Source: Chlorobiaceae bacterium (GTDB lineage Bacteria > Bacteroidota > Chlorobiia > Chlorobiales > Chlorobiaceae). Taken from it: a stretch of DNA of 45,973 nucleotides. Position numbers and translations under genes: made by a program. The notes beneath the pieces were generated by a model. The model saw nothing but the letters and a program-made list of their open reading frames with translations, had not been told where the DNA came from and ran no database searches. Shown here in pieces: positions 1 through 45,973 of the stretch. The stretch is taken from contig JAAXWQ010000004.1 in NCBI GenBank assembly GCA_013335115.1, positions 1 through 45,973 on the forward strand. Direction: 5' to 3'. Position 1 is the first letter of the stretch; each line of letters starts with the position of its first letter.

Positions 1-1770
1 GTGGGTTCATACTACCGCAGCAATGGCGACGCGAAGGGGGCGAACCTTTCGCTCGGTTTCGCAACCGACAGCGTGAACGTCACCTACCGCGGATCGATCG
101 CCAATTCCGGCGACTACAAGGCGGGGGGAGCCTTCAAGACGTATGCCGATACCGGCAGGCCCGGAGAGACCCTCCCGCTCGACGTGGTCGGCTCGACGGC
201 GTACGAGACGCAGAACCACCTTCTCGACCTGGCGTACAGGCAGGGCGACGACCTGTATGATGCGGCCCTTGGATACCAGCATGTCCCATACCAGCTCTAT
301 CCGAACCAGAGGATGGACATGCTCAACAACCAGGCGTACCGTATCAACCTCCATTACACCGGCAGGAAGAGCTGGGGCCGCCTCGAAGCCCGGCTTTACG
401 GTGAACTGGTCGACCACTACATGGATTTCGGGAAGGACAAGAAGTTCTTCTATGGAAGCGCCCCGAACATAGCGCCAGGCATGCCGATGTACACCAGGGG
501 CAAGACGGGAGGCGCGTCGCTGAAGGCAGAGGTCGAACTGTCGAAGCGGGACCTGGTGCGGATCGGTGCCGAAGCGCAGCTCTACCGCCTCGACGACTGG
601 TGGCCGCCGTCACCATCGGTGCTCTTCGGGGCCTCCTCCGCGGGAATGGCTCCCAACACCTTCTGGAACATCAACGACGGGAAGCGTGACCGTTATGCGA
701 TTTTCTCCGAATGGGAAGCGAAGTGGTGCCCCGAATGGATGACCCTTCTCGGTGCCCGCGTTGAAATGGTCGGTACCGACACCGGGGCCGTCCAGGGTTA
801 CAATAACGATGCTTCTGGAATGTATTATACCGGGTATCTGCGTTCGGCGACGGATTTCAACGCCCTCGACCGCAAACGAAACGATGTCAACCTCGACCTG
901 ACGGCGCTGACCCGCTGCACTCCTGACGAGCACCTGACCTATGAGTTTGGAGTTGCGCAGAAGACCCGCACCCCGAACCTCTACGAGCGTTACTCCTGGT
1001 CTCGCAATGCCATGGCCCTTGTTATGAACAACTATGTGGGGGACGGCAACGGCTACCTCGGCAACCTCGACTTGAAACCGGAAGTTTCCCGCACGATCAG
1101 CGCAAGCGCCAGCATGCACAGCAGTGACAAGACCTGGGAGTTGAAGGTTGCTCCTTTCTTTTCCTGGGTGGCCGACTACATCGATGCCGTTCAGTGGGAT
1201 CGCACAAATAATGTCGCTACGACGAACGCGGCCGGTCAATTCGGTATCCTGAAGTATATGAACCAGACTGGGCGTCTTTTCGGCGTGGACGTCTCCGGGC
1301 GCATGCCGCTCGGTGAAAACGGCCTCGGTGAATGGCGTGCGAAGGGCCTGGTGAACTATGTGAACGGGCGCAACGTCGATACCGGAAGCGGGCTCTACAA
1401 CATCATGCCGCTGAATGCGAAGGTATCACTTGACCAGCAGGTCGGTAATCTCGGCAATACGCTGGAGATGGTTGCCGTGGCGAGGAAGAACGACACATCC
1501 GTACCTCGTCAGGAGCTTTCGACTGCAGGGTACACCCTGTTCAACTGGCGAGGCAGCTACACCATCGACAAACTGCGTTTCGACTTCGGTGTCGAGAACA
1601 TCTTCGACAGGTTCTACTCCCTGCCGCTCGGAGGGGTCTATACCGGCCAAGGTCAGACCATGAGCATGAACCCGGCGACAATGAATCCTCCCGTGTACAA
1701 TATGCCGTTCGGTATCGCCGTTCCGGGCATGGGTCGTTCGGTGTATGTCGGGATGAACTACCGGTTCTGA
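1..1770 (+). CDS. TonB-dependent outer-membrane receptor, C-terminal part (5' end outside window)
   Basis: The open frame runs from the first base of the window without a natural start, so the plug domain and TonB box lie upstream. The 589 residues seen are rich in alternating beta-strand patterns with many Tyr, Trp and Gly, as in the 22-stranded barrel of siderophore, cobalamin or haem receptors. Recognisable family pieces are the 'LKPEVSRTISASA' segment of the late barrel (about residue 358), 'GVENIFDRFYSLPLGG' (about 530) and a C-terminal strand ending in Tyr-Arg-Phe, the usual outer-membrane insertion signal. Such proteins take up scarce ligands using energy from TonB-ExbBD. The ligand cannot be read from this part. 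A hairpin terminator follows 25 bases after the stop, so this is the last gene of its unit. Confidence 0.85.
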   Translation: MGSYYRSNGDAKGANLSLGFATDSVNVTYRGSIANSGDYKAGGAFKTYADTGRPGETLPLDVVGSTAYETQNHLLDLAYRQGDDLYDAALGYQHVPYQLYPNQRMDMLNNQAYRINLHYTGRKSWGRLEARLYGELVDHYMDFGKDKKFFYGSAPNIAPGMPMYTRGKTGGASLKAEVELSKRDLVRIGAEAQLYRLDDWWPPSPSVLFGASSAGMAPNTFWNINDGKRDRYAIFSEWEAKWCPEWMTLLGARVEMVGTDTGAVQGYNNDASGMYYTGYLRSATDFNALDRKRNDVNLDLTALTRCTPDEHLTYEFGVAQKTRTPNLYERYSWSRNAMALVMNNYVGDGNGYLGNLDLKPEVSRTISASASMHSSDKTWELKVAPFFSWVADYIDAVQWDRTNNVATTNAAGQFGILKYMNQTGRLFGVDVSGRMPLGENGLGEWRAKGLVNYVNGRNVDTGSGLYNIMPLNAKVSLDQQVGNLGNTLEMVAVARKNDTSVPRQELSTAGYTLFNWRGSYTIDKLRFDFGVENIFDRFYSLPLGGVYTGQGQTMSMNPATMNPPVYNMPFGIAVPGMGRSVYVGMNYRF

Positions 1771-1795
1771 ACGCCATGCGTGATTGCATGATAAC

Positions 1796-1826
1796 GGCGC
1801 CGGAGGATTCTTCGGCGCCTTTGTTG
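1796..1826 (+). terminator. Rho-independent terminator after the TonB receptor
   Basis: GGCGCCG (1796-1802) pairs with CGGCGCC (1813-1819), with an interrupted extension towards the loop, and is followed by a short T-rich run. The position 25 bases past the receptor stop fits transcription termination. Confidence 0.65.
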
Positions 1827-1881
1827 ACTGAACACATGATACCGGTTCCGTCGATTCAACTCCATTACCAAATCCGGCCCG

Positions 1882-2268
1882 ATGAAAAAAATATTATTAA
1901 CACTGTCCTGCCTTTTGGCTTTTTCCATTCCCGCCAACGCGAATCCTGAGCGCTTCTTGATGATCAGTGAGGAGGCGGAAAATGGCGATGCGAAAGCCCA
2001 GAACATGCTCGGGGTGTATTACCAGCTCGGGCTGAGTGCCGGACAGGACGATGCCGAGTCTGCAAGATGGTTCCGCAAGGCTGCCGACCAGGGGCACGGC
2101 GAAGCGCAGTTCAACCTTGGGGATGCCTATGAGCATGGACGGGGAGTGCCGCTGGACAAACAGGAAGCCCTCGCGTGGTATAAAAAATCGTGTGACAACG
2201 GATGCAAGTGCGGTTGCCGAAGCTACCATATACTGAAAAAAGAGCTGGATTTTGCTTCTTTGCCGTAG
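1882..2268 (+). CDS. Small secreted Sel1-repeat (TPR-like) protein
   Basis: This 128-residue protein begins with a signal peptide (basic start, hydrophobic core to about residue 17, cleavage near Ala-Asn-Ala at 18-20). Two Sel1-type helical repeats follow, at about 36-71 ('ARWFRKAADQGH') and 73-107 ('EAQFNLGDAYEHGRGVP'). Sel1 repeats form alpha-solenoids that bind other proteins, here in the periplasm or at the cell surface. The C-terminus carries a tight group of four cysteines (104, 108, 110, 112), which could be disulfide-bonded or bind a metal; this is unusual for the family. No catalytic domain is present. It lies between the receptor terminator and the long gap before the Cyc2-like gene, so it may be transcribed alone. 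The ribosome binding site is weak. Confidence 0.75.
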   Translation: MKKILLTLSCLLAFSIPANANPERFLMISEEAENGDAKAQNMLGVYYQLGLSAGQDDAESARWFRKAADQGHGEAQFNLGDAYEHGRGVPLDKQEALAWYKKSCDNGCKCGCRSYHILKKELDFASLP

Positions 2269-2976
2269 TTGGGGTGTTTTTTTGTAAAAAAAGTTCCTCG
2301 GGCTGTCCGGATTCTTGCAAGAATTAAAAATATTTATTACAATTGTTAAGAATGTTCGGCAGGGTAGCGTAGCAGGTTTGAATTCCCTCCTTCCTTTTGC
2401 CCGATTGATACCGATGACCGCCTTACCCCCGTGCTTGAGTTCCCACGTGATATGTGGGGTTTTGACATACGATGTTGTTACTTCCCTGATTTTTTGATCG
2501 ACCTCTTTTTCATGCAAATCTGATTGGTTTCAGGATGATTTCGCAGGGATCTTTATTCCTGCCTGTTTTTCCTGGATCCTGATCCTGACCTCGGATACCT
2601 GTCCGATTCCCGGGAGGGAATGGTGCAGTCTGCTCGATACAGGAAGAGGAATTTTGCGTTTTCCCGTAGTACTTACCATATCGACATATAGTTCGTCTTT
2701 ATTGGCACTTCGCCGATAAGATCCTCTGCCTCTCAGGTCCCTGTTCAACTGCGCGTATGCGCATAAACAATTGTTGATTCGTTTGTCTGAATCCTGACGA
2801 TTGTTCGTGCCGCCTACGTCATAACGCACGGTATAGGAATTTTTACGCCTGATCTAAGTCTGGTTGGGCAAAGCCTTATGCACTCTGGTGCTACGTATCG
2901 TCTTGTCGGTTGTATTTCTCGGTCAGCAACTTTTCAGTCAGCATTTTTCAATAAAATCTATACTTCGGAGCAATTC
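2269..2976. other. 708-base gap upstream of the Cyc2-like gene
   Basis: No convincing gene is seen. The gap is less GC-rich than its neighbours and holds an A+T-rich patch (2320-2350, including 'AATTGTTAAG') that could be a promoter. An unsupported 99-codon frame lies on the - strand (2530-2829); it lacks a ribosome binding site and resembles no family I know. The gap could hold a long 5' leader, a small RNA or a decayed gene. A good ribosome binding site (GGAG, 2967-2970) marks its right end. Confidence 0.5.
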
Positions 2977-4245
2977 ATGAAAAGAAAACTCACCATTGCC
3001 TCCCTCGTTTCGCTGTGCACCCTACCGTTGGTCACGCCCTCGAACGACGCGTCAGCCATCCCGGCATTTGCCAGGAAATATGGTACTTCTTGCTATACCT
3101 GCCACTCGGGTTTCCCGGCAAGGAATGCCTTCGGTGAGGCATTCAAGAACAACGGCTACCGCTGGCCGGGTGGGGAGGACGAGGACAAGACCAAGCAGGA
3201 TCAGTTGAAGATGGGCGCCGACGGATGGAAGAAGACTTTCCCCGAAAGCCCTTGGCCGGCTGAGATTCCGGGGTATGCGCCGATATCGCTTTGGGTTCGC
3301 GGCAACCTTGCCGATTATGCCACAAGTTCCGAAAAACAGGATGGGACGGTGGTTACCCCGTCGAGGTCACTGTGGGGTAATGGCGTGTTCAACAACGCGA
3401 CTATTTTCTTTGGTGGTACCATGGGTGACAACCTTTCGGCTCTAGTCCAGTACAACCCGACGGCTGGCAGCACTACCGGCCAGCTGGTATGGACGTTCAG
3501 GCCTGGCCTGAAGCTGGCGTTCGGAAACGGGTTCACCGACCTCAGCTTTGGAAACGCAACAAACAATACCGCTTTCGCATCTGCGCTTGTTCCCGCCTTT
3601 GGTAACGCCACCGGCAGCAGCGTAGCGGAACTCGTGTACATCCCGCAGGATTACCTCAAGTTCACTGCTGGTGTCGGACAGGCAGGAACAAACGTCACCA
3701 ACAGCTTTTCTGACTTGAAATACTTCCGCGCGAGGTACAAGGTCGGTGGCGCAGGCCTCCTGAGCGGTGCTGGCGGTACTTACGGGAACGAATTCGTCGG
3801 CCTCGACAACAATATCACGTTTGCGACAATGGTGTACAGCGCTGCTCCCGGAACTGCTGCCGCAGCTGGTGCTACCGCAAGTGCTTTCGTGTCTTCCACC
3901 GGCGTCACCGAACGCTTGATTTGGGAAGCTGACGTCACCGGCAGCTATGGTAACTTCCTCGGAGGCCTTGGCTTCAGCAGGAGCACCAACATCTCGAAGA
4001 GCAACATCAAGGCTGAAGCGGCCTACTTCCTCTATCCCTGGCTGAAGGGATCGGTCGTCTACACTGGACTCAACCAGCAGGATACCCCGACGGTTGCATA
4101 TGCGCTGACGACCCACGTGCGCGCCAATGCTTCCCTGGCGGCAACGTATACCCAGAACCTCAGGCAGTGGTCGGCGACGAAGAGCCCGGTTACGACTGGC
4201 TCCAACCAGAATACCATTGCGTTGGCAGGTGCCTTTGCCTTCTGA
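2977..4245 (+). CDS. Cyc2-like monohaem cytochrome-porin fusion, outer membrane
   Basis: The 422-residue product starts at the ATG six bases after GGAG; an upstream in-frame start would spoil the signal peptide. Residues 1-27 form a signal peptide ending in Ala-Ser-Ala. The mature protein opens with 'IPAFARKYGTSCYTCHSG', giving one haem c motif (C39, C42, H43), then 'FGEAFKNNGYRWPG'. About 330 residues of glycine- and aromatic-rich alternating strands follow, ending in Phe-Ala-Phe, as expected for an outer-membrane beta-barrel. A short N-terminal CXXCH domain fused to a barrel is the architecture of Cyc2, the outer-membrane iron oxidase of neutrophilic and acidophilic iron oxidisers and of Fe(II)-oxidising Chlorobi; length also fits. 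Similar monohaem barrels of unknown substrate exist elsewhere, so iron oxidation is an inference. A bc/b6f-like complex is encoded immediately downstream. Confidence 0.65.
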   Translation: MKRKLTIASLVSLCTLPLVTPSNDASAIPAFARKYGTSCYTCHSGFPARNAFGEAFKNNGYRWPGGEDEDKTKQDQLKMGADGWKKTFPESPWPAEIPGYAPISLWVRGNLADYATSSEKQDGTVVTPSRSLWGNGVFNNATIFFGGTMGDNLSALVQYNPTAGSTTGQLVWTFRPGLKLAFGNGFTDLSFGNATNNTAFASALVPAFGNATGSSVAELVYIPQDYLKFTAGVGQAGTNVTNSFSDLKYFRARYKVGGAGLLSGAGGTYGNEFVGLDNNITFATMVYSAAPGTAAAAGATASAFVSSTGVTERLIWEADVTGSYGNFLGGLGFSRSTNISKSNIKAEAAYFLYPWLKGSVVYTGLNQQDTPTVAYALTTHVRANASLAATYTQNLRQWSATKSPVTTGSNQNTIALAGAFAF

Positions 4246-4622
4246 TCAAGTCAGTTCTTGACTCTGCAAGTGTCTGGAAAGGGGTGTCCGATGTCGGTTC
4301 ACCAAAGTGTTCTTTGATCGGCGCTTCTTTCCTCGACGCTTGCGTCGTCCATGATCTTGCAGTGACGATTTCCTGATTTTCTTCCGCCTCGGGGACGGGG
4401 TGGAGGGAAATCCGGAAGGGTTGCCTGCAAATTGGTTCTTTGTAATCGTGTGTGGTTGTGTTGTTGGTTGTGTTGGGGGTGTGCTCACCTGAGGGATGCA
4501 TTCCGACCTTGTTGGAACAACCTTTTGTGGGCATGCCTTTTTCTACGCCCGATACTTTTTTGCCTCTCCGATGAGGCTGTCGATTTCGAAAACGGTCTTA
4601 ATGAAAGTTAAAGCGATACTCA
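4246..4622. other. 377-base gap with a G/T-only tract, before the Rieske gene
   Basis: No gene is seen. Positions 4448-4483 are 36 consecutive bases made only of G and T on the + strand, ending in a run of five G. The right part (4540-4620) is more A+T-rich and probably holds the promoter of the Rieske operon, although no clear -35/-10 pair can be named. No strong terminator follows the Cyc2-like gene, so read-through into the operon is possible. Confidence 0.5.
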
Positions 4623-5177
4623 ATGCAGGATGAAAAAACGCTCCATGACGAGCAGCAGGGTTTGCCAGGCGGTCCGGCGGAAATCGACACCGACCGGCGC
4701 AAGTTCCTGACGAAAGTCGGTTGGGGCAGCCTCGCAGGCTTCCTGGCCATCAACTCTTACGCATTCCTCAGGTTCTTCTACCCGAGGGTGCTTTTCGAAC
4801 CGCCGTCGCAGTTCAAGGTTGGCTTTCCCAACGACTATCCCCCGGGTACGGTGAACTCGCAGTACCAGAGGGAGTTCGGTACCTGGATCATCCGCCTGCA
4901 GGACGGGAGGTTTTTTGCGATGGAGTCGAAATGCACCCATCTGGGATGCACGCCGAGCTGGCTCGAGTCGCAGAAGAAGTTCAAGTGCCCCTGCCACGGC
5001 AGCGGCTACTACATCAGCGGCCTGAACTTCGAGGGCCCGGCCCCGAGGCCGATGGATCGCTTCAAGATCAGCATCGCCGAGGACGGCCAGTTGCAGGTCG
5101 ACAAGACGATCAAGTTCCCGGGAGTCCCGGGCAAGGAGTCGAACGAGGTCTATCCGCAGAGCCTCCTGAAGGCATAG
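4623..5177 (+). CDS. petC: Rieske [2Fe-2S] protein of a cytochrome bc/b6f-type complex
   Basis: This 184-residue protein takes electrons from quinol at the outer quinone site and passes them to a cytochrome c or copper protein. The cluster-binding boxes are clear: CTHLGC (C104, H106 ligands; C109 disulfide) and CPCHGSGY (C122, H125 ligands; C124 disulfide). An N-terminal twin-arginine stretch (R25-R26-K-F-L) precedes a single hydrophobic anchor at about 34-52, as in Rieske proteins exported by Tat and kept membrane-bound. It is the first gene of a unit with a ferredoxin and the two cytochrome b halves. Green sulfur bacteria normally have a Rieske gene beside a one-piece cytochrome b, so this looks like a second, different complex. 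The symbol follows b6f naming because the cytochrome b is split. Confidence 0.93.
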   Translation: MQDEKTLHDEQQGLPGGPAEIDTDRRKFLTKVGWGSLAGFLAINSYAFLRFFYPRVLFEPPSQFKVGFPNDYPPGTVNSQYQREFGTWIIRLQDGRFFAMESKCTHLGCTPSWLESQKKFKCPCHGSGYYISGLNFEGPAPRPMDRFKISIAEDGQLQVDKTIKFPGVPGKESNEVYPQSLLKA

Positions 5178-5210
5178 TGGTAATCAGTCAATAGAAATCG
5201 GGAAGGCCAT

Positions 5211-5543
5211 ATGATGGATAACCAAGGGGAAATAACCATGACCGCAACGCCGCGGGAAGGAGCCGGGGGGCAGAAGAAGCGCGGGGTGGCCCGTGTCACT
5301 GCCGACCTGTGCACCGGTTGCGGAATCTGCGTCAAGAGCTGTCCGACAAGCTGCATCACCATAATCGAGTCTGAGTTGAACTTCAACGGCATCGCCCACA
5401 TCGAAAGCCAGCGTTGCACTGCTTGCAACATCTGTGCTGTCGACTGTCCATGGCTTGCGATCGAGATGTTCAATCCGGACGGATCCCGACGGGATCCCTC
5501 CGAATATGCAAAGCAGGCGAAGCGCCTTCGCGGATACCAGTAA
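5211..5543 (+). CDS. 2x[4Fe-4S] ferredoxin encoded inside the cytochrome bc operon
   Basis: The 110-residue protein has two full [4Fe-4S] motifs: CTGCGICVKSCP (C34, C37, C40, C44) and CTACNICAVDCP (C69, C72, C75, C79). It lacks a signal peptide or membrane segment, so it should act in the cytoplasm or on the inner face of the membrane. A basic N-terminal stretch (Gly-Gly-Gln-Lys-Lys-Arg) and a C-terminal tail rich in Lys and Arg flank the core and could bind a membrane partner. It lies 33 bases after the Rieske gene and 30 before cytochrome b, so it is almost certainly co-expressed with them. The start could also be ATG 5214 or 5238; GGAAGG at 5201-5206 favours 5211 or 5214. A partner role with the complex is inferred from position only. 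Confidence 0.9.
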   Translation: MMDNQGEITMTATPREGAGGQKKRGVARVTADLCTGCGICVKSCPTSCITIIESELNFNGIAHIESQRCTACNICAVDCPWLAIEMFNPDGSRRDPSEYAKQAKRLRGYQ

Positions 5544-5573
5544 GGGGTTTGTAACATAAAATTCGACAGGCAC

Positions 5574-6338
5574 ATGAACAGTCTCTACGACAAGGTCAAG
5601 AAAAACCTGATATGGAAATCAGTATTCCGGAGGGATTACCGGGACACGGCCCGAAACCGGGCTATGGCCATCTTCGGCAACGTGTTCCTCCACCTGCACC
5701 CGGTGCGGGTGCGTGAAAGCGCCGTCAAGCTGCGCTACACCTGGGGCATGGGGGGCATCACCTTCCTTGCCTTCATCATCCTGACCATCACGGGCGTCGT
5801 CCTGATGTTCTATTACCATCCGACGGTCGACCTGGCCTACCTCGACATGAAGGACCTGGAGTTCCAGGCGCCCTACGGGGTCATCAGCAGGAACCTGCAC
5901 CGTTGGGCGGCCCACTTCATGGTCATTGTGGTGATGATCCACATGTTCAGGGTCTTCATGACCGGATCATACAAGGCGCCCCGCCAGTTCAACTGGGGCA
6001 TCGGGGTAATCCTCCTGGTGCTGACCTTCCTCCTGAGCTTCACGGGCTACCTCCTGCCCTGGGACCAGCTGGGATTCTGGGCAATCACCGTGGGAACGAA
6101 CATGGGTGCAGCCACGCCATTGATCGGCTATCAGGGCCCGTTCAGCGAATTCCTGCACATCACGCCGTATAACGACATCAGGTTTGCACTTCTCGGTGGC
6201 GCCCAGGTGGGCGGCAATGCCCTGCTCCGGTCCTACATCTGGCACTGCATCGCCATACCGCTCATCTCGGTCATCCTCATGTTCGTGCATTTCTGGCGTG
6301 TCAGGAAGGACGGCGGTATTTCAAGACCTCAACATTAA
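5574..6338 (+). CDS. petB: Cytochrome b, N-terminal half (cytochrome b6-like), dihaem
   Basis: This 254-residue membrane protein is the haem-carrying half of a split cytochrome b. Four transmembrane helices hold two haem pairs: H109 and H123 (14 apart) and H224 and H239 (15 apart). The 14/15 spacing is that of b6-type proteins. '[13 protein letters not shown]' (158-170) is the conserved segment near the outer quinone site. In b6f complexes a cysteine just before a Gly-Gly-Ile-Thr segment binds the extra haem c_n; here that segment (60-63) follows Tyr-Thr-Trp-Gly-Met and no cysteine is present, so haem c_n is probably not covalently bound. This comparison was made by eye. The next gene supplies the missing C-terminal half, 19 bases downstream. 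Confidence 0.92.
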
Positions 6339-6357
6339 ACCCCGGCGATAGATAACC

Positions 6358-7242
6358 ATGAATCCATTTATCGAAATCATCACCCAGCCGGACAACATCG
6401 CCATCGTGATCATGATCGTGATGGTGACGTTCTTCACGATCTGGGGTTTTCAGCAGGCTTTCCAGAACGACAAGCTCAAGGCATCCGGTTATGCTGTGGA
6501 CGGTGAACTCGACCAGGATGTCGACACGTTCAAGCCCCTGGTACGCATCGAGCTCATCATCTCGCTGGTCGTCGTGCTCTTCCTGTCTATCTGGTCGATT
6601 GCGGTCGACGCTCCGCTCGAAGAGATCGCAAACCCGACGATCACACCGAACCCGGCAAAGGCGCCATGGTACTTCCTTGGACTCCAGGAACTGCTTGTCT
6701 ACTTCGACCCGTGGCTGGCCGGCGTCGTCCTGCCGACCCTGATCGTCGTCGGCCTGATGGCGATTCCCTATATCGACATCAATCCGAAAGGGAATGGCTA
6801 TTACACTTTCGCTGAAAGGAAGTATGCCGTCATCATCTTCGCTTTCGGCTTCTTCATCCTCTGGCTGCTGCTGATCGTCATCGGTGTCTTCGACAGGGGA
6901 CCGGGTTGGCTTTGGTACTGGCCCTGGGAGGAGTGGGACCATCAGCGTGTCGTTTTCGAACCGACGCGTGACCTGACCCAGGTGATCGGTATCGAGTCAC
7001 GTTCGATTCCCGGCTTCATCATCGGCGCCATCGTGGTGATCGGTTATTATGTCGCCGGCATGCTCCTGCCGCTGAGGCACTGGAGGAAGAACAATCCAGA
7101 ACTCCTGGCGCAACTCGGCATGATTCGTTACAACCTGATCATGTTCCTGTTTGTCACCATGATGTCGGTTCCGATCAAGATGGTGCTCAGGCTCGTCTTC
7201 CTCGTGAAATATGTCTGGATAACGCCGTGGTTCAACGTCTGA
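6358..7242 (+). CDS. petD: Cytochrome b C-terminal half (subunit IV-like), enlarged
   Basis: The 294-residue protein has about six hydrophobic segments (roughly 13-33, 63-83, 115-135, 153-176, 215-240, 260-282), against three in the 160-residue plant or cyanobacterial subunit IV. The quinone-site signature is at 'PAKAPWYFLGLQELL' (99-113): A102-P103-W104-Y105 takes the place of the usual Pro-Glu-Trp-Tyr, so the proton-accepting glutamate is replaced. Variants of this motif are known to follow quinone type. The region 180-215 (Trp-rich, 'GWLWYWPWEEWD') and the last two helices are extra relative to b6f and may bind the cytochrome encoded next. Together with the b6-like half it forms the membrane core of the complex. 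Its function with menaquinone is inferred from the likely host. Confidence 0.85.
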   Translation: MNPFIEIITQPDNIAIVIMIVMVTFFTIWGFQQAFQNDKLKASGYAVDGELDQDVDTFKPLVRIELIISLVVVLFLSIWSIAVDAPLEEIANPTITPNPAKAPWYFLGLQELLVYFDPWLAGVVLPTLIVVGLMAIPYIDINPKGNGYYTFAERKYAVIIFAFGFFILWLLLIVIGVFDRGPGWLWYWPWEEWDHQRVVFEPTRDLTQVIGIESRSIPGFIIGAIVVIGYYVAGMLLPLRHWRKNNPELLAQLGMIRYNLIMFLFVTMMSVPIKMVLRLVFLVKYVWITPWFNV

Positions 7243-7309
7243 TCCCATCGGGCGGACCATGAGAGAAAGAAGGTGTCATTCTGAAGCCAAATATTAAAAA
7301 TTGTTGAAC

Positions 7310-9922
7310 ATGGCGAGTGAGAATCAAAATACGACCAGGTTGAGGGCCCAGATCTTTGCCGGCCTGAGCATCGCCCTGCTGCTGTTGTCCGCATGGGTGA
7401 TCTGGGACGACGAGTTCGGCCTGAGGCCCTGGAAACATTACCAGAAAGAGTACAAGGCCCTCAAGCATGAGAAACTCGATAAGGAGTACCAGGACGCCCT
7501 GCGTGACTTCAAGAGGAGCGGGGGAGCCCGGAGGCTCGAAATGCTCGAGAAGCAGCTGGCGAAATCCGAGGAGGCGTTCAAGCAGAAGGGCGTCCATGAA
7601 CAGTACGTCAAGCTCAATGCGCAGATCGACGACCTGCATGCGAAAATGGCACTCAGCCAGAAGGAGCTGCAGATGGTCCGTGGCCAGTACCTCGAAACCG
7701 AGTACTACTTCACCAAGACCCAGAAGCCTGAGTACAAGAAGAAGATGGACGAGCTGCAGCGCCAGATCGACGCCATCGACCGGAGCAACAAGGCGCTGAT
7801 CGCCAGGGACGAGCCCCTGATGCAGCAAATCAGCAAGCTGACGGGTGGAATGGATGAGATCCGCGCCGAGATCGAGGCGATGAAGAAGGCCCTTGAGGAG
7901 CGGAAGGAGAAGATGGCCAACAACGACAAGGCTCCCATCGAGATCAAGCAGTACATGATCAAGGATACCGACAAGGCCGATCGCTGCGTATCCTGCCATG
8001 CGGGCATCGAAAGCTCCGCGCAGGTCTCCAAGAAGCAGCCCTATACGAAGCACCCGCTCGGGTTCGTCTACCTCGGCAAGCACGATCCGGGTAAGTTCGG
8101 CTGTACCTTCTGCCATCGCGGACAGGGACGCGCGACCACCACGATCGAAAAGGCGCACGGTAACGTCAAGCATTTCGCCGAGCCGATGCTCAAGGGCGAC
8201 ATGACGCAGACTTCGTGCCTCAACTGCCACGGTGACATCAAGAACCTGCGCGGCGCCGAGAAAATCGCCGGCAACACCGAACTGGTCAAGAAGTACGGCT
8301 GCTACAGCTGCCACAAGATCCCAGGCTACGAAGGCATGGGCGACGTGGGGCCAGAACTGACCAACGTCGGTACCAAGGTGAACTACTCCTGGGCGGTCAA
8401 GTGGCTCATGGATCCCAAGAAGTACTTCTCCACGGCCCGCATGCCGAAGTTCTTCTTTACGCAAGATCAGGCTGAAGCCATCGCCGACTACCTGTTCAGC
8501 ATGTCCGGTACGACCAGGCATGATGTTGACTATGCGGCCAATACGCCGAATGAAAAGCTGGTCGAAAAAGGAAGGTCACTCTGGAGCCAGGCGAGGTGCA
8601 ACCTCTGCCACATGACCAACGGCAAGGGTGGCAACCATATCAAGGTCTATGCTCCCGACCTCAGCAAGGTGGGCAGCAAGGCCAACAAGACCTGGCTGTT
8701 CAACTGGATCAAGGACCCGAACAAATATTTCCCGGGTACCAAGATGCCCCGATTCCGCTTCACCGACGAGGAGATAACCGCGCTGGTCGAGTATGTCGTC
8801 AGCGAGTACCAGGATGACGATGCGGAAAATAGCTATACCACGCAGGCCACCATCCCTGCTGCTTCAATCAAGAAAGGCAAGGACCTGATCCAGCAGTACG
8901 GCTGCTACGGTTGCCACAAGATCCAGGGCATGGAGATGGTTCAGGTTGCGCCTTCTCTCAAGAGCCAGGGGGTCACTTTCCTGAGAAATGATGAAATGCG
9001 GGAAAAGATAGGTACCGAGCTTTCGTCTATCGGCAGCAAGCCGGTCGATCTCCTCGATTTTGGTAAACTGAAGAAAGCGATACCTAACGACCGACTCAGT
9101 TATATCAAGCAGAAGCTTCGTGATCCGAGGGGTTTCAGGCTCGGCCTGCGCATGCCCAACTTCGGGCTCTCCGAGAAGGAGGTCAACGAACTTGCCGCCG
9201 TGCTCTACGGTTTCACCGACTCGAACGTTCCGAACCGCTTCCTGGTACCTTCCAGGCAGGAACTCGACAGGATGGCAGGCGTGCCCGGCTACAAATTCAC
9301 CGGTGATTTCGCCAAAGTGATTGCCGATGTCAAGTGCACCAACTGCCACTCCATCAAGGGGATCGGCGCGGACTACGCTCCCGACCTTTCCATAGTCGGC
9401 AGCAAGCTCCAGGAGGGCTGGATCAGGGGCTTCCTGGCCAATCCCGACGTCATCAGGCCGCTCATGCAGCAGATGCCGAAGCTTGGGCTGAGCGGAGGGG
9501 TGAAGCCGGCCAAGATTACCATGCCCAGGTTCAACCTCGGCAAGCAGAAGGTTGAAGACACCAACAGGTCGGACGTCGATGTCGTGATGAACTACTTCCA
9601 GCAGGAGCTGGTCACTCCGGACATTCCGAAGGATATCCCGACCGTCGGCGATGTGGCCATGTCGGAGCAGATTGCCCAGGGTAGGAAGCTCTATGACCAG
9701 AAGGGCTGCGTCTCCTGCCACCAGATCGGTACTGATGGCGGAGCCCTTGGCCCGAACCTGACGAACGTCGGCAACAGGCTGAAGCCGGGATTCATCTTCA
9801 AGCACCTTGAAAACTCGAGGAAGTTCAAACCTGATATCGTCGAGCCGAACTACGGCTTCACGGAGCGAGAGAGGATTTTCTTGACCAACTATCTGATGAC
9901 CCTGAAACTTACTGCCAAGTGA
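7310..9922 (+). CDS. Membrane-anchored octahaem c-type cytochrome with coiled-coil stalk
   Basis: The 870-residue product has an N-terminal membrane anchor (about 13-31), a long charged helical, probably coiled-coil region (about 45-205), and eight CXXCH motifs starting at C226, C265, C303, C331, C430, C532, C676 and C800. The last five lie in repeating class I cytochrome-like modules, most of which show a Gly-Pro-x-Leu/Ala-Pro-Asp-Leu segment after the haem and a Met-Pro before 'AI.DYLF'-type helices. The first three haems are spaced closely and differ from these. The protein should project into the periplasm and act as the c-type partner of the cytochrome b/Rieske core, in place of cytochrome c1 or f. 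I chose ATG 7310 rather than TTG 7301. No clear ribosome binding site is visible. The stop overlaps the next start, so the two are tightly coupled. Confidence 0.88.
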   Translation: MASENQNTTRLRAQIFAGLSIALLLLSAWVIWDDEFGLRPWKHYQKEYKALKHEKLDKEYQDALRDFKRSGGARRLEMLEKQLAKSEEAFKQKGVHEQYVKLNAQIDDLHAKMALSQKELQMVRGQYLETEYYFTKTQKPEYKKKMDELQRQIDAIDRSNKALIARDEPLMQQISKLTGGMDEIRAEIEAMKKALEERKEKMANNDKAPIEIKQYMIKDTDKADRCVSCHAGIESSAQVSKKQPYTKHPLGFVYLGKHDPGKFGCTFCHRGQGRATTTIEKAHGNVKHFAEPMLKGDMTQTSCLNCHGDIKNLRGAEKIAGNTELVKKYGCYSCHKIPGYEGMGDVGPELTNVGTKVNYSWAVKWLMDPKKYFSTARMPKFFFTQDQAEAIADYLFSMSGTTRHDVDYAANTPNEKLVEKGRSLWSQARCNLCHMTNGKGGNHIKVYAPDLSKVGSKANKTWLFNWIKDPNKYFPGTKMPRFRFTDEEITALVEYVVSEYQDDDAENSYTTQATIPAASIKKGKDLIQQYGCYGCHKIQGMEMVQVAPSLKSQGVTFLRNDEMREKIGTELSSIGSKPVDLLDFGKLKKAIPNDRLSYIKQKLRDPRGFRLGLRMPNFGLSEKEVNELAAVLYGFTDSNVPNRFLVPSRQELDRMAGVPGYKFTGDFAKVIADVKCTNCHSIKGIGADYAPDLSIVGSKLQEGWIRGFLANPDVIRPLMQQMPKLGLSGGVKPAKITMPRFNLGKQKVEDTNRSDVDVVMNYFQQELVTPDIPKDIPTVGDVAMSEQIAQGRKLYDQKGCVSCHQIGTDGGALGPNLTNVGNRLKPGFIFKHLENSRKFKPDIVEPNYGFTERERIFLTNYLMTLKLTAK

Positions 9923-10368
9923 TGCAAAAAAAGACACATATCAGGAAAACTGCTCTTCTTGCCGCGCTTTCGGTATTCGCCATTACCGGATGCGGCAAGA
10001 AGCCGGGAAAAAACGACAAGGCAGGACAAGCGGCAGCCGATTCGGTTGCCGTGGCCGCCAGGGAAGCATCCATGCCATTCACCCTGAAGGAGGGCAAGCG
10101 CCTGTACAACCATTACTGCTTCGAGTGCCATGGGGATGCCGGTGATGGCAGCGGCCAGTATTATGGAGTCTCACTGACGCCGCAACCGGCCAACTTCACC
10201 GACAAGGCCTTCATGAAGAGCCTTACGGACGAGAAGATCACCAAGGTCATCAGCGAGGGGTCGGCCTCCGTCGGCAAGTCGAACATGTGCCCGCCGTGGG
10301 GCAGGACCCTCGACAAGGAGGAGATCGAATGCCTGGTGGAGTATGTGAAGACCTTCGTCCCTAAATGA
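9922..10368 (+). CDS. Monohaem class I cytochrome c lipoprotein
   Basis: This 148-residue protein starts at the ATG sharing one base with the stop of the octahaem gene (TGATG), which implies translational coupling. A lipoprotein signal ends at the lipobox Ile-Thr-Gly-Cys24, so the mature protein is anchored by lipid in the periplasm. One haem motif CFECH (C66-H70) and a probable axial methionine (M122, in 'SNMCPPWGR') mark a class I cytochrome. 'GDAGDGSG' after the haem is typical of cbb3 CcoP or soluble cytochrome c domains. It probably carries electrons between the octahaem protein and other periplasmic partners. A hairpin (10384-10409) follows the gene. Confidence 0.9.
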   Translation: MQKKTHIRKTALLAALSVFAITGCGKKPGKNDKAGQAAADSVAVAAREASMPFTLKEGKRLYNHYCFECHGDAGDGSGQYYGVSLTPQPANFTDKAFMKSLTDEKITKVISEGSASVGKSNMCPPWGRTLDKEEIECLVEYVKTFVPK

Positions 10369-10383
10369 CACGGTTGGTAAAAT

Positions 10384-10409
10384 GATGGCGGACAAGAGGG
10401 TCCGCCATC
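10384..10409 (+). terminator. Hairpin after the cytochrome operon (weak or partial terminator)
   Basis: GATGGCGGAC (10384-10393) pairs perfectly with GTCCGCCATC (10400-10409) around a six-base loop. No T-run follows, so it may stabilise the upstream mRNA end rather than terminate fully. Confidence 0.5.
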
Positions 10410-10589
10410 CAGGGTCAGGTTGCCCCGGATTTTCCGGTGACAGCCCCATGGTACCGGAGGACAAACGCATCGTCAATTATTTCCTGTTCTTTCATGGCGA
10501 TTAATAATTGTTAACTTGCTACTCTTCGATTGATTATTCATCGCACAGGATTCGTTACAACACAACCATACCACTCAAAGGAGTTCATT

Positions 10590-11189
10590 ATGAAAATGAA
10601 ATCTACGTTCATCAAGACCGCCATCCTTGCTGCCGGTTTCGGCATGCTTAGCTCGAATGCCTTCTGTGCCGGCACCGTCACCGGTACGATCGATGCCGCC
10701 AACGCGAAGTACAAGAAGGATACCGTCGTCTACCTGAAAGGCGTGAAGGGCCCGATCACTCCGAAGAAGGGCATCGTGGACCAGAAGAACCTTGTTTTCG
10801 TACCTCATGTGCTCGCAGTGCCGAGCGGTTCTTCCGTGGAGTTCAAAAACACCGACAAGGTCAACCACAACGTCTTCTCGGCAGACGTCTGCAAGAAGTT
10901 CAACCTGGGTACCTACACCCCCGGCATGTCCAAGGCGGTCACTTTTGACAAGCCCTGCGTCGTGAACCTGCTCTGCAACGTACATTCCGAAATGTCCTCC
11001 TATGTCGTCGTCATCGATAGCAATTACTACGCTGTCAGCGATGCCAGTGGCAAGTTCACCATCACCGGTGTTCCTGCAGGTACCTACGAAGTCGACGCAT
11101 GGAGTGAAAAGTTGAAACCGGCAGCCAAGACCATGGTTACCGTCACTGATGGTGGCACCGCAACCATTGCCATGAAACTTGCCAAGTAA
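10590..11189 (+). CDS. Periplasmic cupredoxin-like (type 1 copper) protein with C-terminal beta domain
   Basis: The start is ATG 10590, preceded by a strong ribosome binding site (AAAGGAG, 10577-10583). The 199-residue product has a signal peptide (cleavage near Phe-Cys-Ala, 25-27). Residues 65-143 form a plastocyanin-like domain with a full set of type 1 copper ligands: H93 ('VNHNVFS'), C129, H132 and M135 ('CNVHSEM'). A C-terminal beta-sandwich (about 150-199, 'GKFTITGVPAGTYEVDAW') resembles the carboxypeptidase regulatory-like domain found with such cupredoxins. A soluble electron carrier in the periplasm is the natural reading. A 220-base gap with a hairpin separates it from the cytochromes and A+T-rich sequence near 10500-10530 could be its own promoter. 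A strong terminator follows. Confidence 0.85.
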   Translation: MKMKSTFIKTAILAAGFGMLSSNAFCAGTVTGTIDAANAKYKKDTVVYLKGVKGPITPKKGIVDQKNLVFVPHVLAVPSGSSVEFKNTDKVNHNVFSADVCKKFNLGTYTPGMSKAVTFDKPCVVNLLCNVHSEMSSYVVVIDSNYYAVSDASGKFTITGVPAGTYEVDAWSEKLKPAAKTMVTVTDGGTATIAMKLAK

Positions 11190-11205
11190 CCATCAGTTGA
11201 CATAA

Positions 11206-11245
11206 CTGAACAAAGAACCCGCCTCCTGGCGGGTTCTTTGTTCAG
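11206..11245. terminator. Strong terminator after the cupredoxin gene
   Basis: An 18-bp perfect inverted repeat: left arm 11206-11223, loop TCCT 11224-11227, right arm 11228-11245. The arm contains AACAAAGAACCCGCC and the right arm ends in TTCTTTGTTCAG. The U-rich right arm would work mainly on + strand transcripts. Confidence 0.85.
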
Positions 11246-11399
11246 TGCTCCCGGCGCAGGAGGCAGGGGGAGTTCCCGCCCTGTCGATGGCATGAAATCA
11301 TGAAAAATGCCGTTAGTGATTTGCTTTTCGACGTTAAAAATGAAAATTACGGGCAGAGCCCCTATTCCTTAAGAAAAGAATACGACGACACCATTTCCG

Positions 11400-13217
11400 A
11401 TGAAACGAGCATTTTTCAAGCATATCCTTGTTTGTTGCCTGGCGCTGTGCTTTGCCCGGGTGACTGCATCCGCTGCCGATTTCCTCCAGCCTGAAAACGC
11501 GTTCCGGCTCAGGGCTGAGCTCGGTAAGGATGGGGGCGTCGCGTTGCATTGGGACATCTCCGACGGTTACAAACTCTACAGGAACGGCATCTCGGTAGTC
11601 GCCGAGGGCGGGGATGCCGTTCTCGGGGCTATCTCCTTGCCCAAAGGCGAAGCATATGTCGACCCTTCGACCGGCGTGAAGGACGAGGTGTACCATGGCC
11701 GGTTGGATGCGGTCGTACCCGTCGGCAAATCCGGTCCCCCTTTCCGGCTGAAGGTCACCTACCAGGGGTGTGCCGAGGACGGACTGTGCTATCCTCCGAT
11801 CGAAAAGCTATTCGACGTGGTGCCCGGCAAGCCAGGAGAACTCGCCCTGGCAAACGCTGCGGGGGCATCGCCCGCCAGTGCAGGCTTATCGCCAACGGTT
11901 CCTGCCAATCCGCAGCAGGGGAGTGGTGGCGAGGGGCAGTGCCTTGCCCATGACACCCTGAAGGGAGGGATCCTGTGGAAAATCGCGGCGGTTTTCCTCC
12001 TGTTTGGCCTCTTGCTTTCGTTCACCCCTTGCGTGTTGCCGATGCTGCCGATCCTCTCGTCGATCATCGTCGGCGAAGGCCAGAAGGTCACCAAAGGAAA
12101 GGGGTTTCTCCTTGCCCTTTTCTACAGCCTCGGGATGGCGCTGGTGTACACGGCCCTCGGCGTTGCAGCCGGCCTGGCCGGCGAGGGGCTGGCCGGGGCC
12201 CTGCAGAAGCCGTGGGTGCTGGTGACGTTCTCCATGATGCTGCTGCTTCTTTCGTTGTCGATGTTCGACGTCTACCAGTTGCAGGTACCGGCCTCGTTGC
12301 AGAGCCGGCTGACCAGAAGCTCCGGAAAACTGAAAGGGGGGCGCTTCGTCGGGGTTTTCCTTATGGGTTCGATCTCGGCCCTTATCGTCGGTCCGTGTGT
12401 TGCGGCGCCATTGGCAGGAACCTTGGTGTACATCAGCCAGACACGCAACGTGCTGCTCGGCGGCCTGGCGCTGTTTTCCATGGCGATGGGCATGAGCGTG
12501 CCGTTGCTGCTGCTCGGGTTGTCGGCAGGCAGCCTCCTGCCGAAGGTCGGCTCGTGGATGACCGGGGTGAAGCATCTGTTCGGCTTTGTGCTGATCGCCG
12601 TCGCGATATGGATGATCAAGCCGGTGCTGCCGCCGCTGGCCATTCCCGTTGCCTGGGGCGCCCTTGCCCTGTTCGCATCGGTGTTCATCGGACGTTTCAA
12701 ACTGCATTCCGGCAACAGGAAACAGTCCCCGGCGTTTATGGCGATCGGGGTGGTCCTGGCGTGTATCGGTGTCGTCGAAATGATCGGGGCCGCAACGGGG
12801 TCGGAAGATCCGCTGAAGCCTTTTTCGGCTTTTCAGCAGGGCCCGGGCAGGAAGGAGGAAAATATCAAGGTGCTCGCCTTCAAGAGGATCGGCAGCATCG
12901 AAGAGCTTGACCGGGAGCTGCAGGGGACGGACAAGCCGGTGATGCTCGATTTTTCTGCCGAATGGTGCGTCTCTTGCAAGGAACTCGAGCATACGACGTT
13001 CCGTGACCCGGGTGTCGTTGCGAAACTCTCGGGTATGAAACTCCTCAAGGTGGATGTGACCGCGAACACGGAGCAGGACCGGGAGCTGATGAAGCGCTAC
13101 GGCCTTTTCGGACCCCCTGCCATCCTGTTCTTCGACCGGCACGGCAATGAGCTCGCCGGTACCCGCATCGTCGGTTACGTCGATGCGGCTGGGTTCCTGA
13201 AGCGCCTTGCCCGGTAG
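11400..13217 (+). CDS. dsbD: Thiol:disulfide interchange protein DsbD, full length
   Basis: DsbD brings reducing power from cytoplasmic thioredoxin to the periplasm, among others for cytochrome c haem attachment. The 605-residue protein has all three parts. After a signal peptide (1-26) the N-terminal immunoglobulin-like domain carries C124 and C130 ('YQGCAEDGLCYPP'). The membrane domain (about 190-470) carries its two cysteines at C211 ('FTPCVLPML') and C333 ('GPCVAAPLAG'). The C-terminal thioredoxin-like domain has 'EWCVSCKELE' (C523, C526). Length matches the E. coli type. It lies downstream of a cluster encoding ten c-type haem sites, which suggests a role in their maturation, but the strong terminator before it and the 210-base gap show separate transcription. 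Its stop lies two bases from that of the convergent gene. Confidence 0.95.
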   Translation: MKRAFFKHILVCCLALCFARVTASAADFLQPENAFRLRAELGKDGGVALHWDISDGYKLYRNGISVVAEGGDAVLGAISLPKGEAYVDPSTGVKDEVYHGRLDAVVPVGKSGPPFRLKVTYQGCAEDGLCYPPIEKLFDVVPGKPGELALANAAGASPASAGLSPTVPANPQQGSGGEGQCLAHDTLKGGILWKIAAVFLLFGLLLSFTPCVLPMLPILSSIIVGEGQKVTKGKGFLLALFYSLGMALVYTALGVAAGLAGEGLAGALQKPWVLVTFSMMLLLLSLSMFDVYQLQVPASLQSRLTRSSGKLKGGRFVGVFLMGSISALIVGPCVAAPLAGTLVYISQTRNVLLGGLALFSMAMGMSVPLLLLGLSAGSLLPKVGSWMTGVKHLFGFVLIAVAIWMIKPVLPPLAIPVAWGALALFASVFIGRFKLHSGNRKQSPAFMAIGVVLACIGVVEMIGAATGSEDPLKPFSAFQQGPGRKEENIKVLAFKRIGSIEELDRELQGTDKPVMLDFSAEWCVSCKELEHTTFRDPGVVAKLSGMKLLKVDVTANTEQDRELMKRYGLFGPPAILFFDRHGNELAGTRIVGYVDAAGFLKRLAR

Positions 13218-13219
13218 CT

Positions 13220-13927
13220 TCAGGTGAGCTGTTCGAAAAAGGGGTCGAGGTTTGCCTGGCAGGCAGCTTCGCCCCTGATAAGCTCGAAGGTCCTGTTCAC
13301 GGCTTTCGGATGCCAGAGGGACACGACGGCGGCTTCGGCTACGTCACTTCGATCGACGACGCCGATGATGGTGTCGCCGGTGCCGAACTCCAGCAGGTGC
13401 TGCAAGGGCTCCCCGTCCTGAAGACCTCCCGGGCGGATGATGGTATGGGAAAAACCGGATTCGGCATAGGTCGACCTGATGGCGTTTTCCCCCTGGAGCT
13501 TCATGGTCAGTACCCCACCATACTTGTTCATCGGGTGTTCGGGTTTGGTAACGGCCAGTGATGTCACCTGGATGAACTTCCTTACTCCACAGTTCTTCGC
13601 GATGGTCGCCAACGACTTCATGCCGTCCCGGTCGATGACCGAAGGCGGCGGTGCGTCCGGTTCGGTGACATAGGCGCCGATTGCTGAAATGACGGCGTTG
13701 CAGCCGGTGACAGCGGCTTCGATTTCCAGCGGGGTTTCGATCGATCCCGTTACCACCCGGTCGGTGTATGCCGGGCCGAACATCTCGATAGCCTTTGCTT
13801 TGGATCGGACGAACAGGCGGTGTTCGATGCCGTGCGCCTGAAGGCGCCTGACGATCCACTGGCCGGTCCTGCCGGTGGCCCCGGCGACGAGGACGATTCC
13901 TTCGAACTGTGGCTGATTCTTGGGCAT
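13220..13927 (-). CDS. NAD(P)-binding Rossmann protein (atypical SDR, NmrA-like)
   Basis: The 235-residue product starts at ATG 13927. A nucleotide-binding loop 'VLVAGATGRTGQWIV' (13-27) is typical of the NAD(P)H-binding group of atypical short-chain dehydrogenases. Later elements include 'CNAVISAIGAY', 'FIQVTSLAV' and 'TIIRPGGLQDGEP', in the order seen in plant and bacterial proteins of this kind, some of which act with photosystems or on isoprenoid/tetrapyrrole substrates. The Tyr-x-x-x-Lys catalytic pair is not clear, so catalysis is uncertain. It is the last gene of a - strand unit with lipA and a CPBP-like gene; the gap to the latter is 29 bases. The specific substrate is unknown. Confidence 0.8.
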   Translation of the reverse strand: MPKNQPQFEGIVLVAGATGRTGQWIVRRLQAHGIEHRLFVRSKAKAIEMFGPAYTDRVVTGSIETPLEIEAAVTGCNAVISAIGAYVTEPDAPPPSVIDRDGMKSLATIAKNCGVRKFIQVTSLAVTKPEHPMNKYGGVLTMKLQGENAIRSTYAESGFSHTIIRPGGLQDGEPLQHLLEFGTGDTIIGVVDRSDVAEAAVVSLWHPKAVNRTFELIRGEAACQANLDPFFEQLT

Positions 13928-13956
13928 TTTGTGGCGTGTAGGGTTCTGTAACTGCG

Positions 13957-14538
13957 TCAATAGAACATCGAGAATTTCACGTTCCATGCCATGGTCAGGT
14001 CGACGATGGCATGAAGGAAGATGACGGTGCGAAGGTCGCGGTACCAGAAGAAGCTGAGCGCCCAACTGGCGGCAATCATGAGCTGGATCGGCATGAAGAA
14101 GGGCTTGAACGGGCTTGTCTGGACAACGTGATCCGGCAGTATCGGCAGCCAGAACAGGCCGTGGATGACGCCGCTGTAAATCATGAAGAACAGGAACCCG
14201 AGGGCGAACTGCGCCCACTGGTTCGGGCTGAACCTGCCGGCAAGCGCCTGCCCCATCCGGAACATCGCAAAGAACATGAAGGTCTCGGCGATGCCGTTGC
14301 CTATGCTGAAGATGAGCACGCTCAGCGGTTCGATCACCCGGCCTCCATCGGTCGTCGAATTGGAGTAGACGAAGGCGTTGACGGCAAGGATGACGACCGA
14401 AAGGGCGACGAGGGCCTTTCGCCGCCCGTCGAATTCCGGGTTGAACGAGAAAATGTCCTTGCGGAAGAAGACCAGGCCGATGAGGATCGCAACGGCCCAG
14501 TAGCCATAGATCAACAGGGGAGCAGGAAGTGCTGCCAT
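13957..14538 (-). CDS. Polytopic membrane protein, CPBP/CAAX-protease-like
   Basis: The 193-residue protein has about five or six hydrophobic helices. Conserved-looking polar residues within them suggest the CPBP family of intramembrane proteases: E85 and R94 in 'GNGIAETFMFFAMFR', H126 in 'FFMIYSGVIHGLFW', and H176/D180 in 'TVIFLHAIVDL'. The first motif departs from the usual Glu-Glu-x3-Arg spacing, so the assignment is tentative and protease activity is not certain. It starts 21 bases after the lipA stop and is followed at 29 bases by the NAD(P)-binding gene, so the three probably share one mRNA. What it does for lipoate metabolism, if anything, cannot be told. Confidence 0.55.
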   Translation of the reverse strand: MAALPAPLLIYGYWAVAILIGLVFFRKDIFSFNPEFDGRRKALVALSVVILAVNAFVYSNSTTDGGRVIEPLSVLIFSIGNGIAETFMFFAMFRMGQALAGRFSPNQWAQFALGFLFFMIYSGVIHGLFWLPILPDHVVQTSPFKPFFMPIQLMIAASWALSFFWYRDLRTVIFLHAIVDLTMAWNVKFSMFY

Positions 14539-14559
14539 GGGTACGCTCGGGATTTCGGG

Positions 14560-15435
14560 TTACGGGAGAGGTTCTTCTGGTTCGAAAGCTTCTGCATGAT
14601 ACGAACTTCTGACGAAAGGGCCAGACTGGATGTGGCGGAAACCGGCATGCCCGGCCACCGACCGGAGATGCTCGAACTCTTCGGGGGTGACGTACCGTGC
14701 GACGGGGATGTGCGAGGCCGTCGGCTGGAGGTACTGCCCGATGGTCACCATGTCGCAGCCGTTGCGACGGAGATCGTGCAGCGAGGCTTCGACCTCTGCG
14801 ATCGTTTCACCCATGCCCACCATCATGCCCGACTTGGTTGCCAGCTTGAACTGCCGCTTGGCCAGTTCGATGACCGCCAGGGAACCAGCGTAATCGGCCT
14901 GGGGGCGGACCCTGGCATAGAGCGACGGGACTGTTTCGATGTTGTGGTTCAACACCTCGGGTGCTTCGGCCATGACCAGTTCGAGCGAATTTTTGTCGCC
15001 CTTGAAATCCGGGATGAGGCACTCGATGCTCACGCCGGGATTCATGGCCCTCACCGAGCGTATGGTCGCTGCCCAGTGCGCGGCTCCTCCGTCGGCAAGG
15101 TCGTCGCGGTTGACGCTGGTGAGCACGGCATGGCGAAGCTTCATTGACCGTACGGCTTCGGCGATCTTTTCCGGCTCCCGGGGATCGGGAAGGGATGGAT
15201 GCGAATCGGTGCCGACAGCGCAGAACCGGCAGGTTCGGGTGCACACGTCGCCGAGCAGGAGGAATGTTGCCGTGCCCTTCGACCAGCACTCCTGGAGGTT
15301 CGGGCACATCGCCGACCGGCAGACGGTATGCAGGCTGTGGCGGCTCAGCAGTTGCCGCGTCGTGGCGAACGAACTCCCCGATGCGGTGATCTTCTTCTTG
15401 AGCCAGTCGGGTTTCCTTCCTGGTGCTGCTTGCAT
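14560..15435 (-). CDS. lipA: Lipoyl synthase
   Basis: LipA is a radical-SAM enzyme that inserts two sulfur atoms into octanoyl groups on lipoyl domains and the glycine-cleavage H protein. The 291-residue product has both cluster motifs: the auxiliary-cluster set C39, C44, C50 ('[12 protein letters not shown]') and the radical-SAM set C65, C69, C72 ('CTRTCRFC'). The C-terminal '[17 protein letters not shown]' contains the Arg-Ser-Ser-Tyr segment whose serine binds the auxiliary cluster. Length is normal. The start at 15435 puts the Lys-Pro-Asp-Trp-Leu-Lys motif at residues 8-13, as in relatives. It heads a - strand unit with two further genes. No lipB or lipoate ligase gene is in the window. 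Confidence 0.97.
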
Positions 15436-15594
15436 GAGTTCTCGCGTGCTGGACTGGATTGATTGAATGCGTGAATATACGCTATTCGCCGTTATTGAAG
15501 GAGGATGATCATCGGAGGTTTATTTGTTAATTTCGTTACATCCAATTCCTGCGAAACCGCCCCGTATGTTTTTATTAAATAATTGAAGGCGATT

Positions 15595-16032
15595 ATGAGG
15601 TCGTTTGAAAAAGTTCTGGCATGTCTGGTTTTTTGCCTTACATGGCCGGTTGTCGCACCGGCAGAAGATTATCCGGACATCAAAGCCGAGCGTCTGCTGG
15701 TTTCGAAAACCGCCTATAACGGACAAAAGCTATCCTACCTTTCCCGGACAAACCCGGAAGTGACGGTGATGACGGTGACCATCCCGCCCGGTGGCGTTAC
15801 CGGCTGGCACCAGCATCAGGTCCCGGTGTACGCCTATGTGCTTGAGGGCGAACTGTCGGTCGAGCTCAAGGGTGGAGTCCGGTACCGGTTTGTAAAGGGA
15901 GCCCCGATCCTTGAGGTCATGAATCTTTCACACAACGGCAGGAACACCGGGAAGATGGCGACGACACTCCTGGTGTTTTATACCGGCGCCGAGGGGGTGG
16001 ACAACGTCGTGAGGGACAAGGGGAATCCATAA
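15595..16032 (+). CDS. Secreted cupin-domain protein
   Basis: ATG 15595 follows GAAGG (15585-15589) at five bases. The 145-residue product has a signal peptide ending near Ala-Pro-Ala (about residue 23) and a single small cupin barrel. Motif 1 is seen in 'GGVTGWHQHQVPVYAYVLEGEL', with two histidines and a Tyr/Glu where metal ligands are expected; motif 2 is weaker, around 'APILEVMNLSHNGRNTG', with one histidine. It may bind a metal or small ligand in the periplasm; enzymatic activity is uncertain. It is transcribed away from lipA across a 159-base divergent promoter region, and is followed by an A+T-rich gap (16033-16192) with no gene. Confidence 0.8.
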   Translation: MRSFEKVLACLVFCLTWPVVAPAEDYPDIKAERLLVSKTAYNGQKLSYLSRTNPEVTVMTVTIPPGGVTGWHQHQVPVYAYVLEGELSVELKGGVRYRFVKGAPILEVMNLSHNGRNTGKMATTLLVFYTGAEGVDNVVRDKGNP

Positions 16033-16215
16033 TTCCATCAAAAGCAGGAATAATCGATTTGGATTTCGATAGCAACATCTAGCGATATCGATAAGTCAAG
16101 AGCTGGTGCTTTATTATCGGATACTTTACATAATTTATATTATACAACAAATTACATGGATCCATTGCGTTGCTGCTTTGCGATTTACAGTTTCCGGAGC
16201 AATAATCGTGGCCGC

Positions 16216-17193
16216 TCATGTGATCCGGCCTTGACGGCGTGCTTCTGCGACGAGTACCGCAAGGGCGCATGACAGGAGCCGCGCTCGAAGGTTGTCGGCA
16301 CGGCTCGTGAGGATGATCGGTACGCGCGCTCCCATGACGATGCCCGCAGCGTCGGCGTGGCTGATGAAGGTCAATTGCTTGGCGAGGATGTTAGCGGCCT
16401 CGATGTCCGGTAAGAGGAGGATGTCCGCGTTTCCGGCCACTTCGGAATCGATGCCTTTCCTTCGTGCGGCGTCGAGGCTGATGGCGTTGTCGAATGCCAG
16501 CGGCCCGTCGATGACACATCCGGCGATCTGGCCCCGTTGCGCCATCTTGCACAGTGCCGCGGCGTCGATCGTGGCCTGCATGGCCGGATTGACGACTTCC
16601 ACGGCGGCAAGCACGGCGATCCCGGGAGGGCGAGCCTCCCCGGTCAGCGCATGCCATGCGTCGATGGCGTTGCGGCAGATGTCCGCCTTGACGGCGAGGT
16701 CCGGTGCGATGTTGACGACGGCATCGGTGACGATGAGCCATTTTTGGTAGCCTGCCGTGTCCATGGCATAAGCGTGTGACAGGCGGCGCCCGGTGCGGAG
16801 ACCGGAGCCGTGGGCTACGATCGGCCCCAGCAGTTCGTTGGTGTGCAGCGACCCTTTCATGATGGCCTGGACGGAGCCATCCGCCGCCATCCCTGCGGCC
16901 TTCCCGGCAGCATCGTGGCTGTGGGCGGCATCGACGATCTTCCACCCGGACAGGTCAATGCCGGCTTTCGATGCCGAAGAGCTGATCCGTTCTGCAGGGC
17001 CGACCAGGACGGGCTTGATGAGGTTTTCATCGACGGCTTCCCGGATGGAGGCGATGTCGAACTCGTCGACCGGATGCACCACTGCCGTCATGAGCGCAGG
17101 AAGTGCGGCGCAGGCGTCCATCACCTGGTGATAGCGCTCATGGGAGCGCACCTGTACCTCTGGAGGTTCGTCCGGTGCGAATGCGTGGGTCAT
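16216..17193 (-). CDS. Phosphate acetyl/butyryltransferase family protein
   Basis: The 325-residue protein belongs to the phosphotransacetylase/phosphotransbutyrylase family, which exchanges acyl groups between CoA and phosphate. Typical pieces are 'AVVHPVDEFDIASIREAV', 'KGSLHTNELLGPI' and, near the end, 'SHADAAGIVMGARVPIILTSRADN', which holds the conserved Ser-Arg-Ala-Asp-x of the acyl-phosphate site. It looks like the short C-terminal enzymatic module also found fused to an enoyl-CoA hydratase in other bacteria; here it is free. ATG 17193 is chosen; GTG 17226 would add 11 residues and lies seven bases after the korB stop. It follows korAB on the same strand, so it probably shares their mRNA and could act on acyl-CoA made by that enzyme or on acetyl-CoA. 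The actual acyl group is not known. Confidence 0.85.
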   Translation of the reverse strand: MTHAFAPDEPPEVQVRSHERYHQVMDACAALPALMTAVVHPVDEFDIASIREAVDENLIKPVLVGPAERISSSASKAGIDLSGWKIVDAAHSHDAAGKAAGMAADGSVQAIMKGSLHTNELLGPIVAHGSGLRTGRRLSHAYAMDTAGYQKWLIVTDAVVNIAPDLAVKADICRNAIDAWHALTGEARPPGIAVLAAVEVVNPAMQATIDAAALCKMAQRGQIAGCVIDGPLAFDNAISLDAARRKGIDSEVAGNADILLLPDIEAANILAKQLTFISHADAAGIVMGARVPIILTSRADNLRARLLSCALAVLVAEARRQGRIT

Positions 17194-17232
17194 GCCTTTC
17201 GGTGTTGGATGTTCAGAACTCTGCACGGGTGT

Positions 17233-18096
17233 TTACCGGTACCTGTCGATCATCTGCTTCAACATTCCTTCTTCAGGGGGCTGTCGGCTAAACAGCGGCT
17301 TGTCGGGTACACCGGCAAGATCCTCGTAGAGCGCCCTCCGGTCATTGCGGTAGAATACGCCGAGCGGAAGCTTTTCGTCCTGCAAGGCGAGCCGGAATGC
17401 TTCGACCCGGTCGGTGGGGTCGTACCCTTCCGGCAGGGCGCAGGTGTGTTCCCTGAACCACTGCCAGGTGTTGAGTTTGTTGAACACCACGCACGGCTGG
17501 AACACGTCGACGATCGAGAATCCCCTGAAGGATATCGCCTGCATGATGATGGCCTTCGCCTGCTCCACATCTCCGGCCCATGCCCTCGCCACAAAGGGTG
17601 CGTCGAGCGAGATGGCAACGGCAATCGGGTTGAACGGTTCGGGCACTACCCCGCCAACCTGGACGGGCGTTTTCATTCGTTGCCGCGATGTCGGGGACGC
17701 CTGTCCCTTGGTGAGTCCGTAGACCATGTTGTCGTGCACGATGACAGTGGTGTCGAAGTTCCTCCGGATGGCGTGCAGCAGGTGGTTCCCGCCCTCGCCG
17801 TACATATCCCCGTCCCCCGATTCGACCACGACGACGAGGTTCCTGTTGGCCATTTTGATGCCGAAAGCCGCGGGAAGCGCCCGACCGTGCAGTCCGTTGA
17901 ACATGTTGACATCGAGGTATTGCGGCGCTTTTGCCGCCTGTCCGATGCCCGATACCATGACGAGCTCCTTCCGGTCGATGCCGAGCTCCCGGAACGCCCC
18001 CTTGACGGCATTGAGCAGCATATGGTTGCCGCATCCGGGACACCAGGCGATGTCGGTGCCGGGAGGCATGTCGAACGTCTGTTGCGGTTCATGCAT
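17233..18096 (-). CDS. korB: 2-oxoglutarate:ferredoxin oxidoreductase, beta subunit
   Basis: With KorA it forms 2-oxoglutarate synthase, which fixes CO2 onto succinyl-CoA using reduced ferredoxin in the reverse TCA cycle. The 287-residue product has the thiamine diphosphate site 'ESGDGDMYGEGGNHLLHAIR' with Gly-Asp-Gly-Asp, and cluster cysteines in 'IAWCPGCGNHMLL' near the N-terminus plus a later cysteine in 'DVFQPCVVFN'. A ribosome binding site (GGAGG and AAAGG on the - strand) precedes ATG 18096, and the reading frame overlaps the end of korA by eight bases. I name the substrate from the host and family size; other 2-oxoacids (for example branched-chain) are possible. Confidence 0.9.
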   Translation of the reverse strand: MHEPQQTFDMPPGTDIAWCPGCGNHMLLNAVKGAFRELGIDRKELVMVSGIGQAAKAPQYLDVNMFNGLHGRALPAAFGIKMANRNLVVVVESGDGDMYGEGGNHLLHAIRRNFDTTVIVHDNMVYGLTKGQASPTSRQRMKTPVQVGGVVPEPFNPIAVAISLDAPFVARAWAGDVEQAKAIIMQAISFRGFSIVDVFQPCVVFNKLNTWQWFREHTCALPEGYDPTDRVEAFRLALQDEKLPLGVFYRNDRRALYEDLAGVPDKPLFSRQPPEEGMLKQMIDRYR

Positions 18097-19801
18097 ACCT
18101 TTCCTCCCTGAGTGCCTCCATGACCTCTTCAACCGAAAACGGTTCGCCGGTGGATTTCAGGATCCTTCGATCGACGGTACATCCGCTTTCGTGCGACAGG
18201 ATATCGGCGAACTGCCCGGTGGCGTTGTTTTCGATGACGACGATCCGCCGGTTGTCCAAAAGGGGAAAGCAGGATGGATTGAGGGGATAGGGCTGTGCGA
18301 AGTGCAGGCCGGCGATCCTTCCTGAACCGGGCATATCCAGCACCTCCTCGACCACTCCCCTGTTCGATCCCCAGCAGACGACCAGCGTGTCTGCATCCGC
18401 TATCCGGCCAATCGGCGTCGGCATGAGCGCTTTCTCGGCAAGTGATCGTACTCTTTTCATTCGCTTCTCGACCATCCTTCGCCGCACCTCGAAGCTTTCG
18501 GTGATCACGCCCTGTTCATCATGCTCGTCGGAGTCGATGCGTACGATCCCGGAGCCGTGCCCGGGGACTCCTCGAGGGCTCAGGCCGTCATCGGTCAACG
18601 CGTATCGCCGATAATCTTCGCTGGTTTCGATGATCGACGTTTCCGGCGGCAAGTGCGCAAGTCCGGAGGTGTCGATGGTACAGGTTGCGTCGAGCAGGTA
18701 TTGGTCGGTCAGCATGAAGACCGGCATCTGTAACTGCTGGGCAAGGTTGAAGGCCCTCTGCATGGTTTCGATGATCTCCCCGGTGGTGCCTGGTGCGAAA
18801 ATGGCCCTCGCGAAATCACCGTGGCCGGCATGCAGGGCCAAGGCGAGATCCCCCTGTTCGGTGCGGGTCGGCAGGCCGGTGGCCGGTCCGGGACGCTGGC
18901 CGATATGGACGACGATGGGCGTTTCGATCATTCCTGCAAGGCTGACCCCCTCCTGCATGAGGTCGAAGCCACCTCCCGATGTCGTGACGATAGCCCTGGC
19001 GCCGGCGTAGGATGCCCCCAATGCGGCATTGACGGCAGCGATTTCATCTTCCGCCTGGTCGACCACGATGCCGAAATCGGCCGCATGTGCGGCAAGGAAG
19101 GTGAGCAAACCCGTTCCGGGTGACATCGGATAGGAACTGATGAAATTGCACCCGGCCAGTAATGCGCCTATACCCAGCGCGGTGGTGCCGTCCAGCAGGA
19201 GCCGCTCTCCTCCAGGCGAAGTCATCGGCAATGGTGGCTTGATCGGGAGGCTTGAAGATGAGAGCTTTGCGATGAAATCGTAACCAAGTTCAGCAGCATG
19301 GAGATTCCCTTCGACGACCCGCTCCCCCTTGGGGCTGAACTTTTCTTTCAGGTACATGGCAAAACGTTCGGCTGGAATGCCCAGTAGCGCCAGGGCGGCC
19401 CCAGCCACGACGGTATTGGCAAATACGGCCCCCCCGGCTTGCCGGGCGAGTTGGTGCAGCGGTAAATCAAAACAGTTTTGCCCCCATGGGCCACCGAAGC
19501 TTTCCTGCTCTGCCAATATCAGCGTTTCGTTGACAATCCGCCCGTTCAAGCGATCGAATGCAAGAGGTGACATGGCGAACAGCACATCGATGCGCGAGGT
19601 GTATGCCTCCCGCTTCCTGCCCGTCACCCTGATCTCGACCGAATTGCTTCCCCCGCGGATACGCGACATGTATTCGGTGCAGGAGAAGAGGTGGTAACCG
19701 CTGTTTTTCAGGATCGGCAGGATGGTCGCTGCCACCGTCTGGATGCCCTGCCCTGCTTCGCCCTCGAAGACCAGGGTGATGTCACGTCTCTCGTCATGCA
19801 T
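18089..19801 (-). CDS. korA: 2-oxoglutarate:ferredoxin oxidoreductase, alpha subunit (gamma-alpha fusion)
   Basis: The 570-residue product combines the gamma domain (about 1-180, 'FEGEAGQGIQT' at 12-22) with the alpha domain ('FISSYPMSPGTGLLTFLA', about residue 225), the arrangement of two-subunit 2-oxoacid oxidoreductases. 'AGARAIVTTSGGGFDLM' and 'PGPATGLPTRTEQGDL' follow in the alpha domain as in relatives. The frame stays open 46 codons upstream of the chosen ATG 19801, but that part is not conserved-looking. The gene precedes korB with an eight-base overlap, giving equal synthesis of the two subunits. It acts in the cytoplasm with reduced ferredoxin supplied by the reaction centre in green sulfur bacteria. 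The promoter must lie in the 217 bases between this gene and the divergent gene at 20019. Confidence 0.92.
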   Translation of the reverse strand: MHDERRDITLVFEGEAGQGIQTVAATILPILKNSGYHLFSCTEYMSRIRGGSNSVEIRVTGRKREAYTSRIDVLFAMSPLAFDRLNGRIVNETLILAEQESFGGPWGQNCFDLPLHQLARQAGGAVFANTVVAGAALALLGIPAERFAMYLKEKFSPKGERVVEGNLHAAELGYDFIAKLSSSSLPIKPPLPMTSPGGERLLLDGTTALGIGALLAGCNFISSYPMSPGTGLLTFLAAHAADFGIVVDQAEDEIAAVNAALGASYAGARAIVTTSGGGFDLMQEGVSLAGMIETPIVVHIGQRPGPATGLPTRTEQGDLALALHAGHGDFARAIFAPGTTGEIIETMQRAFNLAQQLQMPVFMLTDQYLLDATCTIDTSGLAHLPPETSIIETSEDYRRYALTDDGLSPRGVPGHGSGIVRIDSDEHDEQGVITESFEVRRRMVEKRMKRVRSLAEKALMPTPIGRIADADTLVVCWGSNRGVVEEVLDMPGSGRIAGLHFAQPYPLNPSCFPLLDNRRIVVIENNATGQFADILSHESGCTVDRRILKSTGEPFSVEEVMEALREERYA

Positions 19802-20018
19802 TGGCGCCTGGGTCGTGAACTTCCGTTGAAGATGAACCGACAACATCGCTGGGGATTTCAGGAGGGATTCGATTGCTTTAACCACCAGCGTTGCCCGATA
19901 TGTTCCCGGAAACCGCCGGCAGAAAAAGGTCGGCGGCAAATGAGCACAGGATGGGCGTTTGCTGGTTAAGCCCCGGCTGGTTAAATTGAGTATATTTCAA
20001 AAATATGGGCGGAGTTAC

Positions 20019-21020
20019 ATGGTATTTCCCCCATGCCTCCTGTCGCTCATGTATGAATTCATCCTCTTGTTGGCCTTCTTTGTGGCAGTAGCGCTTATTG
20101 GTTTGCTCGTCACAAGATATCGTCAACATCTGCGCAAGAAGGCTGTCCGCCGAAGCTTTGAAACCTGGGCGATAGGTATTTACGAGGGCACCTCTCCTGT
20201 CCAGCTCCACTCCCCTTCCGACATAGCCAATCCGGTCCTTACCGCATCCGATGTCAGTGATGTACGGGCAAGGTTCGTGGCCGATCCGTTCATGATCAGG
20301 GTCGAAAGCGGGTATTATATGTTCTTCGAGGTGCTGAACGACCGGAGGAACCTCGGCGAAATCGGTTATGCGTCCAGTCCTGACGGGAAGGAATGGCAGT
20401 ACCGCAGCATCGTCCTGCGCGAACGCTTCCACCTCTCCTATCCGTATGTCTTTTCATCGGATGGCCACTATTACATGATCCCTGAATGCGGTGCGTCAGG
20501 GGGTATCCACCTCTACCGGGCCGTGGAATTTCCCGAGCGGTGGGAGCGCATTTCGACGATCATCCGGGGTGACCGGGAGCGGAAGGCGGTCGTCGACCCT
20601 TCGGTTATCCGGCACGGCGGTCACTGGTACCTGTTCAGCTACGGCAAACATCGCAGCCTCCACCTGTTCGTCTCCGAATCGCTTGCCGGTCCATGGGTCG
20701 AGCATCCGAAGAGCCCGGTCATCTCGGGCACTCCGCAATTCGCGAGGCCGGGAGGCAGGGTGGTTGCCCATGAGGGCTGCATCCTGAGGTATGCCCAGGA
20801 CGAAACACCCCATTATGGAAGCCGGGTCTGGGCTTTCCGCATTGTCGAACTCACCCCGACGGCATACCGGGAAGCAGCGGCTTCGGATAAACCGGTCCTC
20901 GAGCCAGGCAACGAGTCCTGGAACCGTGACGGCATGCACAACGTCGATCCGCACCAGCAGGCTTCGGGCACCTGGCTCGCCTGCGTCGACGGATTCACCA
21001 TTCATTCAGCAAAGGAGTAA
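20019..21020 (+). CDS. Membrane-anchored five-bladed-propeller protein (GH43-like fold)
   Basis: The 333-residue protein starts at ATG 20019, four bases after GGAG; ATG 20049 is an alternative. An N-terminal hydrophobic segment (about 11-31) anchors or exports it. The rest shows repeated short patterns such as 'ARFVADPFMIRVESGYYMFF', 'LSYPYVFSSDGHYYMIPE' and 'AVVDPSVIRHGGHWYLFSYG', the blades of a five-bladed beta-propeller. This matches the glucosamine inositolphosphorylceramide transferase/GH43-like group, often encoded with surface-polysaccharide genes. Acidic residues at the blade starts (Asp-Pro) occupy the position of glycosidase catalytic residues, but activity is unproven. The next gene, nine bases on, is a glycosyltransferase, so a role in making or trimming a surface glycan is likely. 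Confidence 0.65.
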   Translation: MVFPPCLLSLMYEFILLLAFFVAVALIGLLVTRYRQHLRKKAVRRSFETWAIGIYEGTSPVQLHSPSDIANPVLTASDVSDVRARFVADPFMIRVESGYYMFFEVLNDRRNLGEIGYASSPDGKEWQYRSIVLRERFHLSYPYVFSSDGHYYMIPECGASGGIHLYRAVEFPERWERISTIIRGDRERKAVVDPSVIRHGGHWYLFSYGKHRSLHLFVSESLAGPWVEHPKSPVISGTPQFARPGGRVVAHEGCILRYAQDETPHYGSRVWAFRIVELTPTAYREAAASDKPVLEPGNESWNRDGMHNVDPHQQASGTWLACVDGFTIHSAKE

Positions 21021-21028
21021 CCGCCAAG

Positions 21029-22102
21029 ATGAACATCATGTTTTTCGACGCCACCCGAGAATGGTCAGGTGGGGCGAACCGTTTATTCCTGTGCTGCAGG
21101 GAACTGGTCAAGCGAGGACACCATGTCGTGGTTTGCAGCCTTCCGGGCAATGAAATGTCGAAACGGCTGGCACAGGAGGGAATTCCCATGTTTACCCTGG
21201 AGCCAAGGTCTGACGTCAACCTGCTTGTCGTTCCGGAAATCCTCAGGAAGATGCGGGAACACGATATCGACATCATTGACATCCATTCCCCGAAATTCTA
21301 CTGGCTCGGCGCGTTGGCCGGCAGGCTGTCAGGCAAGCCCGTGCTGATTACCAGGAACGTTCCGTTCCGGAAGAAAGGCCTCAAGCGCAAGCTGAACAAA
21401 CTGCTCTATGGTTTATTGGCCGATCGGGTGGTCGCCATATCAGACAAAATCAAGCGTGAACTTCTTGAGGATTACCGTATCGATGGACGCAGCGTCGATG
21501 TCGTCTATGACGGACTCGACACCGAGAGGTTCGAGATGAGTCGTTCCCCCAAGGACAATTCGAACGTTACGGTAGGAGTCGTATCCCGACTGGTTTTCGG
21601 AAAGGGCCTTGAGTGTTTCGTCGAAGCAATGCCGAAGATTGTCCGGGAGATTCCGGAAGTCCGCTTTGTGATTGCCGGGAGCGGGCCTTTGGAAAACGAC
21701 CTTCGTCGTAGGGTCATTGAACTGGGCCTTGGAAATAGCGTCGTTTTTGCGGGGTTCAGGCACGACATTCCTCAACTCTACGGCGAACTGGACATCACGG
21801 TGATCCCGTCGCCCGAAGAGGGGATGTCGATGAGCGCCCTTGAATCCATGGCATCCGGCGGTCCGGTCGTCGCCACGTCTGGCGGAGGTCTTGTCGATAT
21901 CATCACGAACATGCACAACGGGGTGATCGTGCCTCCGGACAATCCGGAAGCGCTTGCCTCTGGTGTTGTTGCCCTTCTTCGGGCAGATTATCGCACAATC
22001 GGCTTGAACGCTAAAAAGACAGTCAAGGAGAAATTCGAGTTGCACCGCATTATCGACCGTTACGAATCGCTTATAGCTTCGCTGGTCCCCAAGAGCCGGT
22101 GA
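21029..22102 (+). CDS. Glycosyltransferase family 4 (GT-B fold)
   Basis: The 357-residue product is a retaining glycosyltransferase of the GT4 type. The N-terminal domain has the Gly-Gly-Ala-x-Arg loop ('EWSGGANRLFL', 11-21), and the C-terminal domain has 'VGVVSRLVFGKGLECFVEA' and 'FVIAGSGPLENDL'. The sugar-nucleotide-binding Glu-x7-Glu motif is at E264-E272 ('PSPEEGMSMSALESMASGGPV'). There is no membrane helix; such enzymes work at the inner face of the membrane on lipid-linked glycans. Position nine bases after the propeller gene makes a two-gene unit, isolated from any larger polysaccharide cluster in this window. Donor and acceptor are unknown. Confidence 0.9.
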   Translation: MNIMFFDATREWSGGANRLFLCCRELVKRGHHVVVCSLPGNEMSKRLAQEGIPMFTLEPRSDVNLLVVPEILRKMREHDIDIIDIHSPKFYWLGALAGRLSGKPVLITRNVPFRKKGLKRKLNKLLYGLLADRVVAISDKIKRELLEDYRIDGRSVDVVYDGLDTERFEMSRSPKDNSNVTVGVVSRLVFGKGLECFVEAMPKIVREIPEVRFVIAGSGPLENDLRRRVIELGLGNSVVFAGFRHDIPQLYGELDITVIPSPEEGMSMSALESMASGGPVVATSGGGLVDIITNMHNGVIVPPDNPEALASGVVALLRADYRTIGLNAKKTVKEKFELHRIIDRYESLIASLVPKSR

Positions 22103-22231
22103 TCCTTTCCTACCCTGTTTTCGAGCCGGCTTACCTTTTATTATTTTGATAATTATTGGCATATGCTCATATATTGCCGGTAAATTCTTATCTTTGTTGG
22201 TTTCATGAACGTTTGAAATCAACGGTTGGCT

Positions 22232-23404
22232 ATGAAGAACGTCCAGGTGCTTGGCGGGGGAATCTCCGGGGTTGCTACTGCGATCGCTTTCCGCAAACGG
22301 GGTTTTTCGGTCGAACTGGTCTCCGAGAGGGACTACCTGTTCATCTATCCCATCTCCATCTGGATCCCTGTGGGCACGGCGAAATTCGACGATGTCGCCT
22401 TTCCCCTTGCAAAGCTTGCCGATAAACACGGCTTCCGCCTGACGGTCGACCGTGTCGTGCAGATCGATGCGATGCGCGATTCTGTGACGCTTGAGAAGGG
22501 CGGCATCCGGTGCGATGCTGATATCGTCGTCATCGCCCTCGGATCGGGCAAGGTGGCGCATCAAGGTATCGAAAACACCCTTTCGATCTGCGGTCATCCA
22601 GGGCACTCCCTCGAACTGGCAAAAAGGATCGATGCCCTGATTGAAAAGGGGCATGGCCGGATTGCATTCGGTTTTGGCGGCAATCCAAAAGACCCGAGCG
22701 GCGTTCGTGGCGGACCGGGGTTCGAATTGCTTTTCAACCTGCACCACAAGCTATCGAGGCTCGGCATCAGGGATAGGTTCGAAATGACATTCTTTGCCCC
22801 GATGGAGACGCCTGGCGCAAAGATGGGTGAAAAGGCCATACGGATGCTGGACGCCATGTTCACGAAAAAGCATTTCAACCGGCAGTTCGGCAAGAAGATC
22901 GAGAGGTTTGAAAAGGACGGGGTGCTTTTTGTCGACGGGACACGCCTTGAGAGTGACCTGACCATGTTCATTCCGGCCGGCGAGGGCCTCGACGTCATCA
23001 AGGCCTCCGACCTTCCGCTGAACGAAGCCGGGTTTGTGAAGATCGATGACTTCTGCAGGGTTTCAGGGGTGTCGGGATGGTATGCCGTGGGTGATGCGGC
23101 GGCACTCGAGGGCCCTGACTGGAAGGCCAAGCAGGGGCACATCGCGGAGTTCATGGCCGAATGTGCGGCGAATAACTGCAGCGCGGAGCATCTCGGGCTC
23201 GACAAGCCGATGCGCGGTTACCAGGAGCACCTGAACGTGCTCTGCGTCATGGATACCGGAGACGGCGCCGGGTTCGTATTCCGGAACGGCCACCGGCAGA
23301 TGTTCATTCCATTGCCGGTCGTGGGCCACTGGATCAAGAAAGGATGGGGCTTCTACTACAAGCTTTCGAAGATGAAGCGCATTCCCCGGATTCCGGGCTT
23401 TTAG
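22232..23404 (+). CDS. FAD-dependent oxidoreductase, sulfide:quinone reductase-like
   Basis: The 390-residue flavoprotein has the dinucleotide fold Gly-Gly-Gly-Ile-Ser-Gly (8-13, 'VLGGGISGVATAIAF'), a second NAD(P)-domain-like part and the FAD-binding 'VSGWYAVGDAAAL' near the C-terminus. It resembles the sulfide:quinone reductase and type II NADH dehydrogenase group. In Chlorobaculum tepidum an SQR homologue is, from memory, the neighbour of the acl genes, which this arrangement repeats. The redox-active cysteine pair of SQR is not obvious: cysteines lie in 'GIRCDADIV', 'SICGHPGHS' and 'DDFCRVSG'. The C-terminal amphipathic stretch ('GHWIKKGWGFYYKLSKMK') could attach it to the membrane. Start is ATG 22232 (TTG 22226 is also possible). 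Substrate is unproven; sulfide is a guess. A bidirectional terminator follows. Confidence 0.75.
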   Translation: MKNVQVLGGGISGVATAIAFRKRGFSVELVSERDYLFIYPISIWIPVGTAKFDDVAFPLAKLADKHGFRLTVDRVVQIDAMRDSVTLEKGGIRCDADIVVIALGSGKVAHQGIENTLSICGHPGHSLELAKRIDALIEKGHGRIAFGFGGNPKDPSGVRGGPGFELLFNLHHKLSRLGIRDRFEMTFFAPMETPGAKMGEKAIRMLDAMFTKKHFNRQFGKKIERFEKDGVLFVDGTRLESDLTMFIPAGEGLDVIKASDLPLNEAGFVKIDDFCRVSGVSGWYAVGDAAALEGPDWKAKQGHIAEFMAECAANNCSAEHLGLDKPMRGYQEHLNVLCVMDTGDGAGFVFRNGHRQMFIPLPVVGHWIKKGWGFYYKLSKMKRIPRIPGF

Positions 23405-23433
23405 GATATTCCGTTTCGCAGATCCCTGGAAAA

Positions 23434-23471
23434 AACAGGAAAAGCAGGCTGGACGGCCTGCTTTTCCTGTT
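23434..23471. terminator. Bidirectional terminator between the SQR-like gene and aclA
   Basis: A 16-bp perfect inverted repeat: 23434-23449, loop TGGACG 23450-23455, right arm 23456-23471. Both arms carry an A- or T-run next to the stem, and the two flanking genes converge, so it can serve both strands. Confidence 0.88.
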
Positions 23472-23500
23472 ATGAAAGAACAACCGGCAGACGCCGGAAA

Positions 23501-25333
23501 TCATTTCTTCTCGGGAACCGGGCGTTCCGGCTTGACCGCGTAGTTGATCAGGTAGTCGTAGAGCCTGATCAGGCGTGCGTTCTGGTTGTTCTGGTCGATC
23601 CAGTGGCCGATCATGCCGATCGTGCGGGCCAGGACGAAGAACCCGTTCAGCGAATGCTCCGGGAAATCCAGGTCCATCAGGATGCAGCCGATTGTGCCGT
23701 CGACGTTCAGGATCAGGTTGTCCTTCTTGCCTGTCGTGATCTTCTCGACTTCAAGGGCGTAGTCGAGGCACGGCGTGTGCAACGAGGTCTCGTTCTTCAC
23801 GTAACCCACAAGGTATTTGACGCGCTTGTCGGGATTCTTGAGGCTTTTGACCCTGTGTCCGATGCCGGGGACCGGGCCGACATTATCCTTCATCCAGGAC
23901 AGGAATCCGGGAATGTCGTTCGGGAACTCCTTGACGCCCATCTTGAAGTATTTGCCGGCATTGGTGACAGCGCCGCCGAAACGGGGGCCGATCATGGTCA
24001 TGCCAGCCGAGACGGCCTGGGGCATGTCGATGCCGGCGCAGGCGGCAATGATCGAACCGAACGCTCCGGAAACGGCTGGACCATGGTCCGCAGAGATCAT
24101 GACGATGCGCTTGATGATTTCGGACTCCTCGCGGGTCGGGAGTTTTTTGTTCCACAGCAGGCCCATGACATCCTCGATGCCATAGCCTTTTTCGCAGAGC
24201 TCCGAGGCCGCATAGCCGCTGTACCTCGGTTCCTCGCCGCGGTCGTCGGCGATCGTGGTGCGGATGAGCGGTTCGACCACCACTTCGCCCTGCTTCATGA
24301 CTTCCTGGACGCTCGGCGGCAGCTGCGGGAGCAGCGACTCGTCGATTCCTGCCTCGGGTTTGATGACGCCGCTGGCCAGGAGCTCCTGGTAGACCTGCTT
24401 GATCGCCTTGCTCAGGCCACCGAAGGTGTCCGGCACATAGGCACCGGCTTCGCGGAGGGCGTTCATTTTGGAGCGGGCTGAACCTGCGCCTTTCTTGCCT
24501 TCCTTGGCTCCGGCGTGGCCGAACTTCATGCCCTGCGGCAGGACCTCCTGGCAGGTGCCGCCGATGGCGGCAATCAGCTTGATCCGGCGCTGCTGTGCAC
24601 CGAGCCACTCAGCGGCCTCTTCTTCAAGGCTTCCTCCGACCTCGCCGATCATGACGACCGCCTTGGTTTCCGGATCGTTCTCGAACATCTCGAGGTAGGT
24701 GACGAAATCGGTGCCCGGGTAGGAGTCGCCGCCGATGGCAACCGCAGAAGTGATTCCGTCGCCGTTTTGCGCACAGAGCCACATCGCCTCGTTGGACAGG
24801 CCGCCGGACTTGGTGAGGACGCCAAAGGAGCCGGGCTTGTAGAGGTTGCAGAGCTTCAGGTTCTTGAACTCGCCGCCGATCACGCCGAGGCGGCACTCGC
24901 CTGCCGACATGATGCCGATCGAAGAGGGGCCGTTGAAGATCTTTCCGTGCTGCAGGGCCAGCATGCGCAGGCGCTTGGCATCCTTTTCCGGAATGCCCTC
25001 GGTGATCATGGAGATCAGCTTGATGCCCGATGATTCGATGCACTCCCTGGCGGCCTGGTAGCCACGGGAAGCGCCGATGTAGATCAGGGCAGTGTTGATC
25101 TGCGGATGCTCCTGCAAGGCAGGGGCGAGCGAGCCGTATACCGTGATGTTGTTCAGTTCGCCGCCGCGGAAAATCTCTTTCTGCTGGCCGGCTTCAGGCG
25201 GGTAGACGAACGCCTGTACGGTCAGGGGCCTGTTGATCAGGAAGTCGAACTGGGCCATGCGTTTTGCCGCATTGACGCCGGCGACTCCGCCGATGATGAC
25301 CGCCCGAGTATCTTTATTAGCGAGAATGCTCAC
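23501..25333 (-). CDS. aclA: ATP-citrate lyase, alpha subunit
   Basis: ATP-citrate lyase splits citrate into acetyl-CoA and oxaloacetate with ATP and CoA, the key step of the reverse TCA cycle. The 610-residue alpha subunit joins a succinyl-CoA-synthetase-alpha-like part to a citrate-synthase-like part. The CoA-binding Rossmann region begins at 'AVIIGGVAGVNAAKRM'; the phosphorylated histidine is H273 in 'KFGHAGAKEGKKGAG'. The C-terminal domain shows 'ISADHGPAVSGAFGSIIAA' and 'PVPGIGHRVKSLKNP', including the catalytic histidines. Length fits the two-subunit bacterial enzyme. The start codon is GTG and no strong ribosome binding site is seen. It follows aclB by 62 bases on the same strand, so the pair forms an operon. 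Confidence 0.97.
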   Translation of the reverse strand: MSILANKDTRAVIIGGVAGVNAAKRMAQFDFLINRPLTVQAFVYPPEAGQQKEIFRGGELNNITVYGSLAPALQEHPQINTALIYIGASRGYQAARECIESSGIKLISMITEGIPEKDAKRLRMLALQHGKIFNGPSSIGIMSAGECRLGVIGGEFKNLKLCNLYKPGSFGVLTKSGGLSNEAMWLCAQNGDGITSAVAIGGDSYPGTDFVTYLEMFENDPETKAVVMIGEVGGSLEEEAAEWLGAQQRRIKLIAAIGGTCQEVLPQGMKFGHAGAKEGKKGAGSARSKMNALREAGAYVPDTFGGLSKAIKQVYQELLASGVIKPEAGIDESLLPQLPPSVQEVMKQGEVVVEPLIRTTIADDRGEEPRYSGYAASELCEKGYGIEDVMGLLWNKKLPTREESEIIKRIVMISADHGPAVSGAFGSIIAACAGIDMPQAVSAGMTMIGPRFGGAVTNAGKYFKMGVKEFPNDIPGFLSWMKDNVGPVPGIGHRVKSLKNPDKRVKYLVGYVKNETSLHTPCLDYALEVEKITTGKKDNLILNVDGTIGCILMDLDFPEHSLNGFFVLARTIGMIGHWIDQNNQNARLIRLYDYLINYAVKPERPVPEKK

Positions 25334-25395
25334 GGTTCAATCAGTTTAATGATTTTCTGTAATCTTTTATTTCAAGGCGATGCGTCGAGGGTGCA

Positions 25396-26592
25396 TCATG
25401 CTTTCATGGCCATGTCGACGATGTCGGTCATGGGCATGCTGCGGTCGTAGACATGGATGTCGAACCCTTCTTCCTGCAATTTCCTGATGGCGGCGAGGCC
25501 CTGGTTTTCGTTCGGTCCTCCCCTGCGCACCCAGATCTTGACGTTCTCCATGTAACCCTTCGACTTGCTTTCGCGGAAGCCGTTGATGATGCCGCTGAAG
25601 GTCGCCTTCACGTCGGTGAAGTTGGCGATGGCGCCGCCGACGATGATGTGCTTGATGTTCGGCAAGCGGCAGATGGTTTCGGTCAGCGCCTCCACGGCCC
25701 AGTCGGCCGGGTCGCCGGAGTACTCGGCGTAGTTGGCGATGGTCCCACCCCTTGCCACGACGGCATCGGCATAGAAAACGGAGGCTCCGCCTCCTGCCGT
25801 TAGGAGGGCGACTTCGCCGCCGGGCACTTCAACGAACTTGACCGAGCCCTTGATCCTTGAATCGATGTCCATGATCTGCTGTTCGGCCTCGGTGTACGGG
25901 CGGCCGATTTCGGAGACCGGCTTGAAATCCCAGTCGGCATGCCGGAACCGGGCGTCCCAGTCGACGTTCATGACGGCGTCGAGGGCCGCGAAGCGCATGT
26001 CGCTCTTGCGGATGACGAGCGGGTTGATTTCGATGGACTGTGCGTCCTCGTTGTCGAAACAGAGGATGAGGCGCGAGCTGATCTTGCCGACACGTTCGGC
26101 GATCTCGCCCTCGAAACCGGCCTCGACGGCCAGTTCGGTCAGCCGTTCGATCGACGGGTTCTCGTCGAGCGGGATGAACATGCGTCGGACAGTGTCCCAA
26201 TTCTCCTCGATATTGATGCCGCCCTTGGTGGAGAGCAGGAGTTCGGCTCCGTCCCTGTTGCCGATAATCGAGAAATAGTACTCCTCGTCGTGTTCGAGCA
26301 TCTCGGCGACGATGACCTGGCGCACTTCGGCAGTGCCGATTTTCGTGCCGAGCATCTCGCGTGAAGCTTCGATCGCCTCGTCGAGGTTGAGTCCGATTTT
26401 GACGAGTCCGAGCTTGAACCTGCCGCCGATCGCCTCATGGGCTTTGACGACCAGTTTGGATTCTCGCAGCCATTTATTAGCTTCGCCAAGCTGAGAAAGA
26501 CGGTTAGGGTCCATGATCACAACATAATTGGGCACAGGAATGCCCCATTTGTTGAATAATTTCATGGCAGGCCCTTCAAGGATTTTAGCCAT
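25396..26592 (-). CDS. aclB: ATP-citrate lyase, beta subunit
   Basis: This 398-residue subunit resembles succinyl-CoA synthetase beta. It has an ATP-grasp fold at the N-terminus ('AMKLFNKWGIPVPNYVV', then 'VKAHEAIGGRFKLGLVK') and 'QSIEINPLVIRKSD', the Asn-Pro segment near the metal site. The C-terminal CoA-ligase-like domain includes 'ALLTAGGGASVFYADAV' and 'NIKHIIVGGAIANFTDV'. It binds ATP and citrate, and hands the phosphate to the histidine of AclA. It is the first gene of aclBA. The 140-base A+T-rich gap between it and divergent lgt should hold both promoters. Position beside the SQR-like gene repeats the order I recall from Chlorobaculum. Confidence 0.97.
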   Translation of the reverse strand: MAKILEGPAMKLFNKWGIPVPNYVVIMDPNRLSQLGEANKWLRESKLVVKAHEAIGGRFKLGLVKIGLNLDEAIEASREMLGTKIGTAEVRQVIVAEMLEHDEEYYFSIIGNRDGAELLLSTKGGINIEENWDTVRRMFIPLDENPSIERLTELAVEAGFEGEIAERVGKISSRLILCFDNEDAQSIEINPLVIRKSDMRFAALDAVMNVDWDARFRHADWDFKPVSEIGRPYTEAEQQIMDIDSRIKGSVKFVEVPGGEVALLTAGGGASVFYADAVVARGGTIANYAEYSGDPADWAVEALTETICRLPNIKHIIVGGAIANFTDVKATFSGIINGFRESKSKGYMENVKIWVRRGGPNENQGLAAIRKLQEEGFDIHVYDRSMPMTDIVDMAMKA

Positions 26593-26679
26593 GCCTGTTG
26601 AATTTATGTTTGGGTAAGTGCGCGGAAAAAGAAGAGTGCAGGAACAATATATAACTATATTCGCTTGCGCTCCAAGACG

Positions 26680-26696
26680 TTAAGGATTGTTAAGGG
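26680..26696. repeat. Short direct repeat GTTAAGG in the aclB-lgt promoter region
   Basis: GTTAAGG occurs at 26680-26686 and again at 26689-26695, nine bases apart, inside the A+T-rich divergent region between aclB and lgt. The nearby 'GGGTATAAAAACCCC' is also self-complementary at its ends. These could be promoter or regulator elements; no known site is matched. Confidence 0.35.
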
Positions 26697-26732
26697 TATA
26701 AAAACCCCGAAAAACTCACAAAAACACGCATA

Positions 26733-27578
26733 ATGAACGATTTTTTCGCCTGGTGGCAGCAACTTCCCTCGTCGATGAATCCGGAAATTTTCAATTTTGG
26801 CGGGTTTTCAATACGCTGGTACGGTATGATGTATATCGTTGCATTCGCGATTGTCTACCTCTTTTCCCGGTATCGGATAGCAACCGAAAAATTGCCGTTC
26901 GACAAGGAATTCCCCGGTGACGCACTTACCTGGGCGATGGGCGGAGTGCTGCTGGGCGGCCGTATCGGCTATATCCTTTTTTACGGGTTCAGCGACTTTC
27001 TTTCGAACCCGATCGGCTCCCTTATCCCCCTGGTGACCACCAACGGCGCATGCCGCTTCTCCGGCATTTCGGGGATGTCGTATCATGGAGCCCTCATCGG
27101 TGTGGTCATCGCCATCGCCCTGTTCACCCGCAAAGGGGGCCGGGGCTTCCTTGAGACTTTCGATCTCTTCATTCCCGCCCTGCCGCTCGGCTATACGTTC
27201 GGCAGGCTCGGCAACTTCATCAACGGGGAGCTTTACGGCAGGGTGACGACTGCGGCAATCGGAATGCACTTCCCCGCCGCTCCGGGAACCGGCCTGCGGC
27301 ATGCATCGCAGCTCTATGAAGCATTTTTTGAGGGTATCGTGCTGTTCTTACTGCTTTGGTCCCTGCGGAAGAAAGCCCCGTATGCCGGGTTCCTCTCGGG
27401 CCTCTACCTCGTGGGGTACGGATTCGTCCGTTTCTTCATCGAATTTTTCCGCGAGCCGGACGCACAGCTCGGTTTCGTGTTCCTCAGCTTCTCGATGGGC
27501 CAGGTGCTCTGCTTCCTCATGATTGCTGCGGGACTATGGATCATCATGGCGAACCGGCCCTCGGCAGAGCGCCGGTAA
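26733..27578 (+). CDS. lgt: Phosphatidylglycerol-prolipoprotein diacylglyceryl transferase
   Basis: Lgt adds diacylglycerol to the lipobox cysteine of prolipoproteins at the inner membrane, the first step of lipoprotein maturation. The 281-residue product has about seven hydrophobic helices. The family signature is seen in 'GRLGNFINGELYGRVT' (about 152-167), with the essential Arg/Asn residues, and 'SIRWYGMMYIVAF' near the N-terminus contains the conserved Tyr-Gly. 'RHASQLYEAFFEGI' contains the conserved His-Pro/Ala-x-Gln-x-Tyr-Glu element. Length is normal. It diverges from aclB and ends seven bases from the stop of the convergent Mn-exporter gene. It would process lipoproteins such as the cytochrome encoded at 9922-10368. 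Confidence 0.95.
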   Translation: MNDFFAWWQQLPSSMNPEIFNFGGFSIRWYGMMYIVAFAIVYLFSRYRIATEKLPFDKEFPGDALTWAMGGVLLGGRIGYILFYGFSDFLSNPIGSLIPLVTTNGACRFSGISGMSYHGALIGVVIAIALFTRKGGRGFLETFDLFIPALPLGYTFGRLGNFINGELYGRVTTAAIGMHFPAAPGTGLRHASQLYEAFFEGIVLFLLLWSLRKKAPYAGFLSGLYLVGYGFVRFFIEFFREPDAQLGFVFLSFSMGQVLCFLMIAAGLWIIMANRPSAERR

Positions 27579-27585
27579 GCAGTAA

Positions 27586-28242
27586 TCAGCCCTCGGAGAG
27601 TGTCGATCGCCGGCGGAGGAACAGCACGCCGAGCAACGCCACCACGGAAAGGCCGCCTACCCAGATCGGAAGGCCGAACCCTCGTCCCCCTTCGTACATG
27701 TTCCAGGCGCCGAACGCGAAGAAGATGAACGATGCCCCATAACCGATCGCCTTTTCCGGAAGGTTTTTGCCCAGCATCTTGCCGACGATCACCGCCAGTC
27801 CGTCCGATACCACCATGCCTACCGTCGAGCCGAGCCAGACGGGAAGGAACGGGTTCGTCGTGGCGAGGCTGATCGTCGAAAGCATGGTCTTGTCTCCGAG
27901 TTCCGCCATGAAGAAGGTCGTAAAGACGAGCCAGAACGGGTTGACACCGGTCTTGCACTCGGTTTTTTCGTCCTCGTCGAGGCTGTCCCCCCTGATCGTC
28001 CAGAATCCGAAGGCGATGAAGGAGATGCCGGCGACGAAAGTGATCCAGTCTGTCGGCAGCATGGAGCCCATGAGCCAGCCGATGCCGGCGGAAAAGATAT
28101 GGACGGCGAGCGTCGCCCAGAAAATGCCCGACATCACCACGCGGGTGCTGTAACAGGTGGCGAGGGCGAGCGCGACGAGTTGGGTCTTGTCGCCCAGTTC
28201 CGCGATGAAGATCATGCCGAGGGAGAGCCAGAATGCGTGCAT
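27586..28242 (-). CDS. TMEM165/GDT1 (UPF0016) family cation exporter
   Basis: The 218-residue membrane protein has the two inverted halves typical of this family. Each carries the cation-binding motif Glu-Leu-Gly-Asp-Lys-Thr: '[11 protein letters not shown]' (E15-T20) and '[11 protein letters not shown]' (E114-T119). Six hydrophobic helices fit. Bacterial members (MneA) export manganese; the cyanobacterial and plant ones move Mn or Ca. A charged loop (about 85-98, '[13 protein letters not shown]') links the halves. Its upstream 84 bases contain no recognisable manganese riboswitch. It lies tail to tail with lgt and head to tail with the lipocalin gene upstream. Confidence 0.92.
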
Positions 28243-28326
28243 GGTTGGTGGGTCAGTGATAGAATATTACGTGGCGGAAAATATCCCTATCCATGACAAT
28301 ATCCAACATTACTCTACAGCTTCCCT

Positions 28327-28812
28327 TCATCCATGCAGCGTCCTTGCCAGCCTTGTCGTGTCGATCCCCTTCTGTTTCAGCACCTCGAGCATCCCGGCAT
28401 AGGCCACCTCGCCGGGGTATGGAGTACGGGAGAGTACCCAGCATCGGGAGCGGTCGGGATTGGAGACCAGCGCCCACGAGTAGTCGTCGGCAAGCCCGAC
28501 GACCCAGTAATCGGCTTTGATGCACCTGAAAAAGGTCACGACAAGTTTCGCGTTGCCGCTGCCGGGCACCGGAACCGCCGTGGCCCGTATCGAGGCTTCC
28601 CGCTTCCCCCTTTTGCAGGAATTTCGAACCAGCACCTTCCCGCCGCCCGGGGCGAGCGTATATTCGGCTTTCGTGTTGGTGCATCGGTTCTCTTGCCGGC
28701 TCGGTACGGCCGCAATCTCGTACCAGGTGCCGCAATATCTCCGGACGTCGACCTGCGGTACCGTTTCCGGACCGTGCAGCAGGTGCATTTTTCTGAACAG
28801 TTTCCTGAACAT
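28327..28812 (-). CDS. Lipocalin, Blc-like
   Basis: The 161-residue product is a bacterial lipocalin of the Blc/apolipoprotein D type, a small beta-barrel that binds lipids or other hydrophobic molecules. The signature Gly-x-Trp motif is '[19 protein letters not shown]' (27-45), and later conserved segments are '[22 protein letters not shown]' (the Asp-Tyr-x-x-Ala/Val and Trp-x-Leu-Ser-Arg-x-Pro elements). No signal peptide or lipobox is evident from ATG 28812, which is unusual, since Blc is normally an outer-membrane lipoprotein; the N-terminus is short, basic and only mildly hydrophobic. A cytoplasmic location or an error in the start are both possible. It shares the strand with the exporter gene, 84 bases downstream. 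Confidence 0.85.
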
Positions 28813-28958
28813 GGCTTCTGATGGTTTGGTTCTACGTTCTCTTACCCTTGAACGACGGCGCAAGGCATGAAGTTCATCGGAACCCATGCCGTCATTGCTT
28901 TAATCATGTATTTTCAATACCATACCATCTATAGTCCGTTCATAAAGAGCCTGTCGCC

Positions 28959-29630
28959 ATGGAGCCCATCCGCATCGCCGCTGAAAAAGACATCCCGCAA
29001 TGTGCCCGCCTGCTCGCCCTCCTCTTCAGCCAGGAGCACGAATTTGCTCCGGATAAGAAACATCAGGAGCAGGGGCTGGGCATGATCGTCGGCCACCCTT
29101 CCGCAGGGACGATCTTCGTCTGCGAAAAAGAGGGGTTGATCGTCGGTATGGTCATGCTGCTGAGCACGGTGAGCACCGCTCTTGGAAAGAAGGCCGCCTT
29201 ACTCGAGGACATGGTCGTTTCCCCCGAGTATCGTGGACAGGGCATCGGCTCGCGCCTGCTCGAACATGCCTGCGACTGGGCGGTGAGGCAGGGGTTCGGC
29301 AGGATCACCCTACTGACCGACGGCGACAATGAGGCGGCCCACCGCTTCTATGCCGCCAAGGGCTTCGCGCGATCTGAGATGGTGGTTTTCAGGAAGCCGC
29401 TTCCGATGCCGGAGGTTCCGGAGGCTCCTCCCCACACCATTGGTCAGGCAGGCTGCGTCTTGCCGGCATGGATATGCGAGGAGTGCGGATATGTCTATGA
29501 TCCCTCTGAAGGAGACCTCGAATGGAACATCAGGCCAGGGGTCCCCTTCGAGCGGATGCCTGCCGAATGGTGCTGCCCGGTCTGCAGCGCCCCGCGCGAC
29601 CAGTTCCGGCTATTCGACTCGCAGCTGTAA
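28959..29630 (+). CDS. GNAT acetyltransferase fused to a C-terminal rubredoxin domain
   Basis: The 223-residue product contains two distinct domains. Residues 1-145 form a GNAT N-acetyltransferase: 'LLEDMVVSPEYRGQGIGSRLLEHA' carries the acetyl-CoA-binding Arg-Gly-Gln-Gly-Ile-Gly (92-97), and 'NEAAHRFYAAKGFARSEM' is the usual late element. A Pro-rich linker (148-168) leads to a rubredoxin (about 171-220) with C173, C176 ('WICEECGYVYDPSEGD') and C206, C209 ('EWCCPVCSAPRDQF'), which should bind one iron. Both domains look complete. Rubredoxins carry electrons and are common in anaerobes; why one is joined to an acetyltransferase is unknown. A redox-switched acetylation is one idea. It lies between the divergent lipocalin and the convergent SWIM gene. 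Confidence 0.88.
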   Translation: MEPIRIAAEKDIPQCARLLALLFSQEHEFAPDKKHQEQGLGMIVGHPSAGTIFVCEKEGLIVGMVMLLSTVSTALGKKAALLEDMVVSPEYRGQGIGSRLLEHACDWAVRQGFGRITLLTDGDNEAAHRFYAAKGFARSEMVVFRKPLPMPEVPEAPPHTIGQAGCVLPAWICEECGYVYDPSEGDLEWNIRPGVPFERMPAEWCCPVCSAPRDQFRLFDSQL

Positions 29631-29654
29631 TTGGCCCATATGGCACTATCTCCA

Positions 29655-31352
29655 TCAGACCTTCTCCAGCTCCTCCAGCAGCGCCCTGCGGTTGGAATAT
29701 TCCAGCCGTAACGAAGATATGAGTGCCTGCACCTGCTTCCGGCCTCCGAGCTTATTCATCCTGCGCAGGAAACGGCAGGCGGTCTGGTAATGATTTCGCC
29801 CCGTATGCTGCCGGAGGTATTCGATGACTCCTTCTCCATACAGCCCGATCAATTCCGCGGCGTACTCTTTCGCCAGGAATGATTCCTGTTGCGCGATTCG
29901 ATCCAGCGAGGGTGATTTCCCGAGCAGTTCGAGGAGTCGGTTCCACATGCACTCCCTGACGAAGATCCCTGCAACCATCTCGAAGGCCAGGAAACAGTTC
30001 TTTTCTACGATATCGCGGATCAACTCTTCCAGATAAAGAGGCCAGGCTTCCGTGCCGATCTGCCGCTTCAGCACCTCGTAATAGTCCTGTTCATGCCTGG
30101 AACTCCTGATGAACAGGTATCTGGCATATTCGATGACCTTGACGTGATCTTCAGTCGCCTGGGCGATCTTCAGCAACCACTCCGTCCAGTCGATGACCAG
30201 GCCGTGCATTTTTTGGTCGCATTCGACACCTTCGAGGGCGATCTGCCGGGCTTTTTCGTACTGCTGCACATCAAACGCCTTTGTTATCGCAATCCTGCGA
30301 AACGTCGGGTTTGCCAGATTGGCAAACAGGTACCGGTCGGCGGCCGCTTCCCCTTCCGTTTTCGCAACCAGCTCGTACCGCAGCTTCTGCCCGATCTCAG
30401 CTCGGTAGTCCGATCCCTTCCACCGGTCAAGACGCAGTGACAGTCGTTCGGCCTCATCCTTCCCGACAAGCAGTATCAGGGAGATGCGCAGCATGTCGAC
30501 CTCCCAGTCCCACCCCGAGTAAATTCCCTTGTCGAAGGAGGTAAGGCAGTAGTCGAGGATGACGCGACGCCGTTCTTCAGAGCCGTGCTGCCGGGCAAGA
30601 TCATACATCAGTTCGCAGGCCTCCCTGATGCAGGAACCGATATCGCCGTTGCTGTCGTCGGCGAACTGCAGCGCCGCGACCATCTCTTCCATGACTGAGG
30701 TGGAGATGAAAAAGGCGCTTTCCCAATGTGCTGCCTGTAGGCGTTGCCGTGCCAGCGTCAGCAGCTTGATGACGGCGTGGCCGACGTGCGAGGCCGCAGA
30801 CCAGTTCACGAATCCCTGCCTGTCGCATGCGCTTCGGAGGATCGACTTCACCTGCTTGGCATACCCCGCCTTTGATTCCCCGGCATCATGCTGCGCGAAC
30901 GACGCAAGAAGCAGGTTCCGGAACGATGCACTACCTGCGGCATGCTCCCGGAGGAAGTTCCTGAGCTCTTCGGCCGTCGCCTTCCCAAGCAACTCGTTGA
31001 CCCGATTCGTGATGGTCTTCGGCTTTTTTGTTTTAGCATTCCTTGCCGCTTGCGATGAGGCCGTTTTTACCTTCAACCCTAAATCATCCTGTTGCAGGTG
31101 GAACAGCGCCGCAACTTCATGCTTGCAGAACGGCCCCAAGTCGTAAGGACAATTACATGTATGCTCCGTGACCATTCTGTTTTGGATGGTGAGTCGCACC
31201 GTATAGTCTTCCGTTCCGGCGACAATCGCCTCGTACTCGCCGGGACCGGTTTCCTCGAACGACAAGACGTTTCCCTTCCTGAAGTACGAAAGCCCTCGTT
31301 TCAGGATGGTTTCATCGATGTGCTCGTCAAATCCGTTCAGGGGGATGTTCAT
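29655..31352 (-). CDS. SWIM zinc-finger domain protein
   Basis: The 565-residue product has an N-terminal SWIM zinc finger (Cys-x-Cys-x7-Cys-x-His) at C66, C68, C76, H78 ('EHTCNCPYDLGPFCKHEV'). SWIM domains bind DNA or proteins and occur in bacteria beside helicases or nucleases. The rest (about 110-560) is mostly helical with repeating units resembling a TPR or HEAT-like solenoid, and no catalytic motif was seen. An alanine- and lysine-rich segment (95-115, 'ARNAKTKKPKT') links the parts. It is transcribed alone between the convergent GNAT-rubredoxin gene and the toxin-antitoxin pair. Function is not known; a role in nucleic-acid-related defence or regulation would be speculation. Confidence 0.85.
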   Translation of the reverse strand: MNIPLNGFDEHIDETILKRGLSYFRKGNVLSFEETGPGEYEAIVAGTEDYTVRLTIQNRMVTEHTCNCPYDLGPFCKHEVAALFHLQQDDLGLKVKTASSQAARNAKTKKPKTITNRVNELLGKATAEELRNFLREHAAGSASFRNLLLASFAQHDAGESKAGYAKQVKSILRSACDRQGFVNWSAASHVGHAVIKLLTLARQRLQAAHWESAFFISTSVMEEMVAALQFADDSNGDIGSCIREACELMYDLARQHGSEERRRVILDYCLTSFDKGIYSGWDWEVDMLRISLILLVGKDEAERLSLRLDRWKGSDYRAEIGQKLRYELVAKTEGEAAADRYLFANLANPTFRRIAITKAFDVQQYEKARQIALEGVECDQKMHGLVIDWTEWLLKIAQATEDHVKVIEYARYLFIRSSRHEQDYYEVLKRQIGTEAWPLYLEELIRDIVEKNCFLAFEMVAGIFVRECMWNRLLELLGKSPSLDRIAQQESFLAKEYAAELIGLYGEGVIEYLRQHTGRNHYQTACRFLRRMNKLGGRKQVQALISSLRLEYSNRRALLEELEKV

Positions 31353-31490
31353 GTTCAGGTATGCTTCAGCCGGTTATGTTTTGCAAGGCAATGAGTTTTT
31401 TCGGGCAGTCTTGATCTTCCATGCATTTGTCCCGTCAGGGGGTTGCTCAATGCGAATACCCGAATCGGGTTGCTATTCCATTAATGCTGT

Positions 31491-32606
31491 TCAGCCATTC
31501 AGTTCGACGTTTCTGAAAAAACCGTACCGGTTGCCGAACTCATGTCCTATCAGGCCTCGCCTTGACAGCCTGCCGGCAATGATTGCCGGATGGGTATCGA
31601 ATTGTCTTGCAAACCGTTCAATATCCTCTTTGGTGAACGATTTGCTCTGAATCATCAGCTTTTCGTCTTTTCTGCTGATGAGATACCCGGCAGCCCAGTC
31701 GTCAGCCTCATCCTCCTTTTTCTTGCCGTCACATGAGTAGTCCACTCCTTCAATGAAGACATCTTTCTTGTTGTGCTTCAGGATATGGGCGGCTTCATGG
31801 AAAAAGGTGAACCAGAAGATGTCGTTGCGCTTGAAGCGGTTGGAAAGCTGGATCAGCGGCGTGTCGTTGAGCCAGCGGGTAGATCCGTTCAGCGGGGCCT
31901 TTTTCAGGTATGGAGTGAATACCACCTTGACGCCGGCTTGAAGGCAACGATTTTGCATCGCATCCAGAAATCCGTCATCCTTTACCACAAACCTAGTTTT
32001 TATATCAAGCAGGGTCTCTTCAAATGCTTGTTTGTCATACGGAGCCGAGTTCAAGGATTCGGCCTGCCGCTCTCCCTGCCTAAGCCATGCTGCCATGGCG
32101 TAGGGATCCTTGCTGCTTTTCTCGCTCATGCGATAGGCTGTGGCATAAAGCTGCTTGTGACAGACATTCTCATAAGCTTCGGATGAAGCTACATTGAAAA
32201 AGGCAAGAACTGCCTGGGATGCACTGACGATACCATCTTCGAAACTGATCCAGCCGAGCCTTTTCATGGCCAGAAGCGGAAACTGCCTGACCCACGACTC
32301 TTTTTGCATCAGTTCTTCTGCAGCATCAATCTCTGCAAGGCGCAATCGGTAGTTCCGTTCGAGGTTCATCCAGAAGTCAGCGGGAATTCCGACTACCCGT
32401 TCGAGCTGGATGGCTGTTTCCGAGGTGATCTCGGCCTTTCCCTTGATGATCTCGTTGATCGTTTTTTTCGGCCTGCCCATACGACCAGCAAGTTCGACCT
32501 GGGTCATGCCTGAGGCATCAAGCTGCTCGGCAAGCGTGTCGCCTGGGCATGAGATGACTTCACGTGCGATGGCGATATCCTCTGTCGTTCTGTAAACGTT
32601 CTTCAT
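31491..32606 (-). CDS. HigA-type antitoxin with C-terminal ImmA/IrrE-like metallopeptidase domain
   Basis: The 371-residue product has an N-terminal XRE-family helix-turn-helix (about 20-75, 'GMTQVELAGRMGRPKKTINEI'), which should bind its own promoter. Its C-terminal part contains the zinc-peptidase signature His-Glu-x-x-His (H270, E271, H274 in 'FFHEAAHILKH'), followed by an acidic helix ('EDEADDWAAGYLISR') typical of the ImmA/IrrE family and carrying the expected third ligand. It follows a HigB-like toxin gene, so the pair is a HigBA-like system with an extended antitoxin. ATG 32606 leaves 13 bases after the toxin stop; a start at 32633 would overlap it. ImmA-type proteases cleave repressors in phages and mobile elements, so the fusion could destroy regulators under stress. 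That is inference. Confidence 0.85.
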   Translation of the reverse strand: MKNVYRTTEDIAIAREVISCPGDTLAEQLDASGMTQVELAGRMGRPKKTINEIIKGKAEITSETAIQLERVVGIPADFWMNLERNYRLRLAEIDAAEELMQKESWVRQFPLLAMKRLGWISFEDGIVSASQAVLAFFNVASSEAYENVCHKQLYATAYRMSEKSSKDPYAMAAWLRQGERQAESLNSAPYDKQAFEETLLDIKTRFVVKDDGFLDAMQNRCLQAGVKVVFTPYLKKAPLNGSTRWLNDTPLIQLSNRFKRNDIFWFTFFHEAAHILKHNKKDVFIEGVDYSCDGKKKEDEADDWAAGYLISRKDEKLMIQSKSFTKEDIERFARQFDTHPAIIAGRLSRRGLIGHEFGNRYGFFRNVELNG

Positions 32607-32619
32607 GGTTGCTTTGGTA

Positions 32620-32955
32620 TCAGTGGTAATCAACGGCGATTGCTGTAATAACGATGGCTGTTACGAGTTTCCAGTCAAGCCCGCCATCCTCTTTCTCGGG
32701 AGGGGGCTCGTGATCGGCCCTAAAGACAATTCGATGATTCGGGGAGATGCGGACGGACAGTTCTCCAGACCTCTCAGCATGGAGTTCATGACATTTAAGC
32801 CCGTTCAGATGTATCAGCTTTTCCAGATTTGAGGCAGCTGAAAGCTGCTGAAGACGGATATCCACCTTTTTGGCCATGTTGCCATAGTGACGCTGGATGG
32901 CCGAAAAGCTCTCTACCGATTTCTCCAGTTTGCGGGTGCTGAAACGGAGTTTCAT
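32620..32955 (-). CDS. HigB/RelE-type toxin, putative
   Basis: The 111-residue protein resembles the RelE-fold toxins of the plasmid-maintenance 'killer' type, which cut mRNA on the ribosome. Support comes from size, basic N-terminus ('MKLRFSTRKLEKSVESFSAI'), the sequence 'LIHLNGLKCHELHAERSGELSVRISPNHRIVFRADH' (conserved Arg/Gly/Leu/Arg and Arg-Ile-x-Phe order) and a following XRE-type gene. A longer C-terminal tail ('LDWKLVTAIVITAIAVDYH') is somewhat unlike short HigB and could be a feature of the subgroup. Toxin first, antitoxin second is the HigBA order. A palindrome at 32997-33017 lies about 45 bases upstream of its start. A + T content here is higher than in neighbours, as often for mobile systems. 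Confidence 0.7.
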   Translation of the reverse strand: MKLRFSTRKLEKSVESFSAIQRHYGNMAKKVDIRLQQLSAASNLEKLIHLNGLKCHELHAERSGELSVRISPNHRIVFRADHEPPPEKEDGGLDWKLVTAIVITAIAVDYH

Positions 32956-32996
32956 TGGGCAATGTAAGAAGAAAAATGGGGGAAAGCGAGATGTAT

Positions 32997-33017
32997 AGTT
33001 AACCTTAGGGGTTAATT
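32997..33017. promoter_or_regulatory. Palindrome upstream of the toxin-antitoxin pair, possible operator
   Basis: TTAACC (32999-33004) and GGTTAA (33010-33015) flank a five-base centre, and the outer A/T pair at 32997/33017 also matches. It lies about 45 bases upstream of the toxin start on the - strand, where autoregulatory antitoxins bind. No footprint-like site is known to me that equals it. Confidence 0.45.
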
Positions 33018-33091
33018 AATAATCTATCGAGCCATAACTAATGCGTTGTTCCGGGTGGCCTTGAACATGCCGGTAAGTAACCCATCGCCAT

Positions 33092-34342
33092 TTACTCGCT
33101 CTTGCTGTCGAGGGTGTGGCTGGTGGCGATGGCTGCTGCTTTGCCCGCCGGGAAGAGGCTGACGAGCAGGCAGAGGATGATCGTGGAGATGCCGACAACA
33201 AGGAAGTCGCCGGCATGCATGCTGACCGGATAGGCGTCGATGATGAAGGCGCTTTTCGACGGGAGCTGGACCAGGCCCCAGGCCTCCTGTGCACGGCAGA
33301 TCCCCCAGGCGACTGCCGAGCCGATCATGGTCCCTGCCAGGCCCGTCAGCCCGCCCTCGACGATGAAGATCGTCATGAACTCGCGTCGTTCGAGCCCAAG
33401 GCAGCGCAGGTAGAACAGTTCGCGGCGCTTGTCGATGACGGTCATGGCGAGCGAGCCGGCGAGGCTGAGCACCGCAACCATGATCACCAGCATCAGCACG
33501 CTGAAGCTGGCCCATTTTTCGAGCTGCATGACCACGAACAGGTCTCGGTACTTCTCGTCGAGCGTCCGCACCCTGAATCGGTGGTCGAGTCGATTGCCTT
33601 GCAGCCAGCGTTCGAGGTTCCGTTCAAGGTCGCTGTCTGAGATATCGGTTCCGCCCCTGATGTCGATTCCCGAATACAACCCTTCGCCGAGCATGAGGAT
33701 ACCTCGTGCCGTTGAGTCCGAGGCCAGCAGGTACCGGTCGTCGAATATCTTCTGCAGTGAGAAGAGCGAGCCGATGGACGCGTCGGTCAGCGAGAGTGCC
33801 GGCAGCAGGTATGGCTGGGAGAGCGACTGGAGCCCCACCGAGATCAGTTCAGGGCTGAAGAGGCGTACCCTGTCTCCAGGCATGAGCCCGAGACGCCAGG
33901 CGAGCGCCTCCCCTGCCGAGATGCTCTCCTTTCCGAAATAGGGTACACCTCGGTTTTTCTGGCGCATGAGCCTCTTCTGCCCCTCTTCGGTCAGCCCCTT
34001 GACGATTACCAGCTCGCTTCGGCCGCCTTTGGTCATCACCGCCTGCCCTTCGGCGAACGGCTGGGCCCAGCCGACCCCCTCCACCCGTTCCAGGGATCGG
34101 AGCAGCCCGTCCGGAACCGCAACGGAACGGCCCCGGTAGGGCACCAGCTGCACGGGGCTTTCGATGGTGAGGAACAGCTCCCTCGAGAGTTTCTGGAAGC
34201 CGTTGAGTACGCTCATGACGATCAGCAGTGTCGACACGCCGACGATGATGCCCCCAAGGCTGATCCCCGAAATGATATTGATGACCCGGAACCTCTTGCG
34301 TGCGAAGCTGTAACGGCCCGCGATCCAGAAACCTGCCTTCAT
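33092..34342 (-). CDS. LolC/LolE-family lipoprotein-releasing ABC permease
   Basis: The 416-residue product is a FtsX-like/MacB-type permease with one N-terminal helix ('INIISGISLGGIIVGVSTLLIVMSVLNGF', about 22-50), a large periplasmic region (about 60-280) and three C-terminal helices (about 285-395). This topology is that of LolC and LolE, which release lipoproteins from the inner membrane for transport to the outer membrane. It is encoded 13 bases downstream of a second similar permease, the usual pair; the ATPase LolD is not in this window. The short C-terminus ('LDSKSE') is normal. It is the last gene of the - strand unit starting near 37847. Confidence 0.88.
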   Translation of the reverse strand: MKAGFWIAGRYSFARKRFRVINIISGISLGGIIVGVSTLLIVMSVLNGFQKLSRELFLTIESPVQLVPYRGRSVAVPDGLLRSLERVEGVGWAQPFAEGQAVMTKGGRSELVIVKGLTEEGQKRLMRQKNRGVPYFGKESISAGEALAWRLGLMPGDRVRLFSPELISVGLQSLSQPYLLPALSLTDASIGSLFSLQKIFDDRYLLASDSTARGILMLGEGLYSGIDIRGGTDISDSDLERNLERWLQGNRLDHRFRVRTLDEKYRDLFVVMQLEKWASFSVLMLVIMVAVLSLAGSLAMTVIDKRRELFYLRCLGLERREFMTIFIVEGGLTGLAGTMIGSAVAWGICRAQEAWGLVQLPSKSAFIIDAYPVSMHAGDFLVVGISTIILCLLVSLFPAGKAAAIATSHTLDSKSE

Positions 34343-34355
34343 CGTGGATGGCTCC

Positions 34356-35624
34356 TCATGCGGCCAGCGCCGTTCCGGGTTTGAGCGAAGCGGCGAGACG
34401 CGACGGGATGAAGGCGAACAGCAGCACCAGGATTGCCACGCCTGTCGAAACGGCCAGGTAGTCGACCGGATTGATCAGGATGGGGACGTGCTTGATGAAG
34501 TAGCTCTTCTCCGGCAGGGAGATCAGGTGGAACCGCTGCTCAAAGAGGGAGATGGCGAGGGCAAAGAGGTCGCCGGCTCCGATCCCTACCAGCGAGATCA
34601 TGAATGCCTGCCCCATGAAAATGGCGCTGATCCTTCCCGGCTCCAGGCCGAGTGCCGAAAGCATGCCGATCTCCTTCGTCTTCTCGATGATCAGCACCAG
34701 GAGGGTCGAGACGATGTTGAAGACGGCAACGATCGTGATGGTGACGATGAGGATCGGCATGACGTTCTTCTGCAGCTTCAGCCACTCGAACAGGTTCGCA
34801 TAGCGTTCGTAGACCGTGTAGCTGTAGAAGGGGTAGCCAAGGTCGCCAGCGACGGCTGCCGATATGGCAGGCAGCTGGCGGATGTCGGCGACATTGGCTT
34901 CGTAGCCGGTGACCATGCCGGGATGGTAGCGCGCCTGCAGCGCACGAAGGTCGGCGAATGCCACGATGTCGTCGAACCCTTCGGTCAGGCCGGTTTCATA
35001 GATGCCCGCCACGGTCGCTACTTCCAGGTCGAGGTTCGAGAGCAGGTCGACCATCGATTCGTGGTCCTCGATTGACGATGCGCCGCCCTCCTTGCCGAGG
35101 CCGACGATCATGATCCGGTCTCCCGCCTTCACCCCCAGGGTTTCAGCCAACGATTTGCCGATTATGACCGGGAGTGGTCCGGAGGTGATGCGTTGCAGCG
35201 AGGGGAATCCACCGGCCGTTCCTCCGGCAAACCGGTGCGACGCTGTAGCCGTGATGCCCCTGACGACGGCTGGCGCCACCACGTCGCTCCCCTTTCCTTC
35301 AGGTCCACGGCTCCTGAGCATGACGTTCATTTCGAGGAACGACGATGCCGACACGATGCCCCTGTTCTGCCGGAGCAGCTCCAGGTCGCGTCGGGTTTCG
35401 GGAAACAGCCGGTCGTCGGGTTGCCGGACCTGCAGGTGGGAGGTGAAGGTGATCAGCTTGCCCTCGATGATGGATGCGAAGCCGCTGACAATGGAAAGGG
35501 TGAGGATGAGGGCGGCCGTGCCGACGGCAATGCCGGCTACGGAGGCTGCGACGATGAACGTGGGCCTGGAGAGCGATCTCGGTTTGAAGGCGAACCGCCT
35601 GGCGATGTAGAGCTCGGTACGCAT
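34356..35624 (-). CDS. LolC/LolE-family lipoprotein-releasing ABC permease, second copy
   Basis: The 422-residue product has the same LolC/E layout: one helix near the N-terminus (about 22-50, 'IVAASVAGIAVGTAALILTLS'), a periplasmic domain, and three helices in the C-terminal part. The stretch 'EKTKEIGMLSALGLEPGRIS' is the conserved cytoplasmic coupling region of FtsX-type permeases. With the neighbouring gene it forms a probable heterodimer needing an ATPase encoded elsewhere. Its ATG overlaps the diguanylate cyclase stop by one base (TAATG), a sign of translational coupling. Whether this one is LolC or LolE cannot be decided by eye. Confidence 0.88.
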   Translation of the reverse strand: MRTELYIARRFAFKPRSLSRPTFIVAASVAGIAVGTAALILTLSIVSGFASIIEGKLITFTSHLQVRQPDDRLFPETRRDLELLRQNRGIVSASSFLEMNVMLRSRGPEGKGSDVVAPAVVRGITATASHRFAGGTAGGFPSLQRITSGPLPVIIGKSLAETLGVKAGDRIMIVGLGKEGGASSIEDHESMVDLLSNLDLEVATVAGIYETGLTEGFDDIVAFADLRALQARYHPGMVTGYEANVADIRQLPAISAAVAGDLGYPFYSYTVYERYANLFEWLKLQKNVMPILIVTITIVAVFNIVSTLLVLIIEKTKEIGMLSALGLEPGRISAIFMGQAFMISLVGIGAGDLFALAISLFEQRFHLISLPEKSYFIKHVPILINPVDYLAVSTGVAILVLLFAFIPSRLAASLKPGTALAA

Positions 35625-36898
35625 TACGCTTCCGGGTCACCCGGCTCCCTGCTGAAAGCGATCACGCGGTTCCGGCCCTGCTCCTTGGCTTTGTAGAGGG
35701 CACTGTCCGCATTGTTGATCAGGGAGTACCAGTCTGCCGCGTCGTCCGGCCAGGTGGCCAGGCCGATGCTCACAGTAAGCTGCCCTTCGGGCTGGCGGTG
35801 TTCGTGGTCGAACGGTTCGGCTTCGATGATCTGGCGAAGCCTTTCGGCGATTTCGAAGCTCATGTGCCGGTCCGTCTTGGGGAAGAGGATGGCGAACTCC
35901 TCGCCGCCGAACCGCGAAGGTATGTCCGTCACACGGCACTGCCCCCTGATGATTTCCGCCATCTTTTCGAGGACCCTGTCACCGGCGATATGCCCGTAAC
36001 TGTCGTTGTACTGCTTGAAATGGTCGATGTCGACCATGGCCAGGGAGATGCAGTCCCCGAACCGCTTGGAGCGCTCGACATCGATGATCAGGTGCTCCTT
36101 GAAATGCCGGTAATTGTACAGGCTGGTCTTCTCGTCGCGGATATAGAGTTCGTCGAGCTTTTTGTTTTTCTCTTCGATGTCACGGCAAAGCCCGGCGACC
36201 GACTCGGTGACGTAGCGGAGGTCCGGGGAGGGGTCCGGGTCGGAGAGGATCGTCGAGGTCGCCTCGGCGGTTTCGTGGATGCTTTCCGGGATGTTGCGGT
36301 TCAGCTGGGTCAGCCGGTTGGCAAGATGGTTCAGTGGTACCAGGAGGTGCCGGTAATTCGAGAGCATTAGCCGTCCTGTGGCAAACACGATCGTGAAGAG
36401 CGTGGCGCCGATGAAGACCATGAAGAGGTGGAGTGCGGAAACGATCGAGCTGCTGCTGTCGGCGATTTTCCTGATGCTCGCCGAGATCATCGTGTCGAGT
36501 TCGATGAGCATCAACCCGATCGATTCCCGATTGATCTTCGCCTTGCCGGATTTGCCTTCCGTCAGCCATGATTCGACCTGTCCGCCCCTCCGGATTGCCT
36601 CCCTTCGCCCGCTCTCGGCAAAACGGGCGCGCTCGAGCACCAGCCTCGCTTCGATGTCGCTGCTGTCGGCGGCTGAAAGGTCGGGTTGGCTCAGGCGGTC
36701 GTCGAGGGATGCCAAGGTGACCCTGCACTGGACGAGGTCCCTGTAAAAGGCCTGCTCTTCGTCGATGCAACGCAGTTGCTCGGACTGGAAAATCCCGAAC
36801 CATGCGGTTACGGCAATCGCAACAGCCAGGATGGCCGTACCTGAAGCGAACGCCCATCTGAGCGATCTTTTTGCCAAGCTTTGGGGATCCTGCATCAT
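35624..36898 (-). CDS. Membrane-bound diguanylate cyclase (GGDEF domain)
   Basis: The 424-residue product makes cyclic di-GMP. A transmembrane helix at about 14-36, a periplasmic region of about 100 residues (about 40-145), and a second helix (about 150-170) precede a linker and a GGDEF domain (about 255-415). The active-site loop is Gly-Gly-Glu-Glu-Phe (331-335), with an intact inhibitory I-site Arg-Val-Thr-Asp (322-325), so activity with product feedback is expected. The Glu-for-Asp at the third position is an active variant. The periplasmic domain resembles no known sensor I can name. It is encoded seven bases after an anchored PstS-like binding protein and overlaps the Lol permease start, which suggests that a periplasmic ligand could be linked to c-di-GMP output. 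Confidence 0.9.
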   Translation of the reverse strand: MMQDPQSLAKRSLRWAFASGTAILAVAIAVTAWFGIFQSEQLRCIDEEQAFYRDLVQCRVTLASLDDRLSQPDLSAADSSDIEARLVLERARFAESGRREAIRRGGQVESWLTEGKSGKAKINRESIGLMLIELDTMISASIRKIADSSSSIVSALHLFMVFIGATLFTIVFATGRLMLSNYRHLLVPLNHLANRLTQLNRNIPESIHETAEATSTILSDPDPSPDLRYVTESVAGLCRDIEEKNKKLDELYIRDEKTSLYNYRHFKEHLIIDVERSKRFGDCISLAMVDIDHFKQYNDSYGHIAGDRVLEKMAEIIRGQCRVTDIPSRFGGEEFAILFPKTDRHMSFEIAERLRQIIEAEPFDHEHRQPEGQLTVSIGLATWPDDAADWYSLINNADSALYKAKEQGRNRVIAFSREPGDPEA

Positions 36899-36905
36899 GC
36901 GACGC

Positions 36906-37847
36906 CTATTTCAGGATGATCGTTCTCACCGTCTGGCGGTATGGCGCCATATCCCCCCGTTCGAACAGCTTCTGCCCCTCTTTGCCCAGCCAGGCCCCGA
37001 ATCCGGTAGCCGTGGGATCGAAGGGGTCGTAGAGGTAGTAAACGACGGAAACGAGCGGATAGTCGCCCGAGTAGACGGTTGCCGGGGAAGCCTCGACCGG
37101 AGTCGTCGCCTCGCTCCTGCCAACGGGCATCGCCTTGATCCTGTCGCCTTTGCCGGCCCGGAGCGCAGCGGCATATTCGGGCAGGGTCACGATGGCTGCT
37201 GCCCGTTCGTCTTCTGCCACACGTGCAACCAGCTGGCCGATATCCTTTGTCGCAGTTGCCGATATCTTGCCGGACTTGCCGAAAAGTAACGATGAGAGCA
37301 CGGCCCGTGAACGGAAATCGCTGCCGTCGATGCAGGCGGTGATCTGGCCGGAAAGACCTCCGAGGTGTCTCCATTCGGTCAACCGGCCAGAGAAGATGTC
37401 CCTGAGGTTCCCGATGGTGACCGATTTGACGGGATTTGCACGGTTGACGATGAAGACCAGGGCATTCCTGGCGATCGGCTCCCGCCTGACCGGGCGCTTC
37501 AGCGAAGCGACCACCGAATCCTCCTCCCTGATGAGCGCTCCGTCCACCACGGCTCCGCCGGCTTCACGGTCGAGCAGTCGCAGGACGGTGCGTCCCGATG
37601 GTTCCGGGGTGATGGAAACCCTTGCTTCAGGGTAGTGGGCCGAAAAACTCTTGAGTTGTAGCTGCATGACCGTCATGAGTGAACGGTCCACCGCCACCGA
37701 AGCGTCGCCCCTGGTGGCGGATATGGTCGGCACGATCGCACGGTAGCGGACGCCTTCGGCGGGAGTGCGCATCCACATCCACAACGGTACCAGTAAGGCC
37801 GTGGCGAGTACCGTCGCGATAATTATGTTCCGAGCCCTGTTGTCCAT
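36906..37847 (-). CDS. PstS-like periplasmic substrate-binding protein, membrane-anchored
   Basis: The 313-residue product has a hydrophobic N-terminal segment (about 7-26) without a lipobox, so it is likely a membrane-tethered protein. The rest looks like the PstS-type phosphate-binding fold: 'RNALVFIVNRANPVKSVTIGNLRDIFSGRLTEWRHLGG' is the typical hinge/ligand region and 'YPLVSVVYYLYDP' the late beta element. PstS proteins also act as sensors or bind other oxyanions. No transporter genes (pstCAB) follow; instead a diguanylate cyclase does. A role as sensory partner of that enzyme is an inference from operon order. Confidence 0.75.
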   Translation of the reverse strand: MDNRARNIIIATVLATALLVPLWMWMRTPAEGVRYRAIVPTISATRGDASVAVDRSLMTVMQLQLKSFSAHYPEARVSITPEPSGRTVLRLLDREAGGAVVDGALIREEDSVVASLKRPVRREPIARNALVFIVNRANPVKSVTIGNLRDIFSGRLTEWRHLGGLSGQITACIDGSDFRSRAVLSSLLFGKSGKISATATKDIGQLVARVAEDERAAAIVTLPEYAAALRAGKGDRIKAMPVGRSEATTPVEASPATVYSGDYPLVSVVYYLYDPFDPTATGFGAWLGKEGQKLFERGDMAPYRQTVRTIILK

Positions 37848-38002
37848 GTGGTTCCGGGTTCGTTGAGCGGCTGGTCGCCTGGTCTTTTAGTATTCACATA
37901 AATATAGAAAAAAAAAGAACATGTGGCTAGTCGTCGCGACCAGGCAAAAAAAGGACCCACGGGCGGATTTCTGCTATTGGAAATCAGTTCTAATTCTGTA
38001 AT

Positions 38003-38022
38003 ATATCCGCTTTCCCGGATAT
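38003..38022. promoter_or_regulatory. Inverted repeat in the argC promoter region
   Basis: ATATCCG (38003-38009) and CGGATAT (38016-38022) form an inverted repeat with a six-base centre, about 60 bases before argC. The A+T-rich gap (37848-38079) must hold the arg promoter. ArgR sites are usually A/T-rich palindromes built on TGAAT/ATTCA halves; here only ATTCA at 38025-38029 fits, so ArgR binding is just a possibility. The repeat might also be a hairpin. Confidence 0.35.
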
Positions 38023-38079
38023 TTATTCATAAGAATTGGCATGCCCGGGACTGGTGGTAAACAAACCGGAACGAACCCA

Positions 38080-39093
38080 ATGGAGCTTCAGAAGAAATAC
38101 AGGGCATCGATCATCGGCGCATCCGGATATTCAGGCGCCGAACTGACCGGCCTGCTCATGAGGCACCCGGCCATCGAGATCGATGCGCTTTATGCCCATA
38201 CCCAGGCCGGCAGGAATTTTTCTGAACTCTACCCGGCGATCGGTTGCGACCGCGTGTTCGAGTCCTGGTCCGGCCAGTCGGAGAGCGATATCTGTTTCCT
38301 CGCCCTGCCGCATGGCGAGGCGTTGCAGATCGTGCCCGGACTGATCGCTGCGGGCAAGTCGGTCGTCGACCTGTCTGGCGATTTCAGGCTGAAGAACGTC
38401 ATCGAGCACGAGAAATTCTACGGCGGCAAGAAAAGCGCCGATGCGGTGCTCCCGTACGGCATGCCCGAGCTGTTCCGCAGCGCGATTGCCGGCGCGTCGG
38501 CCATCAGCAATCCGGGATGCTACGCGACCAGCATCATCCTGGGGTTGGCTCCCCTGTTCAGGGGCGGCATGGAAGGAGTCAAGGTGCAGTCGGTGAACGT
38601 TACCGCCGTGTCGGGCATCTCCGGCGCCGGCAGGAGCTCGAAGACCGAACTCTCCTTCTCCGAGATGAGCGGCAATGTCCGGGCCTACAAGGTCGGCATG
38701 CACCAGCATACTCCCGAGATCATGCAGGCCCTCGGCAGCTCGACCGTCGACCCGGCCTTCGGGTTCGTCTTCACCCCCATGATCGCCCCTTACGTCCGGG
38801 GTATCTATTCGGTGCTGAACGTGCAGCTGGCATCGCCCCTCCCGAAAGAGGCGATTGGCGGCCTGTACCGCGACTTTTACGCCGCAGCCCCCTTCGTGCG
38901 GCTGCGGGAGGGGGTGACCGAGGTGCGCCATGTGGCCCACACGAACTTCTGCGACATCAGCCTTGCCTGGCAGGATGATTGCTCGCTGGTGGTCGTTACG
39001 GCCATCGACAACCTCGTGAAGGGGGCCGCCGGCCAGGCGGTGCAGAACATGAACCTCATGCTCGGCATCGACGAAACGACAGGTCTTTCATGA
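38080..39093 (+). CDS. argC: N-acetyl-gamma-glutamyl-phosphate reductase
   Basis: ArgC reduces N-acetylglutamyl phosphate with NADPH, the third step of arginine synthesis. The start at ATG 38080 gives 337 residues, the usual length; an ATG 39 bases upstream (38041) is less likely. The NADP-binding fold begins at '[19 protein letters not shown]', and the catalytic cysteine is C147 in '[13 protein letters not shown]'. Later family elements ('[10 protein letters not shown]', '[14 protein letters not shown]') are present. It heads the arg cluster, transcribed together with argJ 24 bases later. Regulation by ArgR, encoded in the same cluster, is expected. Confidence 0.96.
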
Positions 39094-39117
39094 TAACCAG
39101 AAACCAACCGATCAAGC

Positions 39118-40395
39118 GTGGAACCATTTGAAAAAGCCGCATCGGCCATTGATTCCCTCTTTTCGAGGAGCTCCCTTCCCGCAGGGGTGACCCGTGTCGT
39201 GCCCGGGTCGGTAGAGGCGTACTGGCCGGCAGGATTCACCCTTTCCGGCATCAACGCCGGCATCAAGCCGCAGCGCAAGGACCTGATGCTGCTGCTTTGC
39301 GATGCTCCGTCAAGTGCCGCCTCGGTATTCACGACCAACCGCTGCTCCGCGGCTCCGGTCGAACTCTCGAAAAGGCACCTTGCCGCTTCGAACGGCAGGA
39401 TGCGCGCGGTGGTCTGCAACAGCGGCAACGCCAATGCGGCCACCGGCTCGAAGGGTTTGCTGGATGCTACACGGATGGCTGCCGATACGGCTGCCGAGTT
39501 CGGCCTCAAGGCTGAAGAGGTGCTCGTGGCCTCGACCGGCGTCATCGGCCAACTCCTTCCCGTCGACCGGATCGCAGCCGCCCTGCCCGCCCTTGGCGCT
39601 GCGGCAGGAGCGCAGCAGTGGCAGGACGCCGCCGAAGCGATCATGACTACCGACACCTTCCCGAAGTTCTTTGCGGTCGATGTTGCGCTTTCGGCAGGTA
39701 CGGCAAGGATCGCCGGCATCGCCAAGGGCTCCGGGATGATTTGTCCGAACATGGCCACCATGCTTGCGTTCCTCTGCACCGACGCTTCGATCGAGCCCTC
39801 GCTGCTCCAGGAGCACCTTTCCGCTGCCAACGCCGTGAGCTTCAACGCCATCACGGTCGACGGCGACACCAGCACCAACGACATGGCGGCGGTCCTCGCC
39901 AGTGGCAGGGGGCCTGTCGTTGAGAGGGGCAGCGAAGACAGCAGATTGTTCGGTGAAGCGCTCAGGGCGGTCATGACCATGCTCGCGCAGCTCATCGTGG
40001 TCGACGGCGAGGGGGCGACGAAGTTCGTCGAGATCCGCATCGAAGGCGCGGCAAACGACGATGAGGCGCAGGTGGCCGCCATGACCGTGGCCAACTCTCC
40101 GCTCGTCAAGACGGCCATCCACGGCGAGGATGCCAACTGGGGCCGCATCATCGCCGCGGTCGGTCGCTCCGGAGCGTCGTTCGTCCAGGAGGAACTCGCG
40201 GTCTGGTTCGACGGGCTCGAGATCCTGAAGCCGGGCCTAGATGCAGGCTTCTCCGAAGAAGAAGCCAAGAAGGTCATCTCGAAGGATGCCTATGCCATCC
40301 GGGTCAGCCTGGGCGGTGGCCCAGGCACCGCGGCCGTATGGACCTGCGACCTGAGCATGCGTTACATCGAAATCAACGGCAGCTACCGCAGCTGA
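39118..40395 (+). CDS. argJ: Bifunctional ornithine acetyltransferase/N-acetylglutamate synthase
   Basis: ArgJ recycles the acetyl group from N-acetylornithine to glutamate, and often also makes N-acetylglutamate with acetyl-CoA. The 425-residue precursor cleaves itself before a threonine, T214, in '[15 protein letters not shown]', giving alpha and beta chains. Other hallmarks are '[13 protein letters not shown]' near the N-terminus, 'MTTDTFPK' and '[22 protein letters not shown]' near the end. The start codon is GTG, 24 bases after argC. With a complete ArgJ the cyclic pathway saves acetyl-CoA; no argA or argD is seen in the window, so the aminotransferase ArgD must be encoded elsewhere. Confidence 0.96.
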
Positions 40396-40427
40396 CCCGC
40401 CACTTCCACCATTCACCCGACTTTGCC

Positions 40428-41321
40428 ATGGAAAAGATGTGCAGCGAATTCCGCCCCGAAGGCAACCAGCCCCGGCAGGCCATAGGCCAGGTGCTCATCG
40501 AGGCGTTGCCCTACATCAGGAAGTTCGAGGGCAAGACCTTTGTCATCAAGTACGGTGGAGCCGCCATGAAGGACGAAGTGCTCAGGAACACCTTCGCCGA
40601 GAACGTCACCCTGCTCAGGAAGGTCGGCATCAATGTCGTGATCGTGCACGGCGGCGGCGACGCCATCACCAGGATATCCGGGAAGCTCGGGCTGAAGACC
40701 ACCTTCGTCCACGGCAAGCGCGTGACCGACCGCGAAACGATCGACGTCGTGCAGATGACCCTGGCGGGCAAGGTGAACCAGGACATCGTCCAGCTCATCA
40801 ACGAAGACGGGGGCAACGCCGTGGGCGTCAGCGGACTCGACGCCGACACCATCAGGGCCGTCCCTTCGCCGAAAGCCGAGACGCTCGGACTGGTCGGCGA
40901 TGTGGCTGAAATCAACACCAAGTACATCGACCTGCTCTGCAACGCCGGGCTGATCCCGGTGATTGCCCCCATCGGCTTCGACCTTGAAAGCAACATCTAC
41001 AATATCAACGCCGACGATGCGGCGGCGGCCATCGCCGTGGCGCTGAAGGCCGAAAAGCTCATCTACGTCAGCGATGTCGAAGGGGTCAGGGTCGGCAACC
41101 GCTTCCTCAAGACCGTCTGCAAGTCCGACGCGGCCGACTTCATCGAGAAAGGCATCATCTCGGGGGGCATGATCCCCAAGGTGGTCTCGGCCTACCTCAC
41201 GCTCGACGGCGGTGTGGGCAAGGTCCACCTCATCGACGGCAAGCAGCTCCACTCGCTGCTGCTCGAAATCTTCACCAACGAGGGCGTCGGTACGCAGTTC
41301 GTCATCGAAATCGAATCGTAA
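40428..41321 (+). CDS. argB: Acetylglutamate kinase
   Basis: ArgB phosphorylates N-acetylglutamate, the step usually feedback-inhibited by arginine. The start is ATG 40428, giving 297 residues as in relatives. The phosphate-binding Lys is in '[13 protein letters not shown]', followed by '[12 protein letters not shown]', and '[10 protein letters not shown]' and '[28 protein letters not shown]' are the substrate and nucleotide regions. The N-terminal extension '[29 protein letters not shown]' contains the helix found in arginine-inhibited, hexameric ArgB, so feedback inhibition is likely. It begins 32 bases after argJ. Confidence 0.96.
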
Positions 41322-41346
41322 CATATTCAACACAGGGACACGGAAC

Positions 41347-42363
41347 ATGAGCTACCACGAGGCCAGGCAGAGCAACGGGAAACGCGATTTCCTCGGATTC
41401 ACCGGACTGGACGCCGGCAAGATCATCGAACTGTTCGACTACTCGCTCCACATCAAGCGGAACCGCGAGCAGAACCGCAACAGCGACGAATTCAGGCCGA
41501 TCAGGCACAAGACAGTGGCCATGATCTTCAGCAAGCCTTCCCTGCGCACCAGGGTCTCCTTCGAACTCGGCGTCTACGAACTCGGCGGCCACGCCATCAG
41601 CCTTGAAGGCAAGGCGATCGGCGTCGGCGAACGAGAGTCGGTCGAAGATATCGCCAGGTTGCTCTCCCGCTACAACGACGCCATCGTGGCGAGGCTGCAT
41701 GAGCACGAGATCATCGAAACCCTTGCTGCCAACGCTGACATCCCGGTCATTAACGCCCTGACCGACCTCTCCCATCCTTGCCAGGTGCTGGCCGACGCCT
41801 TCACCCTTTACGAAAAGGGGCTCTGGCACGAAGGCATCAAGGTGGTCTTTGTCGGCGACGGCAACAACGTGGCCAACTCCTGGATCGAGCTTGCCGGCAT
41901 CCTCCCTTTCAACTTCGTGCTGACCTGCCCGCCCGGCTACATGCCGGACGAGCACCTGCTCCAGCAGGCCCGCAGCCACGCGAAGGGAACCATCGAGATC
42001 GTCCACGACCCTTTCCAGGCCGTGAAAGGCGCCGACGTGCTCTACACCGACGTCTGGACGAGCATGGGCCAGGAGGAGGAGGCCGCCGACCGGTTGAAGA
42101 CCTTCAAGGAGTACCAGATCAACAGTGCCCTGCTTGCCGCGGCAAAGCCATCGGCTGTCGTCATGCACTGCATGCCGGCGCACCGCGGCCAGGAGATCAG
42201 CGCCGAGGTGATGGACGGGCCGCATTCGATCATCATCGACGAGGCGGAAAACCGCCTGCATGTGCAGAAGGCGCTCATGGTCAAGCTCATGAACCACGAC
42301 GAGTACCGGAAGTTCCACCTGACCCATCGGCTCATGAGGGCCGCCAACAGCCTGAAAGCCTGA
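41347..42363 (+). CDS. argF: Ornithine carbamoyltransferase
   Basis: ArgF joins carbamoyl phosphate and ornithine to citrulline. The start is ATG 41347, giving 338 residues. The carbamoyl-phosphate site is 'FSKPSLRTRVSFELG', with Ser-Leu-Arg-Thr-Arg in place of the common Ser-Thr-Arg-Thr-Arg, and 'DLSHPCQVLADAFTLYE' has the His-Pro-x-Gln motif. 'VVMHCMPAHRGQEIS' is the ornithine-binding Cys loop with Met in place of the usual Leu. These residues agree with an ornithine rather than an acetylornithine enzyme, but substrate was not tested. It starts 25 bases after argB. Confidence 0.95.
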   Translation: MSYHEARQSNGKRDFLGFTGLDAGKIIELFDYSLHIKRNREQNRNSDEFRPIRHKTVAMIFSKPSLRTRVSFELGVYELGGHAISLEGKAIGVGERESVEDIARLLSRYNDAIVARLHEHEIIETLAANADIPVINALTDLSHPCQVLADAFTLYEKGLWHEGIKVVFVGDGNNVANSWIELAGILPFNFVLTCPPGYMPDEHLLQQARSHAKGTIEIVHDPFQAVKGADVLYTDVWTSMGQEEEAADRLKTFKEYQINSALLAAAKPSAVVMHCMPAHRGQEISAEVMDGPHSIIIDEAENRLHVQKALMVKLMNHDEYRKFHLTHRLMRAANSLKA

Positions 42364-42376
42364 AGCCGGCTTCGCG

Positions 42377-42823
42377 ATGAGTAAAACGCACCGGCAGAGG
42401 AAGATCAGGGAACTGGTCGAAACCCGCAAGGTCGGCGGGCAGCTCGAACTGCTCGCCATGCTGAAAGAGGCAGGCATCATGGTCGCCCAGGCCACCCTGT
42501 CGAGGGATTTCGCCGAACTCGGCATCGTCAGGAAACGGGGCGGTCAGGGCTATCGGCTCGAACTTCCCGAAGCTTCCAGCGAAGACATCATCAAGGGGCT
42601 CGTCGGCATGGAGGTGCTTTCGGTCGCCTCGAACGAAACTTCGATCATCATCAGGACCCTCCCCGGCCGCGCTCACGGGGTCGGATCGTTCCTCGACCGC
42701 CTCAGGGACTCCGGGATCCTCGGCACCATCGCCGGCGACGATACGGTGCTCGTGATTCCGGCATCGGTCACGAAAATATCAGCGGTCAAATCCTATATTC
42801 AGAAAAGCCTTTCACAACCATGA
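42377..42823 (+). CDS. argR: Arginine repressor
   Basis: ArgR is a hexameric repressor that binds DNA when arginine is high. The 148-residue product has a winged helix at the N-terminus (about 4-65; recognition helix near '[18 protein letters not shown]') and the arginine-binding oligomerisation domain at the C-terminus, including '[13 protein letters not shown]' (about 118-130) with the Gly-Asp-Asp contact. It lies inside the cluster it should control, 13 bases after argF, so it probably represses its own synthesis too. Confidence 0.95.
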
Positions 42824-42839
42824 AAACCAGTATCGCAGC

Positions 42840-44042
42840 ATGAGTAAGGAAAAAATTGCGGTCGCCTATTCCGGCGGCCTTGACACGTCAGTCATGATCA
42901 AGTGGCTGAAAGACAAGTATGACGCCGAAATCGTCGCCGTCACCGGCAACCTCGGCCAGCAGATGGAGATCGACAACCTCGAGTCCAAGTCGATCGCCAC
43001 CGGCGCCTCATCCTTCCACTTCGTCGACCTCCGCAAGCAGTTCGTCGAAGAGTATATCTGGCGCGCCCTGAAGGCCGGCGCCCTCTATGAGGACGTCTAC
43101 CCGCTCGCCACGGCCCTCGGCCGTCCCCTGCTCGCCAAGGCGCTCGTCGACGTCGCGCTCGCCGAGGGCTGCACCATGCTCACCCACGGCTGCACCGGCA
43201 AGGGCAACGACCAGGTACGCTTCGAAGTGACCTTCGCCTCGCTTGCCCCGCACCTCAAGGTGATCGCCCCGCTCCGCATCTGGGAGTTTACGTCGCGCGA
43301 ACAGGAGATCGCCTACGCGCTCGAGCACAACATCCCCGTTTCGGCTACCAAGAAGAACCCCTACTCGATCGACGAGAACATCTGGGGCATCAGCATCGAG
43401 TGCGGCGTGCTCGAAGACCCGATGATTCCGCCACCGGACGATGCCTTCCAGATCACGACCGCTCCCGAGAAGGCTCCAGACCAGCCGACCGTGGTCGACA
43501 TCGAGTTCGTCCAGGGCGTGCCGGTAGCGCTCGACGGCAAGCAGATGGCTGGCCTCGACCTCATCGTCAAGCTGAACGAACTCGGCGCGAAGAACGGCGT
43601 CGGCCGGCTCGACATGGTCGAGAACCGCGTTGTCGGCATCAAGTCGCGAGAGATCTACGAGGCTCCGGCCGCAACGATCCTGCACTTCGCACACCGCGAA
43701 CTCGAACGCCTCGTGCTCGAAAAATCGGTGTTCCAGTACAAGAAGAACATCAGCCAGGATTACGCGAACATCATCTACAACGGCACCTGGTTCTCGCCAC
43801 TGCGTCACGCGCTCGACGGTTTCGTCGACGAAACCCAGAAGCCGGTGACCGGCCTGGTGAGGGTCAAGCTCTACAAGGGTGGTATCTCCCTGCTCGGCAG
43901 GACCTCGCCCTACTCGCTCTACAATGAGGCGCTTGCCACATACACCGAAGCAGATACTTACGACCACAAGGCAGCCGAAGGCTTCATCAAGATCTACGGC
44001 CTTGGATTGAAGACCTTCCATGAGGTGAACAAAGGCCACTGA
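42840..44042 (+). CDS. argG: Argininosuccinate synthase
   Basis: ArgG joins citrulline and aspartate using ATP. The 400-residue product has the ATP-pyrophosphatase P-loop 'AYSGGLDTS' (9-17), 'TGNLGQQ' and '[15 protein letters not shown]' (substrate binding; residues about 114-128) and '[38 protein letters not shown]' near the end. Length is normal for the short bacterial type. It starts 16 bases after argR and is followed by a terminator within an inverted-repeat element, which would reduce transcription into argH. Confidence 0.97.
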
Positions 44043-44045
44043 CAA

Positions 44046-44199
44046 TGTATAATGGATAGTTGATAATGGATAATTGGAGACAGTTATCGATTGCAAGGCA
44101 GGCACGGACACCCGTGCCTGTTTTTTTATTTATTCCGGCGGCGTTCCCTGTTGCCGTTCTCTTCAATTATCCATTATCCATTGTCAATTATCCATTATC
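44046..44199. repeat. Inverted-repeat element between argG and argH
   Basis: GATAATGGATAATTG occurs on the + strand at 44062-44076 and in inverted form at 44164-44178 and 44185-44199. The last two form a tandem 21-base unit and a degenerate further copy sits at 44048-44061. The arms enclose the terminator at 44099-44127. The layout, A+T-rich short units at both ends with GC-rich sequence inside and no gene, looks like a small non-autonomous element or a repeat family of this genome. Similar A+T-rich tandem sequences are known from other bacterial genomes; identity with a named family was not checked. Confidence 0.65.
44099..44127 (+). terminator. Rho-independent terminator between argG and argH
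   Basis: CAGGCACGG (44099-44107) pairs with CCGTGCCTG (44112-44120) around ACAC, followed by TTTTTTT (44121-44127). This is a complete terminator on the + strand, inside the inverted-repeat element. Confidence 0.82.
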
Positions 44200-44243
44200 C
44201 CCGTATTTTCCAGCAAAAGTATCTGAAACCTCTCTCCAAAGCC

Positions 44244-45632
44244 ATGTCCAATTCCAATCAGAAGGAGCTCCTCTGGCAAAGCCGGTTTTCACAGCCGTTC
44301 GACCAGGAGGCACTGAAGTTCTCCTCATCCGTCCACGTCGACGGACTCCTCTACCGTGAAGACATCCAGGGCTCTATCGCCCATGCGACCATGCTTGCCG
44401 AAGAGGGCATCATTTCGACAGAGGAGGCGGGGCAGATCGTCGACGGGCTCAACGCGGTCGAAAAGGAGCTCGAGAGCGGCGCCCTGGTGCCGGTGTGGGA
44501 GGACGAGGATATCCATACGGTCATCGAGAACCGCCTCAAGGAGCTGATCGGAGCGGCCGCAGGAAAGCTCCACTCGGGAAGGAGCCGGAACGACCAGGTC
44601 GCCACCGACACCCGCCTCTACCTGCGCAGGAACATCGACCGCCTGACCGGCCTCATCGGACAAATGCAGTCGACCCTGCTCGACAAGGCAGAGCGCTACG
44701 GCACCACCATCATGTTCGGCTACACCCACCTGCAGCGAGCACAGCCGATGTCGGCCGGACACTACTACATGGCCTGGCATTCGATGTTCGGCCGCGATGC
44801 GGGCAGGCTCGCCGACCTCCGGAAAAGGGCCAACATCTCCCCTCTCGGCGCTGCGGCCTTCGCTGGCAGCACCTTGCCCCTGAACACAGCCCGTTCTGCC
44901 GAACTGCTCGGCTTCGACGGTGTGTTCTCCAACAGCATCGACGCTGTCAGCGACCGTGACCTGGTGATCGAGTTCATCTCGTCCTGTGCGACGATCATGA
45001 TGCACCTGTCAAGGTTTTCGGAGGACGTGATCCTCTGGAGCTCGGCGGAATTCAACTACCTGGGTATCAGCGACGCTTTTGCCACCGGATCATCCATCAT
45101 GCCGCAGAAGAAGAACGCCGACATCGCCGAACTGGTTCGCGGCAAGACCGGACGTGTCTACGGCAACCTCATGAACATCCTGACCATCATGAAAGGGCTG
45201 CCGCTCTCCTACAACCGCGACATGCAGGAAGACAAGCCCCCGCTGTTCGATACCGCCGAGACAACGGCCCAGAGCCTCTCGATTTTCAGGAGGATGATTG
45301 AAAATACCTGGCTCAACGAAGAGCGCCTGGCGACGCTGACGGCGGATGACCTGAGCCTGGCCACCGAGATCGCCGAGTACCTCGTCAAGAAGCATATCCC
45401 CTTCCGGGACGCCCATCGCATCACCGGCAAGATCGTCGCCTACGCGATCGAAAACGGCAAGAGCCTCCCGTCGATCAGTCTCGACGAGTACCGCACCTTC
45501 TCGGATGCCTTCGATGAAGGGATCTACGATGACCTGAAGCCCGACGCCAGCGTCAATTCGAAAAAGACCGCCGGAAGCTGCTCGTTCCGCTCCGTCAAGG
45601 AGCAGATTGAAAAAGCAAGGTCCTCGAAATAG
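44244..45632 (+). CDS. argH: Argininosuccinate lyase
   Basis: ArgH splits argininosuccinate into arginine and fumarate. ATG 44244 gives 462 residues, the normal length; the frame is open further upstream through the repeat element, but those codons are not part of the enzyme. Family elements are '[16 protein letters not shown]' (about 110-125), '[16 protein letters not shown]' and the signature '[10 protein letters not shown]' (282-291) that holds the catalytic serine. It is separated from argG by the repeat element and terminator, and so may depend on read-through or its own promoter in the A+T-rich arms. The ribosome binding site is weak. Confidence 0.97.
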
Positions 45633-45664
45633 CGGAACGAGAGTTATCTCAATGTCACTTGATC

Positions 45665-45698
45665 AATAAAAAAGGCGCCTTGGGGCGCCTTTTTTATT
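45665..45698. terminator. Bidirectional terminator after argH and the protease gene
   Basis: A 15-bp perfect inverted repeat: 45665-45679 and 45684-45698 around TTGG, with A- and T-runs at both ends (GGCGCC core). The flanking genes converge, so it serves both strands. Confidence 0.92.
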
Positions 45699-45707
45699 GG
45701 GGTCTGG

Positions 45708-45973
45708 TTATTGGCTTGCACCGGTTTTGCGCACCACGAGGTCGTTCATGATAGATCCGGCCTCCTGGAGGATGATGTCGGTTTTCTTTTTGCCCGGCTT
45801 GTCCTGGCCCCACCGCTCCTGGATCCGTTTCAGGGAGATGGTTTCGGTCTTGAATGCCGATTCAAGCAGCGAAACCTCCTTTCGTTTCCTGATCCTGCTC
45901 AGCGTGGCCTGGTCTCTCAGGTAGGATTGGTAGGTCTGGTCCCTCGATGCCTGGTCCTGGAATTTCAGCTTCA
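45708..45973 (-). CDS. Probable C-terminus of a tail-specific (S41) carboxy-terminal protease, partial
   Basis: The last 87 codons of a - strand gene enter the window; the rest, including any catalytic domain, lies outside. The visible sequence is highly charged and helical: 'YLRDQATLSRIRKRKEVSLLESAF' (broken here), then 'LKRIQERWGQDKPG' and, at the end, 'DIILQEAGSIMNDLVVRK'. The pattern, an Arg/Lys-rich segment with Val-Ser-Leu and a final Asp-x-x-Leu-x-Glu-Ala-x-x-Ile-x-x-Asp-Leu, matches my memory of the C-terminal domain of Tsp/Prc proteases, which degrade periplasmic proteins with exposed C-termini. The identification is tentative because the catalytic Ser/Lys region cannot be seen. Confidence 0.5.
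   Translation of the reverse strand, partial: KLKFQDQASRDQTYQSYLRDQATLSRIRKRKEVSLLESAFKTETISLKRIQERWGQDKPGKKKTDIILQEAGSIMNDLVVRKTGASQ

Follow-up and report, generated by a model that had tools for sequence, protein, structure and literature searches.

A ferredoxin gene inside a Cyc2-linked Rieske/cytochrome b cluster of Chlorobiaceae: a candidate cytoplasmic partner of the complex

In a Chlorobiaceae genome, a gene for a small 2x[4Fe-4S] ferredoxin lies between the Rieske and cytochrome b genes of a second Rieske/cytochrome b complex, and it is no chance neighbour of that complex. A functional link between the two is strongly supported by sequence comparison, given that they co-occur in 34 of 34 genomes, that the C-terminal tail of the ferredoxin is invariant, and that the sister clade has an FAD/NAD(P)/Fe-S oxidoreductase in this position. 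There is a good probability that the ferredoxin serves as a dedicated redox partner on the cytoplasmic (n) side of the complex and, given such a partnership, a net flow of electrons from ferredoxin to quinone is the likelier direction. The reading as a whole, in which a dedicated n-side ferredoxin subunit or partner passes reaction-centre electrons towards menaquinone, has in our judgment an even chance of being correct.

The ferredoxin gene and its cluster

The window analysed here is a contiguous stretch of 45,973 nucleotides from a genome of 2.1 Mb that is of the green-sulfur-bacterium type and whose nearest named relatives by cytochrome b are Chlorobiaceae. The cluster comprises, in order, genes for a Cyc2-like protein, the Rieske protein, the ferredoxin, cytochrome b, subunit IV, an eight-heme cytochrome c, a further cytochrome c and a cupredoxin (Table 1). 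The ferredoxin reading frame is separated by 33 nucleotides from the Rieske gene and by 30 from the cytochrome b gene, in agreement with the preliminary description, which had placed it within 35 bases of both neighbours. Given that promoter and terminator scans of the cluster yielded counts no higher than in shuffled sequence, the case for an operon is made only on the gene spacing.

Table 1 Features of the ferredoxin-containing cluster and of nearby carbon-fixation genes in the window
Feature	Position	Strand	Basis
Cyc2-like fused monoheme cytochrome/outer-membrane porin	2878..4245	+	N-terminal CYTCH, then ~16 beta strands
Rieske [2Fe-2S] subunit	4623..5177	+	twin-arginine start RRKFL; CTHLGC...CPCHGSGY; Pfam Rieske 40.4 bits
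2x[4Fe-4S] ferredoxin	5211..5543	+	110 aa, predicted cytoplasmic; conserved tail YxxQxxxxRGY
b6-type cytochrome b	5574..6338	+	Pfam Cytochrome_B 135 bits; alignments
Subunit IV-like protein	6358..7242	+	~6 hydrophobic segments; Pfam Cytochrom_B_C; KAPWY in place of PEWY
Membrane-anchored octaheme cytochrome c	7301..9922	+	8 CXXCH, one N-terminal TM segment; Pfam Cytochrom_C
Monoheme cytochrome c	9919..10368	+	Pfam; lipoprotein-like N-terminus; conserved beside octaheme gene
Periplasmic cupredoxin-like protein	10530..11189	+	Pfam Copper-bind 25.3 bits; conserved
Apparent ATP-citrate lyase subunits	23501-25333, 25396-26592	-	reading of translations
Apparent 2-oxoacid:ferredoxin oxidoreductase	17233-18132, 18089-19939	-	reading of translations

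The product carries two CxxCxxCxxxCP motifs within a small protein, the features of a bacterial-type 2x[4Fe-4S] ferredoxin; it scored 49.5 bits against Pfam Fer4_21 (cut-off 35) and gave clear 4Fe-4S dicluster matches. All eight cluster-ligand cysteines were invariant among 15 aligned sequences, and the C-terminal tail was also invariant in alignment. The NH2-terminal ~20 residues vary among orthologues, and ATG codons at 5214 or 5238 are possible alternative starts. No signal peptide, transmembrane helix or hydrophobic segment was apparent in the translation, and the ferredoxin is therefore predicted to be cytoplasmic. The twin-arginine start of the Rieske protein, on the other side, indicates that its cluster faces the periplasm, and the opposite placement of the two proteins in the preliminary description thus stands as a prediction. 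Given that ferredoxin and cytochrome b share one frame, we modeled them with AlphaFold as a single read-through chain in which TAA was read as Gly (42 aligned rows); the model had a pLDDT of 63 and a pTM of 0.46, with low confidence both for the ferredoxin and for the relative placement of the two parts.

The complex resembles cytochrome b6f in its Rieske protein, its four-helix cytochrome b with two b-heme His pairs (His109/His123 and His224/His239) and its separate subunit IV. It differs from b6f in that an eight-heme cytochrome c stands for cytochrome f, a ferredoxin gene is included, the covalent heme-cN Cys is absent (the position is Gly in 15 of 15 Chlorobia sequences aligned), and KAPWY replaces PEWY. 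The octaheme cytochrome c, of 873 amino acids, has a long helical NH2-terminal region and may start at ATG 7310. The upstream gene has the cytochrome-porin architecture of Cyc2: it has an NH2-terminal CXXCH, examined with an alignment of 13 orthologues, and an AlphaFold model of modest confidence predicts the outer-membrane barrel, which Foldseek matched to OmpF/OprP-type porins. Fe(II) oxidation by this protein is putative.

A separate, canonical Rieske/cytochrome b pair is encoded elsewhere in the genome; the reading frame of that cytochrome b carries PEWY, and it likewise lacks the heme-cN Cys. This canonical complex, the Cyc2-like gene and the octaheme cytochrome all go beyond the preliminary description. 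The Rieske motif is CPCHGSGYY in the cluster versus CPCHGAKY in the canonical protein. Crystal structures and electrochemistry of anammox Rieske proteins have tied the corresponding Ser and Tyr to high potential (PMC12954380).

Other genes in the window were named by reading their translations. Apparent reverse TCA genes lie on the minus strand, no more than about 20 kb from the cluster (16216-26592; Table 1), an apparent arginine biosynthesis run in the order argC, argJ, argB, argF, argG, argH spans 38041-45632, and two adjoining genes at 33092-35624 read like LolC/E-type lipoprotein-export permeases.

Distribution in Chlorobia and in other phyla

The ferredoxin gene was present in 34 of 86 Chlorobiaceae genomes, and the cluster-type cytochrome b was present in the identical 34, as confirmed by comparison of the two sets. 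The distance between the two genes was 28–41 nucleotides in the loci examined. Among the 60 relatives compared first, together with the genome of the window, every close ferredoxin match stood in the same gene order where the contig allowed, and the order also recurs in a member of another family of the same order (G041). The search of other genomes for this order that the preliminary description had called for thus found it conserved.

The Cyc2-like gene was detected in all 34 genomes with the cluster versus 22 of the 52 without it (Fisher p = 3e-9). Of the 14 clusters compared at the outset, 13 have it 5' of the Rieske gene, and the remaining one is truncated at a contig end. Most of the 34 cluster genomes have it directly upstream, whereas in several a contig end cuts it off. 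One genome (G070) has its Cyc2 gene elsewhere and retains an intact Rieske-ferredoxin-cytochrome b arrangement, which indicates that the ferredoxin tracks the complex rather than Cyc2. A second, more distant Cyc2-like gene (37% identity) is found in the genome of the window at G000:C26:35654-36856; paralogues resembling it occur throughout the family, including in genomes that lack the ferredoxin-bc cluster.

The cluster does not track the loss of sulfur oxidation, a link that was rejected because dsrA is above cut-off in 22 of the 34 cluster genomes versus 34 of the 52 others (Fisher p = 1). In the genome of the window, no dsrA exceeded the curated cut-off; its window also encodes an FAD protein resembling sulfide:quinone reductase (22226-23404). 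A search of the same genome for RnfB gave weak matches only, below the cut-off.

These distributions bear on whether the ferredoxin might be a soluble electron carrier, such as a reaction-centre acceptor, whose gene is simply transcribed along with the complex in a Cyc2-linked regulon. The protein is small and looks soluble, PsaC and other 2x[4Fe-4S] domains are among its relatives by sequence, and the ferredoxin evolves faster than cytochrome b (mean identities of 60% versus 89%), although faster evolution would also be expected of a soluble partner of the complex. Its exclusive co-occurrence with the complex, its fixed place between two subunit genes, its invariant tail and the presence of an Fe-S oxidoreductase in the sister-clade slot speak for a partner instead, and we regard an independent carrier as unlikely.

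A scan of GTDB genomes with the cytochrome b alignment yielded 80 loci in Acidobacteriota, Poribacteria, Nitrospinota, Planctomycetota, Bdellovibrionota and other groups. Rieske, cytochrome b and subunit IV genes recur in these loci, usually together with an eight-heme cytochrome c and often with a cupredoxin. The quinol-site motif is KAPWY, not PEWY, throughout the family (79 reading frames from the 80 fetched loci). The Rieske Ser is present in 75 of 75 sequences counted and the Tyr in 40; these residues, being common in the wider family, describe it rather than the Chlorobia case.

A ferredoxin gene between Rieske and cytochrome b was found in none of the 78 non-Chlorobia loci of the family examined. 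The preliminary description had stated that bc and b6f operons normally do not include a ferredoxin; this holds for that position, but in one Ignavibacteria-like genome (G052), which belongs to the phylum but not to Chlorobia, a ferredoxin gene lies immediately before the Rieske gene. At that locus (L071), the 2x[4Fe-4S] ferredoxin gene (8313-8630, minus strand) directly precedes genes for Rieske, cytochrome b, subunit IV, cytochrome c and cupredoxin, followed by cytochrome oxidase genes. A further locus (L072, genome G060) shows an FAD/NAD(P)/Fe-S protein (2734-4722, plus strand) upstream of Rieske, cytochrome b and cytochrome c genes; next comes a gene that, by reading, resembles nitrous oxide reductase.

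In the cytochrome b tree, Chlorobia were sister to an anammox-type clade with support of 94/76, slightly below the usual threshold. In three of this clade's five loci (L079, L082 and L109), a protein of ~590–610 amino acids that combines FAD/NAD(P)-binding with 4Fe-4S domains is encoded between Rieske and cytochrome b; two others (L103 and L146) show no Fe-S gene at that position. The Brocadia sapporoensis locus (L085) has a protein of 568 amino acids 3' of cytochrome b that looks similar by reading rather than by family search. A gene for an unrelated-looking protein of 657 amino acids, DUF262/GmrSD-like by reading, is situated there between the FAD/Fe-S and subunit IV genes (9759-11732, plus strand).

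The size and place of the Chlorobia ferredoxin could fit a reduced leftover of such an Fe-S module, retained as a non-redox remnant or as an assembly factor of the complex. Given that all eight ligand cysteines are invariant, and that the ferredoxin has only 19–25% identity to the C-terminal domain of the anammox-type module with little in common beyond those cysteines, we consider this very improbable.

Comparison with known complexes

The complexes of the anammox bacterium Kuenenia stuttgartiensis encoded by Kuste4569-4574 and Kustd1480-1485 resemble that of Chlorobia in their Rieske protein, b6-like cytochrome b, subunit IV with extra helices and multiheme cytochrome c, as well as in having a cytoplasmic Fe-S module for electron transfer whose gene accompanies those of the complex. 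In loci of the Kuste4569-4574 kind, this module is encoded between Rieske and cytochrome b, in the slot of Kuste4570 (PMC12954380), as is the ferredoxin in Chlorobia. The Chlorobia module differs in being a 2x[4Fe-4S] ferredoxin of 110 amino acids without an FAD or NAD(P) domain, and the cluster differs in its lack of an HAO-like octaheme protein and of the heme-cN Cys and in its linkage to a Cyc2-like gene.

The Kuenenia modules have been placed on the cytoplasmic side, and AlphaFold3 models route electrons between cytochrome b and the Fe-S clusters by way of a predicted dimer-interface heme bound by His43 (PMC12954380). In the Chlorobia cytochrome b, His40 aligns with residue 43 of the homologue from Brocadia, which matches the interface-heme His43 of Kuste4571. 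All 17 diverse sequences compared have His at this position; given that these include complexes without a ferredoxin, NAD(P) or Fe-S subunit, the residue permits an interface-heme route without proving it.

The nearest named NCBIfam models for cytochrome b and subunit IV were ExtP and ExtQ of the Geobacter Ext cluster (ExtO/P/Q/S), in which a Rieske protein is encoded alongside. Membership in that system was rejected, the scores lying below the curated cut-offs (254.9 versus 290 for ExtP, 51.7 versus 150 for ExtQ). The described Geobacter cluster extHIJKLMNOPQS lists no ferredoxin (PMC5877670).

Direction of electron flow and significance

In the explanation that we prefer, the ferredoxin would be a cytoplasmic subunit, or a partner closely dedicated to a second b6f-like complex that includes an octaheme cytochrome c and belongs to a Cyc2-linked module conserved in green sulfur bacteria, and would fill the role of the FAD/NAD(P)/Fe-S oxidoreductase of the sister anammox-type complexes. 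The homodimeric type I reaction centre would reduce ferredoxin, which would reduce cytochrome b from its n-side, with the electrons moving on to menaquinone, perhaps through a dimer-interface heme like that proposed for anammox complexes, with His40 as its ligand. Such a path would provide cyclic electron flow and a supply of menaquinol in cells whose electron donor comes in through Cyc2 at high potential. We infer physical docking of the ferredoxin on cytochrome b, the interface heme, the direction of flow and the role of Fe(II) as donor from these comparisons.

Energetics point the same way. Electron transfer from ferredoxin to menaquinone is downhill by ~400 mV. Bifurcation from menaquinol to ferredoxin with P840+ (about +240 mV) as oxidant would gain about 310 mV at a cost of 380–430 mV and would thus be uphill by roughly 70–120 mV. 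Of the two directions raised in the preliminary description, electron input from ferredoxin is therefore favoured over ferredoxin reduction. NADH-dehydrogenase-like complexes could provide an alternative route from ferredoxin to menaquinone.

The same balance weighs on a coupling at the quinol site, by which menaquinol would be bifurcated to cytochrome c and ferredoxin or, in reverse, formed by confurcation at Qo. For the anammox sister-type complexes, bifurcation to NAD(P)H has been proposed, and the menaquinone potential is given as -70 mV (PMC12954380); a Rieske protein near +300 mV and a ferredoxin near -450 mV would lie symmetrically about that value. The cluster Rieske protein has the high-potential Ser and Tyr, the canonical Rieske protein having Ala for the Ser, and Gly in place of the heme-cN Cys might weaken quinone reduction on the n-side. 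The high-potential residues are widespread in the family, however, the loss of the Cys is shared with the canonical cytochrome b and hence not specific, and forward bifurcation falls short energetically, so that quinol-site coupling in either direction appears doubtful. Confurcation with cytochrome c electrons is feasible on energetic grounds. Its specific form, in which one reaction-centre electron from ferredoxin and one Fe(II) electron arriving through Cyc2, the octaheme cytochrome c and the Rieske protein would together form menaquinol at the quinol site, is in our estimate improbable, more so than quinol-site coupling in general; if it were true, iron could supply part of the electrons for quinone reduction in photoferrotrophic green sulfur bacteria.

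As far as could be found, a Rieske/cytochrome b complex, probably of anammox type, that is linked to Cyc2 and in which a ferredoxin replaces the FAD/NAD(P) module has apparently not been described before. Cyc2 is a published marker of photoferrotrophy in Chlorobia, and the available sections of the papers concerned (PMC8302410, PMC8125076, PMC9342728, PMC12442345, PMC5374249) mention no adjacent bc complex or ferredoxin. A full-text search combining cyc2, Rieske and Chlorobi returned one review, which made no such link; an earlier description may exist in the Chlorobia cyc2 literature. Cyclic electron flow in green sulfur bacteria is, according to a review, predicted only (PMC11269200).

With the ferredoxin as a dedicated n-side partner of the complex, the cytoplasmic module of the anammox-type Rieske/cytochrome b complexes would have a simpler counterpart in a phototroph. 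For the questions of how type I green sulfur bacteria handle electrons from Fe(II) and whether ferredoxin drives cyclic flow in them, the eight-gene module supplies concrete parts, namely a Cyc2-like porin, a cupredoxin, cytochromes and a second bc complex with its own ferredoxin, and thereby makes both questions testable.
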